64,000 bases of DNA from an uncultured Verrucomicrobiota bacterium (GTDB lineage Bacteria; Verrucomicrobiota; Verrucomicrobiia; Opitutales; Opitutaceae): assembly GCA_903904685.1 (NCBI GenBank), contig CAIVDS010000056.1, forward strand, positions 158,280 through 222,279, given 5' to 3'. The notes below the pieces were generated by a model. The model searched no databases and was not told the origin of the DNA. It was given only the letters and a program-made list of their open reading frames with translations. The translations under genes and the position numbers were made by a program. The first letter of the stretch is position 1, and the number at the start of each line of letters is the position of its first letter. Below, one piece after another: positions 1 through 64,000 of the stretch.

Positions 1-2
1 CC

Positions 3-1715
<1,713 letters not shown>

Positions 1716-1743
1716 CGCAAGAGCTTCTCTCAGCCGCACGCAG

Positions 1744-2421
1744 TCACGGCAAAGACTGGCGCTTGGAGGCCATGGTATTGAAAATACGGACGAGTCCGGA
1801 CGAGAGATAAAGCGAGAGCAGAATGCCGGCAACCATAGCCCCAAAGAGAAAGTTCATGCTTCGCCGGACCAACCGGTCGGACCGTTCGGCCGCGGCCTGC
1901 ACCTCGGCATAATCAGACTGCGTAAGCGCCTCCACCGTCTTGAGCACGGGAACCAAACTCGCGTCGACCTCCCGCAACGAGGCAACCGAAATGGCCTCAT
2001 CTTGGTCTAGCGGAACGCGGGCAGTCTCGTTAAATTGACCGAATGCATCGTCAATTTTCCCCAACAAGGCGGCGCGCGGCGTATCCACCGCAGCGAGCGA
2101 CTGCTCCGTAAAATACCGCTGAAACCGCGCGCGTTGCTCGGCATAGGCCCGTCGGGCGGTGATGATGTCTCCGCGTTGCGCGGTGGCGAGTGAGCCCGCC
2201 ATCAGCGTGGCAGCCTCGCGCATCTCATAGCCGCTGACCAACGCCTGATAATTGTCGGTTACGCTTTTATTGATCGACTGCGAGAGGTCACGATACCGAA
2301 ACGCAGCCACCACGCACACGGCGATGAAAAGAAGCAGGAGCGGAAGAAGTCCGAGATAAAGGCGGGTGCGCAACATGGTGGGCCAGAGCGAGAATGAGCC
2401 GGCGAGTTTTCGCATTCGCAA
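1744..2421 (-). CDS. Membrane sensor protein, apparently truncated histidine-kinase input module
   Basis: 225 residues with two transmembrane helices (about residues 22-43 and 188-210) that flank a ~145-residue helical extracytoplasmic domain rich in Ala, Glu and Arg. This is the layout of four-helix-bundle sensor modules in histidine kinases or chemoreceptors. Only about 15 residues follow the second helix, so there is no HAMP, kinase or signalling domain. The sequence beyond the stop on this strand is already the 3' end of the convergent U32 gene. It may be a decayed kinase or a stand-alone accessory membrane protein. The leader upstream carries two hairpins, one with a U-run (see 2456-2483). 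Function is unassigned. Confidence 0.55.
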   Translation of the reverse strand: MRMRKLAGSFSLWPTMLRTRLYLGLLPLLLLFIAVCVVAAFRYRDLSQSINKSVTDNYQALVSGYEMREAATLMAGSLATAQRGDIITARRAYAEQRARFQRYFTEQSLAAVDTPRAALLGKIDDAFGQFNETARVPLDQDEAISVASLREVDASLVPVLKTVEALTQSDYAEVQAAAERSDRLVRRSMNFLFGAMVAGILLSLYLSSGLVRIFNTMASKRQSLP

Positions 2422-2455
2422 GTTTCGTTTCTATGGGGTCGCTTAAAAAGCCAAA

Positions 2456-2483
2456 GCGGGGCCGCCGATAAAGACAGCCCCGC
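2456..2483 (-). terminator. Terminator-like hairpin in the leader of the sensor gene
   Basis: On the minus strand a 7-bp GC stem (GCGGGGC/GCCCCGC) with a 14-base loop is followed by TTTGGCTTTTT. It lies 35 bases before the sensor start codon, so transcripts would meet it before the gene. A second hairpin (2507-2527, one mismatch) lies just upstream, so the pair could act as an attenuator. It could also end a separate short transcript. Confidence 0.5.
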
Positions 2484-2594
2484 CAGGTCCAGCTTCAACT
2501 AACAACCCCGGAAGTCGCACCTCCGGGAAACGATAAAGAACATCCTGTGCCGCCGATGGCCGCGACCGACGCGGCAAATACCCGAAGCCAACAG

Positions 2595-2624
2595 TAGCCA
2601 CACACATTATAGCCACACACATTA
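2595..2624. repeat. Perfect tandem 15-bp repeat, two copies
   Basis: TAGCCACACACATTA occurs twice back to back (2595-2609 and 2610-2624). The junction creates a TATAAT hexamer on the minus strand at 2606-2611, so the duplication may have built or modified a promoter. Confidence 0.85.
2606..2611 (-). promoter_or_regulatory. Candidate -10 box (TATAAT) for the sensor-gene leader
   Basis: This is a perfect TATAAT on the minus strand formed at the repeat junction. No good -35 hexamer lies 16-18 bases upstream (CTCCAG is found there). Transcription would start near 2600 and give a leader of about 180 bases containing both hairpins. The 2422-2904 gap otherwise holds no convincing gene. Confidence 0.3.
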
Positions 2625-2904
2625 TGGACTGGAGGTTTCTGGCGTGGTTCCACTGAAAATGAGCTGAAATCCGTTTAAGTCTAAAATAATGCAAACGGCT
2701 CATCCCGCCGAAACACCAAAGTCGTTTACCATCCCAACCGACACACACATCGATTGCATTCTACTTTTTCAGAGTCAAAACATTGAAAAACGTCGGGATG
2801 CACGGGACGAAAAGCACGTCTGCTCATAGACGGCCAAGAAGAAAGCCCATTTACAGTGTCGAGTTGCCAATGTGCAGAACTCTAAGAATGAATATCCCAT
2901 TCTT

Positions 2905-4137
2905 ATGGATACCCCTTCGCTCGCCACCACTACTGCTGTGCCCAGTCCGGCCAATGACGCCCCCCGCCATCAAGATCTTGAAATCAAGGATGCCCACCTG
3001 ATCTTCAGCTCGGTATGGCAGGCGTTGGAAGTCGACGTTGGGCGTGAAGCCTTGCGCTTCCCCAAGGAGATAATCCTGCTCGGTGGTGCTCCCGGATCGG
3101 GCAAAGGCACCAATACCAATTTCATCATCAAGGCCCGCGGGCTTACCTGCGAACCCATTGTGGTCAGCTCGCTATTGGATACGCCCGAAGCGAAACGCAT
3201 CAAAGATGCCGGAGGCATGGTTGGCGACCGCGAGGTCATCAGCCTCCTCTTGCGCCGCCTGCTCGAGCCCCAGTTTCGGGATGGCGTCATCCTCGACGGC
3301 TTCCCCCGCACCAAGGTCCAAGTCGAGTGCCTCAAGCTTCTCGTAGACCGCATTCAGACCTTGCGGCGTGATTTCTATCATACACCGCTTGGTATGCATT
3401 TCCGCCAGACCACCATCCATATCATGGTGCTCTTCGTCGACGAACACACCTCGGTGGAACGTCAGCTCAAACGCGGATTGGAGGTAAAGGCCCACAACGA
3501 AAAAGTCCATCGCACCGGTATCGGCGAGCTATTGGAAGAACGCGCCACCGACTATGACCCCGCCTTGGCCAAACGCCGCTACCGCGTGTTCAAAGAACAG
3601 ACCTGGGAGGCTCTGCAATCGCTAAAGGAAATCTTTCACTACCACTTCATCAACGCCCAGGGCAACATCCACGAGGTCGAACAAAATATCCTCAAGGAGC
3701 TACAATACCAAAGCACGCTGGAGCTCGATTCGCGCACCCACGATATCCTGCGCGGGGTTCCCGTCGCCAGTGAGATCATCGTCCACGCCCGCCAGGAGAT
3801 GGTAAAACGTCTCGACGCCTACGCCTTCGAACAAGCCCCGCTCTTCGCCAGCGTCGTCTCGTTCATCGACAAGAAAATCGTCCCCATCGTAATCCGTCAC
3901 GCGATTTCCGGCGTGGCGCTCGTCAATACCGAGGACACTCTCCTCGACGACCCGCTCGCCCTCGCAATGCTGATCGATGTATTCTCGGAACGCGGCTACC
4001 ACGCGGCGGTCGACCTGCATCGCATCGAAATCCCCGAGCGCTTCGACCTGACTACCGGCATCATCACGTGCCGAATCAAAAAAGTATACCGCATTCAAAT
4101 CCGCTTCGAAGGCTCGGAAATCCGCCGCGGCAATTAA
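2905..4137 (+). CDS. Adenylate-kinase-like nucleoside monophosphate kinase with C-terminal extension
   Basis: The ATG at 2905 is preferred; a GTG at 2872 in the same frame is possible. The protein has 410 residues. An N-terminal ~55-residue extension precedes a textbook P-loop (GGAPGSGKGT, residues 60-69). DGFPRT follows at 131-136, and an Arg-rich LID-like segment ends in KRRYRVFKEQT. These are adenylate kinase hallmarks for phosphate transfer between ATP and a nucleoside monophosphate. About 150 residues after the kinase core match nothing I recognise. Ordinary adenylate kinases have 180-220 residues, so this is almost double. The adk position beside secY in this genome holds a protein without a P-loop (57473-57949), so this enzyme could be the working one. 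The substrate is inferred. Confidence 0.75.
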   Translation: MDTPSLATTTAVPSPANDAPRHQDLEIKDAHLIFSSVWQALEVDVGREALRFPKEIILLGGAPGSGKGTNTNFIIKARGLTCEPIVVSSLLDTPEAKRIKDAGGMVGDREVISLLLRRLLEPQFRDGVILDGFPRTKVQVECLKLLVDRIQTLRRDFYHTPLGMHFRQTTIHIMVLFVDEHTSVERQLKRGLEVKAHNEKVHRTGIGELLEERATDYDPALAKRRYRVFKEQTWEALQSLKEIFHYHFINAQGNIHEVEQNILKELQYQSTLELDSRTHDILRGVPVASEIIVHARQEMVKRLDAYAFEQAPLFASVVSFIDKKIVPIVIRHAISGVALVNTEDTLLDDPLALAMLIDVFSERGYHAAVDLHRIEIPERFDLTTGIITCRIKKVYRIQIRFEGSEIRRGN

Positions 4138-4355
4138 ACAATCGGCCGTGCTGTCACGACCGACTCCTGAAACGCGCCACGTCCACAGACGCCTTATAAA
4201 CACAAACACACGCGATAGGACTGGATATGGAAAACCGACACAGCACGTATTGCCTGCTCGGTGCTGCTGGCAAGACGCGATGGCCATAATGAGATGAAGT
4301 CCGCAAAACGACGCTCTCTCGACGTCGGCTTCGCTTTGAAACAACATGTCCTGCC

Positions 4356-5822
4356 ATGATTCTGCGCTTTCTCGCTCCCCTGCTCGCCCTCGCGTTACTG
4401 GCTTCGTCGCTGCACGCCGAGAACGATCCGCCCGGTTTCATCATCAAAAACGAAATCATCCCCTCTCCTTCCGCTCCCGGCGCGATCGCGCCACAACTCG
4501 TCAACGCCCCCGACGGCACCGTTTACCTTTTGTGGCTCGAACCCGCACCCTCTCACCGAATCGCCGTCCGCTTCGCCCGCTTCGATGCGACAAAGCGCAC
4601 ATGGAGTTCCGTCCGTACCATCAGCGAGGGAATGGACAAGGATGTTCCTAAAAACCAAACACCCCGGCTCGCCGTCTTGGCCGACTGCACTCTCATCGCG
4701 CTCTGGTATCCGTCCCGTGATCTCGCGCTAACCGCCACCTCCACCAATGGAGGCTTGTCATGGAGCGCTCCCTGCGTCCTCAACCGCCCGCTGCATTTCG
4801 TCGAAGACCCCACTCTTCAACCGCTGCCCGACGGACGCGTGCTCACCGCATGGATCGAACCAGGCCAAGCCAACCACGCCTTGCTTGCCCGTATTCTGGA
4901 AACCACCGCGCCAGCCGTCGTCGTTGACGAAACGGTCAGCGCCGGCAGCGCACCCGCCCTCGCCACCTTCCCCGACGGAAGCGCCCTTCTCGCCTATCGC
5001 GGACAAACCGCCGGCGGCGTCCACGACATCCGCACCGCTCGTTTCGACGACGGCAAGTGGGATGCTCCCGCCACGTTGAATCTCGACGGATGGAAACCCG
5101 CGTCGCCACCCCGCGATGGCCCGGCACTGACGGCTCGCGGTCCGCACATCGCCGCAGCTTGGTTCACCGCAGCCGGAGGCGCGCGCATCAACGTCAGCGT
5201 TTCCGGCAATGCAGGCTTTCAATGGCTCGCGCCCGGTCGCGTGGACGACACCGCTCCGCTCGGCCGTATCGGACTCGTCTTACTCGACGACGGCAGCCAG
5301 CTCGTCTCCTGGGTCGAGCGGGTTCAAAATGAACCCGTCATCCTCCTGCGCCGCATTTCTCCGCGCGGCACTCTCAGTGTTCCCGTCATGCTTGCCCGCA
5401 CAGTGTATGGTCCGCCACCCCAACTCGCACGGGTGAAAGACAGCACCACTACACCCGCACAACTCCTTCTCACCTACCTCCAGCCCGCCTCGGGTCTCGC
5501 CACCTTGACCACCCGACTCATCACGCTGCCTGATGCTGCCAGTCTCGCCGAGATCGATCCCTGCGATTGCGAACCGAGCCCCGAAGACCTGCGTGGCTAC
5601 GCCGTTAAAGGCGGCATCGTCGCGATTGATGCGGTCCATAGCACGCTGCAACTCGACCACGGAAACATTCCCGGCGTGTTGAAAGCAGCCACCACCACAC
5701 TGAAGGCCAGCCCTGAAGTGCTGCGCACGCTCCAACCCGGACAGACGCTACTCGCCCGCATCGAACGTATCGGCCCCGACTGGACTATTTTTAACGTGCA
5801 TATCCTGGCGTCGCCCCGGTAG
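4356..5822 (+). CDS. Secreted sialidase-like (BNR propeller) protein with C-terminal CusF-like domain
   Basis: 488 residues with a signal peptide (LLALALLASSLHA, cleavage near residue 21). Residues ~40-400 consist of repeated strand-rich blocks such as TSTNGGLSWSAP and FPDGSALLAY, typical of the bacterial neuraminidase repeat (BNR) six-bladed propeller. The last ~75 residues (GGIVAID...LDHGNIPGVLKAAT...LKPG-like...) follow the pattern of the periplasmic copper chaperone CusF, whose metal site uses the Met pair in an AMTM motif. Here the Met residues are replaced (KAATTT), so copper binding is doubtful. No sialidase Arg triad was verified. It probably acts in the periplasm or outside the cell. 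It is convergent with ftsY. Confidence 0.6.
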   Translation: MILRFLAPLLALALLASSLHAENDPPGFIIKNEIIPSPSAPGAIAPQLVNAPDGTVYLLWLEPAPSHRIAVRFARFDATKRTWSSVRTISEGMDKDVPKNQTPRLAVLADCTLIALWYPSRDLALTATSTNGGLSWSAPCVLNRPLHFVEDPTLQPLPDGRVLTAWIEPGQANHALLARILETTAPAVVVDETVSAGSAPALATFPDGSALLAYRGQTAGGVHDIRTARFDDGKWDAPATLNLDGWKPASPPRDGPALTARGPHIAAAWFTAAGGARINVSVSGNAGFQWLAPGRVDDTAPLGRIGLVLLDDGSQLVSWVERVQNEPVILLRRISPRGTLSVPVMLARTVYGPPPQLARVKDSTTTPAQLLLTYLQPASGLATLTTRLITLPDAASLAEIDPCDCEPSPEDLRGYAVKGGIVAIDAVHSTLQLDHGNIPGVLKAATTTLKASPEVLRTLQPGQTLLARIERIGPDWTIFNVHILASPR

Positions 5823-5869
5823 CGAAAACTCCCGATCCGCATACGCGCGGCGAACCGTTTCGCCAATTC

Positions 5870-6787
5870 TCACTCCACGCCGAACACCGCCTTGGCGTAG
5901 TTTTCTATATTGAAAGGCTGCAAATCCTCCGGCTGCTCGCCGAGACCAAGGAAATAGATCGGCAGCTTCAACTCGCGCCAGATGCCTACGATTGCGCCGC
6001 CGCGACTGGTACCGTCGAGCTTGGTCACGACAAGCCCGGTAAGACCGAAACTCTTATGAAAAACGCGGGCCTGCTCGATGGAGTTGGTGCCGAGAGAGCC
6101 GTCCACCACCAACCACGAGTGATGCGGCGAGGTGGAATCGTTCTTCTGCAAAACGCGGCGAATCTTCGCGAGTTCCTCCATGAGATTGCTCTTCGTGTGC
6201 AAGCGGCCAGCGGTGTCCACGATCAGGTAGTCGCAGCCGCGCGCCTTGGCCGCCTGCCAGGCGTCGAACGCCACCGCCGCGGCATCCGCACCCGTGTGAC
6301 TTGCAACAATGGGCAGGTCGAGACGCGTTGCCCACGACTTCAACTGCTCGACGGCCGCTGCGCGGAATGTATCGCACGCGGCGAGCATGACGGACTTGCC
6401 GTCCTGCTTGAGCAACCAGCCCAGCTTGGCCGACGTGGTGGTTTTCCCGGAGCCATTGACGCCGATCATCACAATCACGGTCGGACCGGCGGACGCAGGC
6501 GTAAGTTCGCGCTCACTGCCGACAAGCACACGACTGAGAACGGTCGCTCCGATGGCGGCGACCTGCTGGCCGCGCAGGTTTTTGTCCTGTTTGCAGGCGT
6601 CCTTGATTTCGGCGAGAATCTCCTCGGTCGTGGCCACGCCGAAATCGGCCGTGTAAAGCGCCTCCTCCAATGTCTCCAGCGAAGACGCATCGATGGCGCG
6701 ACCGCCGAAAATCCCGTGGGTTTTTTCGCTGATTGCCGCAACCGTCTTGGCAAAACCGTCCTTAAATTTTTTGAAGAGACCGAACAT
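5870..6787 (-). CDS. ftsY: Signal recognition particle receptor FtsY
   Basis: This is the membrane-associated SRP GTPase that docks ribosome-SRP complexes to SecYEG. It has 305 residues: a short N domain directly at the start (no long acidic A domain) and then the G domain with GVNGSGKTTT (P-loop), DTFRAAAVEQL, DTAGR and TKLDGTSRGG. A lysine/phenylalanine-rich N-terminus (MFGLFKKFKDGF) could serve as the membrane-binding helix. It is the last gene of the ribBA-ribH-nusB-ftsY run, 77 bases after nusB, on the same strand. Confidence 0.96.
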   Translation of the reverse strand: MFGLFKKFKDGFAKTVAAISEKTHGIFGGRAIDASSLETLEEALYTADFGVATTEEILAEIKDACKQDKNLRGQQVAAIGATVLSRVLVGSERELTPASAGPTVIVMIGVNGSGKTTTSAKLGWLLKQDGKSVMLAACDTFRAAAVEQLKSWATRLDLPIVASHTGADAAAVAFDAWQAAKARGCDYLIVDTAGRLHTKSNLMEELAKIRRVLQKNDSTSPHHSWLVVDGSLGTNSIEQARVFHKSFGLTGLVVTKLDGTSRGGAIVGIWRELKLPIYFLGLGEQPEDLQPFNIENYAKAVFGVE

Positions 6788-6864
6788 GAAAAAATTTCCC
6801 CCGCGGATCGGCGCGGATGACCAAAGTTTTATCCGCGAGCATCCGCATTATCCGAGGGAGCGCT

Positions 6865-7320
6865 TCACTCCGCCTTTTCCACCTTGCGGGCATCGCGGCC
6901 GAGCTGGTCCTTGAGGCGGTCGAGGATGCCGTTGATGAAGCGCTTGGAGTCGGCATTGGAGAACTGCTTGGAGAGATCGATGGCCTCGTTGATCGACACG
7001 ACGGGAGGGATGTCTTTGCGAAACATCATCTCGTAAATCGCCACGTGAAGGATCGCCAGGTCGATCTTGGCGATACGATCGAACTCCCAGTTGTGGGCCA
7101 AACTGCGGATGCGACCGTCTATCTCGGCGATGTTCTTGATCACTCCGTGGATGATCTCCTCGCCGAAGGCAAAGTGCTCGCGCGGCTTCTCCTGCGTCTC
7201 GAAAAAGGTGCGCAGATCCTCGGAGAGATCGCTGGGCAAATTGATGCTCCAGGCGAAAAGATATTGCAGGGCGGCCACGCGGCCGTCGCGGCGTTGGGCA
7301 AACAAGGCTTTGTTGCTCAT
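6865..7320 (-). CDS. nusB: Transcription antitermination factor NusB
   Basis: 151 residues, the usual NusB size. The all-helical fold is recognisable from RRDGRVAALQYLFAW near the N-terminus and the conserved C-terminal block PPVVSINEAIDLSKQF...FINGILDRL. NusB binds boxA RNA with S10 (NusE) and promotes antitermination on rRNA operons. The ATG at 7320 overlaps the ribH stop in an ATGA (7317-7320), so translation is probably coupled. A ribH-nusB pair is a common bacterial arrangement. Confidence 0.95.
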   Translation of the reverse strand: MSNKALFAQRRDGRVAALQYLFAWSINLPSDLSEDLRTFFETQEKPREHFAFGEEIIHGVIKNIAEIDGRIRSLAHNWEFDRIAKIDLAILHVAIYEMMFRKDIPPVVSINEAIDLSKQFSNADSKRFINGILDRLKDQLGRDARKVEKAE

Positions 7321-7790
7321 CGTGAAATTTTGTTTTTGAGCGAAGCCATCTCGAGCGCCGCACGGGCAAACTCGGCGCCTCGGTTGATCTTGCCTAGGCA
7401 CCGGTCGTCGGCCTGTTGCTGGTTTTCGGCCACCACCACGCCGACTATCACCGGCGTGCGGGTGTCGAGCGACACGCGCTGCAACCCCTGCTGGGCCGCT
7501 TCGGCCACCAGTTGGTAATGAATCGTGTCGCCTCGGATGATCACTCCGAGGGCGACGATTACATCGAATTTGTCATGCTTCAGAAGCAGCTGCGCGGCGC
7601 TTGGAAGCTCGTTGGAACCGGGAACACGCACCACGGTAATTTTTTTCTCCCTCACGCAGGCCTTCCTCAGGTGGGCGTGGACTTGTTTCACCAAGGCATC
7701 CACCAGCTCGGGATTGTAGCGCGCGGCCACGATGCCGACGGAAAACGCGGCGCCATTGATGGACAGGTGCTGGGGAGCGGCGAGACTCAT
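7317..7790 (-). CDS. ribH: 6,7-dimethyl-8-ribityllumazine synthase
   Basis: 157 residues. The enzyme condenses 5-amino-6-ribitylaminouracil with 3,4-dihydroxy-2-butanone 4-phosphate, the penultimate riboflavin step, and usually forms icosahedral or pentameric shells. Visible family motifs are VGIVAARYNPELVDAL near the N-terminus, VRVPGSNELP, and ALGVIIRGDTIHYQLV, which carries the catalytic His region. The ATG at 7790 is chosen because upstream in-frame codons are not conserved. It lies 58 bases after ribBA and overlaps nusB by 4 bases. No FMN riboswitch was recognised upstream of the operon. Confidence 0.96.
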   Translation of the reverse strand: MSLAAPQHLSINGAAFSVGIVAARYNPELVDALVKQVHAHLRKACVREKKITVVRVPGSNELPSAAQLLLKHDKFDVIVALGVIIRGDTIHYQLVAEAAQQGLQRVSLDTRTPVIVGVVVAENQQQADDRCLGKINRGAEFARAALEMASLKNKISR

Positions 7791-7848
7791 GAGAAAGAAG
7801 GGAGGAGAGTGTGTGCTCAGACGCGCGCGCGTGGGCAACTCATTTCCC

Positions 7849-8952
7849 TCAAACTGACACCATCTCAACGATCTCAAGGCCGTAGCCGTCGAGCCCAACG
7901 ACTTTACGCGGGCTCTTGGAAAGCAGCCGTATCTTGCCCAGACCAAGCGCCACCAGGATTTGCGCACCGATGCCGTAATCACGAAAGCCCATGTGTGAAC
8001 CACCGTCAGCGGAATGTGCTTCGAAACGCTTGATCACATCTGCTCCACCCTGGGCGTGCTCCATGTAGAGCACCACGCCCCGCCCCGCCCGGGCGATGGC
8101 CTCGAGCGATCCCACGAGCGAATGATGGCTGTCGGACCCTCGCAGACGGAAGACGTCGCTCAACAGATTCTCACTGTGCACGCGCACGAGTGTGGGCTCG
8201 GGCCCGAGCTGGCCGAGACAGAACGCCAGATGGTGGCGGCCATCGAGTTTGTTGCGGAAAACATGCAGCGTGAAATCGCCAAACTCGCTGGGAAACGGCT
8301 GTGTGCAGACGAGCTCCACGAGTTGGTCGCGACGATGCCGGTATTCGATCAGCGAGGCGATGGAGAGCAGCTTGAAGCCAAACTTCCGCTTAAACTCCAC
8401 CAGCTCCGGCAACCGCGCCAGAGTACCATCGTCGTTTAGAATTTCGCAGATCACGCCGCTCGGATGCAGCCCCGCCAGCGAAGCGAGATCGACCGCGGCT
8501 TCGGTATGCCCGGCGCGTTCGAGCACACCGCCATCACGGGCGCGCAACGGGAAAATATGCCCCGGCTGAACCAGAGCTCCCGGTTGCGTGCCGGGGCTGG
8601 CGAGCAATGAAATCGTACGCGCCCGATCATAGGCGCTAATGCCGGTCGTAATGCCCTCAGAGGCGTCAACCGAAACGGTAAAAGCGGTTTTGTGCGATTC
8701 GCGGTTTTCCTGCACCATCGGATTGATACCAAGACGGCGAAGCTGGCCACCGGTGGTGGGCACGCAAATGAGGCCGCGCGCATAGCGGATCATCGTGTTG
8801 ACGGCTTCGGGAGTCGCCTTCGAGGCCGCCATGACCAGATCGCCCTCGTTTTCACGATTCTCGTCATCGGTCACGATGATCATCTTGCCATCGGCGATGT
8901 CCTGAATCGCGGATTCAACCGAGTCAAAAGGAGCGGGCGCGGAAGACGACAT
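7849..8952 (-). CDS. ribBA: RibBA-type protein: DHBP synthase with a degenerate GTP cyclohydrolase II half
   Basis: 367 residues. Residues 1-205 are a full 3,4-dihydroxy-2-butanone 4-phosphate synthase with DDENRENEGDLVMAA (29-43) and GHTEAAVDLA (148-157), which makes the four-carbon unit of riboflavin from ribulose 5-phosphate. Residues 206-367 align with GTP cyclohydrolase II but have lost its zinc site: the usual HSEC...RCDCG is HSEN...RGSDS (259-275). The catalytic QEGRGIG segment after YM is replaced by AQGGADV. That half is therefore probably inactive as a cyclohydrolase, as in the RibBX proteins described from Proteobacteria. A separate RibA should exist elsewhere in the genome. Confidence 0.9.
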   Translation of the reverse strand: MSSSAPAPFDSVESAIQDIADGKMIIVTDDENRENEGDLVMAASKATPEAVNTMIRYARGLICVPTTGGQLRRLGINPMVQENRESHKTAFTVSVDASEGITTGISAYDRARTISLLASPGTQPGALVQPGHIFPLRARDGGVLERAGHTEAAVDLASLAGLHPSGVICEILNDDGTLARLPELVEFKRKFGFKLLSIASLIEYRHRRDQLVELVCTQPFPSEFGDFTLHVFRNKLDGRHHLAFCLGQLGPEPTLVRVHSENLLSDVFRLRGSDSHHSLVGSLEAIARAGRGVVLYMEHAQGGADVIKRFEAHSADGGSHMGFRDYGIGAQILVALGLGKIRLLSKSPRKVVGLDGYGLEIVEMVSV

Positions 8953-9087
8953 GGGGCAGAAACGTCATCTGACGTCCGCCTTCTGTCAACCCGCAGCGTG
9001 TTCAAAGATACACACAGAAAAACTTTCACTCTTAGCGGTGATGCAGCGCCTCTGACGCCGCGCTCTCTGGCCCCGCGCCGGACCGGA

Positions 9088-9537
9088 TTACGGGTGCATC
9101 TCGACTGTAAACGTCTCGATTACCTCGTCGTTCGCCGAGAACAACGTAAAAAACACCCTGAACGTAAAGGGCGGACGCACCACGCCCGGCGAAACCAACG
9201 CCATGCCGCCATCGGCAGGATTCAACACCGTGCGCAACTCCGCCTTCACATTGACGGGACTCCAGCGCGCGGAGGCCCTCGCCACATCGGCCGCCTCCGG
9301 CTTTTTTTTGGCGTCGTAGAATCGTAACTGAAACTGCACGCCCTCCACCGTAAGCCCGATAAAACGCCCGTCCTTGCGGACGATGGTGATGCCATCGATT
9401 TTAGGTTCGGCCTCGGCTTTCTCCTGCTTGATCGCATCCGGCTTGGGCTTCGGCGGAGTTTGGGCTGAAAGCGGCACGACCACTCCGATGGAGGCTGCCA
9501 TCAACAACGATTTGGCGACTGCGGTGTTAAGCTTCAT
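9088..9537 (-). CDS. Small secreted protein of unknown function
   Basis: 149 residues with a signal peptide (AVAKSLLMAASIGVVVPLSA, cleavage near SAQ). A Pro/Lys/Glu-rich linker follows, then a ~100-residue strand-rich domain with alternating hydrophobics (TFRVFFTLFSANDEVIETF). There are no cysteines and no recognisable motif. It stands alone between ribBA and rarA, both on the same strand. A 135-base gap before ribBA shows no riboswitch. It is likely periplasmic. Confidence 0.55.
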   Translation of the reverse strand: MKLNTAVAKSLLMAASIGVVVPLSAQTPPKPKPDAIKQEKAEAEPKIDGITIVRKDGRFIGLTVEGVQFQLRFYDAKKKPEAADVARASARWSPVNVKAELRTVLNPADGGMALVSPGVVRPPFTFRVFFTLFSANDEVIETFTVEMHP

Positions 9538-9625
9538 GGAGACAAATTAGACACCCGCGCCCGCGCCGCAAGGTTCCTTGGGTAAAGAATGCGTGAAGGA
9601 ATAGCCGGCAACGCATGACGAGAAA

Positions 9626-10951
9626 CTATTTCAACTTGGACTTGAGCTCCCGCCAACGCGCCAGTCGCTCGACGATGCGCGTCTCCAGCCCGGTGGACTT
9701 CGGCGTGTAGAGCGCCAGCGGTTTTTCGAGGTAATCCTGACCGGAAATATTCTCGGGATAATCGTGAGAATAACGGTAGCCCTTGCCGTGGCCCGCCTGC
9801 TTGCTCGCTTGGCCGCTCTTGTCGCGCAATGGCAACGGCACGGGTTGCACCGGCTGCGTCTTCAACGCGTGATGTGCCGCCGCCAGCGCCAGCGTGGCCG
9901 AGTTGCTCTTCGGCGCACAGGCGATGTGCAGGGTCGCGTGCGCCAGCGTGAGCTCCGCCTCCGGCAAACCGATAAAGTCGCACGCATGGTGCGCCGCCAC
10001 CGCCAGCGGCAACGCCAGCGGATCGGCCAGCCCCACGTCTTCGCTCGCAAGAATCACCAGTCGCCGCGCGATGAAGCGCGGGTCTTCGCCACCGGCCAGC
10101 ATCTTCGCCAGCCAATACATCGCCGCGTCGGGATCGCTGCCTCGGCAGCTCTTGATGAAAGCCGAAATAGTGTCGTAGTGCTCGTCCTCGTCGGCGTCGT
10201 AGCGGATACGGCGCTCGCGGGCGAAAACCTCGATCTCCTGCTCCGTCACCGCAGCGTCTTCGGGCAGGCTGAGCACGATCACCTCAAGGGCGTTGAGCGC
10301 GCGGCGCAGGTCTCCGTCGCAAAGCACGGCAAGATCGGCCAGCACCTTCGCGGCGGCGGTGCAGCGCCGCGCCCCGAGCCCGCGCTCTCCATCGGCCAAC
10401 GCCCGCGCCAGCACGCCGGCCACGGCGGCGGTGGGCAGCGGTTGCAGACGGAAAAGATGACTGCGCGAAAGCAGCGGCGGGTTGACGTAAAACCCGGGGT
10501 TGTGCGTCGTAGCGCCGATGAGCCGCACGTAGCCTTCCTCGACATCGGGCAGGAGCAGATCCTGTTGCGACTTGTTAAAACGGTGTAGCTCGTCGATGAA
10601 GAGTAACGTGGGCGTGTCGGGCCGTTTGCGCGCCGTCGCGAGAATGTCGCGCAACTCGGCCACGTTGGACATGACGGCGTTGACGCGCACAAAACGGCTT
10701 TGCGTCTCGTGCGCGATGACCTCGGCAAAACTCGTCTTCCCGCAACCGGGAGGACCGTAAAAAATGAGACTGCCAAAGCGGTTGCACTTGATGAGGCGCG
10801 TCAGCAACCCGTCCGCCTGCGTGAGATGCTCCTGCCCGACAATGTCGGCCAGCACCCGTGGACGCATCCGCGCCGCCAACGGCTGCGCCACCGGACGACC
10901 GGGGGCGGCGGCGGGCTCTGCAAAAAAATCGGACTGGTCGGACGAAGGCAT
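9626..10951 (-). CDS. rarA: Replication-associated recombination protein A (RarA/MgsA), AAA+ ATPase
   Basis: 441 residues from the ATG at 10951 (a TTG two codons upstream is possible). N-terminal MRPRVLADIVGQEHL is the RarA/clamp-loader box. It is followed by Walker A GPPGCGKTS, Walker B LLFIDELHRF, sensor 1 GATTHNPGF and the C-terminal tetramerisation region with SEDVGLADPLAL. RarA acts at stalled forks and gaps with SSB and RecA-type repair. It is divergent from comEC, whose coding frame could begin only 33-96 bases away, so the two promoters must overlap. Confidence 0.95.
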   Translation of the reverse strand: MPSSDQSDFFAEPAAAPGRPVAQPLAARMRPRVLADIVGQEHLTQADGLLTRLIKCNRFGSLIFYGPPGCGKTSFAEVIAHETQSRFVRVNAVMSNVAELRDILATARKRPDTPTLLFIDELHRFNKSQQDLLLPDVEEGYVRLIGATTHNPGFYVNPPLLSRSHLFRLQPLPTAAVAGVLARALADGERGLGARRCTAAAKVLADLAVLCDGDLRRALNALEVIVLSLPEDAAVTEQEIEVFARERRIRYDADEDEHYDTISAFIKSCRGSDPDAAMYWLAKMLAGGEDPRFIARRLVILASEDVGLADPLALPLAVAAHHACDFIGLPEAELTLAHATLHIACAPKSNSATLALAAAHHALKTQPVQPVPLPLRDKSGQASKQAGHGKGYRYSHDYPENISGQDYLEKPLALYTPKSTGLETRIVERLARWRELKSKLK

Positions 10952-11046
10952 TTCCAACTGCTAGTGGACGCGAACGGAGCCCAATGAAAAGGCATTTCTT
11001 AAATTTGCGTCGATTAGAGCGACATGGCCGTTCATTTATCAACGTC

Positions 11047-12675
11047 ATGCCCAGTCGCAGCCTCGGACATCGCGCCCCGCTTTTTTGGGTGCTCTTCCCC
11101 TTGATGGCGGGGTTGATCGTCGGACGGCTCGCATGGCTGCCGCTCTCACCCGGCTGGTGGGCGGGTGCCGCCGTGAGCTTGGCCGGAGCCACCTTGGGCT
11201 TTCGCCGGGTGTGGGCGCCGTGCCTCGTGCTCAGCGTGTTCCTGAGCGGTGCGGCTCTTTACGAACTCAAACGCGCCCGGCTGCCCGAGTGGGATGCGCT
11301 GCCCCCGCGTGAACTGCGGACAACCCTGCATGTGGATCGGATGTTCTCACCGCGACCCGACGGAAAAAGCGTGAGCGGGCTCGGCCATATCATCGCCTCC
11401 GAAGCCCTCCTGAAAGAGCTCGCCGGCCAGTCGATTTACTTTTCCCTCGTCATGAAACGCGGCACTCCCCCGCCCCTGCGCTCCAGTGAGATTGCCGTGA
11501 TCGGCGTGTTGCAACCCCTGCCGCGTAACCCTCCGAACGACACCTTCGACGGCTATTTGGCCAATGCCGGCGTCAACTTCCGTCTGACCCGCGCCAGAAT
11601 GCTGGCGACCACCGTTCCGGCGACGACTTACGGTCGGTTTTGTGTTTCAGCTCTCCACCGTTTTGACCGCCTGCTCGATTACGGTCTGGAAACGCACCCC
11701 GATCTCAGCGGCGTGTTTCGCGCGATGCTGCTCAATCAGCAACAGGAGCTGAACGACGAACAAAACCAAATTTATATGGAAAGCGGGACCTTCCATTTGT
11801 TTTCTATCGGCGGCCTGCACATCGCGGCCATCGCCGGGGCGATTTATGGGATACTCATGCTGCTGCAATTTCCGCGCTGGGCCCAAGTGCTCGTCGGCGC
11901 GGCGTTGTTGTGGCTCTATGTTGACATCACCGGCGGATCACCGCCAGCCGTGCGCTCATGGATCATGGTGATGTTCCTGCACGGCTCGCGTGTGCTCCGC
12001 GTGCCGAGCAGCCCTCTCGCCGCATTGGCGGCGTCCGCCGTGGTTGTGCTGATTTTCCAACCCCTGCAACTGTTCAGCGCGAGCTTCCAACTCAGCTACG
12101 GCATCGTGGTCGCGCTGCTCCTGCTCGGCCTGCCTTTGGCGGAAACCTGGACGGAGCGCTGGGCGTTGTTCACCAACCTGCCAAAAGCCGCCTGGTGCTG
12201 GCATCATCACTGGCGCGACTGGGCCTGGCGCGGTTTCATCGGCCTGATTGCGATCGGCCTGGCCTCAACCCTCATCAGCACCATCAGCGGCGTCACCGTT
12301 TTCAAACTCTTTACGCCGGGCTCGCTGGTGGCGAATCTCGTACTGATTCCGGTTAGCGTATTCGTGGTGCTGGCCGGATGTCTTTCGCTGTTGTGCGGCC
12401 TCGTGGGCCTCAGCGGACTGGGACTGGTGTTTAATTATGCGGGCATCTTCATACTGGCTGGCGTCGAGAAAGGCGTGCGGTTTTTCGTCGGGCTGCCCGG
12501 CGTTTACCACGCGGCCCACTTCTCCTCAACGTGGCTGGGCTTCACCGCGCTGGGCGTGGTCATGGGCGCCATCGTCTACGGTTACGCCGTCCATTGGGAA
12601 CTGAAGCGAGGCGGATTCTGGCCGCCGTTTGCCCTGACGGTCCTTGCGCTTGTGCTGGGCATGCGCTTCGACTGA
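11047..12675 (+). CDS. comEC: ComEC/Rec2-family DNA uptake channel, short form
   Basis: 542 residues from the ATG at 11047; a start at 10984 is also possible. N-terminal membrane helices (LFWVLFPLMAGLIVGRLAWL) precede a soluble OB-like segment (GVLQPLPRNPPNDTFDGYLA) and then the Competence domain with the hallmark FHLFSIGGLHIAAIAGAIY and about ten helices. In transformable bacteria ComEC carries single-stranded DNA across the inner membrane. Most homologues have ~700-800 residues with a C-terminal metallo-beta-lactamase domain, which this protein lacks. DprA is encoded 30 kb away in this window. Confidence 0.88.
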   Translation: MPSRSLGHRAPLFWVLFPLMAGLIVGRLAWLPLSPGWWAGAAVSLAGATLGFRRVWAPCLVLSVFLSGAALYELKRARLPEWDALPPRELRTTLHVDRMFSPRPDGKSVSGLGHIIASEALLKELAGQSIYFSLVMKRGTPPPLRSSEIAVIGVLQPLPRNPPNDTFDGYLANAGVNFRLTRARMLATTVPATTYGRFCVSALHRFDRLLDYGLETHPDLSGVFRAMLLNQQQELNDEQNQIYMESGTFHLFSIGGLHIAAIAGAIYGILMLLQFPRWAQVLVGAALLWLYVDITGGSPPAVRSWIMVMFLHGSRVLRVPSSPLAALAASAVVVLIFQPLQLFSASFQLSYGIVVALLLLGLPLAETWTERWALFTNLPKAAWCWHHHWRDWAWRGFIGLIAIGLASTLISTISGVTVFKLFTPGSLVANLVLIPVSVFVVLAGCLSLLCGLVGLSGLGLVFNYAGIFILAGVEKGVRFFVGLPGVYHAAHFSSTWLGFTALGVVMGAIVYGYAVHWELKRGGFWPPFALTVLALVLGMRFD

Positions 12676-12686
12676 TAATGCTCGCC

Positions 12687-12971
12687 ATGAAAAGCGCCTA
12701 TGAACTCGCGATGGAACGCCTGTCAAAATCCGATCCGGAGGCCGGCAAAAAACTCGCGCCGGAGAAAAAAGCCCGGCTCGCGGAGATCGACGCGATCTAC
12801 AAAGGGAAAATCGCCGAACGTGAAATCTTCCTGAAGAAGCGCCTCGATGAAGTCCTGGCGGAAGGCAAGTTCGACGAAGTTGAAAAAATCCGCAGCCAGC
12901 TCGCCAGCGAGCGCGCCCGTCTGGAAGAAGATCGCGACGCCGAGAAAGACGCCGTGCGGCGCGGTCGCTGA
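12687..12971 (+). CDS. Small charged coiled-coil protein, unknown function
   Basis: 94 residues, almost wholly helical and very rich in Lys, Glu and Arg (KKLAPEKKARLAEIDAIY..., then EKIRSQLASERARLEED), which predicts a coiled coil. The ATG at 12687 is preferred; another ATG lies three codons upstream. It begins 11 bases after comEC on the same strand, so co-transcription is likely. No catalytic or metal-binding motif is seen. The biased charge pattern and good reading frame argue that it is real. Confidence 0.65.
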   Translation: MKSAYELAMERLSKSDPEAGKKLAPEKKARLAEIDAIYKGKIAEREIFLKKRLDEVLAEGKFDEVEKIRSQLASERARLEEDRDAEKDAVRRGR

Positions 12972-12976
12972 AATCC

Positions 12977-13642
12977 TTATTTCGCCGGCGCAGCGACAGG
13001 CTGCGGATCAGGATGCGGCAACGTGCCTGCTTCTTTCGCTACGGCACCAGGGTTCGACGGCGGCGTCCCGCCACCGGCAGGGGTAACCATCGCATTGCCG
13101 CCGTCTCCCGGGCCGTTGCGCTGAAAGATGAAACGATTGATTTTATCGAAGGTGGTGGTTTTCTCCAATTTGGGCTGGCGCCGCGCTGCGGCGGTCTCGG
13201 CATCGTCGATGCGGTTCTGGTATTTTGACACCGTATCATATTTCTTGACCATGTCCCCCGTGGGCTGGATGCGCGACTTCTCGCCATCATGGTGGTTGGT
13301 CTCACGGTCACGGATGTCGGGCTTGGGGTAATCCTTATGATCAATAATGTTCTTTTCCCGCGTCTCCTTCATTTCGATCGGTGCTTTTTTATCGTTGTCG
13401 GGAGCCATTGATTTTTCGCGCACCTCGGGAGCCGGGAAACGGCTGTCCTGCACCCGGTCATCACGCAAGAGGGGGCGCTGGTTGTCCACATTGCCCGGCG
13501 CGAGACGATTGTCGGCATTGTCCTGCGTCGGGGCCAGCTGGGTGTTTTGCCGGGCAGGGTCCACTTTCGAGGGATCATCCGCACGCACCCCAAGCGTGAG
13601 CAGGACGGACAGACCGAGAAGCTGGAGCGGCGAAAACTTCAT
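12977..13642 (-). CDS. Secreted, charged, low-complexity protein of unknown function
   Basis: 221 residues with a signal peptide (MKFSPLQLLGLSVLLTLGVRA). The mature part is rich in Asp, Arg, Lys, Asn and Pro with little hydrophobic content (DKKAPIEMKETREKNIID, RDRETNHHDGEKSR) and ends in a Pro/Gly/Ala tail, so it is probably largely disordered in the periplasm. A short helical block (YQNRIDDAETAAARRQPKLEK) may be the only folded element. It is convergent with the coiled-coil gene, with 5 bases between them. Confidence 0.6.
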   Translation of the reverse strand: MKFSPLQLLGLSVLLTLGVRADDPSKVDPARQNTQLAPTQDNADNRLAPGNVDNQRPLLRDDRVQDSRFPAPEVREKSMAPDNDKKAPIEMKETREKNIIDHKDYPKPDIRDRETNHHDGEKSRIQPTGDMVKKYDTVSKYQNRIDDAETAAARRQPKLEKTTTFDKINRFIFQRNGPGDGGNAMVTPAGGGTPPSNPGAVAKEAGTLPHPDPQPVAAPAK

Positions 13643-13705
13643 GAGACAACGAAGCCGTAATCTTTTCCGGTTCCCCTCAACTCTCAACTCTCAACTTTCA
13701 ACCGT

Positions 13706-15052
13706 TCACTCCGGCTCAGCCGTACCCTCGGCCACCCATTCGCACGCCTCCGGCACCTGCTTGAAAAATCCGTGCAGCGCGGCGCTCAAGTGCTCGGCAT
13801 AGCGGTAGTGCGCACCCATGCCGGTGCGCAACTCGGCCTCATAGATAAATTTGTCGCCATGCGTGCTGTGCTCGAAGGGCGTCTGCGCACCGAGCAGCAG
13901 CGAGTAAACGTAAGCCGCCGAGCCGCGTTGCAGAAGATCGCGGGTGAGCGCGGCTTGTTCATCGAGCAACGCCTGATGCGACGCGTGGGAGATTTCGGAC
14001 GGCAGGTAGAAACCCGCCTGAATGAGCGGCGTGTAGCGATGGCCCGTGCGATGGCGGTTCAAATCGCGCAGCTCGGCGATCGCCATGTTATTCCAGGCAA
14101 AACTCACCCGCATGCGCCGCGTGGCGGTGCCTTGGTAGCCATAGCGGTTGGCGCGATGCCGCAACGCCTCGCCCATCGGCTGCTCCTCGACGAGAAACGG
14201 CGGCGTGGCGCGGTCCACATGGACCCACACGTCGTCGGCCAGCGGCGTGGTCGAGAGGCGGGCCAAACCGAGCTTCACGCTGGTGGCGAGTTCCTGCGCG
14301 GCCTGCTCTTGACAGGATTTCTCCGCGAAACTGTGGCGCATAAGACGCGGGGACTGTTTTACCAACTCATCGCGAATCAGCTTCGCGGCGGCGCGAGCCT
14401 CGGGATGCGGCAGTGAATCAAGCTGCTTGACCGTCTGCGCCCACATGCGCGATGTCTGCACGAGGCCAAGGTTGGTGCGAGTGGCCAAAGGAATGAAGTA
14501 GCGGGCGCGGTCGAGCGCGTAGTTCTTACGGATGCGGGTGACGACGACGGGCTTGGCGGCGGCCGGCACGCGCACACGATGCGGCTCGGCGATACCGAGC
14601 GCGTCAAGGCGGGCATACTCGGCGTTATAAGCCGCGAAGGATTTGGCCATGAGCGCACGCCAGCGCGGCGCGAGATCGTCGGGAATGCCGATTTCGGCGG
14701 GCGTCGGGAGATTGGCCGCGTCCATCGTGATGTAGCGGGTGGACGACTCCTGCCCGTCTGCCATCTGGGCGATTTCAAAAATTTTATACGCCAGCCACAT
14801 CGAAATATCGTCGAGGGCGATGGCAAGGCCGCCGGTGAGGCCGCCGATGGACGCGTGTCCGTAATCGACGAACTTCAGGATGCGATCGATGGAGGCGTCG
14901 GGGTTGGCGAGGTCGACCTTATCCATGATGGCGGCGAGGCCCTCGTTGCTGCGTGAATAGCGCGCCAGCACGGAGGCGAGCAACTCGGGCGTGACCTTGG
15001 GCAGGTCGGCGGCGGTAGGCGGAGGGACAAGGGCGAGGCCGGTAACTTTCAT
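13706..15052 (-). CDS. ThyX-like protein with two tandem domains (FAD-dependent thymidylate synthase family)
   Basis: 448 residues, about twice a normal ThyX (~220). The first half has YGHASIGG and GQESSTRYI, matching the C-terminal part of the ThyX signature RHRxxSxNExSxRY. The second half has RDLNRHRTGHRYTPL, the RHR part of the signature in a variant form, preceded by helices like those of ThyX. ThyX methylates dUMP using FAD and methylenetetrahydrofolate. Here each half keeps only part of the signature, so the two domains may form one active site or the protein may have another role. It is divergent from the phosphodiesterase-like gene. Confidence 0.7.
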   Translation of the reverse strand: MKVTGLALVPPPTAADLPKVTPELLASVLARYSRSNEGLAAIMDKVDLANPDASIDRILKFVDYGHASIGGLTGGLAIALDDISMWLAYKIFEIAQMADGQESSTRYITMDAANLPTPAEIGIPDDLAPRWRALMAKSFAAYNAEYARLDALGIAEPHRVRVPAAAKPVVVTRIRKNYALDRARYFIPLATRTNLGLVQTSRMWAQTVKQLDSLPHPEARAAAKLIRDELVKQSPRLMRHSFAEKSCQEQAAQELATSVKLGLARLSTTPLADDVWVHVDRATPPFLVEEQPMGEALRHRANRYGYQGTATRRMRVSFAWNNMAIAELRDLNRHRTGHRYTPLIQAGFYLPSEISHASHQALLDEQAALTRDLLQRGSAAYVYSLLLGAQTPFEHSTHGDKFIYEAELRTGMGAHYRYAEHLSAALHGFFKQVPEACEWVAEGTAEPE

Positions 15053-15218
15053 CGTTGGGAAGATGGCCGCAAAAACTCACCGAAAGCGCAAGGCCGCTCC
15101 GCGAAAAATAAATGATGCCTCGCATACGGAATCATGAATAAGAAAACACGTCGCCAAGCGTGGCCCGCCCGATGATGATCCGGATGGTTTTGTTCCAACC
15201 CTTCCGCCCACAAATATC

Positions 15219-16121
15219 ATGTTCCGCATCCTTCGTTTTTTTATCTTCGGCCTGCTCGCATCTGTCGCCGGCGCGGCCGCGCCCTGCGCAGACCATGTCT
15301 TTATCATCAGCTTTGACGGCGGCAAACCCGCCGTCATCGCGCAAAGCGAAATGCCTGTCTTCAAAGCCATGGCCGCCGAGGGAGCGCATACCTGGGAGGC
15401 GCAGACAACCATGCCCAGCATCACCCTACCCTCGCACACCTCAATGCTCACCGGCGTGACTCCGCTGAAACATCACATTCTCTGGAATGACTGGAAGCCC
15501 GAGGAAGGCTTCGTAAAAGTCCCCACGATCTTCGGCCTCGCCAAACAGCATGGGCTCACCACCGCGATGTTCGTTGGCAAGGTGAAGTTCAAACATCTCA
15601 ATGTACCCGGCACCGTTGATACGTTTGTCTTCCCGCTACCCGAGCTTCCGGCCAACACTCAGGATGCCGAGAAATCCAAGGTGGAGGCCAGACCGGTGGT
15701 GGATGCCTTCGCCGCCGCGCTGGCCGGCGGGCTTCGACCAAACCTGTGTTTCATCCATTTCTCCGACCCCGACACCACGGGCCACAAATACGGCTGGGGT
15801 TCGCCCGAACAGATCGAGGCCTTCGCCCGGTGCGATGGCGCGCTCAAAATCGTAATGAATGCCATCTCCAAGGCTGGCCTCACCGACTCCAGCGTGGTCA
15901 TTCTCACCGCCGACCACGGCGGTCACGACAAGACCCACGGTCTGGCCATTCCCGACGATCTCAACATTCCGTGGATCGTATGGGGCAAAGGCGTGAAAAA
16001 ATCCACCACCCTTACTGCGCCCATCGGCACGTGCGATACGGCGGCGACAACGCTCTGGCTGCTTGGCATCCCCGTGCCCGCCGGCTTTGACGGCAAGCCG
16101 GTAACCAGCGCGTTCAAGTAA
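15219..16121 (+). CDS. Exported type I phosphodiesterase/nucleotide pyrophosphatase-family hydrolase
   Basis: 300 residues with a signal peptide (FRILRFFIFGLLASVAGAAA). The alkaline phosphatase superfamily core is clear: metal Asp in IISFDGGKP, the nucleophile loop TMPSITLPSHTSMLTG, the second metal site FIHFSDPDTTGHKYGW, and TADHGGHDKTHG near the C-terminus. Two zinc ions and a Thr/Ser nucleophile would hydrolyse phosphodiesters or phosphomonoesters in the periplasm. The substrate is not predictable. It is convergent with uxs. Confidence 0.88.
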   Translation: MFRILRFFIFGLLASVAGAAAPCADHVFIISFDGGKPAVIAQSEMPVFKAMAAEGAHTWEAQTTMPSITLPSHTSMLTGVTPLKHHILWNDWKPEEGFVKVPTIFGLAKQHGLTTAMFVGKVKFKHLNVPGTVDTFVFPLPELPANTQDAEKSKVEARPVVDAFAAALAGGLRPNLCFIHFSDPDTTGHKYGWGSPEQIEAFARCDGALKIVMNAISKAGLTDSSVVILTADHGGHDKTHGLAIPDDLNIPWIVWGKGVKKSTTLTAPIGTCDTAATTLWLLGIPVPAGFDGKPVTSAFK

Positions 16122-16210
16122 GTGCGCCAGCCCGCGAACTGGGCCTTGCACGTTTATACATTCTTTGAGCATTCATCCCCCGGAGGGTTCTATTTCCCCG
16201 CTCCGTCGGT

Positions 16211-17137
16211 TCAAATCTGCGTCTTGAAATACGCGATGGTGCGCTTGAGTCCCTCCTCAAGCGGCACGGTCGGCGCCCAGTCGAGATATTTTTTGGCCAG
16301 CGTGATGTCGGGCCGGCGCTGCCGTGGATCATCCGAGGGTAAAGGCTTGTAAACGATCTTGGATTTGCCGCCGACGAGTTTGAGCGTGATTTCGGCTAGT
16401 TGCAGCATGGTGAACTCCGATGGATTGCCGATGTTCACCGGGCCGATCGTCTCCGTCTGCTTCATCAAGCGTACAAAGCCTTCGATCAAGTCATCCACAT
16501 AGCAAAACGAACGCGACTGCTGGCCATCGCCGTAAATGGTGATGTCTTCGCCCTTGAGCGTCTGCACGATGAAGTTGGATACAACCCGACCGTCGTTGGG
16601 ATGCATGCGCGGACCGTAGGTGTTAAAAATGCGAACAATGCGGATATCGACCCCGTTTTGACGGTGATAATCCATGAAAAGCGTCTCGGCGACACGCTTG
16701 CCCTCGTCGTAGCAGGAACGAATGCCGATGGGATTCACGTTGCCCCAATAACTCTCGGGCTGGGGATGGATGGCCGGGTCACCGTAGACCTCGGAGGTGC
16801 TGGCTTGAAAGACGCGGGCCTTCGTGCGCTTGGCGAGGCCGAGGCAGTTGATCGCCCCCATGACGGAAGTTTTCACCGTCTTGATCGCGTTATACTGATA
16901 ATGCGGCGGCGAGGCGGGACAAGCGAGGTTGTAGATCTGGTCCACCTCGAACTTGAACGGGTCGATCACATCGTGGCGAACCAGCTCGAAATTCGGATTG
17001 TCGATCAGATGGGCGACGTTGGTTTTCCGGCCCGTGAAGAAATTGTCGATGCACACAACCTCGTTGCCGTCGTGGAGCAAACGATCGCAGAGATTGGAAC
17101 CGAGAAAGCCGGCGCCGCCGGTGACAAGAATACGCAT
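16211..17137 (-). CDS. uxs: UDP-glucuronate decarboxylase (UDP-xylose synthase), extended SDR
   Basis: 308 residues. The NAD-binding [10 protein letters not shown], the family signature [13 protein letters not shown], the Ser/Tyr/Lys catalytic set ([14 protein letters not shown]) and [10 protein letters not shown] are all present and match the UXS branch of extended SDRs. These enzymes convert UDP-glucuronate to UDP-xylose for surface polysaccharides. The ATG at 17137 is the only sensible start. A run of 14 C on the coding strand ends 7 bases before it, so there is no normal ribosome binding site. Confidence 0.92.
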
Positions 17138-17144
17138 AGGGAAT

Positions 17145-17158
17145 GGGGGGGGGGGGGG
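17145..17158. repeat. Homopolymer tract: 14 G on the plus strand (C14 on the uxs coding strand)
   Basis: Fourteen consecutive G residues occupy positions -8 to -21 relative to the uxs start codon, between uxs and tgt. Long G/C homopolymers are prone to slippage in replication and also to sequencing error. Confidence 0.95.
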
Positions 17159-17211
17159 ACGCGTTGATCTGATGAATTTTCAAGTCCGCTGGCGAGTCTC
17201 GACATGAGTAA

Positions 17212-18348
17212 TCAGCGCGCCGCCGCTCCCGCCTCATAACGGACAACCCACCCGCGATGCCAAGAGTCGTAGTCGCCCGCCTCGATGTGGGCGCGGGCCT
17301 GCGTCATCAAATCGAGGTAGAAATGGAGGTTGTGCAGCGTCAGCAACGTGCAGCTGAGAATCTCTCCGGCAATCGTAAGGTGGCGCAGGTAGGCGCGGGA
17401 GAAACCGGTGGTGTAATTGATGACTTTTCCGCTGATCGGGCGGGGATCGGTACGGAATTTTTCGTTGCGCAGGTTGATCGGCCCATCGGGGGTGAATACG
17501 AGGCCGTTGCGCGCCACGCGGGAAGGCAGCACGCAGTCAAACATGTCCACGCCGAGCGCGATCATCTTGAGCAACTGCGGCGGCGTGCCGAGTCCCATGG
17601 TATAACGCGGCTTGTCCGCCGGCATAAAAGGCGTGGTCGCTCCCACCTGCTTGAGCATCTCCGGCTCCGGTTCGCCCACGCTCACGCCGCCCACCGCATA
17701 GCCGGGAAAATCCAGCGCAGCCAGCGACTCGGCGGCCTCGCGGCGAAGATCGTCATACGTCGAACCCTGCACGATGGCGAAAACATGGTGGCCAGCCGCA
17801 AGGAATCCGTTGCCGGTGGCGATTTGTTTGCACTGCTCCGCCCAGCGATAACTCCGCGCCACCGCCTCGGCGGTCGCCTCACGCGAACACGGCCACGGAG
17901 GACATTCGTCGATCACCATGGCGATGTCGCTGCCGAGGTTTTGTTGTATCGTCATCACCTCGCGCGGGCCGAGGAAAAGGCTTTTCCCATCGAGGTGGGA
18001 TTGAAACTCCACGCCGTCGTCATGCATTTTCCGCAGCTTCGCCAGCGAGAAGACCTGAAAACCACCGCTGTCTGTCAAGATGGGGCCGTTCCAGCCCATG
18101 AACGCGTGCAACCCGCCCAGCTCGCCGATCAGCTCGCTGGTCGGACGCAGATTGAGATGGTAGGTATTGCCCAGAATAATCTGCGCGCCGATTTCATGCA
18201 GATGGGCGGGCGTGAGCGCCTTGACCGTGCCCTGCGTGCCCACGGGCATGAAGATCGGCGTCTCGATCACACCGTGCCGCGTATGCAGGCGGCCGCGACG
18301 GGCTGCCGTGAGGGTATCGGTCTTTAGAAGTTGGAAGTGATCGGCCAT
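17212..18348 (-). CDS. tgt: tRNA-guanine transglycosylase-family protein lacking the zinc cysteines
   Basis: 378 residues. The start is set at the ATG at 18348 because the Tgt fold begins there, although the frame is open further upstream. Tgt exchanges guanine 34 for preQ1 in GUN-anticodon tRNAs. The key parts are present: general base region TDSGGFQVFSL (D93), GGVSVGEP, and nucleophile D271 in MFDCVLPSRVARNG. The zinc site (normally CxCxxC, then His) is missing: the stretch before SRAYLRHL reads SGKVINYTTGF (306-316) with no cysteine, while H339 remains. It is probably a functional zinc-free variant, but this needs a test. Confidence 0.88.
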   Translation of the reverse strand: MADHFQLLKTDTLTAARRGRLHTRHGVIETPIFMPVGTQGTVKALTPAHLHEIGAQIILGNTYHLNLRPTSELIGELGGLHAFMGWNGPILTDSGGFQVFSLAKLRKMHDDGVEFQSHLDGKSLFLGPREVMTIQQNLGSDIAMVIDECPPWPCSREATAEAVARSYRWAEQCKQIATGNGFLAAGHHVFAIVQGSTYDDLRREAAESLAALDFPGYAVGGVSVGEPEPEMLKQVGATTPFMPADKPRYTMGLGTPPQLLKMIALGVDMFDCVLPSRVARNGLVFTPDGPINLRNEKFRTDPRPISGKVINYTTGFSRAYLRHLTIAGEILSCTLLTLHNLHFYLDLMTQARAHIEAGDYDSWHRGWVVRYEAGAAAR

Positions 18349-18420
18349 TGGCGTGCCCCACCCTACCCGCACGCTTGACCCCTCTGTCAATCTACGAGGT
18401 AATCCCCGCTCAATCCCACC

Positions 18421-18987
18421 GTGCTGCTCGTCATCGACAATTTCGACTCCTTCACCTTCAACCTTGTCCAATACTTCGGCCAATTGGGCGTGACGCAGCG
18501 CGTCTTTCGCAACAACGAGATCACGCCCGCCGAGGCTCTCGCGCTCAATCCCGACCGCGTGCTCATCTCGCCAGGCCCCTGCTCGCCCAAGGAGGCAGGC
18601 GTGTCGCTCGAAATGATCGCGGCGTTCGCCGGTAAGAAACCCATCTTCGGCGTGTGCCTGGGTCACCAGGCGATCGGCCACTATTTCGGCGGCCACGTCG
18701 TGCGGGCCGACCGCCTCATGCACGGCAAGACCTCTCCCATCCTCCACAAGAACTCCGACGTGTTCAAAGGCCTGCCGCAGGGCTTCGCCGCCACCCGCTA
18801 CCATTCCCTCCTCGTCGAACGCTCCACGCTGCCCGACTGCCTCGCAATCACCGCCGAGACCAAGGAAGGCGAGATCATGGGCCTGCGCCACAAAAAGCTC
18901 CCTATCTGGGGCGTCCAGTTTCACCCCGAGTCCATCGCGACCGAGGGCGGCATGCAGATTTTAAAGAACTTTCTCGCGCTGAACTGA
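18421..18987 (+). CDS. trpG: Glutamine amidotransferase subunit of anthranilate or aminodeoxychorismate synthase
   Basis: 188 residues with a GTG start at 18421. It is a class I glutaminase: [14 protein letters not shown] at the N-terminus, [11 protein letters not shown], nucleophile Cys in [11 protein letters not shown], and His/Glu in [10 protein letters not shown]. It supplies ammonia to TrpE (tryptophan) or PabB (folate), and the two roles cannot be separated from the sequence because the synthase subunit is not adjacent. It is divergent from tgt. Eleven bases separate it from nrdR on the same strand. Confidence 0.92.
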
Positions 18988-18998
18988 TCTAAGACCCT

Positions 18999-19466
18999 AT
19001 GCGCTGCCCAAAATGCACCTCCATCGAGGACAAAGTTATCGACTCCCGCATCAGCAAGGAGGGTAGCTCGATTCGCCGCCGTCGCGAGTGTCTCGAATGC
19101 GGAAACCGTTTCACCACCACCGAACTTCTTGTGCGAGAGGGCCTCGTGGTCATCAAACGCGACGGTCGCCGCGAGGATTTTGACCGCGCCAAGCTCGTCC
19201 ACTCCGCCCGCGCCGCCTGTCACAAACGCCCGGTGGACAACGAGCAGATCGGCATGCTCGTCGAGGATGTGATCGATATTCTCGAGGCCCAATACGACGT
19301 CGAAATCCCCTCCCACGCGATCGGCGACGCCGTCATGCAGCGTCTGCGCAAGATCGACGAGGTCGCCTATGTGCGCTTCGCCAGCGTGTATAAGGAATTC
19401 CGCGACGTCTCGGAGTTCATGCACGAGATCAACGCCCTCGACAAAAAGCCCGATTCGCACGCCTGA
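18999..19466 (+). CDS. nrdR: Transcriptional repressor NrdR of ribonucleotide reductase genes
   Basis: 155 residues. An N-terminal zinc ribbon (CPKC at 3-6 and CLEC) is followed by an ATP-cone (VVIKRDGRREDFDRAKL...). NrdR senses dATP/ATP and represses ribonucleotide reductase genes by binding paired NrdR boxes. The length and the RRRRECLECGNRFTT segment match the family closely. Its stop overlaps the next ATG by one base. Confidence 0.96.
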   Translation: MRCPKCTSIEDKVIDSRISKEGSSIRRRRECLECGNRFTTTELLVREGLVVIKRDGRREDFDRAKLVHSARAACHKRPVDNEQIGMLVEDVIDILEAQYDVEIPSHAIGDAVMQRLRKIDEVAYVRFASVYKEFRDVSEFMHEINALDKKPDSHA

Positions 19467-19972
19467 TGCCCGCCCCTTCCAGCGACGACCTGACACGCCT
19501 GCATTTCATCAACGCGCTCTTCGCGCAAGTCACCGGCCACGACCTCTACCTCGCGGAGCAAATCAAGGAAGCCATCGCGTTCAGTCTGGCTGAACTGGAG
19601 GAACAGACGCGCGAGCACCCCGAGTTCGCCGCCAAATACGACACCGCCTTCAACGCCTCGGCCTCCCTTCTTTTGTCCAAATTCTTCGCCGAACGCCCTC
19701 GCCACGGATTTTTCCACTGGGATGCCACGCGCACGCTCACCTCGGCCACCCCGCTTTTCGCCCGCGCCGAGCTGATGACGGGACTCAAGCAGCTCAGTTC
19801 CTTCCGCGAATCCACATTGCTGGTCACCAACCTCCGCCCCGCTCTGCTCCCGCCGGAAAAACGCGCCACGCCGCGCCGCCAACGCGATTATGAGGACGCG
19901 CTCGCCTACATCCGCGAGCTGGCCGCTGCCCGCACCGCCCCCAGCGCCGACCTGCGACTGCTGTTTCTCTGA
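19466..19972 (+). CDS. Conserved-looking hypothetical protein after nrdR
   Basis: 168 residues, mostly helical, soluble, with no signal peptide. Notable segments are LHFINALFAQVTGHDLYLAEQI and RPRHGFFHWDATRTLTS. No known motif is recognised. The start at 19466 shares a base with the nrdR stop, which suggests translational coupling. It is followed 38 bases later by the HIT gene on the same strand. Confidence 0.6.
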   Translation: MPAPSSDDLTRLHFINALFAQVTGHDLYLAEQIKEAIAFSLAELEEQTREHPEFAAKYDTAFNASASLLLSKFFAERPRHGFFHWDATRTLTSATPLFARAELMTGLKQLSSFRESTLLVTNLRPALLPPEKRATPRRQRDYEDALAYIRELAAARTAPSADLRLLFL

Positions 19973-20010
19973 TCTCCTGAGTTCCAGATAGAAAGCTCCC
20001 GATTTCCCCC

Positions 20011-20352
20011 ATGATTAAAACCATCTTCCAACGCATCATCGACCGCGAGATTCCCGCTAAGATCGAACATGAGGACGACCGCTGCATCGTCATCCACGAC
20101 GTCCACCCGCAAGCGCCCGTTCACCTGCTCATCGTCCCCAAGACCGTGATTCCCCGCGTCGGCGATGCGACTTCCGACCAGGAAGCCGCCCTCGGCCACC
20201 TGCTGCTCACCGCCGGTCTCGTGGCCAAAAAACTACAGCTCGTCCGCGGCTTCCGCCTGGTGATCAACCAAGGCCCGGACGCTGGCGAAACCGTCCCCCA
20301 TCTCCACGTCCATCTGCTGGCGAAGCGCCCGCTCAACTGGCCGCCGGGCTAA
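20011..20352 (+). CDS. HIT-family purine nucleotide hydrolase (HinT type)
   Basis: 113 residues, the normal HinT size. The start MIKTIFQRIIDREIPAKI and the signature HLHVHLL (HxHxHxx) near residue 97 are diagnostic. HinT proteins hydrolyse adenosine phosphoramidates and aminoacyl adenylates, with the middle His as nucleophile. It is the last gene of the trpG-nrdR-hypothetical-HIT run and is followed by a hairpin at 20375-20400. Confidence 0.93.
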   Translation: MIKTIFQRIIDREIPAKIEHEDDRCIVIHDVHPQAPVHLLIVPKTVIPRVGDATSDQEAALGHLLLTAGLVAKKLQLVRGFRLVINQGPDAGETVPHLHVHLLAKRPLNWPPG

Positions 20353-20374
20353 ACTTGCCGGCAGCGCACAAGAA

Positions 20375-20400
20375 ACCGCGCCCCCTTGCGAGAGCGCGGT
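20375..20400. terminator. Hairpin between the HIT gene and the convergent porin gene
   Basis: 7-bp stem ACCGCGC/GCGCGGT with a 12-base loop. On the minus strand it is followed by TTCTTGTG, a weak U-rich tail. It lies where two converging transcripts should end. Confidence 0.5.
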
Positions 20401-20429
20401 CTGTTACCTGAAACTACTGGAACGAAATG

Positions 20430-22715
20430 TTAGAGTCCGTAGTCGAGCGACACGTAGGCCATAGGACCATGGAAGTCGGTGTTGCTACCCGTAGTGTCGT
20501 TGTGGCTGTCGAAGTAGCCGACCTTGGCGGTGGCGATACAATTTTTAGTCAGCTTGTGCTTAAGCGCCAGCGAGGCGGTATATTCGGACATGCTGGCACC
20601 ATAGCTCATGCCATAGGTCGCGAACTGCGCATCGTGGTTGGTCGCCCGATAGGCGGAGAGCTTCAACTGCAGGTCGTCTTTCTTGGTAAGCACCGCTCCG
20701 GCGAGCACGCTATACGTCACATAGTTGTTATGCGTGGTCGGGATGACGGCATCCACCGGAGGCGGGCCGCCGGGATTCGTGTTTGCAGTTAAGTAGGACC
20801 CCGAATTGAGAGAGACCGTGTCGATCCGACTAAAGACCACATCCAAGTTGGCCTGCATGTAGAACTGCTCGATCGGAGTCCAGTCGATGGTCTCGCCGAT
20901 GGTGTGCGAGATCGAGTCCATCGAATCGTTCTCAGCCAGAGCAGCTGCAGCGACCTGCATCTTGCCCTTCTGGTAGATATAGCGATTGGTAAACGTCAGC
21001 GTGTTGAGCGGACTGACGATGGCCGTGAGTTTCACGCCGTAGAACTGTGAATCCAACGCATACCTGTAACCACCCACAGGAACTCCCACCAACGCCCCAG
21101 CTTGGGTGTAAGTAGATTGAGCCCCCTGATCCCTGTAGCTGTGGTCCTTGTAGAAAGGTTCGGCACGGAAGGTCAAAGCGGAAGCCGCCCGCCAGTTGCC
21201 ACCGATGCAGTAATCCGTATTACGCTCGTTGATATTCGTCTTAAGGACATTGTAGTTGGCCAAAGTGCTCTGGCCGGTGTTTTCTTCACGATACCCGTCA
21301 CTGGATTTTTGGGTCACAGTGGAGTAAAGCGCCAGATTTCTGAATCCAGAATAGCGGAGGTCGAGCGAAGGAGTGACCGAGTGCTCATCGAGAATCGAAG
21401 CTTCGGCGAAAGGCGTAGTGGTGTAAACCGGCACGGCCACCGTGGTGGCGGTCACAACATTATATTTACCGGTGCTGCCAGAGGTCCTATCCTCTCCACG
21501 GACTCCAAAGCTGGCGGTAAAGTTTTCGAACGGCTTGTAATCAAACGCGATCCGAGCGGTTGTCGCATCGACATTACTTTCGCCGACCAAGTTCTGCACG
21601 TTCCAAGTCGTGAGTTGGCGCAACGGGGCAATGATCCCGCCTGCTTGCATAACCGGCTGGGTCGTCATCAACAGACGATCTCCACCGAAGGTGCTGCCGA
21701 TATCTTGGTAACCAATAGCCAAGCGAAGGTCCAGCTTGGGGCCAAGTTCCGTCAGGGTCGTGCCATTGATACCCTTGGTCGTGGTATCCTGCTGATCAAG
21801 GTTGGAATACAGGATTTGATTATTAAACGTCGCCCAGCTCGTGGCTGGAGTTCCCGTGGCGGGAGTAGCACCAACCGTGTTGATGGGGCTTGCCGGTGGC
21901 ACCACCTTAGCTTCACCCGGATAGGCCGTCTCAAAACGACTGTTATTCTTGCTGGACCAGTCGCCGATGGCGGTGATCTCGGCGGTGGTTTTACCCACCG
22001 TGTGTTTCACTGAGCCTTCCAAGTTCTGATGCCGCTCGCTGATATCCAGATAAGCCGGGATAAGTCTGCGGGTGCTGTCGTATTGATAGACATAAGTGCC
22101 TCCTTTATAAGCGATACCGGTGTTGTCGGTGGCTCCCCAGCTGGTGGAGTCTTTCAGACCGTTACGCGTGCCATTGGTATAGCGGAGCTTGAACTCCGGC
22201 GCATCCGGGCGGGCGATCTTCACCTCGGCCCAGAACTCACCACGATCTAGGAATAGATCCTGATTGATGCCGGGATATACCTGACTAACGGTGCTGAACT
22301 TCCCATTGCCGGGGAAGAAGCCGCCGACGCCGTCGTAGAACGTGCGGAAGCGCTTGTAGCCGACATCAACCGAGCCGACCTCGGCTTTAGTCAGGTTGAG
22401 GTGGAGGAGGTAGTCTTCGGACCCGGTGAGCGCGTGTCCGTCGACCGTAAACGCAGTGGTCTTGTTCAGGTCCTTGCCGTAGTAGGCATCCTCGATGCCG
22501 GCGCCGATATAATCGGTTTGACCGGTGCGAGCCTGATAAGCCGCCTCGTCTCCCTTGATCGAGGCCGCCTGACCGGTGACCTTGATATAGCTATCGAAGG
22601 TTGGGAACGCGTCGGAAAGATCCGCTGCGCTGAGTTGCGTGGAGGCGAGGAGGGCCAGCGAAGTCGCCGAGACCAGACCCACCGTACGGAAGAATGTGTA
22701 AGATTTAGTATGCAT
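20430..22715 (-). CDS. PioB/MtrB-like outer-membrane porin of a porin-cytochrome conduit
   Basis: 761 residues with a signal peptide (SATSLALLASTQLSA). The mature protein is a chain of amphipathic strands with aromatic girdles and Asn/Asp/Gly turns, as expected for a large beta-barrel. Segments such as GSVDVGYKRFRTFYDGVGGFFP, followed by long strand-turn repeats, resemble the MtrB/PioB decahaem-associated porin family. The CxxC pair known near the N-terminus of Shewanella MtrB is absent. It lies 22 bases downstream of a multihaem MtrA/DmsE-like lipoprotein on the same strand, the classic porin-cytochrome pair that moves electrons across the outer membrane. No extracellular cytochrome gene follows; the next gene converges. 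Confidence 0.82.
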   Translation of the reverse strand: MHTKSYTFFRTVGLVSATSLALLASTQLSAADLSDAFPTFDSYIKVTGQAASIKGDEAAYQARTGQTDYIGAGIEDAYYGKDLNKTTAFTVDGHALTGSEDYLLHLNLTKAEVGSVDVGYKRFRTFYDGVGGFFPGNGKFSTVSQVYPGINQDLFLDRGEFWAEVKIARPDAPEFKLRYTNGTRNGLKDSTSWGATDNTGIAYKGGTYVYQYDSTRRLIPAYLDISERHQNLEGSVKHTVGKTTAEITAIGDWSSKNNSRFETAYPGEAKVVPPASPINTVGATPATGTPATSWATFNNQILYSNLDQQDTTTKGINGTTLTELGPKLDLRLAIGYQDIGSTFGGDRLLMTTQPVMQAGGIIAPLRQLTTWNVQNLVGESNVDATTARIAFDYKPFENFTASFGVRGEDRTSGSTGKYNVVTATTVAVPVYTTTPFAEASILDEHSVTPSLDLRYSGFRNLALYSTVTQKSSDGYREENTGQSTLANYNVLKTNINERNTDYCIGGNWRAASALTFRAEPFYKDHSYRDQGAQSTYTQAGALVGVPVGGYRYALDSQFYGVKLTAIVSPLNTLTFTNRYIYQKGKMQVAAAALAENDSMDSISHTIGETIDWTPIEQFYMQANLDVVFSRIDTVSLNSGSYLTANTNPGGPPPVDAVIPTTHNNYVTYSVLAGAVLTKKDDLQLKLSAYRATNHDAQFATYGMSYGASMSEYTASLALKHKLTKNCIATAKVGYFDSHNDTTGSNTDFHGPMAYVSLDYGL

Positions 22716-22737
22716 GGTAGCAGTTTCCTTCAGTGGG

Positions 22738-23553
22738 TTACTTGGTGAAGCGCCAGGTCACGTTGGAGCCGTGGATGGCCTCGTGGCAGCCCGCGTTCCA
22801 GCAGGTGTTGCCACCGCGCATCGGATCGTCGTGGGCGTTGGTCCCCGTTTTGGTGACTCCCATCACATTCACCAGGTTGTTGGTAGAACCGGGAGCACCA
22901 GCCGGCTGATTGAGGTGGCAGCGCAAGCAGAGGTTGGCGTCGCGAGCGACGAGCATCTTCTTGTTCACCGAACCATGCGGACTGTGACAAGCGACGCAGC
23001 CTTCGCGCAGCGCGCCGTGTTCGAATACAAACGGACCTTTTTGAGCGATGTGGCACTTGGTGCAAGTCTCGTTCTTACCCTCAAGCGCTAGGCCGGAGCC
23101 CTTGATGGCGTCGCCGCTATGAACATTGTGGCAATCCACGCAGCTGACTTTGCCGGCGAGCACCGGGTGGGTGTTCGGCAGGCTGAACTGGCCACGCTTG
23201 TCGAGGTGACACGCGAAACAGGCTTCGGGATTCTTCTTGGGATTGACGATGGTGCCACGACCGCCGCCGGCCTTCACGTGCAAGCTTCCCGGACCATGGC
23301 AGGCCTCGCAACCCGTGGCGCCGACCTTGGGATCGGCGATCGCTAGCTTGGCGTGGCTGGCCGACTTGAAGTGGTCGGTCTGATCAGCGTGACACTGTGC
23401 GCACTCCTTGGTGCCCACATAGGTCGCGCCCGGTATTTTGGCGGGCGCGAGGATTGCGCGATTAACGCTCACGCATCCGATAAGCACCAGTCCCCACAGG
23501 GCGATGCCTCCGAAAAGGAGAGAAGTTTTGGTTTTAAGCAGTCGTGAGATCAT
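22738..23553 (-). CDS. Octahaem MtrA/DmsE-like cytochrome c lipoprotein
   Basis: 271 residues. Residues 1-27 form a hydrophobic segment ending in a lipobox (VLIGC), so the protein is probably a lipoprotein. There are seven CxxCH sites (CAQCH, CEACH, CFACH, CVDCH, CTKCH, CVACH, CLRCH) and a last site CWNAGCH (CX4CH). The ending GCHEAIHGSN matches the C-terminus of the MtrA/DmsE/PioA family (CHSQIHGSN), and HPVLAGKVSCVDCHNVHSG is a family block. MtrA has ten haems, so this is a shortened version. It would sit inside or under the porin barrel and pass electrons between the periplasm and the surface. Confidence 0.88.
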   Translation of the reverse strand: MISRLLKTKTSLLFGGIALWGLVLIGCVSVNRAILAPAKIPGATYVGTKECAQCHADQTDHFKSASHAKLAIADPKVGATGCEACHGPGSLHVKAGGGRGTIVNPKKNPEACFACHLDKRGQFSLPNTHPVLAGKVSCVDCHNVHSGDAIKGSGLALEGKNETCTKCHIAQKGPFVFEHGALREGCVACHSPHGSVNKKMLVARDANLCLRCHLNQPAGAPGSTNNLVNVMGVTKTGTNAHDDPMRGGNTCWNAGCHEAIHGSNVTWRFTK

Positions 23554-24056
23554 GGCTGGATGGCTATAAGTAACTGTTGTAGGTCGTAGTGTTGGCTGAA
23601 GTGTCGCAACGGGGTAGTTGCATTAGTAGTTTATGCCAGAATCCCTCCTTGCCGACTGCTCACCTATTGCCGAGAGCTGCGCATAGCTTGCTCTTTTCGT
23701 CGCTAAAAAATGTGGAGCGCCATCGGCGTGTCAGGCCTGCCGGCATCCCGGCAAGGCAGGACTATATCCTTATTTCGGATACGTTTTGCGGGGATGAAGA
23801 GGCCCACCTGAGCCAACTGGAACCCACCAGAAGATGCGCCGGACCTGGATTCGCAACAATCTCTTATATGTAAAATAAATCGTCGAAAACCGTCAGCAGA
23901 GCCGCAACCGCGCTCGCCTTCCGGCTCGAACAAATAATGCGTCGTGCTCGCCAAGATGTGACGAGGTGAAAAGCAGTAAATAGTCTATAGTAGAAATGCT
24001 ATCACAACGCGGATCGCCGCAACCTATTCTTAACTCATAACCTCAGCCTACCTATC
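23554..24056. other. Divergent promoter region of the cytochrome genes, no gene seen
   Basis: 503 bases between the octahaem gene (minus) and the monohaem gene (plus), less GC-rich than its surroundings. It contains an imperfect GC hairpin at 23736-23760 (CCTGCC...GGCAGG). I searched by eye for the GEMM (cyclic dinucleotide) riboswitch often found before Geobacter cytochromes and did not find its conserved core. No convincing sigma-70 pair was found. Confidence 0.5.
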
Positions 24057-24386
24057 ATGACCACCTCCCGCCGACTTCTCGTCCTCATAGCCGCCACCGC
24101 CACCGCCGCGCTTTACGGCGCCGACGCCCCCGCCAGCTGGCAGGAGCACTGCGCCAAGTGCCACGGAGACGACGGCAAAGGCGACACCAAAATGGGCCAC
24201 AAGCTCAACATCGGCGACTTTACCACTTCCGAGATGCAGACCAAGTTCACCGATGAACAGGCCGCCAAGGCCATCAAGACCGGCCTCACCGACGACAAGG
24301 GCAAGATGCGCATGAAGGCGATCGAGGGTCTGTCCGATGATCAAGTGAAGGCGCTCGTCACCTTTGTGCGCACGCTGAAGAAATAA
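24057..24386 (+). CDS. Small periplasmic monohaem class I cytochrome c
   Basis: 109 residues with a signal peptide (LLVLIAATATAALYGADAPA). A single CAKCHGDDGKGDTKMG site gives the proximal His, and Met in the KMRMKAIEG loop is the likely distal ligand. It ends VKALVTFVRTLKK, the usual C-terminal helix. It is likely a soluble electron shuttle. It is the first gene of a five-gene plus-strand run with the tetrahaem, iron-sulfur and NrfD subunits (22 bases to the next start). A paralogue is encoded at 36174-36509. Confidence 0.93.
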   Translation: MTTSRRLLVLIAATATAALYGADAPASWQEHCAKCHGDDGKGDTKMGHKLNIGDFTTSEMQTKFTDEQAAKAIKTGLTDDKGKMRMKAIEGLSDDQVKALVTFVRTLKK

Positions 24387-24408
24387 CGGCAACTCAGCAC
24401 CCGCCGTC

Positions 24409-25077
24409 ATGGACCCACTCCCCCCTCTCCCTGACGGGAGGAACCGCGCCCGCACCGGTTATGTGCTCGGCGGGCTTGCAGTGCTCTTCGTCGCTCTCGC
24501 GATGCTGTTTCTCAGCACGATGAGAGAACATGTGAAACCGAGAAAGGCCATCCCGCTGGTCGATACCAAATTCCTCGCGACGACCCCTTGGCGCCAGACC
24601 TACGCCGATCTCGTGAAGGCGAAGGCGGATCTGTCCGACTACGACTGCTACGGCTGCCACGAGAAGAACAAGCCGCCCACGCTGCGCTTCGACGAGAACC
24701 AGAAGATCATCGTCCCGCAGGAGCATGTAAACATCGTGATGGGTCACGGATCACACGGCCGGAACAACCTTTGTTTCAACTGTCACAACGACAAAAATCT
24801 CACCACCCTGCAAGTGCGCGACGGTCGCGAGATCGGCTTCGATAACATCCCTCAACTCTGCGGCACTTGCCACGGTCCGAACTATCGCGACTGGGAAGCC
24901 GGCGCCCACGGCCGCACCAGCGGATACTGGGATCGCAGCAAAGGCGACATCGTCCGCCTAAGCTGCGCGAACTGCCACAATCCCCACTCACCCCGCATCC
25001 CGACGCGCGAACCAGCGCCCGGTCCCCATGCGCTGCGTGCCGTGGAAGAATCCAAACCGCACGACGCGGCCCACTGA
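24409..25077 (+). CDS. Membrane-anchored tetrahaem cytochrome c subunit (CbcS-like)
   Basis: 222 residues. One N-terminal helix (GYVLGGLAVLFVALAMLFL) looks like an uncleaved anchor, with the rest in the periplasm. Four haem sites are present: CYGCH, CFNCH, CGTCH and CANCH, plus several His residues that could be distal ligands (HVNIVMGHGSHG). The gene order cytochrome, four-cluster ferredoxin, NrfD matches the Geobacter Cbc4 (CbcSTU) and related quinone-interacting complexes. The expected role is to accept electrons from the iron-sulfur subunit and hand them to periplasmic cytochromes. The stop is 2 bases before the next ATG. Confidence 0.85.
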   Translation: MDPLPPLPDGRNRARTGYVLGGLAVLFVALAMLFLSTMREHVKPRKAIPLVDTKFLATTPWRQTYADLVKAKADLSDYDCYGCHEKNKPPTLRFDENQKIIVPQEHVNIVMGHGSHGRNNLCFNCHNDKNLTTLQVRDGREIGFDNIPQLCGTCHGPNYRDWEAGAHGRTSGYWDRSKGDIVRLSCANCHNPHSPRIPTREPAPGPHALRAVEESKPHDAAH

Positions 25078-25079
25078 CC

Positions 25080-26024
25080 ATGTCCTCTCCTTTTTCTTCG
25101 CCCGACAAGACATCCGACGCCGCGATGTCCCGCCGTAATTTCCTGCGTGGCACCGCCGCGTTAGGCGGTCTCACCGCGCTGGCCGCAAGCCTCTCCCCGC
25201 TGCTTGAGTTGGACGATCTGACGTCCACCGAGAAGTTTCTCCAGAAATACTACAAGGAGATGACGCCGGACGACATGTCCAAGGTGATCAAACGCATCTC
25301 CAACGAAGTAGAGCGGCAATACGGCGTGCGCCCCCATGTGCGCGACCTCAAGCCGATGGATGGCGTCGAGTTCGTTTACTGCCTCAACCTCACCCGCTGC
25401 ATCGGTTGCCGCAAATGCGTCCACGCCTGCGTCAACGAAAACAATCAGTCGCGCAATCCGGAGATCCAATACATCCGCGTGCTCAAGATGCCGCACGGCT
25501 CGATGGACGTCGAAAAAGGCAATCATACCTACGACGACAAGCATGTTCCCGATCCCGGCTATTTCTACATGCCGATCCAGTGCCAGCAGTGCCACAACCC
25601 GCCCTGCGTGAAAGTTTGCCCCGTCAACGCCACTTGGCAGGAGAAGGACGGTATCACGGTCATCGACTATGATTGGTGCATCGGTTGCCGCTACTGCGAG
25701 GCCGCCTGCCCTTACTGGGCGCGCCGTTTCAATTGGACGAAACCGCAGATTCCGAAAGAGCGCCTTAACCCCAACATGGCCTATCTCGGCAACCGTCCAC
25801 GCAAGCAGGGTGTGATGGAGAAATGCCATTTCTGCATCCAGCGTACCCGCGATGGCCGCTACCCGGCCTGCCTTGAGGTCTGTCCCGTCGGCGCGCGCAA
25901 GTTCGGCAACATCCTCGATCCAAATAGCGAGGTTTCCTACATTCTCCGAGAGAAACGGGTCTTTATCCAACTCAAGGAGGAAATGGGCACCAATCCACGG
26001 TTCTTCTACTACTTCGACAAATGA
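25080..26024 (+). CDS. Tat-exported ferredoxin subunit with four [4Fe-4S] clusters (CbcU/DsrO/HybA type)
   Basis: 314 residues from the ATG at 25080; the open frame reaches further 5' but overlaps the tetrahaem gene. A twin-arginine signal (SRRNFLRGTAALGG) marks export in folded form. Four cysteine sets follow: CIGCRKCVHAC, CQQCHNPPCVKVCP, CIGCRYCEAACP and CHFCIQRTRDGRYPACLEVC. These are typical of the electron-transfer subunit that pairs with NrfD-type membrane proteins. Its ATGA overlap with the next gene supports one complex. A DsrO-like assignment is also possible, but no dsrAB or other dsr genes are visible. Confidence 0.92.
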   Translation: MSSPFSSPDKTSDAAMSRRNFLRGTAALGGLTALAASLSPLLELDDLTSTEKFLQKYYKEMTPDDMSKVIKRISNEVERQYGVRPHVRDLKPMDGVEFVYCLNLTRCIGCRKCVHACVNENNQSRNPEIQYIRVLKMPHGSMDVEKGNHTYDDKHVPDPGYFYMPIQCQQCHNPPCVKVCPVNATWQEKDGITVIDYDWCIGCRYCEAACPYWARRFNWTKPQIPKERLNPNMAYLGNRPRKQGVMEKCHFCIQRTRDGRYPACLEVCPVGARKFGNILDPNSEVSYILREKRVFIQLKEEMGTNPRFFYYFDK

Positions 26025-27304
26025 TCACCGCCGCCCGCAACTACCTCGTGTTTCTACGTCGGTGCGCGCGCATCGCCTTCGTCGGCGACTGGCGCTACTA
26101 CGCATGGATGGGAGGCCTGACTATTGTTATCCTCTTTGGTATCAACGCATATGCCAAGCAACTGGTCGACGGCCTCATCGTCACCGGCATGAGCGACGAG
26201 GTGTCGTGGGGCGTTTACATCGCCAACTTCACCTTCCTCGTCGGTGTCGCGGCGGCGGCCGTAATGATGGTCATCCCCGTTTACATCTACGACAACGAGG
26301 AGCTGCACGACCTCGTGATTTTCGGTGAACTGCTCGCCGTGGCCGCCATCCTCATGTGCCTGTCCTTCGTCACCGTTGACCTTGGTCGGCCCGACCGCTT
26401 CTGGCATCTCATTCCGGGCCTCGGTCAGTTGAACTTCCCTAGGTCGATGCTCAGCTGGGACGTCATCGTGCTCAACGGCTACCTGCTGCTCAACGTCCAT
26501 ATCTGCGGCTATCTCCTCTATTGTCGTTACCAAGACAAGAAACCATCGAAGTGGTTCTACATTCCCTTCGTGTTCATCGCCATCGTTTGGGCGATTTCCA
26601 TTCACACCGTCACGGCCTTTCTCTACGTCGGTCTCGGTGGGCGTCCGTTTTGGAACGCATCCATCGTCGGCCCGCGCTTCCTCGCCTCGGCCTTCACCGC
26701 CGGTCCGGCGATCATCATCTTGGCTCTTCAGGTCATCCGCAGTTACACGAACTACCGCATCACCGACAAGGCACTGCTGACCCTGCGCGGCATCGTGCAA
26801 GTTTCGATGATCATCAATGTGTTTCTGCTGGTGTGCGAAATTTTCAAAGAATTCTACTCTGGGACGACCCACGGCGTGTCCGCAAAATACCTCTTCGTCG
26901 GTCTGCACGGGCATCATGCGCTGGTGCCTTGGATCTGGACCGCCATCGGCTTCAATCTCATCGCCATGGTCATCCTCGTGCTGCCGGTAAGCCGCAGCCT
27001 CAAATACCTCAACGTCGCCTGCGCGCTCTGCATCGTCGGCATCTGGATCGAAAAGGGCATGGGCTTGGTCATCCCCGGCTTTATTCCCACGCCGCTCGGT
27101 GCATTCGTCGAATACCTGCCTTCGCTCAACGAAACTCTCGTTTGCCTTGGCATCTGGGCCTTCGGCCTGCTGTGCTACACCGTTTTCCTGCGCATGGCTG
27201 TGCCGATCCTGCAGGGCCGCTTGGCCAAGGCCAACGAAGGCCAGCCTGAAATCCAAGGCGACGAACCGGCGTCTGTCGCGCCCGTCTCGCCAGCCACTCA
27301 TTGA
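26021..27304 (+). CDS. NrfD/PsrC-family quinone-interacting membrane subunit (CbcT/DsrP type)
   Basis: 427 residues with about ten transmembrane helices. Family landmarks are SWGVYIANFTFLVGVAAAA, GELLAVAAILMCLSF, VDLGRPDRFWHLIPG and NFPRSMLSWDVIVLNGY, all close to the DsrP/CbcT branch. NrfD-type proteins bind menaquinone or menaquinol near the periplasmic face and exchange electrons with the ferredoxin subunit. It starts inside the ferredoxin stop codon. The direction of electron flow cannot be told from sequence; with the porin conduit nearby, quinol oxidation is the likely direction. Confidence 0.93.
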   Translation: MITAARNYLVFLRRCARIAFVGDWRYYAWMGGLTIVILFGINAYAKQLVDGLIVTGMSDEVSWGVYIANFTFLVGVAAAAVMMVIPVYIYDNEELHDLVIFGELLAVAAILMCLSFVTVDLGRPDRFWHLIPGLGQLNFPRSMLSWDVIVLNGYLLLNVHICGYLLYCRYQDKKPSKWFYIPFVFIAIVWAISIHTVTAFLYVGLGGRPFWNASIVGPRFLASAFTAGPAIIILALQVIRSYTNYRITDKALLTLRGIVQVSMIINVFLLVCEIFKEFYSGTTHGVSAKYLFVGLHGHHALVPWIWTAIGFNLIAMVILVLPVSRSLKYLNVACALCIVGIWIEKGMGLVIPGFIPTPLGAFVEYLPSLNETLVCLGIWAFGLLCYTVFLRMAVPILQGRLAKANEGQPEIQGDEPASVAPVSPATH

Positions 27305-27333
27305 TCGCTGAGCGCCCAGCCGCACCCACCGCC

Positions 27334-27840
27334 ATGGCCCGACAACTCACCGCCGACGACGCCCGCCAATCGCTAACCGCACATGTTGAGACGAAGGGCG
27401 TCGAGATATTCGCGACCTACGGCCCGAAGCTCGACTGGGACGGCCTGCAACGACTGCTCGCCGATCGCACGCAGGTCCGTTATCCGTGTGAGATTGTTTT
27501 CGACGAGGCGTTGCTTCTGTCAGGAGAATTTGCCCATCCAGAGCCGAAAGGGAATACCCCCGAGGATGGTTTCACGATGGCGGTGCATCCTCTCTTCATC
27601 ACGCAGCCCGACCGCGTGCCCGCGCTTGTTCTCTACCAACTCGTGGCCGTGAACTACGGTACATTCGCCTCGTCCGACGAGGCGGAGACCTTTGGTGCCG
27701 CCGCGCTTGGCATCACGCGCGACGAATATTACGCGCTGCTTTGCGACTGCGCCGATCAACTCGGCAATGGCCCTGATGCAGAGCCTGTGGGTGCGCAGCC
27801 CTCCGGCTGCAGTGGCGGCACCTGCAACTGCGGCGGCTGA
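27334..27840 (+). CDS. Unknown protein with a C-terminal Cys/Gly tail, linked to the NrfD module
   Basis: 168 residues from the ATG at 27334; a TTG at 27301 that overlaps the nrfD stop is also possible. It is soluble, with no signal peptide. The C-terminus ends in CSGGTCNCGG, three cysteines in ten residues, with an earlier CDCADQLG, which suggests metal or cluster binding or a redox switch. The middle (RYPCEIVFDEALLLSGEFA, YQLVAVNYGTFA) matches nothing I know. Position immediately after the complex suggests an assembly or maturation role, which is inference only. Confidence 0.65.
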   Translation: MARQLTADDARQSLTAHVETKGVEIFATYGPKLDWDGLQRLLADRTQVRYPCEIVFDEALLLSGEFAHPEPKGNTPEDGFTMAVHPLFITQPDRVPALVLYQLVAVNYGTFASSDEAETFGAAALGITRDEYYALLCDCADQLGNGPDAEPVGAQPSGCSGGTCNCGG

Positions 27841-27854
27841 AGCCACCGACCCGC

Positions 27855-29582
27855 CTATTTGGTCGGTTTGATCGAGTCCACAACTGGGTGTGCCCGCTTG
27901 CGCAGACGCGTGAACACCAGTGAAACGATCAACAGCACCGTGCCGAACGCCAGAAACGAGAGAACCCGATACACCGGCTCGAAGCGGCTCGCACCGACGA
28001 CCACCAGATAGCATCCCGTCAGCAGCAGCGTCGCGTGGCCCATCCATCGATATTTCTGATTTTTGACCGCATAGCCCAGCCCGTAGTAAAGCAAGGCAAG
28101 TCCTACCCACGAAAGCGCTACCCCACGGCTCGGCATCAAATGATGCAGAGCGTAGGGAAACACCAAAAATGCGCCGATAAGGTAGGCGTTGCGCATCAAG
28201 CCTGTCTTCAACTCAAGCCGGTCGCGCTTCCAGTTGAGGAGCCGTGCGCTCACCAACGCCACAATGCCGAACCCGACGCTGATGCCGCTCTCGTGTTCAT
28301 TCACGAACATGTAGCCGGCCACGATCATGACACAGATCAGGAAATTCGCCACGACGATGAAGCGAGACCGGAACCAGATCGCCGTCGCCACCACGACCAG
28401 ACTTTGCAATGAAAGCCAGACGAACACGTCCGGCACGGGACTCGCCTTCACGATCGCCATCGTCAGCGCCGCGTAACCTGTCATCGCATAAAAGAACGTG
28501 GAAACCCGACTCTGTCGTCGCACCCAAAAGGCGATCGCTCCGCAAAGCATCACTACAAAAGCCAGCATGTGAGCCATGAAAAACTGCTCCGGAAACGCCG
28601 CCGCCGTGTGCAGTAAATAGAGACCGTAACCAAGAGAACACGTGAGCACCGCAGAAAGGTTTGAAAGCACATCATCGCAATCATCAGCCGCTCGCACCAA
28701 CGATGCCGCACCGAGAATCATCATCGCCACCAACAAACAGCCAGGCGCGAACCACGGTGTACTCGCCCAATGGTAAATGCCGCCGAAAATCAGATTTCCG
28801 CTCGCCCACGTGAAATAGGTCGCGCCGATCAAACCGATGCCGATCGGGACCAATCCGCGCCACTGCATTCGCCAAGCGGCCGCCACGACCACCGCAGCGA
28901 GCACAACGACCGTCACCGCCATAAATCCGCCGGCACTGACCACGAGCGGCGTGGCACAGGCGGTCACGAGCGCGAGCACCATAAGCCATCCCGAGCGCCG
29001 CCACCACGCGAAACCAAGATTGCAACTAGCCGCCGCCGCCAGCACCGCTCCACCGGTCATTCCATGGACGTCCAACACCGACTGTGTGCCAAAAAACATA
29101 AATCTCAACGTCGCCCAATACAACAACGACATTCCTGCGCCTTGCAGGTAGCCGGCGCCGTGCGCAAACACCCGCCGACCGGCCTGCGCAAGTCCGAACA
29201 ACGCGACGACCACCGCATACCCCGCCAACGAGGGCACGCCGGCCGGCGCACCTTGGTAAGGCAGTGAAAGCATAAAGCCCGCGCCAAGCGCGAGCGCCAC
29301 GATTCCGGCGGCTGCAAACCAGTCCTGCCCTAGCGAAAGTTCCAGTTCATCCGCCGCCTCCGCAGCCACCTTGCGGGAAACTGCAGCCGGCTCAGCCGTC
29401 GCCGCGCCGGCCCCCAAGTTCACTACCGCCTGTTCTGGCCGCGCCGGTTGCAACGGCGTCGCCGCGCCAAGCGGATGATCCACAATTCCAAGACGAACCT
29501 CGATTCGTGCCAAACGCTGTTCAAGCGAAGAAAGACGCGCGGCGGCGGCTTCCGAAGGGCTGGCGGGAGAATCGTCGGGCAT
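27855..29582 (-). CDS. DUF2339-type polytopic membrane protein
   Basis: 575 residues. An N-terminal coiled coil (SSLEQRLARIEVRLG) and a Pro/Ala linker precede some 15 hydrophobic helices. The block DWFAAAGIVALALGAGFML followed by paired helices is the DUF2339 pattern. Function of this family is unknown. It is convergent with the NrfD-module genes (14 bases) and divergent from the 13-haem gene (about 180-240 bases), so it may simply be embedded in the island. No haem or metal motif is present. Confidence 0.7.
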   Translation of the reverse strand: MPDDSPASPSEAAAARLSSLEQRLARIEVRLGIVDHPLGAATPLQPARPEQAVVNLGAGAATAEPAAVSRKVAAEAADELELSLGQDWFAAAGIVALALGAGFMLSLPYQGAPAGVPSLAGYAVVVALFGLAQAGRRVFAHGAGYLQGAGMSLLYWATLRFMFFGTQSVLDVHGMTGGAVLAAAASCNLGFAWWRRSGWLMVLALVTACATPLVVSAGGFMAVTVVVLAAVVVAAAWRMQWRGLVPIGIGLIGATYFTWASGNLIFGGIYHWASTPWFAPGCLLVAMMILGAASLVRAADDCDDVLSNLSAVLTCSLGYGLYLLHTAAAFPEQFFMAHMLAFVVMLCGAIAFWVRRQSRVSTFFYAMTGYAALTMAIVKASPVPDVFVWLSLQSLVVVATAIWFRSRFIVVANFLICVMIVAGYMFVNEHESGISVGFGIVALVSARLLNWKRDRLELKTGLMRNAYLIGAFLVFPYALHHLMPSRGVALSWVGLALLYYGLGYAVKNQKYRWMGHATLLLTGCYLVVVGASRFEPVYRVLSFLAFGTVLLIVSLVFTRLRKRAHPVVDSIKPTK

Positions 29583-29820
29583 GGGGTCGGCTTACGCAGT
29601 TATTTGGAGTAAATGACTCTCTGACGCTTTCGCGCATTTGTCACGTAATATGGTTGATTTCGAAACACCAAGATAACGGGCAAGTTTCAGGAAAACTCTG
29701 CATCTTTTGATGACCGAGAAACGCACGGATTTGCGGCAAAAAGCGCCCCGCTTTGTTCAATGAATGCGAAGACAGAACTCACGCATGCCTCCACATTATA
29801 GTTTTAGAAAAGATCTACCC

Positions 29821-32082
29821 ATGCCACATCGCCAAAGGATGGTTTCATTTGTTCTAAGCTCGGCACGTGGTGCCCGGCAGGAGACCTCGCTGTGGTTATG
29901 CATGGTCATGGCGCTGCTAGTACCGACCGGCTGCCTGTTCGCCGCTGCCGAACCTTCGTCCGCTGCGAAACCTCCCGCCCAAAATTCCAACGCAGCCTGC
30001 CTAGAGTGCCATAGCGACGAAACGCTTTCGATGAAGAAAGCCGGTCTCAAAGTGTCGCTCTTCATCGACGGGAAAATCACAGGGAAATCCGTGCATCGCT
30101 CCCTCGATTGCATCGATTGTCACGAGAAATTCGACGGCGACAGTTCGCCGCATCGCAAACCGATGGTCACGGTCAATTGCGCATCCTGCCACGAAGATAC
30201 CGGAAAGAAGCACGCCTTTCATCCGCGCCTTTCGCAGTTGCCGACACCCGCCGGCAACGACACCTCCTGTCGCGAATGCCACGGGACGCACGCCATCGCA
30301 CCTGTGAAGAGCGCAACCTTTGCCTTCAACGACGGTGCGCAGCCCGACGCGTGCGGCCGATGTCACGCCACGGCACGCGATCATTTCGCAGCGTCGGCGC
30401 ACGGTCGCGCATTCGCCGCCAAGGAGAGCAATGCGCCCGATTGCCTCACCTGCCATCGCCAGCCCATCGCAGCGATCGCACCCGAGAAACTCACCCTCAC
30501 GCAAAAACTCGCGCAAACCAAGCAGTGCGAAGCGTGCCATGTCGGAAATAAAAATGTCGCCGGACATGCGTTGCGCGGCATGAAGTTTGCAGGATCGTTT
30601 GATCAGAGCGTGCACGGCGCGGCGCTGCTCGGCGGCAATGCGGAAGCCGCGAACTGCATCGATTGCCACGGGGCTCACGAGATGAACCGGGCGATGACCG
30701 CCAGCGCCAGAATGAACAAACTCCACGTCGCCGGGACCTGTGCGAAATGCCACGAGAAGATCGCCGGCGAGTTCGACACCAGTGTCCACGCCGGCGCGCT
30801 ACGAAAGGGCAATCTCGACTCTGCCACCTGCACGAATTGCCACGGCGAGCACGACATCCGCGCTCGCCGGGATCCGACGTCCCCCATCCACGCGAACAAC
30901 GTGGCGCAACAGGTCTGCGCCACCTGCCACGCATCGCTCCGGCTCACGCAGAAATACGGACTCGCCTCGCACACCTTCCAAACGTTCGAGGACAGTTATC
31001 ACGGACTGGCGGTTCGCGGCGGCGCGGTCGAAGTCGTCAACTGCGCGAGCTGCCACAGTTCGCACGCGATCAAGTCGCGAAACGACCCCACCTCGACGAT
31101 CAACAAGGCCAGTCTCGCAAAGACGTGCGGCCAGTGCCATCCCGGGGCCAACACGCGATTCTCTGTCGGGAAAGTTCACGTGAGCCCGGAAGCGGCCCGC
31201 GGGACGGGCGGCAATAATCCGATTCTCCATCTGATTTCGAGTCTCTACGTGATCCTGATCGTCGTGGTCGTCGGCGGGATGCTCCTGCACAACGTGCTCG
31301 ATTTATTTAAAAAAATCCGCCGCAAGCTCGCGATCCAGAAGGGTCTGATCCAGCCGGAGCCGGTCGCCCACCGCCTTTACCTGCGGATGACGGCGCACGA
31401 GCGGGTGCAGCACGCGACACTTATGTTGAGTTTCACGATGCTCGTCGTGACCGGATTCATGCTGCGTTATCCCGAGGCCTGGTGGGTGGTCGGGATTCGC
31501 AACGCGAGTGTGAACGCCTTCGAGTGGCGGGGCTGGATCCACCGGATCGCTGGCGCCGTGCTGCTCGCGTCGGGCATATGGCATGCCGGCTATCTCCTTT
31601 TCACGAAACCAGGCCGCTCGCTCCTCCTCGATCTGCTCCCGGAAAAGCGCGATTTCACGGATCCGTTCGCCGTGTTGAAATACAATCTGGGCCTCGCTCC
31701 CGCGAAGCCTGCGTTCGGCCGTTTCAGCTACATCGAGAAAACTGAATACTGGGCCATGATGTGGGGTTCGATCCTGATGGGCGTCACCGGCGTGATCCTG
31801 TGGTTCGACAACACCTCGATCGGGCTCTTCACCAAACTCGGCTTCGACATCTCGCGCACCATTCACTTCTACGAGGCGATCCTCGCGACGCTCGCGATTG
31901 TCGTCTGGCATTTCTATTTCGTGATCTTCAACCCCGACGTTTATCCGATGAATCTCGCCTGGCTCACGGGTCGGATGTCGGAAGAAGAAATGGCGGAGGA
32001 GCACCCCGCCGAGCTCGCGCGCATCAAGGCCCTGCAAGCCAAGATGGGCGACAAGGTTCCACCGGCAACGCCGCCACATTGA
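29821..32082 (+). CDS. CbcL-like fusion: 13-haem cytochrome c domain plus dihaem cytochrome b domain
   Basis: 753 residues from the ATG at 29821; in-frame ATGs at 29764, 29785 and 29839 are alternatives. A signal segment (LWLCMVMALLVPTGCLFAAA) precedes thirteen CxxCH sites, many in the pattern CxxCHGxH(D/E). Then come a helix (ISSLYVILIVVVVGGMLL) and a cytochrome b domain of about four helices with paired His, e.g. ERVQHATLMLS, WIHRIAGAVLLASGIWH and ISRTIHFYEAILATLAIVVWH. Geobacter CbcL has the same build with nine c haems and works as a quinol dehydrogenase for low-potential extracellular acceptors. The extra haems could extend the reach across the periplasm. Confidence 0.9.
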   Translation: MPHRQRMVSFVLSSARGARQETSLWLCMVMALLVPTGCLFAAAEPSSAAKPPAQNSNAACLECHSDETLSMKKAGLKVSLFIDGKITGKSVHRSLDCIDCHEKFDGDSSPHRKPMVTVNCASCHEDTGKKHAFHPRLSQLPTPAGNDTSCRECHGTHAIAPVKSATFAFNDGAQPDACGRCHATARDHFAASAHGRAFAAKESNAPDCLTCHRQPIAAIAPEKLTLTQKLAQTKQCEACHVGNKNVAGHALRGMKFAGSFDQSVHGAALLGGNAEAANCIDCHGAHEMNRAMTASARMNKLHVAGTCAKCHEKIAGEFDTSVHAGALRKGNLDSATCTNCHGEHDIRARRDPTSPIHANNVAQQVCATCHASLRLTQKYGLASHTFQTFEDSYHGLAVRGGAVEVVNCASCHSSHAIKSRNDPTSTINKASLAKTCGQCHPGANTRFSVGKVHVSPEAARGTGGNNPILHLISSLYVILIVVVVGGMLLHNVLDLFKKIRRKLAIQKGLIQPEPVAHRLYLRMTAHERVQHATLMLSFTMLVVTGFMLRYPEAWWVVGIRNASVNAFEWRGWIHRIAGAVLLASGIWHAGYLLFTKPGRSLLLDLLPEKRDFTDPFAVLKYNLGLAPAKPAFGRFSYIEKTEYWAMMWGSILMGVTGVILWFDNTSIGLFTKLGFDISRTIHFYEAILATLAIVVWHFYFVIFNPDVYPMNLAWLTGRMSEEEMAEEHPAELARIKALQAKMGDKVPPATPPH

Positions 32083-32392
32083 CCGCCCCCCCACGGGGGG
32101 ACAACCGGAGCCTTCAATCGCCCCACTTCCGATTCCGAAGGGGCTTCGGTTTGCTGTCAGCACAGTAAAGAGCCCATCCACAGCCGCGAACTACCGGACA
32201 ACGCCACTCTCGCTCGAAGTGAACATCGTCACAGTCCGGCCGGCCCACCGATCGCAGGTCTGCCGTAATCAGAGGATCCAAAAAGGATAAAACAATCGCG
32301 CGCAGCTTGATGTGGCGGACGGTTTGATAAGTTTATCTTCGATCATGTCGCGTCAGGCACGCGGGCCGGACGCGACACGCTCTGACAAGCTC
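32083..32392. other. Spacer between the two convergent CbcL-like genes, with two hairpins
   Basis: 310 bases without a supported gene. A GC hairpin at 32086-32100 (six C, three-base loop, six G) follows the 13-haem gene within 4 bases of its stop. A perfect 9-bp stem at 32346-32377 (TGTCGCGTC/GACGCGACA) follows the 11-haem gene. Neither has a clear U-run, so they are candidate transcript ends rather than textbook terminators. Confidence 0.5.
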
Positions 32393-34570
32393 TCAATGGC
32401 CGAGCCGTGAGATCATCGCATAGACGATCAGCACGAGCAGCACAAGGCCGGTGCCGAAGAAGATAAAGCCAAAGGCCTTCGAGATGTTCTTCCTACCCTC
32501 CCAGTCGTCGGCCTTGATGCGGTAAACATCAAGACGACCGGCCGCCACCAAGCGGTCATACCAGCGCTTCCGCTCGTGCAGCATCTCCGTTTTCGAGATG
32601 CGGCCCGAGAAGATCACCGTGTCCATCGGGAACTTCTCGATGCGGAAGTGAGTGTTGAAAAAGTGGAATGAGAAGATGAAGCCCGCGGCGAGCAGCGCCT
32701 CGTCGGAGTGGACCACGAGAGCGATGTTGATCACCCAACCTGGCATAAAGTGGGTGAAGAAATTCGGGAACCACATGATCAGACCCGAGAATCCGATGAT
32801 CGCCACACCCCAGAACACCGCGAAGTAGTCAAAGCGCTCCCAGTAAGTCCAACGATCGAACTGCGGGCGCGGGCCCTTGCCGAAGAACCATTTGTTGTGC
32901 GCCAGGAAATCATGCCAGTCCTGCATCGATGGAACCATCGAATCGGGGCCGAAGACCGTGGACCACACCCGACGCAACGAGAACTTGCCGGTCGCCGGAT
33001 CGCGCAGTCGCTGGCGCTTGGCCCAGAAATTCTTCATGAGGCCGGAGACGTGCATCACGAAGTAGGCAAAGGTCACGACCGCCGCGTAGTGGTGCAGGGT
33101 GCGCGCAACCTCGGCGCTGCCGATAAGGCGGAACATCACCTTCGCCCATTCGGTGTAGTAGAACTTCAACGGCATGCCGGTGATCACCAACGCGAGGAAA
33201 CTCGTCACCATCATCAGGTGCAAGTAGCGCTCAAAGGGCGTGAAGCGCGTGAACACGTCGTCGTCCGCGTGCGTGAGGATCTTCGCCTCACGGAATGTCT
33301 TCGAATCATGAAGATACAGGTAGATCGATCGGACCAGCCAGAGTAGTGTGTGCAGGCCGAAGAAAACAAATACGCTTACCAGCAGCACAGTCATGAACCA
33401 GAAAACTTTGTTCAGGATCGGGTAGTTAGCCTTGTCGAGCGGGTTGGCATGCGGCTGGTATTGGGTGAATCGCTCGGTAACGCCGGGGTGGCATTGCTGA
33501 CAGGTGCCGACGATTTTGTCTTTGTGCAGTCGCGAGCGAGGATCGCTGACGGGGAAAACATCGTGGTGGCCGTGGCAGTCGTAGCAGGCGGCCACATCGG
33601 AGGCGACGTTGGGCTGGCCGAGGGCCATCGCCTTGCCGTGGTAGGTTTCGCGATAGTGCGCAAGACGGTCCTGGTGACACTTGCCGCAACTCTGGTCGCT
33701 CTGGCCCTTGAAGTGTGCGGTGGCAGGCTTCTCAATGTCGTGCGAGCTGTGGCAATCGGTGCAGACAGGCCCCTTTTGGTCGCCTTTCAAGAGCAACTGG
33801 CCGTGGATGCTCTGATTATAGATATCCTCGATGCCGACGTGGCATTTGCCGCAGGAGGCCGCAATGTTGGCGTGGTTCGTATGCGAATCCTTGTCGATGC
33901 TGCGCTTGATGTCGTGGACGCCGTGACAGTCGTTACACGAGGGCGCGACGATCAGACCCATTTTCACGAGAGCACGACCATGGATGCTGTCGAGGTAGTG
34001 GCCGGCGGACTGCTGCTGGCCCATGCGATAATCCATGGTAATCTTCGGGTTGTCGTGGCACTTGCCGCAGGTCTTGGAGAGGTTGAACTTGAAGACCGGC
34101 GAATCGGCCTGCTTCACCGGCGCGATATCGTGCGAGCCATGACAACTGACACAGGCGGCGGCCTCGGAGGCCCCGAGTTTATGGCTCATGCCATGGATGC
34201 TCGCGGCGTAGTCCGCGGCGGGTTTCGTGTGGCACGACACACACTGCGCAGGCGCAAGCTTCGAGGGATGCGGCACCTCCTTGATGTCGGCGTGGCAATC
34301 AACGCAGTTAAGTTTGCCGTGAACGGACTTCTTGAAAACCTCGGGACGAACGCCCTTCCAGACGGCCGGCTCGCCTTTCTTCAACGGTTTGAATTCCGCC
34401 TCGTGACAATCCATGCAATCGCCGTTCGGCACAGCAAGCGGCGCAACGACGACAACCGGTTCGGCGGCCTGTGCAGAAGCGAACAGGCAGATCAACAGCG
34501 TAGGCAAACGGCACACAAGGCGCAGCGCGATCATGTTGGTTAAGCCAGCATGCGCACGAGCGGTTTCCAT
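32393..34570 (-). CDS. CbcL-like fusion: 11-haem cytochrome c domain plus dihaem cytochrome b domain
   Basis: 725 residues; a start at 34534 would give a shorter signal peptide (MIALRLVCRLPTLLICLFA). Eleven CxxCH sites lie in residues ~50-400 (CMDCH, CVDCH, CVSCH twice, CGKCH three times, CNDCH, CTDCH, CYDCH, CQQCH), often as CxDCHGxHD. A membrane helix and a b-type domain follow, with His in ERYLHLMMVTSFLALV, VARTLHHYAAVVTFAYFVMH and VVHSDEALLAAGFIFSFHFFNTH. A last helix (FIFFGTGLVLLVLIVYAM) anchors the C-terminus. It starts 10 bases after the ImcH-like gene, so the two are probably co-transcribed. It is paralogous to the 13-haem protein but lies on the opposite strand. Confidence 0.9.
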   Translation of the reverse strand: METARAHAGLTNMIALRLVCRLPTLLICLFASAQAAEPVVVVAPLAVPNGDCMDCHEAEFKPLKKGEPAVWKGVRPEVFKKSVHGKLNCVDCHADIKEVPHPSKLAPAQCVSCHTKPAADYAASIHGMSHKLGASEAAACVSCHGSHDIAPVKQADSPVFKFNLSKTCGKCHDNPKITMDYRMGQQQSAGHYLDSIHGRALVKMGLIVAPSCNDCHGVHDIKRSIDKDSHTNHANIAASCGKCHVGIEDIYNQSIHGQLLLKGDQKGPVCTDCHSSHDIEKPATAHFKGQSDQSCGKCHQDRLAHYRETYHGKAMALGQPNVASDVAACYDCHGHHDVFPVSDPRSRLHKDKIVGTCQQCHPGVTERFTQYQPHANPLDKANYPILNKVFWFMTVLLVSVFVFFGLHTLLWLVRSIYLYLHDSKTFREAKILTHADDDVFTRFTPFERYLHLMMVTSFLALVITGMPLKFYYTEWAKVMFRLIGSAEVARTLHHYAAVVTFAYFVMHVSGLMKNFWAKRQRLRDPATGKFSLRRVWSTVFGPDSMVPSMQDWHDFLAHNKWFFGKGPRPQFDRWTYWERFDYFAVFWGVAIIGFSGLIMWFPNFFTHFMPGWVINIALVVHSDEALLAAGFIFSFHFFNTHFRIEKFPMDTVIFSGRISKTEMLHERKRWYDRLVAAGRLDVYRIKADDWEGRKNISKAFGFIFFGTGLVLLVLIVYAMISRLGH

Positions 34571-34580
34571 AAACAGGAGC

Positions 34581-36071
34581 CTACTTCTGGATGCCGCCGT
34601 TATGGCAATCTGAACACGTCAGGTCCGGATCAAGGTCGCCACCGGGATGCTTGAAGTCCTGCCCCTGCGCCGAAAGCGCCTGCAGATCACTCCCTTTGCC
34701 CTGCGTGAGGATGATGTGGCAGGATTTGCAGTCGTTGGCCTTCACCGACTCGCCTGCGGCCGTCTTGTGTTTCTCGTCGTGGCAGCGGAAGCACCCCAAC
34801 CAATCCTTGTGCCCGATGTTGTTCGGATAAACGCGCCAGTCCGCCTTGCGGTCCGGGAAAATCGTCTCGGCATAAAGACGCTGCACCTCCACGATTGTCG
34901 CAGGCAACTCCGGAGCACCGGCATATTTAGCCTCCAAGAAAGATGCGATTTTTGGCGGAGCATCAGCGGTGGTCGTAATTTCCTTCTGCGTCATCGCCTG
35001 CACGGCGACGCGTTTCAAGGCGGGCAATTGCATGCTCAGCGCGCCGGCGGCCATCGCATGCTCGACGACTTCGTTGGCCGTGGGGAAAACATGCGCGGGA
35101 CGGTTGTGGCAATCCATACAGTCCATAACGCGGATCTGTGCGGCCACCGGTTCACCCTTGAAGGCCTCGGTGCGATAAACGTGCGAAGTGCCGTTCTTCA
35201 GGTTTGTCACGCGCATCCAAGGGATGTCCTGGCGCTTTTCATCAGCGGCAAAATATTCCACACGACTGTCTGCATTCACATGCCAGTGAATGCCGCCGAT
35301 CGGGCTGCCCGGCTGAGTCATATTCACCCGCATCAGCATGCGGATATTGTAGGGAGTGTTTTTCTTGTCCGACAGGAAATGCTCGGCGTCCACGTCGATG
35401 TTACCGTGGAATTTTTCAGGCCAGTGGCACTTTTCGCAGGTGTCCTGGGCGGGGCGGAGATTCTTGAGCGGGGTCGCGATAGGCCGCTTGTAATTGTTTA
35501 ACGTGTAGGCGATCAACTGGTGTGTGCCGTTGATCTTGGCCTTGATAAACCACTGTGCGCCGGAACCGACGTGACACTCGACGCAATCAACCCGGGCATG
35601 GGCCCCGCGTTTGTAGGCCGTCAACTCGGGATTCATCGCACGATGGCAAACCTCTCCGCAAAACTGCGTGGACTCAGCGTAATGATAGGTCTGGTAGCTA
35701 CCAAAGGCGGTCAGCATTAGAAATATCACGCCGCCTGTGCCAAAAATGACGAGGGCGCGACGATGCTGCTGGTCAGAAAAATCAAGACGCCATTTATCCG
35801 ACGTTACGCCAGCATGCTTGATCTGCCACCGCCATTGGGCCCACGCACCGAAAAAACCGAGCGTAATACCGATGATCAGTATACCCGGCACAATCAGATA
35901 AGTGATAATGCCAAGGTAGGGATTCTTTTCCCCCTGCGTGAAATCCATCCACACGAACAGCGCAAACGAGAAGAGTGCGGCGACCGCCAACACACCGCCA
36001 ATAGCACTGATCCAATTATTAAAAAGTGAGCGCGGTTTTACCGGCTCAGATGGAGGGATTGATTCGGGCAT
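34581..36071 (-). CDS. ImcH-like heptahaem NapC/NirT-family inner-membrane cytochrome c
   Basis: 496 residues. Three N-terminal helices (AIGGVLAVAALFSFALFVW, IITYLIVPGILIIGITLGFF, ALVIFGTGGVIFLMLTAF) lead into a NapC/NirT head: CGEVCHRAMNPE (a CX3CH site) and CVECHVGSG. Five more sites follow (CEKCH, CMDCH, CFRCH, CKSCH, CSDCH), seven in total. Geobacter ImcH is also a NapC/NirT-like seven-haem protein with three helices; it oxidises menaquinol when high-potential acceptors are used. NapC-type first haems sit at the quinol site. The equivalence is inferred from architecture. It begins the ImcH-CbcL minus-strand pair. Confidence 0.87.
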   Translation of the reverse strand: MPESIPPSEPVKPRSLFNNWISAIGGVLAVAALFSFALFVWMDFTQGEKNPYLGIITYLIVPGILIIGITLGFFGAWAQWRWQIKHAGVTSDKWRLDFSDQQHRRALVIFGTGGVIFLMLTAFGSYQTYHYAESTQFCGEVCHRAMNPELTAYKRGAHARVDCVECHVGSGAQWFIKAKINGTHQLIAYTLNNYKRPIATPLKNLRPAQDTCEKCHWPEKFHGNIDVDAEHFLSDKKNTPYNIRMLMRVNMTQPGSPIGGIHWHVNADSRVEYFAADEKRQDIPWMRVTNLKNGTSHVYRTEAFKGEPVAAQIRVMDCMDCHNRPAHVFPTANEVVEHAMAAGALSMQLPALKRVAVQAMTQKEITTTADAPPKIASFLEAKYAGAPELPATIVEVQRLYAETIFPDRKADWRVYPNNIGHKDWLGCFRCHDEKHKTAAGESVKANDCKSCHIILTQGKGSDLQALSAQGQDFKHPGGDLDPDLTCSDCHNGGIQK

Positions 36072-36137
36072 GAAGATAGAATTGAAAGTAAATGCAGATA
36101 CCCCGCCTACTCACGGGCGTGCGTGACTGTCCACACC

Positions 36138-36160
36138 GGCCGGTCGCCAAGCGACCGGCC
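36138..36160. terminator. Perfect 10-bp hairpin between the monohaem and ImcH-like genes
   Basis: GGCCGGTCGC/GCGACCGGCC with a three-base loop, 13 bases after the monohaem cytochrome stop on the minus strand. No U-run follows on that strand. It may stabilise or partly terminate the upstream message while allowing read-through into the ImcH-like gene. Confidence 0.45.
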
Positions 36161-36173
36161 AAAGAAATAAGGC

Positions 36174-36509
36174 TCAGGACTTAAATTTGCGGATGTGGCC
36201 GACCAAATCCTTGACCTCGTCCTTGGTGAGATCTGCCCCGAAGGCCTTCATCTTCTCCTTGCCGCCATCGGTGATGCCATTGGTGATGGCCTTGGTGATC
36301 TCTTCGTCGGTCATCTTGGCCTGAACTGCGGCATCCGTGTAGTCCCTCAGTTTAAGCTTCTTGCCGATCTTGGTCTCACCCTTGCCGTCGGCGCCGTGGC
36401 ACTTCGTGCAGAGGTTTTCCCAATTTTCCGACACCGGAGCAGCTTGGGTCATAACGGAGGCAAACAGCATGGCCAAACCAGCCAGCGTGATTTTGGATGA
36501 ATTTTTCAT
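36174..36509 (-). CDS. Small periplasmic monohaem class I cytochrome c
   Basis: 111 residues with a signal peptide (ITLAGLAMLFASVMTQAAP). One haem site, CTKCHGADGKGETKIG, with Met in KEKMKAFG as the likely distal ligand. It ends VKDLVGHIRKFKS. It is clearly paralogous to the cytochrome at 24057 (same length, same DGKG and LKL/LNI blocks). It precedes the ImcH-like and 11-haem genes on the same strand, so each of the two minus and plus transcription units in the island has its own soluble carrier candidate. Confidence 0.93.
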   Translation of the reverse strand: MKNSSKITLAGLAMLFASVMTQAAPVSENWENLCTKCHGADGKGETKIGKKLKLRDYTDAAVQAKMTDEEITKAITNGITDGGKEKMKAFGADLTKDEVKDLVGHIRKFKS

Positions 36510-36799
36510 TTTATTTATAAGTTTTGCTATGAGACGAGGAAGACGATTGCGATAACGTGATTAGTATATCTTAACACTCAGGCCTATGGCTGTGCATGCT
36601 TTGCCATCATATGCGCAGCCCTTGCCACGCGCCGATAGGCAGCTCTAACCTTAGAACACCTTCCTCCCGTCATCCCACACAACCTCTGCCTACGACAGGC
36701 CAAAAAATGCGCAGTGCTTCAAGGTGCAGTCTGCCATAGTTACTCACCACTCGGATAATCAAACCGCATCCGTCTCATAAGACCATTTCACCCTCCTCT
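36510..36799. other. Divergent promoter region before the monohaem and lipoprotein genes, no gene seen
   Basis: 290 bases between two divergent starts. AT content is higher near both ends. I see no clear -35/-10 pair, no FNR-type palindrome and no riboswitch core. Confidence 0.4.
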
Positions 36800-37453
36800 A
36801 TGTTTCGTTCACTCGTCCTGATTACCGCCATCCTGACCTTCCTTACCGCAGGATGCCGCGACCGCTCGATCGCTTCTTACCAGACTCCCAAGGAAACCGA
36901 CGCCTCGGCCATGCCCACCGTTGAAAGCCCTGCCGCCATGCCACCAATGCCCGCAGTCGCTCCGACCGCAAGCGCCCCCACCGATGTACCCGTCACACAA
37001 GCCGCCGTCATGCCAACCGGTCTCACCCTCACTTGGACCGCCCCCGCCGCTTGGCAGCCAAAAGCCCTCGGCACAATGCGCAAAGGCAGTTTCACCGTCT
37101 CGGGCAAAGACGGAGCCACCGCCGATCTTTCCATCATCGCCTTACCCGGCGCGGTGGGCGGCGAACTCGCCAATATCAACCGCTGGCGCGGCCAAGTTTC
37201 CCTCGCGCCCATCGCCGAAACCGAACTCGCCGGTGCCACCACCCGAGTCGTCGGCGGCGACCTCACGTTCACCGTCGTCGATCTCGTCGGCACGGGAGAC
37301 CAGGCGCAGCGCATCCTCGGCGCAATGGTGCCTTTCGACCAGTCGATGTGGTTCTTCAAACTCAGCGGACCCGCCGCCCTCGTCCTCGATCAAAAATCCG
37401 CTTTCCTCTCCTTCCTTCAAACCGTCAAGGCCTCCAAGCCCTCCGCCCAATGA
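36800..37453 (+). CDS. Lipoprotein of unknown function preceding ccsBA
   Basis: 217 residues. The signal peptide ends in a lipobox (LTAGC, Cys near residue 19). A Pro/Ala/Thr-rich linker of ~60 residues follows, then a ~140-residue domain with SFTVSGKDGATADLSIIALP, GELANINRWRGQVSL and QSMWFFKLSGPAALV. The linker suggests that the domain is held away from the membrane. The stop overlaps the ccsBA start in an ATGA, so the two are translated together, and a role near haem delivery or cytochrome c assembly is possible but not shown. Confidence 0.7.
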   Translation: MFRSLVLITAILTFLTAGCRDRSIASYQTPKETDASAMPTVESPAAMPPMPAVAPTASAPTDVPVTQAAVMPTGLTLTWTAPAAWQPKALGTMRKGSFTVSGKDGATADLSIIALPGAVGGELANINRWRGQVSLAPIAETELAGATTRVVGGDLTFTVVDLVGTGDQAQRILGAMVPFDQSMWFFKLSGPAALVLDQKSAFLSFLQTVKASKPSAQ

Positions 37454-40400
37454 GCGAGATACTCCGCTATTTCCGCGACTTTTTTGTCTCGATCAAACTC
37501 ACTGTCATCCTGATCGCGTTCTCCATCCTGCTGGTCTTTGCGGCCACGCTCGACCAGACGAACCTCGGAGTCTGGGGCATCCAGCAAAAGTGGTTTCGCA
37601 CCTTCATCGTTTTTCAGGACGTTAACGGCATCGCGCTCCCGCTCTTCCCGGGCGGATACCTCGTTGGCGGCCTGCTGCTCGTCAACCTCGTTGCCGCGCA
37701 CATCTACCGCTTCAAGCTCACTTGGCGGAAATCCGGCATCCTTCTGGCGCACATCGGCCTGATCATGCTGCTCGTCGGCGAACTCCTCACTGGTATCTGG
37801 CAAGAGGAATACTTCATGCGCCTGAACAACGGCGAGACGAAGAACTATGCCGAAAGCTATCAGCTGAACGAGCTCGCCATCACCAACACCAGCAACCCCT
37901 CGTTCGACGAGGTCGTCGCCGTTCCAGATGACCTTCTCGCCAGCCACACGCCGGTGCAGCATCCGAAACTTCCGTTCCGTGTCGTCCCCAAAGTCTTTTA
38001 TCCTAACTCGGTCCTTCAGGCCCGCAAAGCCGACAGCACAGCGCCCACGCTCGCCACCGTCGGTGACGGACTCTCCATCGACGCCGCGCCCCAGGCCATG
38101 ACCTACAAGCAGGACGAATCCAACGTCCCCTCCGCTTACATCGAACTCGTCGCTCCCGATGCCTCGCTCGGCACCTTTCTTGTATCCACCGGACTGACCG
38201 CCTCGCAGACCTTCGACTACGCCGGCAAAACATGGAAAATCTCCCTCCGCCAGAAACGCCTCTACCGGCCCTTCTCGCTCACCCTGCAGAAATTCAGCCA
38301 CGATCGCTACGCCGGCACTGACATTCCGAAGAATTTTTCCAGCCGCATCCACCTGTCCACCCCCGATGGCCGCGACGACCGCGACGTGGTCATCTACATG
38401 AACAACCCGCTGCGCTACGCCGGCCTTACGTTCTATCAGGCCGGTTTCGCCAATAACGACCGCACCACCGTGCTCCAAGTCGTGCGCAACCCGTCCTGGT
38501 TGCTTCCCTACGTCGCCTGTTCTGTCATGGCCGCCGGCCTGCTCATCCAGTTCGGTATCCACCTCCTCGGCTTCTTTTCCCGCCGTCGCCTGACCGCCAA
38601 GTCGGCGGGTGCCGTTGGTGACGCGAGTCCTTCATCCCGGCCCTCGCTCGTCTCCCTCGCCCGCCAAAATCCATTCCCGCTGACCGTCCTCGTCCTCACC
38701 TGCGTGATCGTTGCGGCCTCCCTGATCCCCACACGCAACGCCGGCGCCTTCGGCCTCGCCGCCTTCGGTCGCCTGCCGACGCTCGTCAACGGCCGCCTCA
38801 AGCCCCTCGACACCGTCGCCCGCACCACGCTGCTCGCCACCCAAGGCCGCCAGCGCGTCGTCGCCGCCGATGGCCGTTCGCTCACGCCGGTTGAGTGGTT
38901 GCTCGACGTCCTCTATCGCCCCGAGGTCGCCGACACCTACCAGACCTTCGAGATCGTGCATCCCGAAGTGCTCACCCTCGTCAACCTCATGCCCGAAGAC
39001 GGAGCCGGGAAAAAACGATTCTCTCTCGACCAACTCCGCAAAGGGCTGCCCGAGCTTGAACGCCAGTCCAGCCTCGCCGACGGCGTCGACGCCCCCGTGC
39101 GCACACCCTTCCAGCGCGCAGTCATCCAGCTTCGAGACAATATCATCCTCTACCAACGCCTGCAGGCCAGCCTCGTCCCTCCTGGCGTTGACCACTACCT
39201 CGACGCGGCGGCCAAGTTCGGGACCGTCATCCCCGCCGGCCTCGAAGCCCTCCGCGCCCAGCGTGCCGGCCAGCCCCACGACGCCACGCTCACCAAAAGC
39301 CTGCTCGAACTGAGCCAGATATTCACCTCGCTGGATTCCATGGGCTACCTTCTGCCGATCCCTCCCGAAGCCGGGATGGACCAGCCCTCAAGCTGGAAGA
39401 ATGCCGGAGCCTCGCTACAGGAAAGCCTCACGACCGGCCGCGTGAATCCCTCCGTCGCCACCTATATCGCCCTCGGCCTCGCATGGCGTGATCAACAGTC
39501 CGAGGCCTTCAACGCCGCCGTGAAGTCCTATCGCTCGCAACTTGAAACCGCCATCCCTGCACGTCTCACGAAGTGTGACGTCGAGGCGCGCTTCAATGCC
39601 GCGCAACCTTTCTACACGAGCATGATGCTCTACGTCGCCGCGTTTATCCTCGCCGTGGTTTCATGGTTGAAATGGCCCCAGGCGCTCGGTCGCTCCGCCT
39701 TCCTGCTGGTCGCCGTCGCCTTCGTGGTCGCCAGCGTCGGCATCCTCACGCGCATGTGGCTCGAAAGCCGCCCGCCCGTCACCAACCTCTACTCGTCCGC
39801 GCTCTTCGTCGGCTGGGGCGCCGTCGCCCTTTGCCTCGTGCTCGAAGCCGTCTATAAAAACGCCATCGGCAGCGTCGCCGCCGGCCTGATCGGTTTCGCC
39901 ACCTTGCTCATCGCCCACCACCTCTCGCTCGGCGGCGACACGATGGAAATGATGCGCGCCGTGCTCGATTCCAACTTTTGGCTCGCGACGCACGTCGTCA
40001 CCGTGACGGTCGGCTATGCCGCCACCTTCCTCGCCGGCTTTCTTGCTCTCATCTATGTGCTGCGCGGCGCGTTCACCCGGTCGCTCGACGCCAAAACCGC
40101 CGAGGCGCTCACCAAGATGGTCTATGGCACCGTCTGCTTCGCCACGCTCTTCAGCTTTGTCGGCACGGTGCTTGGCGGCATCTGGGCCGACCAGTCGTGG
40201 GGCCGCTTCTGGGGCTGGGATCCCAAGGAAAACGGCGCGCTTATCATCGTGCTTTGGAACGCGCTCATTCTCCACGCCCGCTGGGGCGGCCTCGTGAAAC
40301 AACGCGGCCTCATGGCCCTCGCAATCTTCGGGAACATCGTCACCGCCTGGAGTTGGTTTGGCGTGAACATGCTCGGCGTCGGCCTGCACAGCTACGGCTT

Positions 40401-40512
40401 CATGGACTCGGCCTTCTGGTGGCTGATCGCCTTCGTTGCCAGTCAGGTCGCCATGATGCTCCTGCTCGCCCTCCCCTCAAAAATCGCGCCCAACACGCAA
40501 CCGGCGACCTGA
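37450..40512 (+). CDS. ccsBA: Fused cytochrome c synthase CcsBA (ResB-CcsA), System II
   Basis: 1020 residues from the ATG at 37450; the frame extends further 5' but that part overlaps the lipoprotein. Residues ~1-380 are ResB-like: helices, a large periplasmic domain and YMNNPLRYAGLTFYQAGF. The C-terminal ~350 residues are CcsA-like with the haem-handling WWD motif (SWGRFWGWDPKENGAL) and flanking His. CcsBA exports haem and attaches it to CxxCH motifs. About 45 such sites are encoded in the 20 kb before it, so co-location fits its job. A ~300-residue periplasmic segment between the two halves is long for the family. Confidence 0.93.
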   Translation: MSEILRYFRDFFVSIKLTVILIAFSILLVFAATLDQTNLGVWGIQQKWFRTFIVFQDVNGIALPLFPGGYLVGGLLLVNLVAAHIYRFKLTWRKSGILLAHIGLIMLLVGELLTGIWQEEYFMRLNNGETKNYAESYQLNELAITNTSNPSFDEVVAVPDDLLASHTPVQHPKLPFRVVPKVFYPNSVLQARKADSTAPTLATVGDGLSIDAAPQAMTYKQDESNVPSAYIELVAPDASLGTFLVSTGLTASQTFDYAGKTWKISLRQKRLYRPFSLTLQKFSHDRYAGTDIPKNFSSRIHLSTPDGRDDRDVVIYMNNPLRYAGLTFYQAGFANNDRTTVLQVVRNPSWLLPYVACSVMAAGLLIQFGIHLLGFFSRRRLTAKSAGAVGDASPSSRPSLVSLARQNPFPLTVLVLTCVIVAASLIPTRNAGAFGLAAFGRLPTLVNGRLKPLDTVARTTLLATQGRQRVVAADGRSLTPVEWLLDVLYRPEVADTYQTFEIVHPEVLTLVNLMPEDGAGKKRFSLDQLRKGLPELERQSSLADGVDAPVRTPFQRAVIQLRDNIILYQRLQASLVPPGVDHYLDAAAKFGTVIPAGLEALRAQRAGQPHDATLTKSLLELSQIFTSLDSMGYLLPIPPEAGMDQPSSWKNAGASLQESLTTGRVNPSVATYIALGLAWRDQQSEAFNAAVKSYRSQLETAIPARLTKCDVEARFNAAQPFYTSMMLYVAAFILAVVSWLKWPQALGRSAFLLVAVAFVVASVGILTRMWLESRPPVTNLYSSALFVGWGAVALCLVLEAVYKNAIGSVAAGLIGFATLLIAHHLSLGGDTMEMMRAVLDSNFWLATHVVTVTVGYAATFLAGFLALIYVLRGAFTRSLDAKTAEALTKMVYGTVCFATLFSFVGTVLGGIWADQSWGRFWGWDPKENGALIIVLWNALILHARWGGLVKQRGLMALAIFGNIVTAWSWFGVNMLGVGLHSYGFMDSAFWWLIAFVASQVAMMLLLALPSKIAPNTQPAT

Positions 40513-40546
40513 GATTAGTCGCCGGGCGTTTCCCCGTTGCGCAAAT

Positions 40547-41668
40547 TCACCGCGCCTCGAACGTGCCGTCGGCGCGTTTCGCGATGAGGCGTTTCAGCTC
40601 AAGCATCATCAACGTCGCCGAAAGCTGCGATGCTGGCAGGCCGGTCTGTCCGCTCACCGTGTCGATGGAGACCATCGCACCGCCGGCGAAACAGGCGTAA
40701 ACCTTTTGTTCTTCGGCCGTGAGATTCGACGCCGCCAAAGCCGTGCCGCCCGTCGTCTTCTCTGGAATCGGCGAGGGGCGCAGTCCGTCGAGGTAACTGA
40801 GCTCGCTCAGAATGTCATCCACGCCAGTAAGCAGGGTCGCCCCGTCGCGAATCAATTGATGGCATCCGGCGCTCGATGCCTGATCGATGCGACCAGGCAC
40901 GGCGAAAATCAATCGTCCCTGCTCACCCGCGAAACGCGCCGTGATCATGGAGCCGCCACCGACATCACTCTCCACCACCACCACCGCGTCGCTCATGCCC
41001 GCGATGATGCGGTTGCGCATCGCGAACGATTGTTTATCGGCCCGGCGGGTGAAGGGGAATTCCGAGACGATCGCCCCCTGCTCCTCGATCTGACGATAGA
41101 GCGCGAGATTTTCAGGCGGGTAAACGATATCGATGCCGTTGCCCAGCACCGCCGCCGTTTTCCCACCCACCGAGAGCGCGCCCTCATGCGCCGCCGTGTC
41201 GATGCCACGGGCCAATCCGCTCACCACGCAAAACCCCATCCGCGCCAGATCGGCCGCCAGCTTCTTAGCCACGCTCTGCCCGTAAAGAGTGGTGCGCCGG
41301 CTGCCCACGATGGCGATGCATGGCTGCGAAAAATCATAGCCGCCCTTGCGATAAAGGCCGATGGGGGGGTCGTTGATTTCGCGCAAAAGCTTAGGGTAGC
41401 CGGCATCGCGGGAGGTCACGAATGTCGTGCAGGCCTGCGCCATGCGCTCCTCCTCGCGAGCGAGGTCAAAATGTTCGCGCCAATTAGCCAGAGTCGCGCA
41501 AATCACCGGACCAACTCCCTTGACCTGCCCAAGCCGGCCGGCCCCGGCGATAAACACCTCGCGCGGATCGCCGCCGAGTTCAGCCAACAGCCTATTCAAC
41601 GTGATCGGTCCGATGTTGGGCAGCGCATTCAATACGAGGAATGCCTGCTGTTCGCTCAGCTCGTTCAT
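40547..41668 (-). CDS. dprA: DNA processing protein DprA
   Basis: 373 residues. The N-terminal helix-hairpin-helix (LNALPNIGPITLNRLL) precedes the Rossmann core with CIAIVGSRRTTLYGQ, VSGLARGIDTAAHEGAL and GGSMITARFAGEQGR. A C-terminal winged helix (VYACFAGGAMVSIDTVSGQTG) completes the usual build. DprA loads RecA onto incoming single-stranded DNA during transformation. With comEC in the same window it suggests natural competence. It is the last gene of pdxJ-acpS-nnrDE-dprA, with an ATGA overlap to nnrDE. Confidence 0.95.
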   Translation of the reverse strand: MNELSEQQAFLVLNALPNIGPITLNRLLAELGGDPREVFIAGAGRLGQVKGVGPVICATLANWREHFDLAREEERMAQACTTFVTSRDAGYPKLLREINDPPIGLYRKGGYDFSQPCIAIVGSRRTTLYGQSVAKKLAADLARMGFCVVSGLARGIDTAAHEGALSVGGKTAAVLGNGIDIVYPPENLALYRQIEEQGAIVSEFPFTRRADKQSFAMRNRIIAGMSDAVVVVESDVGGGSMITARFAGEQGRLIFAVPGRIDQASSAGCHQLIRDGATLLTGVDDILSELSYLDGLRPSPIPEKTTGGTALAASNLTAEEQKVYACFAGGAMVSIDTVSGQTGLPASQLSATLMMLELKRLIAKRADGTFEAR

Positions 41669-43191
41669 GATCTTGCGTCTCGCAGAACCGCCGGGAAAAA
41701 ATCAATCAACTGCGCAGTGTGGACGGCAACCTGCCCATGCAGGCGAGCTAGAGCGTCGGCAGCCTGCCCATGCCACACCGCCCCGCGACAGGCGGCACCG
41801 AGCAGATCCTGAGGCGTCTGAGCCACAAGACCTCCGGTCAAACCGGCGAGCATATCACCGCTGCCTCCCCTCGCCAGCACCGGTCCGCCAAAGAAACTAT
41901 GATAAACCGATCGGCCGTCACTGATACGGGTGAACGGACCTTTGAGCACCGTAACCGCCCCGGTCTGCTTGCAAAACGGCAGAATCTCGGCCCCTCCGCC
42001 AATCCGCTCAAACTCGCCGGCATGCGGCAGCAGCACGCGTGATACACGCCCTGCACGCACGATCTCGGGCCGCAGCGCATCGGCATCGATCACCACCGGC
42101 ACAGGAGAACGGCCGATGATTTCCTTTGCCAGGGCCACACTCTCGGGCTCCCGTCCGAAACCAGGCCCCACCAGCAAGGCCGTGGCGCGATCAAGCCGGT
42201 TCTGCAACAACGGCAAACCCATCAAGGCCAGCCCGCCCTCCTGCGTTTCCGGCCAGCCCACCCACATCGCCTCGGGTGCGCGGGCGGCAAAAGCCGCAAC
42301 GAGAGACTGGGGCACAAACGCCGTCACCAACCCCGCCCCGCTCCGCAACGCCGCGAGCACGCTCATCAGCACAGCACCCGGATAACGGAGCGAACCGCCC
42401 ACGATAAAAAGATGACCGAAAGTAAACTTATCGGAGTGCGACCGGCGCAGGGCCCGAAGTGGATCGAGCACGGTGGAGGAGATAACCAAGTCAGTCGCCT
42501 TTGGGCATGCGATCTTCCGGTCACGTTTGACAGGAGCCGAAAGCCCCCCGCTCATCGTTCTGGAAGACGCAAAGAAGCCAAGGTCAAGATAGCGGATGCG
42601 GCCAGCATTCGGCAGCGTGAGAAGCGGCGACTTTACGATGCCGGTTGCGTAACTGAAATCAGCGCGGAACGCCGCCTCATCATCGAGCCCGGTCGGCAGA
42701 TCCACGGCGGCGCGAAGCCGGATGGGAAGCGCGTTCACTTCCTTCAGGATGGCGGCGGTTTTGGAGTCGAGCGGCGGACGAAATTGAAAACCGAAAATAC
42801 CGTCGAGCACGAGGTCATAGCCCGCTGCACACCACCCGTTCACGCTCGCGGCCAAGGGAGCCAATGCCTGCCAGGCGCGAACGGTCAGCGGGCAAAGCGA
42901 ACGTTCTCCAAAGACAAAACGGACTTCAATGTGCGCCTGCGGATAACGATCGGCCATGCGGCGCGCCGCGATCAAGGCATCGCCGCCGTTGCGACCTTTC
43001 CCAACCAGCACGAGGATAAACCCTGCTTGGGGAAAGCCCCCGATTTCCTCAAAATCTCGCACCACCGCATCGGCCACGGCGCCACCGGCCTGCTGCATCG
43101 CCGCCCACTCGCATTCTTCGTCACCAGCAAACCATGACGCCTCGAATTCTTTGGCTTCGGTGCAGGTAAGGATGGGGTGCGCGGCAATCAT
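41665..43191 (-). CDS. nnrDE: Bifunctional NAD(P)H-hydrate epimerase and ADP-dependent dehydratase
   Basis: 508 residues. Residues ~1-220 are the YjeF_N epimerase domain (LVGKGRNGGDALIAARRM, LDGIFGFQFRPPL). Residues ~240-505 are the ribokinase-like dehydratase (FTFGHLFIVGGSLRYPGAV, LLVGPGFGREPES, DADALRP, LARGGSGDMLAGLTGG). The protein repairs hydrated NADH and NADPH. The fused form is common. It begins 9 bases after acpS and overlaps dprA by 4 bases. Confidence 0.95.
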   Translation of the reverse strand: MIAAHPILTCTEAKEFEASWFAGDEECEWAAMQQAGGAVADAVVRDFEEIGGFPQAGFILVLVGKGRNGGDALIAARRMADRYPQAHIEVRFVFGERSLCPLTVRAWQALAPLAASVNGWCAAGYDLVLDGIFGFQFRPPLDSKTAAILKEVNALPIRLRAAVDLPTGLDDEAAFRADFSYATGIVKSPLLTLPNAGRIRYLDLGFFASSRTMSGGLSAPVKRDRKIACPKATDLVISSTVLDPLRALRRSHSDKFTFGHLFIVGGSLRYPGAVLMSVLAALRSGAGLVTAFVPQSLVAAFAARAPEAMWVGWPETQEGGLALMGLPLLQNRLDRATALLVGPGFGREPESVALAKEIIGRSPVPVVIDADALRPEIVRAGRVSRVLLPHAGEFERIGGGAEILPFCKQTGAVTVLKGPFTRISDGRSVYHSFFGGPVLARGGSGDMLAGLTGGLVAQTPQDLLGAACRGAVWHGQAADALARLHGQVAVHTAQLIDFFPAVLRDARS

Positions 43192-43200
43192 GGAGGAAAT

Positions 43201-43623
43201 TCAAACGGCTTTCACGATGGCCGCAACCGCCATCGCCGCCGTATCGGTATGCGAAAGGGTGAGCAGAATGGAGCTGCCGCCCACCTGAGCGAGCAACGCC
43301 GCGCCTTGTTCATCAAGGCGCACGCGCGGTTCATGCCGCTCACCGTGATAAACCGAAATGGATTTCCAGCCCAACTCGGCACCGACGCCCGTGGTAAAAG
43401 CTTTGGACACGGCCTCCTTGGCCGCGAAACGCGCGGCGAGATGCTTGTGCGGATATTTCATGCCAAAACAATAGGCGCGCTCCTCGTCGGTGAACACGCG
43501 GTCAAGAAACCGGTCACCCTGCCGCTCCAACACGCCTGCGATGCGCGCCACCTCGATCATATCCGCACCAAGACCGATGAGCAGCCCGCCGGGCGGCAGA
43601 GAGATGAGACGCGGTGCGCTCAT
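43201..43623 (-). CDS. acpS: Holo-[acyl-carrier-protein] synthase
   Basis: 140 residues. It transfers 4'-phosphopantetheine from CoA to acyl carrier protein. The metal-binding Asp lies in LIGLGADMIEVARI and the Glu in ARFAAKEAVSKAF; the C-terminal LTLSHTDTAAMAVA is conserved. The start overlaps the pdxJ stop (ATGA, 43620-43623), a frequent pdxJ-acpS pairing in bacteria. Confidence 0.95.
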   Translation of the reverse strand: MSAPRLISLPPGGLLIGLGADMIEVARIAGVLERQGDRFLDRVFTDEERAYCFGMKYPHKHLAARFAAKEAVSKAFTTGVGAELGWKSISVYHGERHEPRVRLDEQGAALLAQVGGSSILLTLSHTDTAAMAVAAIVKAV

Positions 43624-44363
43624 GGGTTCATCCGCTTCTTCATCTCTCGCACCGCTTCTTCAACACCGGTGGAAAGCGCGCGACTGATGATTGTATGCCC
43701 GATGTTGAGCTCATGCACATGCGGAAGCGTGCGGATCTCGGCCACATTGACGTAGTTGATGCCGTGACCGGCATTCACGATGAGTCCGGCGGTGTGGGCG
43801 CGAAGAGCGCCGTCATAAAGGCAGGTAAATTCGGCAGCGCGCTGCGGCGTGTTGTAGGCGTTGGCCCACGCGCCGGTATGTAACTCGACCCAAGGCGCGC
43901 CGAGTTGCGCACTCAGTTCGATTTGGGCGGCGTCCGGGTCAATGAAGAGACTCGTGATGATGTCGGCGGCGTTCATCGCATCGATGCAGGCTTTGACGCG
44001 GTCGCGCTGGCCAACCACATCAAGACCGCCCTCGGTGGAAATCTCCTCCCGGCTCTCAGGCACGACACACACGGAGTGAGGCTTCAACTTCAGGGCGAAA
44101 GCGATCATGGCTGGCGTGCAGGCGAGTTCGAGGTTGATACGGATCTTGGCGACTTCCTTCAACCGCCAGACATCATGTTCCTGAATGTGACGACGGTCCT
44201 CACGCAGGTGGATGGTGATGCCATCGGCGCCTGCCTGCTCGGCCAGCAATGCAAATGCCACCGGATCAGGCTCAACCGGTCCATCGGCGGCATAAGCGTA
44301 GCCCCGGTAACGGGCCTGCCGAACGGTGGCACAGTGGTCGATGTTGACGCCAAGAAGGATCAT
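43620..44363 (-). CDS. pdxJ: Pyridoxine 5'-phosphate synthase
   Basis: 247 residues, a TIM-barrel enzyme that joins 1-deoxyxylulose 5-phosphate and 3-amino-2-oxopropyl phosphate in the deoxyxylulose-dependent vitamin B6 route. Motifs seen: LGVNIDHCATVRQAR at the start, GADGITIHLREDRRHIQ, and VNAGHGINYVN with INIGH-like HELNIGHTIISRAL at the end. It is the first gene of its minus-strand operon and divergent from the VC0807-family gene 100 bases away. Confidence 0.96.
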   Translation of the reverse strand: MILLGVNIDHCATVRQARYRGYAYAADGPVEPDPVAFALLAEQAGADGITIHLREDRRHIQEHDVWRLKEVAKIRINLELACTPAMIAFALKLKPHSVCVVPESREEISTEGGLDVVGQRDRVKACIDAMNAADIITSLFIDPDAAQIELSAQLGAPWVELHTGAWANAYNTPQRAAEFTCLYDGALRAHTAGLIVNAGHGINYVNVAEIRTLPHVHELNIGHTIISRALSTGVEEAVREMKKRMNP

Positions 44364-44463
44364 GGGATGCGACAGACAAACAGAAATGTTGAGATCAGGA
44401 AATCAGGAATATGAGCCTAATTTTCACTTCCTGATTCCCTGTTTTCCCCATTGGCTCAAGTTC

Positions 44464-45189
44464 ATGTCATCTGATCCGCCCAAACCGGAAAATCTTTTTC
44501 TCAATCTCATATTCAACATCGCCCTGCCCTCGCTGGTGCTGTCGAAGCTGAGCACACCCGAACGTATGGGGCCGGTGGCGGGGCTAGTGGTAGCCTTGGC
44601 GTTCCCGCTGGGCTACGGCGTATGGGATTACGCCAAGCGCCGCCACGCCAACTTCATTTCCATCATCGGCCTGACCAGCGTGCTGCTCACGGGCGGACTG
44701 GGACTGCTGCACATCGGCGTGTTCTGGTTTGCGGTCAAAGAAGGTGCGGTGCCGACGATTATCGGACTGGCGGTGCTCCTGTCGTTGAAGACCAAGACGC
44801 CGCTCGTGCGGGCGCTGCTTTACAACGAACAGGTTATCGATGTGGCGCGAGTGGACGAGGCGCTGGCAACGCGAAGCAACCGGCCGGCGTTTGACCGTCT
44901 GCTGGTGCAAGCCAGCTACCTGCTCGTCGCCTCGTTTCTCATCAGCGCAGCCCTGAATTTTTTTCTCGCACGCCACTTGGTGAAAAGCCCGACCGGCACC
45001 CCGGCGTTCAACGAAGAACTGGGGAAAATGCACCTCGTGAGCTGGCCGGTGATCGTGCTGCCCAGCATGGCCATGATGATGTTCGCCCTCTGGAAACTTC
45101 TCCATGGAATCAAGGTGCTGACCGGGCTCTCGCTTGACGAAATTTTCAAGACTCCGCCGGGAAAGCCAAAGCCCGCCGGAAACCCGTGA
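44464..45189 (+). CDS. VC0807-family integral membrane protein
   Basis: 241 residues with about six hydrophobic helices. The ATG at 44464 is chosen; the frame extends further 5' into the pdxJ promoter area. LIFNIALPSLVLSKLS, FPLGYGVWDYAKRRHANFIS and SVLLTGGLGLLHIGVFWFAVKE match the VC0807 family, whose function is not known to me. It is a stand-alone gene followed by a strong bidirectional terminator. Confidence 0.75.
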   Translation: MSSDPPKPENLFLNLIFNIALPSLVLSKLSTPERMGPVAGLVVALAFPLGYGVWDYAKRRHANFISIIGLTSVLLTGGLGLLHIGVFWFAVKEGAVPTIIGLAVLLSLKTKTPLVRALLYNEQVIDVARVDEALATRSNRPAFDRLLVQASYLLVASFLISAALNFFLARHLVKSPTGTPAFNEELGKMHLVSWPVIVLPSMAMMMFALWKLLHGIKVLTGLSLDEIFKTPPGKPKPAGNP

Positions 45190-45213
45190 AGCCAGCGGAC
45201 AAAAACTAAAAAA

Positions 45214-45234
45214 GGCCGGACATGACGTCCGGCC
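45214..45234. terminator. Bidirectional intrinsic terminator between the VC0807-family gene and gltA
   Basis: Perfect 8-bp stem GGCCGGAC/GTCCGGCC with a 5-base loop, flanked by an A-run on the left and TTTT on the right, so it can end both converging transcripts. Confidence 0.92.
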
Positions 45235-45262
45235 TTTTGCTTGTCGGAAAACTTGCCCGCGA

Positions 45263-46558
45263 TCAGCGAAGATTGATCGGCAGATAATTCCGCTGCTGTT
45301 TGCCGGTATAAATCTGCCGGGGACGATAGATTTTCAGCTTGGGGTTCTGCGCAACTTCATGCCACTGGGCGATCCAGCCGGGCATGCGACCAATGGCAAA
45401 CATCACCGTGAACATGTTCAGCGGAATCCCGAGGGCGCGCATGATGAGCCCGGAGTAAAAATCGACGTTCGGGTAAAGCTTGCGAGAAACAAAGTAGTCA
45501 TCACTGAGGGCCACCTCTTCGAGTTTCATCGCGATATTAAGCAGCGGATCGTCTTTGATGCCGAGCGAGGCCAGCGCCTTGTAGAAGCTCGTCTTGATGA
45601 TCTTGGCGCGCGGATCGTAGTTTTTGTAAACGCGGTGGCCGAAGCCCATGAGGCGATCGCCCTTGCCCGCCTTGGCGGCAGCAATAAACCGGGTTCCATC
45701 GTCGCCATCGGCGTGGATGTTTTTAAGCATCTCGATGACGGCCATGTTGGCGCCACCGTGAAGCGGACCCCAGAGGGCGTTGACGCCAGCGGAGACCGAA
45801 GCGAAAAGATTCGCCCCAGCCGAGGCCACCATGCGCACGGTGGAAGTGGAACAGTTCTGCTCGTGATCAGCGTGCAGGAGCAGGAAGAGATTCAGCGCCG
45901 AGGCCACCTCGGGCGTGGGAATATATTCGTTATACGGCTCGGAGAACATCAGGTGGAGGAAGTTCTCGCAGTAGCCGATATTGGGGCGCGGGTAGTTGAA
46001 CGGCATGCCGTTGTTCACGCGAAAGGTATGCGCGGCAATGGTGCGCACCTTGGAAATGGCGATGGCTGCGGCTTCCTCGAAATACTGAAGATCTCGTTGG
46101 TGGTTGTTGCTCGCGAGATGCGGATAGTAGGCCCCGAGGGCGTTGATGGTCGCGGAGAGCACGGCCATCGGGTGCGCGTCGCGGGGGAAGCTCTGGATGA
46201 AGCGCAGCATGCCTTCGCGCAAAGGGGCATGCTGGGTCAGGAGGTGCGAGTAGCGTGAACGCTGCTCAGGCGTGGGGAGTTCGCCATGGATAACCAAGTA
46301 GGATGTCTCGACAAAAGTGGACTTCTCCGCGAGCTGCTCGATGGGATAGCCGCGGTAACGCAGGATGCCAACTTCGCCGTCAATGTAGGTGATATTACTG
46401 GTGCACGAACCGGTGTTGCCGAAACCATCGTCGAAAGTGATGTAGCCGGTGTCGGCGCGAAGCTTGCCGATATCCACCGCCTTTTCTCCTTCAGAACCGG
46501 TCACGACCGGCAGATTGATCTCTTTGTCGTCCAATTTTAGGGTAGCAAAATTCGCCAT
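45263..46558 (-). CDS. gltA: Citrate synthase (type II)
   Basis: 431 residues from the ATG at 46558. It makes citrate from acetyl-CoA and oxaloacetate at the entry to the TCA cycle. The active-site His region is [15 protein letters not shown], the second His is in [14 protein letters not shown], and the catalytic Asp is in [15 protein letters not shown]. The N-terminal strand domain ([21 protein letters not shown]) marks the hexameric, NADH-sensitive Gram-negative type. It is preceded by 142 bases of AT-richer sequence that should hold its promoter. Confidence 0.97.
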
Positions 46559-46700
46559 ATTAGAGCGAACAGAGCAAAATCCACACCGGATGCAACGCAA
46601 AGTCTTACTTTGATGTGCATCTTAGGGCATCCATAAGGGGGAACGTCGTCGGAGTTTAGTAAAAGTATTTAACCCCAAACGCCCCACCGACCATGCAGCC

Positions 46701-47354
46701 TCACCCTACCGGTGTGTCCTGCAAAGCCGCCACAGACGCAAAGTTTTTGTATATCTTAAGCCCCTTGGACTGGCTCTTTTCCGGATGAAACTGGGTGGCA
46801 AAACACCGCCCGCAAGCGATCGCTGCGGTAAATGCACCGCCATAATTGCACTCGGCAAGCACCAGCTTGGGGTCAGTCGGCACACAATAGAAACTGTGCA
46901 CAAAATAAAATGTCTCCGTATCGACCGAAAGACCGGCAGCCAATGGCGACCCCAGTTGGGTGAAACGCACGGTGTTCCATCCCATGTGAGGAATCTTAAA
47001 CTCCGGCGGACGGCGAAAACGAACCACCTTGCCCGGGAAAATGCCGAGGCCCTCGGTATCGCCTTCCTCCGAGAAATCAAAAAGCGCCTGCATCCCTAGG
47101 CAAACACCCAAAAATGGCCGATCCTCGGCAATCCAAGCGCACACAGTGTCGGCCAGTCCGCTGGTCTTAAGCGACGCCACGCAATCCTCAAGTGCACCCA
47201 CCCCAGGCAACACCAATCCGGCGGCTCCGACCGCCGAAACATCGACTGGCGCGTGCACAATCCTCACATCGGCACCGACAGCCTCGAGGGCTTTGGTGAC
47301 GCTACGGAGGTTGCAAATGCCATTGTCGATGACGGCGATGATAGGCGCAGGCAT
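46701..47354 (-). CDS. hisH: Imidazole glycerol phosphate synthase, glutaminase subunit
   Basis: 217 residues. Nucleophile Cys in LGVCLGMQALF, and His/Glu in FATQFHPEKSQ; the N-terminus IAVIDNGICNLRSVTKAL is typical (the usual MGN appears as NGI). It supplies ammonia to HisF. The open frame extends upstream over the 52-base gap to hisB, but the ATG at 47354 starts the fold. It is the last gene of the hisD-C-B-H run; hisF and hisA are not in the window. Confidence 0.95.
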   Translation of the reverse strand: MPAPIIAVIDNGICNLRSVTKALEAVGADVRIVHAPVDVSAVGAAGLVLPGVGALEDCVASLKTSGLADTVCAWIAEDRPFLGVCLGMQALFDFSEEGDTEGLGIFPGKVVRFRRPPEFKIPHMGWNTVRFTQLGSPLAAGLSVDTETFYFVHSFYCVPTDPKLVLAECNYGGAFTAAIACGRCFATQFHPEKSQSKGLKIYKNFASVAALQDTPVG

Positions 47355-47406
47355 GGTATAGAAATCTTTGTGCACAGCGACTCGGGGCGCCGGCCACTCG
47401 ATCCAG

Positions 47407-48003
47407 TTAAATCTGACCCTTGGTGGAAGGCAACTGGTCGGCGGCACGCAGTTCGATCTGGGTGGCGGCATCGAGTGCACGAGCGAGTCCTTTGAAAATT
47501 GCCTCGGCGACGTGATGCGGTTCCTCACCGTATTCGAGCGTGATGTGCAGATTGGCTCCCAGCGCGTTGCTGAACGCACGGGAGAATTCCTTGACCAGAA
47601 TAATGTTAAAATCGCGCACAAACTGGGTCGGTGCCTCGACCTGATAGACAAGATGCGGACGTCCGCCGATATCGATGACGACGCGCGCCAGCGACTCATC
47701 CATGGGAAGAAGGAAGAAACCATAGCGCTTGATGCCGATCTTTTCGCCAAGGGCTTTCTTAAAAGCATCTCCCAGCACAAGACCGACATCTTCGACGGTA
47801 TGGTGATAATCGACATCCACGTCGCCAACGCACTTCACATCGAGATCGAACAGGCCGTGCTTCGCAAACAGCGCGAGCATGTGATCGAGGAACGGCACGC
47901 CGGTATCGATTTTAGACAGGCCGCAACCGTCGATCGCGAGAGTGAGCGCGATGTCGGTTTCGGCGGTTTTACGCTTTACGGTTACGGTGCGATTTTGAGC
48001 CAT
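47407..48003 (-). CDS. hisB: Imidazoleglycerol-phosphate dehydratase
   Basis: 198 residues, the monofunctional form. The metal-binding His motifs are seen in [13 protein letters not shown] and [14 protein letters not shown], and in the second repeat [16 protein letters not shown]...[11 protein letters not shown]. It dehydrates imidazole glycerol phosphate. Its first 22 bases overlap the end of hisC (47982-48003), which points to translational coupling. Confidence 0.96.
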
Positions 48004-49097
48004 GCTTCGATTGCTGAATTGACGGCGAACATCTCGTCGTCACTGCCGACGCTGATACGCAAAAAGGAAGCGGTCAAGGCGTGGCTGGGAAAGTAGCGGA
48101 TGAGAATTTTTCGGGACAAGAGGAACTCATAGAGCTCCTTGGCGACCGCCGGACCGCTCTCACCACGGGCGTTTTTCGGCTCCGTGAAGATAAAGTTGCT
48201 CTGCGACTCATAGGTGAACCAACCGCGGCGGCCCGCCCACTCGCCCAACCAATGGTCGCGGGTGCGGATGATTTTTCCGATGATCACATCGTAATAGCCT
48301 GGGTCGCCGAGCGCGGCACAGGCGGCCGCCTGCGAGAGACGGTTGACGTTATAGCTGTCACGCACGCGGTCGAGCAGCTCGATCACATCAGGATGGGCCA
48401 GTGCGTAGCCGACCCTGATGCCCGCGAGCGCATGGGCCTTTGAAAGCGTGCGCGTGATGACGAGATTAGGGTAACGCTTGAGGAGCGACACGGCATTCTC
48501 CCGGGCGAACGGCGCATACGCTTCATCCACCACCAGAAGACCGGAGAAGCGCGCCAGCACGGCCTCAAGCTCGGCGTTGGTGAAAGCGACCCCCGTTGGC
48601 GCATTAGGCGAAGTCAGGAAAAAAGCATGCGCATTGGATGCCGCGATTTTTTCAACAGGGAGCTTCATCGAGCGGTCAAACTCTATCACCTGACTCATTC
48701 CTTTTTGGATCGCCACAAGCACTGGGTAGAGCGAGTAACTGGGAAACGTAAAACCAGTCGCCGCCGCAGGTCCACCGAAAGCGCGCATGAGCAGATTGAG
48801 GATATCATCGGAACCGTTTCCAATGATGACGTTTCCCTCGCGCAGGCCATGACCATGGATTTTGGCGACTAGTTGGCGAAGCGGAGTGCTTTTTGGGTTC
48901 GGGTAAAGACGCAGCGGATCGCCGTCGGCGTGTTCACCCAGTTCACGGCGAATCGCCTCGGCAACACGCGGACTGGGGCCGTAGGGGGACTCATTGGTGT
49001 TGAGCTTCACCCAACCGGGTTCGGTGGGTTGCAGACCGGGCGTATAGGCGTGAAGCTTGGCGATATGAGGAAGCGCGAGGTCGGAAAGGGAGGACAT
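47982..49097 (-). CDS. hisC: Histidinol-phosphate aminotransferase
   Basis: 371 residues from the ATG at 49097; another ATG 15 bases upstream is possible. A fold type I PLP enzyme: [13 protein letters not shown] at the substrate loop, VVDEAYAPF, and the PLP lysine in [15 protein letters not shown]. It transaminates imidazole acetol phosphate to histidinol phosphate. It lies 25 bases after hisD and overlaps hisB by 22 bases. Confidence 0.96.
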
Positions 49098-49122
49098 GGA
49101 CAGGAATGACACCCAACCACCA

Positions 49123-50418
49123 TCAAAGCGTGCGGACCTTCACGGAGCGCCCGTGGGCATCGAGTTTTTCCATGGTGGCGAACGCCGAGACGATAGGCTC
49201 GCCTTTTTTCACGCTGGTTTTGTCATAGCGAATGATACTGGTACGGCGCATGAAGTCGGCCACACGCAGGCCGCTGAAGAAACGCCCGGCACGACCGGTT
49301 GGCAGCACATGGCTGGGACCGGCGGTAAAATCACCAAGCGCGGTGGGCGTATAGTTGCCCAGCATGATCGCGCCGGCCGTGGTGATGGCGCGCAGCAATG
49401 TCTTGTGGGCGCTTTCCTTGACGAGCAGTTCGAGATGCTCAGGAGCGACGTAATTCGCGATCTTCACGGCCTCTGAAAGGTTTTCAACCTCGATGGCCAA
49501 AAAGCCGTCGCCCAACACACGCTGTGTTTTCTCGGAACGGGAAATGGTTTTCAGCTGGACCTGCACCTCGACGACGATGTCGTGGATGATCTTGGCCGAG
49601 GTTGCGACAAGATATATCTTCTCGCGCCCCGAACCATGTTCGGCCTGCGCCAACAAATCGGCTGCGGCGAAATCTATCCGCGCGGACTCGTCGGCAATGA
49701 TCATGACCTCACTGGGCCCCGGCAAGGAATCAACGCCAACCGTGCCGAAAACCTGGCGCTTGGCCTCGCAAACATAGGCATTGCCCGGACCGAAAACCTT
49801 ATCGACCGCCGGCACGGTGAGCGTGCCAAAGGATGCTGCACCAATCGCCTGCACTCCACCAATACGATAAACCTCATGAACGCCCACCAGCGCAAGAGCG
49901 GCAAGCAAACCGTCTGCTATTTTACCTTGGGCGTTCGATGGCGTGAAAACAGCGATCTCGGGACAGCCGGCGATCTTTGCGAGCGTTGCCGTCATGAGCA
50001 CCGTGGAGACCAGCGGCACTTCGCCACCGGGCACGTAAAGGCCCACGCGGCGGATAGGGTGGTTGATCTCGCCGACCTCGGCACCGTGCTTGTTTTTGCC
50101 AAGCCAGTCCTTAGGCAGGCCCTGCTTGTTAAATGCGACGATGTTGTCGTGGGCGGCCACGAGTGCTTTGCGTTCAGCAGTCGGAAGTCGCTTGATGGCG
50201 GCGGCGAACTCGGAGGGCTTCACCGGAAAGTCCCGCGCGCGCAGCTTGGAGCCATCGAATTTGGCCGCATAATACGACACGGCTTCGTCACCTCGTTGAT
50301 GCACATCCGCCAAAATCGCGGTCACGATATCTTGGATTTCTTTTGTCACGGCGGCGCCGCGGCAAAAGTCAGCCAGCTCGGTTTCGAAGGATTTGGAAGC
50401 AAACTGTAGAATGCGCAC
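49123..50418 (-). CDS. hisD: Histidinol dehydrogenase
   Basis: 431 residues from the GTG at 50418; a TTG 21 bases upstream would add seven residues. It oxidises histidinol to histidine with two NAD. Seen are YVPGGEVPLVSTVLM, GVQAIGAASFGT, DKVFGPGNAYVCEAKRQVFG and the zinc-site segment LAQAEHGSG, with TAGPSHVLPTGRAGRF near the C-terminus. It is the first gene of the his run. No obvious His leader peptide was seen upstream. Confidence 0.95.
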   Translation of the reverse strand: MRILQFASKSFETELADFCRGAAVTKEIQDIVTAILADVHQRGDEAVSYYAAKFDGSKLRARDFPVKPSEFAAAIKRLPTAERKALVAAHDNIVAFNKQGLPKDWLGKNKHGAEVGEINHPIRRVGLYVPGGEVPLVSTVLMTATLAKIAGCPEIAVFTPSNAQGKIADGLLAALALVGVHEVYRIGGVQAIGAASFGTLTVPAVDKVFGPGNAYVCEAKRQVFGTVGVDSLPGPSEVMIIADESARIDFAAADLLAQAEHGSGREKIYLVATSAKIIHDIVVEVQVQLKTISRSEKTQRVLGDGFLAIEVENLSEAVKIANYVAPEHLELLVKESAHKTLLRAITTAGAIMLGNYTPTALGDFTAGPSHVLPTGRAGRFFSGLRVADFMRRTSIIRYDKTSVKKGEPIVSAFATMEKLDAHGRSVKVRTL

Positions 50419-50537
50419 GGTAAACGGGTATTCGATCAAAGTTTACCCGGAAGCGGTCGGATGCGCGAGAGAGAAATCTATTCCCCGTGTCTCGAATCCA
50501 CGCGAACCGGCGAAGGCACTCGCTTGCAACCTATGAA

Positions 50538-51302
50538 TCAGCGACTCATCGGCGGCACCTCGAAAAGGCTGTCCGCAAACGTCTCGTTCACCGTGATTTT
50601 GTCGAAGGTGATGGTCACTGTCTGGAGTTTACCATCACCTAATCTAGTCTCAGTAATAATCTTGCGCGGGAACTTCAACCTTCCTGCCACAATCTCATCT
50701 TGCTCGCGTATTTGCACCCCGCTCTCCGTTTCCGTCAGGATGAGCCGCCCGGAATTCTGCTCAAATGAACGCAGGAAAACAATGCCGTCATCGTGAATAA
50801 AGGAGAGCTTGCGGCATACTTTCCCATCCACAGTCATCACGCCAAGGTCCTCGACCCGTCCACCGCTGCGTGCGATGCCGCGATAAAACGCCAGATTCTC
50901 CCACGTGTTGGCGCGAAGGCGTTTGATCTGGTCCTTGCCGAGCAGGGTCATGCGCCAGCGCGCGGAATCTTTGGGATCCTGTTCGCGCTGCCAGCCTTCG
51001 TAGTCGTCGAGTGCGGTGATCTCGATCTTGTCATCCGACGTTGCTACGATGCGCTGCTGATAGGGCTTTTGGAAAATGATTTCGATCGCAACTTTCACTT
51101 CCTTAGATTCGCCCTTTTCATTTAACGCCATCGTTTCGAGTGTGCCCGCGTAGTGAACCGACTTCAACGCCGTGACTGCGGCCTCGCTGCCCACCGCGGC
51201 GCGGGCTTTGGCTATAACCGCATTTACGTCATCCGCACGGGCGCTCAAAAGAAACAAAGACGTGAGGCCAAGAATCCGGCATAAGTGAAACAGAGTTTTC
51301 AT
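50538..51302 (-). CDS. Secreted protein with an outer-membrane-lipoprotein-sorting-like fold
   Basis: 254 residues from the ATG at 51302, with a signal peptide (LCRILGLTSLFLLSARA). The rest is strand-rich with DDYEGWQREQDPKDSARW, LAFYRGIARSGGRVEDLG and LILTETESGVQIREQDEI. Such half-barrel proteins related to LolA are common in the periplasm, and this match is by pattern only. It lies 22 bases after guaA on the same strand. Confidence 0.6.
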   Translation of the reverse strand: MKTLFHLCRILGLTSLFLLSARADDVNAVIAKARAAVGSEAAVTALKSVHYAGTLETMALNEKGESKEVKVAIEIIFQKPYQQRIVATSDDKIEITALDDYEGWQREQDPKDSARWRMTLLGKDQIKRLRANTWENLAFYRGIARSGGRVEDLGVMTVDGKVCRKLSFIHDDGIVFLRSFEQNSGRLILTETESGVQIREQDEIVAGRLKFPRKIITETRLGDGKLQTVTITFDKITVNETFADSLFEVPPMSR

Positions 51303-51324
51303 AGGGTGGATAACAGGTTGAAAA

Positions 51325-52863
51325 TCATTCCCACTCGATAGTCGCAGGAGGCTTTGAGCTGATGTCGAGCACGACACGGCTCACACCGCGAACTTCGTTG
51401 GTGATGCGGGAGGAGATCTGCTGGAGCAAATCATAGGGCAGACGCGTCCAGTCGGCGGTCATCGCATCAATGCTCTCCACGATACGCAGGCCGATCACGT
51501 AGGAATAGTTGCGCTCGTCGCCAACCACACCGACGGACTTGACCGGTAGGAACACGGCAAACGACTGCCAGACTTTCCAATACCAACCGTTTTCCATCAT
51601 CTCTTCCTGAAGGATATGATCGGCGTTGCGAAGGATTGCGAGGCGCTCCTTCGTGATCTCGCCGACCACGCGCACACCAAGGCCAGGCCCGGGGAACGGT
51701 TGGCGCCAGACGACTTCCTTCGGGAGTCCGCAAGCTGTGCCGACGGCGCGAACCTCATCCTTGAAAAGTTCACGAAGTGGTTCAAGAAGCTTGAGCTTCA
51801 TGCGCGCAGGCAGGCCACCGACATTGTGGTGCGACTTGATAAGCGCGGCGGGATTGTTGCCGATCGCAACGCTCTCGATCACGTCAGGGTAGAGCGTGCC
51901 TTGCGCGAGGTAGTCGGCCCCGCCGATGGATTTAATGGATTTTTCAAACACTTCAACGAAGGTGACGCCAATGATTTTACGCTTTTTTTCGGGATCGGTG
52001 ATCCCTTTGAGCCGGCGCAGGAAGAGCGCCGATGCATCAACGACACGGACATCGATCTTGAAGTTCCGCGCGTAGAGCGATTCGACGGTCTCGCGCTCGC
52101 CCTTGCGAAGCAGGCCGTTGTCCACGAACACGCAGGTAAGCTGCTTGCCGATGGCACGGTGGATCAACGCGGCCGCAACCGAGGAATCCACGCCACCCGA
52201 AAGACCGAGCAATACGCGGGACTTACCCACGGTGGCGCGGATCTCGGAGACGGCCTTTTTGATAAAGTCATCCGTAGTCCAGTCCTGCGTCGCCTTGCAG
52301 ACGCCAACAAGAAAGTTACGGATCACATCGGTGCCGCACTCGCTATGAAAAACCTCGGGGTGGAACTGAATGCCGTAGAAGCCGCGCTTGGCATCCTCGA
52401 TCACCGCGTATTCGGAGTTGTCGGTCGTGCCGATGGCGGTGAAGCCGGGCGGTAGCTTGGTGAGACGATCGCCATGCGAGTTCCACACGCGGAGCTTCTT
52501 CGGGAGCTTGGAGAACAGGCGACCCGCTTTCGTGATGGTCAGCGTGCCATGCCCGTATTCGCGGTGGTCGCTCTTCGCAACCTGCCCGCCGAGCAGATGT
52601 CCCATGAGCTGGATGCCGTAGCAAATGCCAAGCACCGGCACGCCAAGCTCAAACAATACCCGGTCGGGAACCGGCGCTTTCTTCGAAAACACCGAACTCG
52701 GGCCACCGGAGAGAATGATGCCGACCACACCATCCTTCTTCAATTCCGAGGCGGTCACCGTATGATGATATAACTTGGAGTAAACTTGGCACTCACGAAT
52801 GCGACGCGCGATGATCTGCGTGTATTGCGAGCCAAAATCGATAACGGCGATAGTCTGTGGCAT
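51325..52863 (-). CDS. guaA: GMP synthase (glutamine-hydrolysing)
   Basis: 512 residues. The glutaminase domain has [16 protein letters not shown] and [14 protein letters not shown]. The ATP-pyrophosphatase domain has [16 protein letters not shown], and the C-terminal dimerisation domain ends KPPATIEWE. It converts XMP to GMP. No purine-type riboswitch is apparent in the 102 bases upstream. Confidence 0.97.
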
Positions 52864-52965
52864 GAAGAAATACGCTCAAGGAGCGTGACTGAAACGTGAA
52901 TTAAGAAAGTAAAAGTGCGTGAGCAGGCCACAGGGTGTCAATACGCAGAGGCCGGTCCATGCAGG

Positions 52966-53190
52966 TTAAAATTTCAGCCGGGCGTTTTCCTGTCCGCAGC
53001 GCGGGCAGGGACCGAAGTCCACCTTCCCTTGGGCCGTGTAAAGGTTTCCGCAGTGCTCACAGCGAAACGTCGTCTTGCGCCGCTCCACCTCGAAACGGGC
53101 ATGATCGCGATGATCGTAATACAGCCAGATGCCCATAAATATCCCAGCGACAAGCAGGCAATAAACAAGAGCGGCAACTTGAAGAGCCAT
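52966..53190 (-). CDS. Small membrane protein with a zinc ribbon
   Basis: 74 residues from the ATG at 53190. One N-terminal helix (ALVYCLLVAGIFMGIWLYY) is followed by a charged linker and a CxxC...CxxC ribbon (CEHCGNLY and CPRCGQE). It is probably a membrane-tethered zinc-binding protein with the ribbon in the cytoplasm. Function unknown. It sits between guaA and the ribosomal block on the same strand, after the rplQ terminator, so it likely has its own promoter. Confidence 0.7.
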   Translation of the reverse strand: MALQVAALVYCLLVAGIFMGIWLYYDHRDHARFEVERRKTTFRCEHCGNLYTAQGKVDFGPCPRCGQENARLKF

Positions 53191-53270
53191 GGTTGAATTC
53201 AGAAAGGAGAAGATCTGTCGTGGAGCCAGCAATAATCCGTTCTTCCGTCGCAAGGATCAGGAAAATGAAA

Positions 53271-53298
53271 AACGCGCCGAAAGTGACTTCGGCGCGTT
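53271..53298 (-). terminator. Intrinsic terminator of the ribosomal/rpoA operon
   Basis: Perfect 11-bp stem AACGCGCCGAA/TTCGGCGCGTT with a 6-base loop, followed on the minus strand by TTTTCATTTTCC, 39 bases after the rplQ stop. Confidence 0.92.
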
Positions 53299-53336
53299 GT
53301 GAACTGGTGGCAGAGCGCTTACGCGCTTGTGGCTTA

Positions 53337-53816
53337 TCAGGCTTGGGGCGCAGCCTCGGCGGCGGGAGCGGCGACTTCCGGCTTTGCGGCAGCTTTCTTG
53401 CTCTTTTTAGCCTTCTTCTTGTAGCCTGGGTCATCGGCCTTGACGAATTCGATGAACGCCATCTCGGCGGCATCGCTCACGCGGGGGAGAGCGAGCTTGT
53501 AGATACGGGTGTAGCCGCCGTTGCGGTTGGCGAACTCCTTATATTTCTCGTTGAAGAGAAGGGTGACGGCATCCTCGTCGCGCACATCACTGAGGGCGAG
53601 ACGGCGGAGATGAACGGAATCCTTAAGTTCGGTCTTGGCCGCGGCCTGCTTGGCCTTGGTAATGACCTTCTCGATGAAAGGGCGAAGCGCCTTGGCCTTG
53701 GCCAAGGTGGTCTCGATACGGTCGTGCTTGATGAGCGAGGCAGCCATGTTGGACAACATGGAGGCACGGTGCTCACTGGTCACCCCAAGGGAGTGACGGT
53801 GTTTATTGTGGCGCAT
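53337..53816 (-). CDS. rplQ: Large ribosomal subunit protein bL17
   Basis: 159 residues; the core (~125 residues) begins MRHNKHRHSLGVTSEHRASML and is unmistakable. A lysine/alanine-rich tail of ~30 residues (YKKKAKKSKKAAAKPE...) extends beyond the usual end. It is the last gene of the operon after rpoA (95-base gap) and is followed by a strong terminator. Confidence 0.97.
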   Translation of the reverse strand: MRHNKHRHSLGVTSEHRASMLSNMAASLIKHDRIETTLAKAKALRPFIEKVITKAKQAAAKTELKDSVHLRRLALSDVRDEDAVTLLFNEKYKEFANRNGGYTRIYKLALPRVSDAAEMAFIEFVKADDPGYKKKAKKSKKAAAKPEVAAPAAEAAPQA

Positions 53817-53911
53817 TGGTTTGTTTGGTTAAAGCGGCGCCCGATCGGCAATCCGGTCGCAGCGTTGGGCGACACGGACGGCGCGAACGCCGCAAAGATA
53901 TTTATTTAAGC

Positions 53912-54925
53912 TCAGGCTTCTTTCTTAGCGACGGCAGCATCGAGAAGACGCTCGTCGAACTTCATGCCAAGCGAGAGACCAAGGGCCTCAAGCTTGTCCT
54001 TGATTTCGTTGAGGGATTTTTTGCCGAAGTTGCGATACTTGAGCATCTCCTGCTCGGTCTTCATCGCCAGTTCGCCAACGGTCGTGATGTTAGCGTTGTT
54101 GAGGCAGTTAGCGGCGCGAACGGAGAGCTCGATTTCGTTGACCGACATATTCAGGAGCTTGCGGAGCTTATTTTGCTCCTCGCTGACCTCGGACTGCTGG
54201 TTGTCAAATTCAAAGGACTCGTCACTCACGCGATCAAACACATCGAGATGATGCTTGAGGATCGAGCCGGACTGCTTGAGGGCATCGTCCGGGGTGATAC
54301 GTCCGTCCGTCCATACCTCGAGGATGAGCTTATCGTAATCAGTGATCTGGCCGACACGGGTGTTCTCGACGGCATACTTCACGAGGCGAACGGGAGAGAA
54401 AAGCGAGTCGATCGGAATGACGCCGATGGCCTGCTCCTCCTTCTTGTTCTGCTCGCCGGGATAGTAGCCGCGACCTGTCTTGATCTCAATCTCGGCCTCG
54501 AACGTCGCGCCCTTTTCAAGGGTGGCGATGACTTGGTCGGGATTGACGATGGTGATGTTGGCATCGGCCTGAATATCGGCGGCGGTGACTGCACCCGCGC
54601 GATTCTTCACTTTGATGGTCAAGGAGAGGGCTTCGCGTTTCTGGGAGACGATCAAGATTTTCTTAAGATTAAGAACGATGTCGGTGACGTCTTCGACGAC
54701 GCCATCGATGCTCTGGAATTCGTGACGGACATTCTCGATCTTGATGGACGAGATGGCGGAGCCCTCGATGGAGCTCAGCAGCACACGGCGAAGGGAGTTG
54801 CCGATCGTATGGCCATAACCGGCCTCGAAAGGCTCGGCGATGAACTTGGCATAGGTCGGCGTGGCACCTTCCTCGACTTTCGTGAGTTTATTGGGCAGTT
54901 CGAACTTTCCGAGGCGTTTTGGCAT
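53912..54925 (-). CDS. rpoA: RNA polymerase alpha subunit
   Basis: 337 residues. The N-terminal dimerisation domain has EPFEAGYGHTIGNSLRRVLL, and the C-terminal domain has two helix-hairpin-helix elements (SVRAANCLNNANITTVGELA, YRNFGKKSLNEIKDKL) that bind UP elements and activators. It is placed between rpsD and rplQ, the normal alpha operon order. Confidence 0.98.
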   Translation of the reverse strand: MPKRLGKFELPNKLTKVEEGATPTYAKFIAEPFEAGYGHTIGNSLRRVLLSSIEGSAISSIKIENVRHEFQSIDGVVEDVTDIVLNLKKILIVSQKREALSLTIKVKNRAGAVTAADIQADANITIVNPDQVIATLEKGATFEAEIEIKTGRGYYPGEQNKKEEQAIGVIPIDSLFSPVRLVKYAVENTRVGQITDYDKLILEVWTDGRITPDDALKQSGSILKHHLDVFDRVSDESFEFDNQQSEVSEEQNKLRKLLNMSVNEIELSVRAANCLNNANITTVGELAMKTEQEMLKYRNFGKKSLNEIKDKLEALGLSLGMKFDERLLDAAVAKKEA

Positions 54926-54963
54926 GGAGGTAAATAGTTACGGTTAAAATGAAGGTCTCCTGC

Positions 54964-55575
54964 TTAGAAGCGGGAGTAGAACTCAACGATGAGCTGCTCA
55001 TTAATGTCAGCAGCAATCTCGTCGCGATTGGGCAGACGGGTGACGACGGCCTTGAATTGCTCGGCGTTAAGGGTGAGCCAGCCGGGGACGGGGCGGGCGC
55101 GGCTCTCTTCCAAGTTGCGCTGGGCAAGCTGGCGGGAGGAGGCGATGTTCTTGATCTCGAGTTCGTCGCCGGCCTTCACGATGGCGCTGGCGATATCGAC
55201 CTTGTGACCGTTGACCCGCACATGGCCGTGGCCGACGAGCTGGCGGGCAGCCGCACGGCTTTTTGCGAAACCAAGGAGGTAGATCACGCTGTCGAGACGG
55301 GTCTCGAGGAGCTGCAGGAAACGCTCGCCAGTGACGCCGCGCTCGCCCTTGGCGATCTCGAAGGTACGGCGGAACTGACGCTCAAGCAGACCGTAGGTGT
55401 AACGGAGCTTCTGCTTTTCGTTCAGGCCGACAGCATACTCGGAGAGTTTGCGGCGGAGCTTGGGGCCGTGCTGGCCAGGAGGAAAGTTGCGTTTTTCAAA
55501 CGCCTTCGTCGCGCCGAAAATCGGCTGACCAAAACGGCGGCTGATGCGAGTAGTAGGACCGGTGTAACGAGCCAT
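54964..55575 (-). CDS. rpsD: Small ribosomal subunit protein uS4
   Basis: 203 residues. Begins MARYTGPTTRISRRFGQPI, without the zinc cysteines of the C+ form, and contains the S4 RNA-binding domain (RLDSVIYLLGFAKSRAAARQ, GHVRVNGHKVDI). uS4 starts 30S assembly and in enterobacteria represses the alpha operon. Confidence 0.97.
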   Translation of the reverse strand: MARYTGPTTRISRRFGQPIFGATKAFEKRNFPPGQHGPKLRRKLSEYAVGLNEKQKLRYTYGLLERQFRRTFEIAKGERGVTGERFLQLLETRLDSVIYLLGFAKSRAAARQLVGHGHVRVNGHKVDIASAIVKAGDELEIKNIASSRQLAQRNLEESRARPVPGWLTLNAEQFKAVVTRLPNRDEIAADINEQLIVEFYSRF

Positions 55576-55624
55576 GGTGGGTTACTTGTGTTAAAATTAA
55601 ATCCGTGGGTGGAGACGCGACAAA

Positions 55625-56242
55625 TTAGACGCGACGACGCTTACGGGGACGGCAGCCGTTGTGCGGTACCGGCGTAACGTCGATGATGGTGGAGATTTCC
55701 AGACCGATGGCCTGAAGAGCGCGGATGGCGCTGTCACGACCTAGGCCAGGACCGGAAACCTTGATGACGACGTCCTTAAGGCCATGCGACATGGCGTTGC
55801 GAGCGGCGTCTTGGGCGACGACCTGCGCGGCGTAGGCGGTGGACTTGCGGGAACCGCGAAAGTTGCACTTGCCGGCGCTGGACCAAGCGATGACCTGGCC
55901 CTTGGCATCAGTGATCGAGACGATCGTGTTGTTGAAGGAGGCAAGAATGTTGGCGACACCAGAGGTGACATTCTTGGAACCCTTGGCCTTACGAATTTTG
56001 ATCGTGCCAAGCTCTTCTTTAAGGAGGTCTTCAGCGGTGGGCTGTTTGGCAACACCACCGATGAGCTCGACAGGCTTCTCGGGGGCGGCAGGAGCTGCAG
56101 GAGCGGTAGCCTCGACAGCATCGGCCTTGGGAGCCTTCGGAGTCTTGGCGTGCTTTTCAGCAGCAGGAGCTTTGACCTCGGCGCCAGCAGCAGCGGGCTT
56201 CGGGGTTTTCTCTTTCTTCGGAGCGGATTTTTCTTCGGCCAT
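55625..56242 (-). CDS. rpsK: Small ribosomal subunit protein uS11 with long N-terminal extension
   Basis: 205 residues against ~130 in most bacteria. The core starts near residue 81 ([20 protein letters not shown]) and keeps [29 protein letters not shown] and the C-terminal [13 protein letters not shown]. Residues 1-80 are low-complexity Ala/Pro/Lys/Glu, probably disordered. It lies 12 bases after rpsM. Confidence 0.96.
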
Positions 56243-56254
56243 GACTTTAAAGGA

Positions 56255-56635
56255 TTATTCGACTGTGGCTTTGGTGACACCGACGGTACGACGCGGACCC
56301 TTGCGGGTGCGGGCATTGGTGCTGGTGCGCTGACCGCGCACCGGAAGGCTCTTGCGGTGACGGACACCGCGATAGCAATTGATGGCCTGGAGGCGCTTCA
56401 AGTTGCTGGTCAACTCACGACGAAGATCGCCCTCGACCACCCACTTGTGCTCGGTGATGACATGGAGAATCTTGTTGAGCTGCTCTTCGGTCAGGTCTTG
56501 AGCACGGAGGTCAGGACTGATCCCGACTTCGCTGATCACAAGATCGGCGCGGACAGGACCAATTCCGTAGATGTAACGGAGGGCAAACGCGACTTTCTTC
56601 TTCGCGGGAATTTCAACACCAAGGAGACGTGGCAT
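56255..56635 (-). CDS. rpsM: Small ribosomal subunit protein uS13
   Basis: 126 residues. [32 protein letters not shown] and the C-terminal [21 protein letters not shown] are diagnostic. It sits at the head of the 30S and contacts tRNA and uL5. The 52-base gap to map is too short for infA or rpmJ, which often occur here. Confidence 0.97.
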
Positions 56636-56687
56636 AGATGGGTTTTAGTTGAGAGTTAGTGATTGAGAGTGAACAGAGGGAAAATGA

Positions 56688-57476
56688 TTAGGCTGAAAAG
56701 GGAACGGGGCGCGGAATCGTGAGGATTTCGGGGCCTTTGTCGGTCGTGAGCACGGTGTGTTCGAAGTGGGCCGATGGCGTGCCGTCAGCAGTGACGACCG
56801 TCCAACCATCGCTCAGCGTCTTCGTCCGATAGTGGCCGAGATTGACCATTGGTTCGATCGCGAGAGTCATACCAGGCCGGATTTCGTCGGTGCGGCTGCG
56901 CTTGCGGTCGACGAAGTTCGGAATCTGTGGCTCCTCATGCATCGAGCTACCGACACCGTGGCCAACCATGTCTCGGACAACGCTGAAGCCGTGGGATTCG
57001 ACGAAGGCCTGCACCGTATGCGAGATGTCGCCGATACGTTTGCCGATTTGGGCCTGCTTGATCGCGAGATAAAGAGCTTCCTCGGTGATCCTCAGAAGTT
57101 CCGCGACAAGAGGCGAAACCGTGCCGAGCGGCACCGTGGTCGCGTTATCGCCGATGTAGCCGTTATACTCGATAACGACGTCGAGAGAAACGATGTCTCC
57201 TTCGCGCAAGATGCGTTTCAGAGAACCGATACCATGGACAACTTCTTCGTTAACCGAAATGCAGCTGTAGGCGGGATACCGACGACTGGCGAGTTGGTAT
57301 CCATAACAAGCGCTCCGGGCTCCATGCTGGGCGATAAAATCGCGGGCAGCCTGATCCAAGTCGTAAGTGGTCACACCGGGACGAACGAGCTCCTTGAGCT
57401 TGCTCAATACGGTGGCCGCAATCGCACAGGACTCACGCATACGAGCGATCCCCTCTTTGTTTTTGATGGGGATCAT
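56688..57476 (-). CDS. map: Methionine aminopeptidase, type I
   Basis: 262 residues. The two-metal site is visible: Asp in SLDVVIEYNGYIGDNATTV, His in DMVGHGVGSSMHEEPQ, and Glu in LAIEPMVNLG and the final HFEHTVLTT. It removes the initiator Met. It overlaps the pseudo-adenylate-kinase gene by 4 bases (57473-57476). There is no N-terminal zinc-finger extension. Confidence 0.97.
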   Translation of the reverse strand: MIPIKNKEGIARMRESCAIAATVLSKLKELVRPGVTTYDLDQAARDFIAQHGARSACYGYQLASRRYPAYSCISVNEEVVHGIGSLKRILREGDIVSLDVVIEYNGYIGDNATTVPLGTVSPLVAELLRITEEALYLAIKQAQIGKRIGDISHTVQAFVESHGFSVVRDMVGHGVGSSMHEEPQIPNFVDRKRSRTDEIRPGMTLAIEPMVNLGHYRTKTLSDGWTVVTADGTPSAHFEHTVLTTDKGPEILTIPRPVPFSA

Positions 57477-57949
57477 GCAGCGATAAGTTCACCGTTCTCG
57501 GTCGCGAGACCAAGAGTGCGATAGTGTTCGGCAACGGGACCGGCGGAAACCGCCTGATCCACTAAGACGCCGTCGAGATTTTCATCACGGGCGTCGAGCC
57601 ATTCGTCGAACACTTTGGCTTGGAGCAACGTAGCCGGGAAGCCGGTTAAGGCGAAACCCGCATCGGGTTTGCGTGCCCAAAACCACCGGCGCAGAAGCGC
57701 CAATGTAGTTTCGTCCGACAAGGGTGATCCTTGTCGGATCGTCCGTTCGACTTGAGAGCCGAGGGACGAGCGACGCGAAATCTCTTGCCGCATCAGATCA
57801 GCGAGAGAGACGTGCTCAATATTCAAAGAACGAAGCCGATTCATTACATTTCCCGAGGGAAACGGGGATAAACCGAGCAGTATCAACTTCTGTTTGGCGG
57901 GTGGGCCGAAAGAAGAAAAGAGATGAGAAAGTGCGGAGGCTCCGACCAA
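57473..57949 (-). CDS. Degenerate adenylate-kinase homologue in the secY-map slot
   Basis: 158 residues with a probable TTG start at 57949, 10 bases after secY. Position and residual motifs mark it as an Adk relative: QKLILLG at strand 1, SLADLMRQEI (cf. STGDMLR), GFALTGFPATLLQAK (cf. GFLLDGFPRTxxQA). The P-loop GxPGxGKGT is replaced by LSPFPSGN (27-34), the Arg of GFPRT is Ala, and the LID is absent. It cannot be a normal kinase. Its overlap with map and open frame suggest it is kept, perhaps as a spacer for coupling or as a binding protein. An intact P-loop Adk-like gene is at 2905. Confidence 0.75.
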   Translation of the reverse strand: MVGASALSHLFSSFGPPAKQKLILLGLSPFPSGNVMNRLRSLNIEHVSLADLMRQEISRRSSLGSQVERTIRQGSPLSDETTLALLRRWFWARKPDAGFALTGFPATLLQAKVFDEWLDARDENLDGVLVDQAVSAGPVAEHYRTLGLATENGELIAA

Positions 57950-57959
57950 AGTAAAGCCC

Positions 57960-59462
57960 TTATTTCACAAGCATGCGATAAGCCCAGATACCAACGCCAA
58001 GCAGAAGGAGCCCGCCGGTCGGCACCACCAGCTTCATGACGGCTTCCGAACTGAGCGCATCGCCCGTCGCCCCGATGGTATTAGTGCTGCGGGCGCGGAT
58101 GCGTCCTTTCTTGAGGAAACCATCGTAATGCCGCTGAAGCAGGAAAGTCTCAATCTGCTTCATGGTGTCGAGAATGACGCCCACCGTGATCAGCATGCCC
58201 GTGCCGCCAAAGAAAATGGCGATACGCTGGGGAACATTGAGTTCGAACAACAAAACATCAGGCATGACAGCGATGATCGTAAGGAAAATCGCGCCCGCGA
58301 GGGTCATGCGGGTCATGATGAAATCGAGGAAATGCGCGGTGGGCTCGCCGGGGCGAACCCCAGGGATGTAGCCGCCGTATTTCTTCAGATCATCGGCAAT
58401 CTGAATGGGCTTGAACATCACTGATACCCAGAAATAGCTGAAGAAAAGGATGAGCGTGCCCATCATAATATAATAAAACGAGTGCCCTCGCAGAAGATTC
58501 TGAGAAAAATTGGACAGGAACTTCAAATCGAAGACCGCACCGAGTTGAGAAAATATCTGCTGAGGGAAAAGCAGGATGGCGCTTGCGAAGATCACGGGCA
58601 TGACACCTGAATAATTCACCTTGAGCGGCAGGAAGGAACTCTGGCCACCCATGACTTTATTGCCGACGACACGCTTTGCGTATTGAACCGGGATTTTACG
58701 CTGGCCTTGCACGACCATGATAATGCCCATGGTCACAAGAACGAAGAGCGCCACCATGACAATGGCCTGCGGCAGCCCGAGTCCGGCAACGCCGATCGCC
58801 GGGAAAAACAATTGGTAGGTGGCCGTTGCCGCTCCAGGAATGTCAGCGAGAATGCCAATGGTGATGAGGAGCGAGACACCGTTGCCAATCCCTCGCTGGG
58901 TGATCTGCTCGCCAAGCCACATCAGGAGAAGTGTGCCAGCTGTCATAAAGATGACCGAAGTGATCAGAAACCAAGTCTTGGAAACGATGACGATCTGACC
59001 GTAGAGATTAACGTCAAAGTTTTGCCCGAAAAGGCGGCTGGGATTTTCCAAGGCGAGAATGAGGAGAGTGCCCTGCACCAAACAGATCAGCACCGTCGCA
59101 TAGCGGGTGTATTGGGTAAGCTTCTGGCGGCCGACATCGCCTTCCTGCTGGAGGCGGCTGAGAGCCGGCACGACAGCGGTCATCAATTGAAAGATAATCG
59201 AAGCGCTGATGTATGGCATGATGCCGAGAGCGAAAACGGCACCCTTCACGAGCGCGCCGCCCGTGAACATGTTGTAGAGCCCGACCATCGCACCGCCGGC
59301 GCTGCCCGCCTGCTGCTTGAAAAACATCTGCAGCGGGTGCGGGTCGATACCCGGAAGCGGGATGTGTGCGCCAACCCGGGCAACAAAAAGAAGGGACAGG
59401 GTGTAAAAGATACGGGAGCGAAGCTCGGGTATCTTCAGGGAATTCGTAAAGGCGGAGAGCAC
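57960..59462 (-). CDS. secY: Protein translocase subunit SecY
   Basis: 500 residues, ten helices. ARVGAHIPLPGIDPHPL near the N-terminus, the plug-region segment with FTGGAL, LPYISASI-like IMPYISASIIFQLMT, and the long cytosolic loop RKIPVQYAKRVVG are typical. It forms the central channel of the Sec translocon. The periplasmic loop before helix 2 is longer than in E. coli. A strong hairpin terminator lies between rplO and this gene. Confidence 0.97.
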   Translation of the reverse strand: MLSAFTNSLKIPELRSRIFYTLSLLFVARVGAHIPLPGIDPHPLQMFFKQQAGSAGGAMVGLYNMFTGGALVKGAVFALGIMPYISASIIFQLMTAVVPALSRLQQEGDVGRQKLTQYTRYATVLICLVQGTLLILALENPSRLFGQNFDVNLYGQIVIVSKTWFLITSVIFMTAGTLLLMWLGEQITQRGIGNGVSLLITIGILADIPGAATATYQLFFPAIGVAGLGLPQAIVMVALFVLVTMGIIMVVQGQRKIPVQYAKRVVGNKVMGGQSSFLPLKVNYSGVMPVIFASAILLFPQQIFSQLGAVFDLKFLSNFSQNLLRGHSFYYIMMGTLILFFSYFWVSVMFKPIQIADDLKKYGGYIPGVRPGEPTAHFLDFIMTRMTLAGAIFLTIIAVMPDVLLFELNVPQRIAIFFGGTGMLITVGVILDTMKQIETFLLQRHYDGFLKKGRIRARSTNTIGATGDALSSEAVMKLVVPTGGLLLLGVGIWAYRMLVK

Positions 59463-59502
59463 GGCGGTAAGTTCGAGGGACTAGACGATGGAATCAGAAA
59501 AA

Positions 59503-59530
59503 AGGCCGCGCGAAAAGTTTCGCGCGGCCT
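59503..59530 (-). terminator. Strong intrinsic terminator between rplO and secY
   Basis: Perfect 13-bp stem (AGGCCGCGCGAAA paired with TTTCGCGCGGCCT) with a 2-base loop, followed by a T-run (six T) on the minus strand. It is 12 bases after the rplO stop and 41 bases before the secY start. Confidence 0.9.
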
Positions 59531-59541
59531 GCGCCGAAGAG

Positions 59542-59988
59542 TTAGGCGACAATAGCTTGGCCACCGGCCTTTTCGATCTTGGCCTTGGCCGTTTCGGAGA
59601 ACTTGGCGGCGGTAATCTTAAACGCACGGGTCAAATCGCCGTCACCAAGCACTTTGAGAAGGGACTTGTCGCCGCGGACGATGCCAGCCTTGGCGAGAAT
59701 CTCCGAGTTGACCTCGGTGACGCCGGCGTCGAGACGGGCGAGATCGCCGACATTGACCACCTCGGGCTGGTTGCGGAACGCAGCCTGGTTGAAGCCGCGA
59801 TGCGGGAGCTTGCGATAAAGGGGCATCTGGCCGCCTTCGAATCCTGGGCGGATGCTGGATCCGGAGCGGGCGCTCTGGCCTTTGCCACCGCGACCAGAGG
59901 TCTTGCCGTGGCCACCACCTTCGCCGCAGCCGACGCGTTTCTTGCGATGAATCGCGCCTTTAACGTTCTTGAGTTCGTGAAGTTTCAT
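59542..59988 (-). CDS. rplO: Large ribosomal subunit protein uL15
   Basis: 148 residues. MKLHELKNVKGAIHRKKRVG, the Gly-rich GCGEGGGHGKTSGRGGKGQ and GFEGGQMPLYRKLPHRGF are diagnostic. It has a recognisable AAGGA about 6 bases before the start. The 71-base gap to rpsE has no room for rpmD (uL30), which usually lies there. Confidence 0.97.
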   Translation of the reverse strand: MKLHELKNVKGAIHRKKRVGCGEGGGHGKTSGRGGKGQSARSGSSIRPGFEGGQMPLYRKLPHRGFNQAAFRNQPEVVNVGDLARLDAGVTEVNSEILAKAGIVRGDKSLLKVLGDGDLTRAFKITAAKFSETAKAKIEKAGGQAIVA

Positions 59989-60059
59989 TGGAGTTCCTTA
60001 GGAGGGTCGCCCCGTCCTGCTGATGGGCAGGGCGAGACTCGGATGTGATAATGCTATAA

Positions 60060-60602
60060 TCAGGCCTTCCGCGCGGCGATCTGCTCGGCAGAGCGCAGTT
60101 GCAGAAGACCGTTAAGGGTCGCGTTGACAATGGCGATGTGGTTGCTGGAACCCATCGACTTGGTGAGGATGTTCTTTACGCCGGCAGCCTCGAGGACCGC
60201 GCGCACACCACCACCGGCGATGAGACCGGTGCCGGGCGAGGCGGGCTTGAGGAGAACCTTGCCGCCATCGGCCACGCCCATGACGTCATGGGAGATCGTG
60301 TCGCCCTTGAGCGTCACGGTGATCATGTGCTTCTTGGCGTGCTCGGTGCTCTTCTTGATGGCGTCGGGGACTTCGTTGGCCTTGCCATAGCCGATGCCGA
60401 CCTTGCCCTTACGGTCGCCCACAACGCAAAGCGCGGAGAAGCTGAAGCGGCGGCCACCTTTGACCACCTTGGCGCAGCGATTGATGAAGACGATCTTCTC
60501 GACCATCTCCGGAGCGCCATCGGCGGAAGGAGCGGGAGCGCGACGGTCGCGACGATTGCCGCCGCCGCCGCCACCGTTATTGGAAAAATTGCCAGTGCTC
60601 AT
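60060..60602 (-). CDS. rpsE: Small ribosomal subunit protein uS5 with Gly-rich N-terminus
   Basis: 180 residues. The core has [34 protein letters not shown] and [20 protein letters not shown]. The first ~30 residues hold a six-Gly run and Arg/Pro-rich sequence, longer than usual. uS5 contributes to decoding accuracy. It lies 6 bases after rplR. Confidence 0.97.
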
Positions 60603-60608
60603 AGGTAA

Positions 60609-60971
60609 TTAGAATGCAAGACCACCTTCACGGGCGGCGTCGGCGAAAACTTTGACTTTGCCGTGGTAGCGGGCGCCAGAACGGTCGAACACGACCGAGG
60701 AGAGACCGGCAGCCTTGGCCTTGAGAGCAAAAGCCACGCCGAGCGCCTTGGCGCCGGCGAGGTTGGCGGTGAGCTTCTGCTTGCGCAGCTCGGCATCAAG
60801 ACTCGAGAGGAAAACCAGCGTGGTGCCGGTTTCGTCGTCGATGGCTTGGGCGTAGATGTGCTTGCTGGTGAAGCGAACGGCAAAACGGGGGCGTGCGGCG
60901 GTGCCGAACACCTTTTTGCGGATGCGCCAACGACGCTTTTGAAGGAGGTCGGCTTTGCGAATGGTATTCAT
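60609..60971 (-). CDS. rplR: Large ribosomal subunit protein uL18
   Basis: 120 residues; binds 5S rRNA. ARPRFAVRFTSKHIYAQAID and the end VVFDRSGARYHGKVKVFADA are diagnostic. Order between rplF and rpsE is standard. Confidence 0.97.
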   Translation of the reverse strand: MNTIRKADLLQKRRWRIRKKVFGTAARPRFAVRFTSKHIYAQAIDDETGTTLVFLSSLDAELRKQKLTANLAGAKALGVAFALKAKAAGLSSVVFDRSGARYHGKVKVFADAAREGGLAF

Positions 60972-61017
60972 GGGTTATGCGGCCTGTAAGAGCGGGTATG
61001 TAATAACAAAATAAACG

Positions 61018-61554
61018 TTAAGCGACGGTCTTGCCTTCCTTACGACGGACACGTTCACCCACGATGCGGACACCCTTGCCCTTGTAAGGCTCAGGCGGAT
61101 AAAAGCTGCGAATCTCAGCGGTGACTTTGCCGACGAGCTGCTTGTCAGCGCCCTCGATCTTCAGCTTGGTCTGATCGGTGACGGTGATTTTGATCCCCTC
61201 GGGAATATCAAAAAGGATCGGGTGCGAGTAGCCGAGCGCGAGGTCGAGCTGCTTGCCCTTGAGGTTGGCCTTGAAACCGACGCCCTGGATTTCGAGCTCC
61301 TTGACGAAGCCTTCGGAGGCGCCCTTGACCATGCCGGCGATCACCGAACGGGCGGTGCCATACATGGCGCGAGAGAAACGGCTGTCATCAACCGGAGCGA
61401 CGGTGACTTTTTTGTCGGCCATCTTGAGGGTGACGACGTCCGCGAACGTCTTGGAGACTTTGCCCTTGGGTCCTTCGACGGAGACGGTCATGCCTTTGAT
61501 GTCGACCTTGACCTTGTCGGGAATGGGAACGGGAACTTTACCGATGCGTGACAT
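61018..61554 (-). CDS. rplF: Large ribosomal subunit protein uL6
   Basis: 178 residues. MSRIGKVPVPIPDKVKVDI, SVEGPKGKVSKTF and the C-terminal PPEPYKGKGVRIVGERVRRK are diagnostic. A GGAG lies about 10 bases before the ATG. It contacts the factor-binding region of the 50S. Confidence 0.97.
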   Translation of the reverse strand: MSRIGKVPVPIPDKVKVDIKGMTVSVEGPKGKVSKTFADVVTLKMADKKVTVAPVDDSRFSRAMYGTARSVIAGMVKGASEGFVKELEIQGVGFKANLKGKQLDLALGYSHPILFDIPEGIKITVTDQTKLKIEGADKQLVGKVTAEIRSFYPPEPYKGKGVRIVGERVRRKEGKTVA

Positions 61555-61571
61555 GATAGTGGTTCTCCGGG

Positions 61572-61964
61572 TTACCAGACGTTGCAGATGATTTCGCCGC
61601 CAACTTTTTGGCGACGGGCGTCTTTGTCTTTAAGCAGGCCCTTCGAGGTCGAAAGGATGCTGATGCCGAGGCCGTTGAGCACACGGGGAATCTCGGTGTA
61701 GCCGAAGTAGAGACGGCGGCCGGGAGTCGAGACGCTCGAGAGGTTCGTGATGGCGGGAGAGTTGTCGACATACTTCATCTTGACGACGACAGTCTTGTGT
61801 CCGCGCTCATCGGCACCGAAGGTCACGTCGGAGACGTAACCTTCGGATTTAAGGATAACCGCTAGGCTTTCCTTGAGTTTGGAGTGCGGCGTGACGCACT
61901 CGGCGAGACCGGCCTTAGACGCATTGCGCAGGCGGGTCAGAAAATCGCTGACAGGATCGTTCAT
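61572..61964 (-). CDS. rpsH: Small ribosomal subunit protein uS8
   Basis: 130 residues. NDPVSDFLTRLRNASKAGL, the central fold, and GLGISILSTSKGLLKDKDAR with GGEIICNVW at the end are diagnostic. uS8 binds the central domain of 16S rRNA and represses the spc operon in E. coli. Confidence 0.97.
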   Translation of the reverse strand: MNDPVSDFLTRLRNASKAGLAECVTPHSKLKESLAVILKSEGYVSDVTFGADERGHKTVVVKMKYVDNSPAITNLSSVSTPGRRLYFGYTEIPRVLNGLGISILSTSKGLLKDKDARRQKVGGEIICNVW

Positions 61965-62024
61965 GTGGATGTTGGTTTGAGAGAGGCACGCAGGTCATAT
62001 CCGACTCCCGCTGCCCCAAAAATT

Positions 62025-62330
62025 TTACCAGGAAGATTTGGTCACGCCGGGGATCTTGCCGTTCAGGGCAAGCTCGCGGAAGGTGATACGGGAGACGCCG
62101 AACTTGCGGATGAACGCACGGGGACGGCCGCTGAGGGAGCAGCGATTGCGGATGCGAGTGGGGGCCGAATTGCGAGGAAGCTTCTGGAGCTTCTTTTGCG
62201 CGGCGAAAAACTCGACGTCGCCGGTGGCGGGATTGGCGAGGATGGCTTTCAGCTCGGCGCGCTGAACCTTATACTTCGCTGAGAGCGTCTTGCGCTTCTC
62301 GTTACGGTTGATGGCAGATGTCTTCGGCAT
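62025..62330 (-). CDS. rpsN: Small ribosomal subunit protein uS14 (zinc-free form)
   Basis: 101 residues from the ATG at 62330; the longer open frame upstream is a shadow over rpl[21 protein letters not shown] and [17 protein letters not shown] are diagnostic. The length (~100) and lack of a CxxC...CxxC ribbon mark the long C- form. Confidence 0.96.
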
Positions 62331-62343
62331 AACGAAAAAGAGT

Positions 62344-62943
62344 TTAGGCTGCGTTGGTCTTGGCGGCGGCCGCGTCGGCGGCGACCTGCTGCTCGGTGCG
62401 ACGGAAGGGCATGCCGAGGAGCTTGAGGAGCTCGCGGCCTTCTTCGTCGGTGTTGGCGGTGGTGACGATGGTAATGTCGAAACCCATGGTCTTCTTGACA
62501 TTCTCGACGGTGATTTCCGGGAAAATGGTGAAGTCGGAGATACCGAGGTTGTAGTTGCCTTGGCCGTCGAGCTTGGAGCCGACGCCGCGGAAGTCGCGAA
62601 TGGTGGGGAGGGCAACCGCGAGAAGGCGGTAAAAAAAGTCCCACATGCGATCACCGCGAAGGGTGACATGTGCGCCGACAACCTGATTTTCGCGGAGCTT
62701 GAAGTTCGAGATTGCCTTCTTGGACTTGGAGAGAACGGGCTTCTGGCCTGCGATGGCGGCGAGGTCTCGGGCGACGTCGGCGATCTGGTTCTTGTCGGCT
62801 TCGGCATCGATGCCGCTATTCAGCACGATTTTGCTGATCTTGGGCACTTCGTGCAAATTCTTGTAGCCTCGGCTCTTGACGAGCGCGGGGGCGACTTGCT
62901 CGATGTAGAGCTTTTTAAGGGATGGGATGTGTTTGCTGCTCAT
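62344..62943 (-). CDS. rplE: Large ribosomal subunit protein uL5
   Basis: 199 residues. [38 protein letters not shown] and [18 protein letters not shown] are diagnostic. It binds 5S rRNA and contacts uS13 across the subunits. It runs slightly past the usual ~180 residues with an Ala-rich tail ([13 protein letters not shown]). Confidence 0.97.
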
Positions 62944-63070
62944 ATGGTAAGAGCCGACGGATTACCGACCCGGCGACAATTTGAGTGTGATGTATGTAGA
63001 GAGGGAAAAGGGGCGAAGTTACATGAGGTAGCGTCGCCGCTGGCAAGTTCTATTTTGGAAGTCGTTCAGC

Positions 63071-63349
63071 TCAGGCTTGGGCCGGGGCCTTGGCGACGCG
63101 TTTTTTGGACGCGGCAAAGGTGGCTTGGTGCTGGAGGTTGGAGACGTGCACGGAACCCTCGCGTTCGACGATCGCACCGTTGGGATTTTCCTGCGACTTC
63201 TTGACATGACGCTTCATCATGGCGACGCCTTCGACGCGCACGCGCTGCTTGGCGGGGAGGATCTCGAGGACCTTGCCCGATTTGCCTTTGTGGGAGCCGG
63301 CGATGACGACGACTTCGTCGCCGCGTTTAACGTGAAATTTTGATGCCAT
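63071..63349 (-). CDS. rplX: Large ribosomal subunit protein uL24
   Basis: 92 residues. FHVKRGDEVVVIAGSHKGKS (KOW motif) and ENPNGAIVEREGSVHVSNLQ are diagnostic. It starts 1 base after the rplN stop. A 127-base gap to rplE holds nothing I can identify. Confidence 0.97.
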   Translation of the reverse strand: MASKFHVKRGDEVVVIAGSHKGKSGKVLEILPAKQRVRVEGVAMMKRHVKKSQENPNGAIVEREGSVHVSNLQHQATFAASKKRVAKAPAQA

Positions 63350-63350
63350 G

Positions 63351-63716
63351 TTAGAGAACCTCCGGAGCGAGCGAGATGATCTTCATGAAGTTCTTCGCAC
63401 GCAGTTCGCGGGCGACAGGGCCGAAGATGCGGGTGCCCTTGGGATTGCCATCGGTGCCGATGATGACGATGGCGTTGCTGTCAAAGCGCAGGTAGCTGCC
63501 ATCGGAACGGCGGACCGGAGCCTTAGTGCGAATGATGACGGCCTTGGCGACCTCACCCTTCTTCACGCTGGCATCGGTGGAGCTTTCCTTGATGTGGACA
63601 GTAATGACATCACCCACGCCGGCGGTGGTGGTGTTCTGGCCTTTTTTGCTGATGAACATGGCGCGACGGGCGCCGGTATTATCGGCGACGTCCATCCAAG
63701 AACGGAGTTGGAGCAT
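63351..63716 (-). CDS. rplN: Large ribosomal subunit protein uL14
   Basis: 121 residues. [40 protein letters not shown] and [18 protein letters not shown] are diagnostic. It follows rpsQ in standard order. Confidence 0.97.
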
Positions 63717-63744
63717 GATGTTTTACTTTTTAAATGTTATCTAA

Positions 63745-63999
63745 TCAGGCCTTGGTCGTCTTGGTGGGGACGAGCTCGGCAACGTCTTTTTCAGTGATGG
63801 CTGCACCATCGGCAAGGATGGCGGCTTCGAGAACCTTCACGATGCGCCAGCGCTTGAGGCGGCTGATCGGGCGGGTTTCCATGATCTCCACCTTGTCACC
63901 GATCTTGGTCTCATTCTTCTCGTCGTGAACGTGCACGACGGTCTTACGATTGATGACCTTCTGATAGAGAGGATGTGGAATCTTGTAGGGGACGGTGAC
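63745..63999 (-). CDS. rpsQ: Small ribosomal subunit protein uS17, C-terminal part (gene runs off the window)
   Basis: The frame is open to the window end. Visible residues include PYKIPHPLYQKVINRKTVVH, then HDEKNETKIGDKVEIMETRP and SRLKRWRIVKVLEAA, all typical of uS17. The N-terminal ~20 residues lie outside. An extra ~20-residue tail (EKDVAELVPTKTTKA) follows the usual end. Confidence 0.95.
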   Translation of the reverse strand, partial: VTVPYKIPHPLYQKVINRKTVVHVHDEKNETKIGDKVEIMETRPISRLKRWRIVKVLEAAILADGAAITEKDVAELVPTKTTKA

Positions 64000-64000
64000 C

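Follow-up and report, generated by a model that had tools for sequence, protein, structure and literature searches.

Porin and multihaem cytochrome clusters of Verrucomicrobia, Opitutus and others among them, were described in 2017 (He et al.; PMC5615132), and in the sections of that paper used here the inner-membrane step is labelled only 'ET in IM'. Which proteins could carry out this step, and would they reach the outer-membrane conduit directly or through soluble carriers? These questions are raised by a 64,000-nucleotide stretch of an uncultured Opitutaceae genome (hereafter the window; contig CAIVDS010000056.1, assembly GCA_903904685.1), in which a gene for a thirteen-haem cytochrome c-cytochrome b fusion, named A13 here, lies in an island of electron-transfer genes. 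Our favoured reading, to which we assign a probability of about 0.6, is that A13 is an inner-membrane, quinone-linked cytochrome of the CbcL/MtrH/MtoC family that feeds monohaem carriers and then an 8-haem MtrA-/MtrB-like conduit.

Thirteen c-haem sites ahead of a dihaem-type b domain

The A13 open reading frame spans 29764..32082 on the + strand and encodes 772 aa, or 753 aa if started at the in-frame ATG at 29821; on inspection by eye, neither ATG is preceded by a clear ribosome-binding site. A sigma-70 scan of 29400-36600 was uninformative, returning no promoters against 3.1 expected from shuffling, and tblastn of A13 against plasmids gave no matches. The gene and its parts are as follows:

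29821..32082, + strand: A13, 13-haem c / dihaem b fusion (CxxCH count, Pfam, FdnI match, relatives)
29998..30192, + strand: three-haem head, CxxCH at residues 60, 97 and 120, common to 9- and 11-haem relatives
30199..30588, + strand: internal stretch with haems 4-7, about residues 127-256, absent from six 9-haem relatives
31243..32082, + strand: b domain, residues 475-753, with H531, H574, H682 and H697 (alignment to FdnI)

The frame holds exactly 13 CxxCH motifs, all ahead of the cytochrome b domain, and its N-terminal part matches the Pfam families Cytochrome_C7, Paired_CXXCH_1 and Cytochrom_c3_2. Thirteen motifs are likewise present in 30 of 31 A13-type rows, mostly from Opitutaceae, the remaining one having 12. 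Chance or a frame artefact is ruled out as their source by this conservation and by 20,000 shuffles of the protein, which gave a mean of 0.056 CxxCH and a maximum of 3. Additionally, 13 non-motif His of the c domain are conserved in at least 29 of the 31 rows, which is enough for 13 bis-His c haems; judged by His count alone, the c haems of A13 are probably of this type.

The b domain was assigned along several lines. Pfam places Ni_hydr_CYTB (cytochrome b561-type) at residues 523-705 (E 1.8e-11; 44.6 bits, cut-off 30.1), and a search with a profile built from 13 such domains recovers E. coli FdnI, the gamma subunit of formate dehydrogenase-N (1kqf_C), at E 2.2e-10. In this profile search FdnI H18, H57, H155 and H169, which we take to be its haem-b ligands in the pairs H18/H169 and H57/H155, align with A13 H531, H574, H682 and H697. 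None of the four varies in any of 35 aligned relatives, nor in any of 16 rows among which are 9- and 11-haem relatives. In line with this, 1kqf_C is the top Foldseek match of the predicted b domain (E 3.5e-4) and the sole one at E <= 0.001. A13 thus shares with FdnI the b-domain fold and every haem-b His position; FdnI, a separate small subunit of FdnGHI, has no c haems, unlike A13. The thirteen motifs, the Pfam match and the aligned His together indicate thirteen c-haem sites ahead of a dihaem-type b domain. The sequence-only reading, which had proposed a CbcL-like c-b fusion with this very number of sites and had made it depend on the His pairs of the b domain, is borne out on these points, the His pairs by alignment.

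The predicted structure adds a reservation. Five long helices are found in the model (467-506, 525-549, 570-594, 637-666 and 672-702), and hydropathy also suggests five besides the signal, whereas CbcL/MtrH/MtoC proteins typically have six transmembrane helices, with published exceptions of five or four. The predicted number counts against our favoured reading. Model confidence is moderate (mean pLDDT 66.8, pTM 0.50), and comparison of full-length A13 with solved structures gave two weak multihaem matches. In the model, residues 167-461 align with MtrA, a wire-like cytochrome (6r2q_A; Z 8.2, rmsd 5.3, 210 residues). Chains of the hydroxylamine-oxidoreductase type score equally well (Z 8-9), and since Z values in this range are common, a straight-wire fold of the c domain is not shown.

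A CbcL-like protein with more haem sites

The CbcL/MtrH/MtoC family comprises proteins with 3-23 CX2CH motifs from 15 phyla, Verrucomicrobia included, according to the consulted parts of PMC6295460, and Geobacter CbcL has nine c haems (PMC9129911 and PMC6295460, in the portions used), as the sequence-only reading had stated. A13 is consequently a longer member of this known family and not a categorical novelty: the suggestion that a haem number other than nine is unusual does not hold, given the published range and the 9-23 motifs seen here. A13 and the family are alike in joining an N-terminal multihaem c domain, whose haems are plausibly all bis-His, to a dihaem b domain of the FdnI/HydC-like kind, and, as far as the excerpts of PMC6295460 and PMC9129911 go, in lying sometimes near MtrAB-type genes. 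They differ in that A13 has 13 haem sites in about 420 aa against 9 in 250 aa for Geobacter CbcL, a comparison by published description and not by sequence. A four-haem internal stretch of A13 is missing in 9-haem relatives of the same phylum; its placement comes from a 16-protein alignment of repeated modules by sequence similarity and is less certain than the motif count.

No description of A13 was found in the literature on CbcL haem proteins in Opitut- and on MtrAB/CbcL/ImcH in Verrucomicrobia. A 13-haem member may quite possibly have been listed before, since the supplementary tables of PMC6295460, a source covered here in part, include four Verrucomicrobia homologues.

The island offers several candidates for the inner-membrane step

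The other genes of the island are:

20430..22715, - strand: MtrB-like outer-membrane barrel (26 strands counted in the model, mean pLDDT 67.6)
22738..23553, - strand: MtrA/DmsE-like cytochrome, 7 CX2CH and 1 CX4CH, 8 haem sites
24057..24386, + strand: small monohaem cytochrome c, 109 aa (PF00034 and PF13442 over cut-off; signal-like N-terminus by eye)
24409..25077, + strand: tetrahaem cytochrome c with N-terminal hydrophobic anchor
25107..26024, start approximate, + strand: FeS protein with Tat signal, DsrO/CbcT-like (DsrO NCBIfam 167.6, below the cut-off of 200)
26021..27304, + strand: NrfD/DsrP-type membrane quinone subunit (PF03916; NCBIfam DsrP 425.9 bits, cut-off 350)
27301..27840, + strand: conserved protein, 179 aa, Cys-rich tail (no Pfam or NCBIfam match at E 0.001)
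32393..34570, - strand: B11, 11-haem c / dihaem b paralogue, 725 aa, 27% identical to A13 (CxxCH count, Pfam)
34581..36071, - strand: ImcH-like protein, 496 aa (three N-terminal hydrophobic segments, NapC/NirT region PF03264, six CX2CH and one CX3CH)
36174..36509, - strand: small monohaem cytochrome c, 111 aa (PF13442 and PF00034 over cut-off; signal-like N-terminus by eye)
37033..40512, start approximate, + strand: fused ResB/CcsA cytochrome c maturation protein

The barrel model has MtrB (6r2q_B) as its top Foldseek match (E 4.6e-13), and DmsE/MtrA-type NCBIfam models match the neighbouring cytochrome, but under cut-off. With 8 haem sites and 26 modelled strands, the pair resembles the clusters of He et al. 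(2017), in which, going by the sections used, a periplasmic cytochrome of eight haem sites adjoins a porin of 20 or more strands (PMC5615132). The module at 24409-27304 keeps the order of Geobacter Cbc4 (CbcSTU) and DsrJOP, namely a c-type cytochrome, an FeS protein and an NrfD-type membrane subunit; it differs from them in its tetrahaem cytochrome and the extra 179-aa protein. In 9 of 11 relative loci, unlike Cbc4/DsrJOP, an insert lies within NrfD, with a cyclic-nucleotide domain in the four tested. The seventh motif of the ImcH-like protein is CX3CH, as against CX2CH in Geobacter ImcH, the likeness being one of published features and not of sequence alignment. B11 lies tail to tail with A13 and does not appear in the sequence-only reading.

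The island gathers concrete candidates for the verrucomicrobial 'ET in IM' step: A13, B11, the ImcH-like protein and the NrfD module. These may be parallel quinol exits, perhaps for different acceptor potentials; in Geobacter, ImcH, CbcL and CbcBA are suited to different acceptor potentials, as stated in the part of PMC12307469 considered.

A13 and the conduit tend to occur together

Co-occurrence was assessed in 56 genomes, the window's own included, with strong matches only; G004 was left out of the A13 set because its match is of the B11 type. A13 is present in 11 genomes, 10 of which have an MtrA-like gene and all of which have an ImcH-like gene, vs 13 of 56 overall for each of the two. 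The hypergeometric P, uncorrected for kinship, is 8e-8 for the MtrA-like and 5e-10 for the ImcH-like gene (3e-7 and 2e-9 without the window's own genome). Moreover, the MtrA-like gene is divergent from A13 and less than 2 kb away in five loci (L032, L033, L045, L046 and L059).

These associations argue against the view that A13 passes its electrons to an acceptor in the periplasm, or to some other respiratory acceptor, and not to the outer-membrane conduit. That view draws on the genomes in which the genes part company: A13 is far from the conduit genes, or on another contig, in G015, G025 and G033; an MtrA-like gene was not detected in A13-bearing G008 (96% complete, 350 contigs), nor A13 in G004, G020 and G021, which have an MtrA-like gene. 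The remoteness in several genomes and the G008 case count against our favoured reading. Weighing both sides, we consider a non-conduit acceptor rather improbable.

Carriers between A13 and the conduit

The sequence-only reading suggested that the long haem chain could deliver electrons directly to the porin-cytochrome, bypassing soluble carriers. A docking of this kind would be in keeping with the tied MtrA alignment of the c domain, with the five loci in which the two genes are close, and with searches of the genome using PF14522, PF14537, PF09699 and PF02085, which matched no frame of less than 200 aa, so that no small multihaem carrier was seen. The island, however, contains two small monohaem cytochromes, and counterparts occur in 15 of the 21 A13 loci from Verrucomicrobia that span 10 kb or more. 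In this regard, the periplasmic domain of CbcL reduces PpcA (PMC9129911, in the sections used).

Distance points in the same direction. On a generous estimate, 13 haems would cover about 137 A and the protruding part of the conduit about 34 A, a total reach of no more than about 171 A, whereas the minimum quoted for the Shewanella periplasm is about 200 A; the dimensions are from PMC5971433 and the scaling is ours. Thirteen haems thus look too short for a periplasm of Shewanella width even on generous assumptions. With its additional dihaem modules the chain is longer and has room for four further electrons, but the modules alone do not remove the need for carriers. Given the monohaem cytochromes, the reach below 200 A and the gene distance in some relatives, direct, carrier-free delivery is not supported, and we regard it as very unlikely. 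The same low credence goes to its fullest version, a rigid MtrA-like wire docked end to end on the 8-haem conduit, with 3 + 2n haems evolutionarily tuned to the envelope distance and the monohaem cytochromes serving the ImcH-like and NrfD branches only. If A13 needed no carrier, this would be an unusual solution to periplasm crossing; present evidence points the other way.

Direction of electron flow and proposed route

A13 might also work in reverse, drawing electrons that reach the periplasm from Fe(II), reduced humics or a partner cell and passing them to quinone, the role proposed for MtoC. Foldseek and the profile search place its b domain in the FdnI type, which in FdnGHI acts as a quinone reductase, and we count this in favour of the reverse direction. 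The family has members among Fe(III) reducers as well as Fe(II) oxidisers, and, according to the consulted parts of PMC6295460, comparing their sequences revealed nothing that marks the direction. The same parts, however, report ImcH homologues from Fe(III) reducers only, and A13 lies alongside an ImcH-like protein and an NrfD module; furthermore, Verrucomicrobia porin-cytochromes have been proposed to export electrons to humics in anoxic bog water (PMC5615132, in the sections used). Reverse flow is, in our judgement, unlikely.

According to the favoured reading, in which A13 feeds carriers and then the conduit, menaquinol would be oxidised at the FdnI-like b domain, as suggested by the CbcL/MtrH/MtoC family. 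Electrons would cross the membrane via two b haems at the aligned positions H531, H574, H682 and H697, and would then enter the thirteen c haems, arranged by motifs and spacing as a three-haem head and five two-haem modules. Neighbourhood and co-occurrence suggest the small monohaem cytochromes of the island as the most likely next acceptors, followed by the 8-haem MtrA-like/MtrB-like conduit and humics, Fe(III) or another external acceptor.

Haem number across the family

Counts of 9, 11, 12, 13, 17, 18 and 23 motifs were seen in c-b fusion relatives, and the count is odd in 69 of 71 rows, a row being a protein whose c and b parts share a single frame. Among these rows are L012, with a frame that stops within the b domain, and one or more pairs probably from the same genome (L032/L067); excluded were fragments with open ends (among them L059 and L087, the latter with 18 motifs), the duplicates L006 and L007, the short frame L053 (5 motifs) and the split proteins L060-L062 (18), L064 (11) and L065-L066 (9). 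Haem number, as read from the motifs, appears to grow in pairs, as three head haems (spaced 37 and 23 in A13) plus n two-haem modules (3 + 2n). The series 9, 11, 13, 17 and 23 is accordingly a natural set for testing chain length against rate, capacity and partner choice.

In a b-domain tree built on 52 chosen rows, the 9-, 11-, 13-, 17- and 18-haem clades form a polytomy, so the order of haem gain or loss ('expansion') is not polarised. In this tree the 13-haem protein of an Ignavibacteriae member (L052) sits outside the 13-haem verrucomicrobial clade.

Architecture and family of A13

The 3.2-Mb draft genome that contains the window encodes, between 20.4 and 40.5 kb of the window, an electron-transfer gene island with the following members:

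24057-24386: monohaem cytochrome c, 109 aa, signal-like N-terminus
26021-27304: NrfD/DsrP protein (DsrP, 425.9 bits; cut-off 350)
27301-27840, + strand: 179-aa protein whose C-terminal tail is Cys-rich
27855-29582, - strand: DUF2339 membrane protein
29764/29821-32082, + strand: A13, fused c/b cytochrome with thirteen CxxCH, 753 aa (772 aa if the upstream ATG is used)
32393-34570, - strand: B11, eleven-haem paralogue with the architecture of A13, ~27% identical and tail to tail with it
36174-36509: second monohaem cytochrome c, 111 aa, signal-like N-terminus
In the island: MtrB-like porin, modelled with 26 strands (mean pLDDT 67.6)
In the island: MtrA/DmsE-like cytochrome, seven CX2CH and one CX4CH
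In the island: tetrahaem cytochrome, with the FeS and NrfD/DsrP proteins
In the island: FeS protein with a Tat signal
In the island: ImcH-like protein with three hydrophobic N-terminal segments, a NapC/NirT region, six CX2CH and one CX3CH
In the island: ResB/CcsA maturation protein

The sequence-only reading had proposed thirteen CxxCH sites ahead of a dihaem-type b domain, and this architecture is borne out by the motif count, by shuffling, by Pfam and by the match to FdnI, the gamma subunit of formate dehydrogenase-N. When the protein was shuffled 20,000 times, CxxCH occurred on average 0.056 times and never more than three. In Pfam, the N-terminal part matches cytochrome c7/c3-type domains, and residues 523-705 match Ni_hydr_CYTB, a domain of the cytochrome b561 type.

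FdnI (1kqf_C) is the best solved-structure match of the A13 model in Foldseek (E 3.5e-4) and the sole one at E <= 0.001; a profile built from 13 b domains also retrieves it (E 2.2e-10). In the profile alignment, FdnI H18, H57, H155 and H169, which we take to be its haem-b ligands, held in pairs, align with A13 H531, H574, H682 and H697. These four residues are invariant in the A13 alignment (35/35 rows) and in the alignment that includes nine- and eleven-haem relatives (16/16), and H588 is likewise invariant. Five long helices are predicted in the A13 b domain, whereas six are usual in the CbcL/MtrH/MtoC family according to the available text of Zhong and Shi (PMC6295460).

As for the c domain, 13 motifs are present in 30 of the 31 A13-type rows, L058 having 12; the rows are almost all verrucomicrobial. 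L014 comes from a different family of the order, and L052 from a member of the Ignavibacteriae. Thirteen non-motif histidines (92, 111, 131, 134, 157, 194, 265, 286, 323, 344, 394, 415 and 453) are kept in 29 or more of these 31 rows, the next most conserved being His 188 (23/31). This count would fit thirteen bis-His c haems; in Geobacter CbcL, nine haems are described as bis-His by spectroscopy (PMC9129911, available text).

The available text of PMC6295460 describes the CbcL/MtrH/MtoC family as spanning 15 phyla and 3-23 CX2CH motifs, with four homologues from Verrucomicrobia. A13 agrees with it in motif number and b domain and, on these sequence features, would fit within it. We judge A13 to be a further member of an already known family rather than a new category.

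Haem number changes in pairs

With A13-like and B11-like rows pooled, the motif counts of 71 fused homologues are 13 (36 rows), 11 (23), 9 (6), 17 (3), 23, 18 and 12 (one each), so that 69 of the 71 are odd. The spacing can be read as a three-haem head, usually with intervals of 37-38 and 21-23 residues, and a series of two-haem modules after it, in most cases with 28 residues internally and 30 or 42-44 between modules, lengths that deviate in the 17- and 23-haem rows and in the last B11 modules. The numbers thus correspond to 3 + 2n haems, with n = 3, 4, 5, 7 and 10 giving 9, 11, 13, 17 and 23. The two even counts look like probable motif losses: L058 is without one head motif, and L057 has a single 60-residue gap at the expected motif place. 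Split 18-haem proteins (L060-L062) have a gap of 60-61 residues, as in L057.

In the alignment, an internal stretch of A13 of ~130 residues carrying haems 4-7 is missing from six nine-haem relatives of other Verrucomicrobiota families, and eleven-haem relatives have a shorter stretch with one haem pair. By spacing alone the missing pairs could sit elsewhere, because the modules are repeats; the extra stretch is placed at haems 4-7 because haems 8-13 match better in sequence. The b-domain tree supports a nine-haem clade (SH-aLRT 98), an A-type eleven-haem clade (96) and a verrucomicrobial thirteen-haem clade (98) that includes the twelve-haem row and excludes L052. The branching order among these clades is without support, so that haem number may have risen or fallen.

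In L060-L062 and L064-L066, whose record titles name Ignavibacteria, Bacteroidetes, Acidobacteria and Anaerolineales, separate adjoining genes encode the c and b parts; the fusion has therefore been split or joined at least once.

Distribution and gene neighbourhood

A strong A13 match is found in 11 of 56 near genomes, the host's own counted and G004 left out, its match being of B11 type. These genomes are enriched in MtrA-like genes (10/11 vs 13/56 overall; hypergeometric P 8e-8, or 3e-7 without the own genome), ImcH-like genes (11/11 vs 13/56; 5e-10, 2e-9) and NrfD genes (7/11 vs 10/56; 1e-4, 5e-4), all values being uncorrected for kinship. Across the phylum, 30 of 387 genomes match at E <= 0.001, including three weak same-class matches (G066, G210 and G338). 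Thirteen of the 30 belong to other classes, and the fused homologue read in each has 9 motifs in six genomes, 11 in five, 23 in one and 18, in an open-ended frame, in one. Eight of these 13 have another homologue on the same strand no more than ~3 kb away and, therefore, the two-protein pairing is not peculiar to the window.

Among 23 verrucomicrobial loci of 4 to 22 kb, with flanks often cut, a porin or MtrA-like gene is present in 11, NrfD in 11, B11 in 9 and an ImcH-like gene in 7. In L032, L033, L045, L046 and L059, A13 and the MtrA-like gene are divergently oriented within 2 kb of each other. The neighbourhood is not a fixed island, since in genomes G015 and G025 A13 shares a contig with the MtrA-like and ImcH-like genes but is megabases distant, and in G033 it is on a different contig.

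The best Foldseek match of the porin model is MtrB (6r2q_B, E 4.6e-13), with siderophore-receptor barrels ranking behind. The porin and the eight-site MtrA-like cytochrome resemble the porin and eight-haem cytochrome type described in Verrucomicrobia, including Opitutus, in the available text of He et al. (PMC5615132). In L032 the ImcH-like gene adjoins A13, with an MtrA/MtrB-like pair on the opposite side, a small addition to PMC6295460, the available text of which reports no mtrAB beside imcH.

Are soluble carriers bypassed?

The sequence-only reading had further suggested that A13 could deliver electrons directly to the porin-cytochrome, bypassing soluble carriers. In favour of this view, no frame below 200 aa in the whole genome is matched by PF14522, PF14537, PF09699 or PF02085, so that no small multihaem carrier is seen, and part of the A13 model resembles wire-like MtrA, albeit in a tie with other folds. 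Against direct delivery, the island encodes two small monohaem cytochromes c, both above cut-off for PF13442 and PF00034. Of 21 verrucomicrobial A13 loci that span 10 kb or more, 15 have similar genes, with one directly upstream of A13 in L049 and L050, and PF13442 matches three further places in the host genome. The estimated reach is also short. According to the available text of PMC5971433, the periplasm of Shewanella measures 235 +/- 37 A (lower limit ~200 A), and MtrAB is 105 A long, with at most 55 A protruding into the periplasm. Scaling MtrAB length by haem number, a generous estimate of our own, gives ~137 A for 13 haems and ~34 A for the protrusion of an eight-haem conduit, that is ~171 A, below a ~200 A limit that is Shewanella's and may not be the host's. 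The bypass is thus not borne out, and A13 probably does not make soluble carriers unnecessary.

Additional observations

The DUF2339 membrane protein neighbours A13 in 13 of 23 verrucomicrobial loci. The 179-aa protein, without a Pfam or NCBIfam match at E 0.001, occurs alongside NrfD in 11 relative loci. NrfD/DsrP itself is encoded near A13 in 11 relative loci, and in nine of them this membrane protein has an in-frame insert in its middle. Pfam identifies the insert in the four loci tested as a domain that binds cyclic nucleotides (PF00027, at 62.6-69.5 bits; cut-off 27.5):

L031:4310-6019: NrfD with PF00027 insert
L034:5656-7353: NrfD with PF00027 insert
L037:3789-5549: NrfD with PF00027 insert
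L039:2507-4216: NrfD with PF00027 insert

Comparable inserts are present in L035, L040, L041, L042 and L043, and the window's own NrfD (26021-27304), L032 and L047 are without one. The domain content suggests a quinone oxidoreductase that may be gated by a cyclic nucleotide. In L035, L039 and L042 (~5.3-6.5 kb each), the NrfD module and DUF2339 flank a second FeS protein, ~31% identical to that of the window (Pfam on L035 only), which suggests a further redox module.

Finally, a second putative porin-cytochrome cluster lies outside the window in the host genome (L103:8379-16303, contig C54), with a 568-aa protein bearing 10 CxxCH, a 780-aa possible porin with a weak Alginate_exp match below cut-off, and a 1,291-aa protein that combines 10 CxxCH with an LVIVD repeat.
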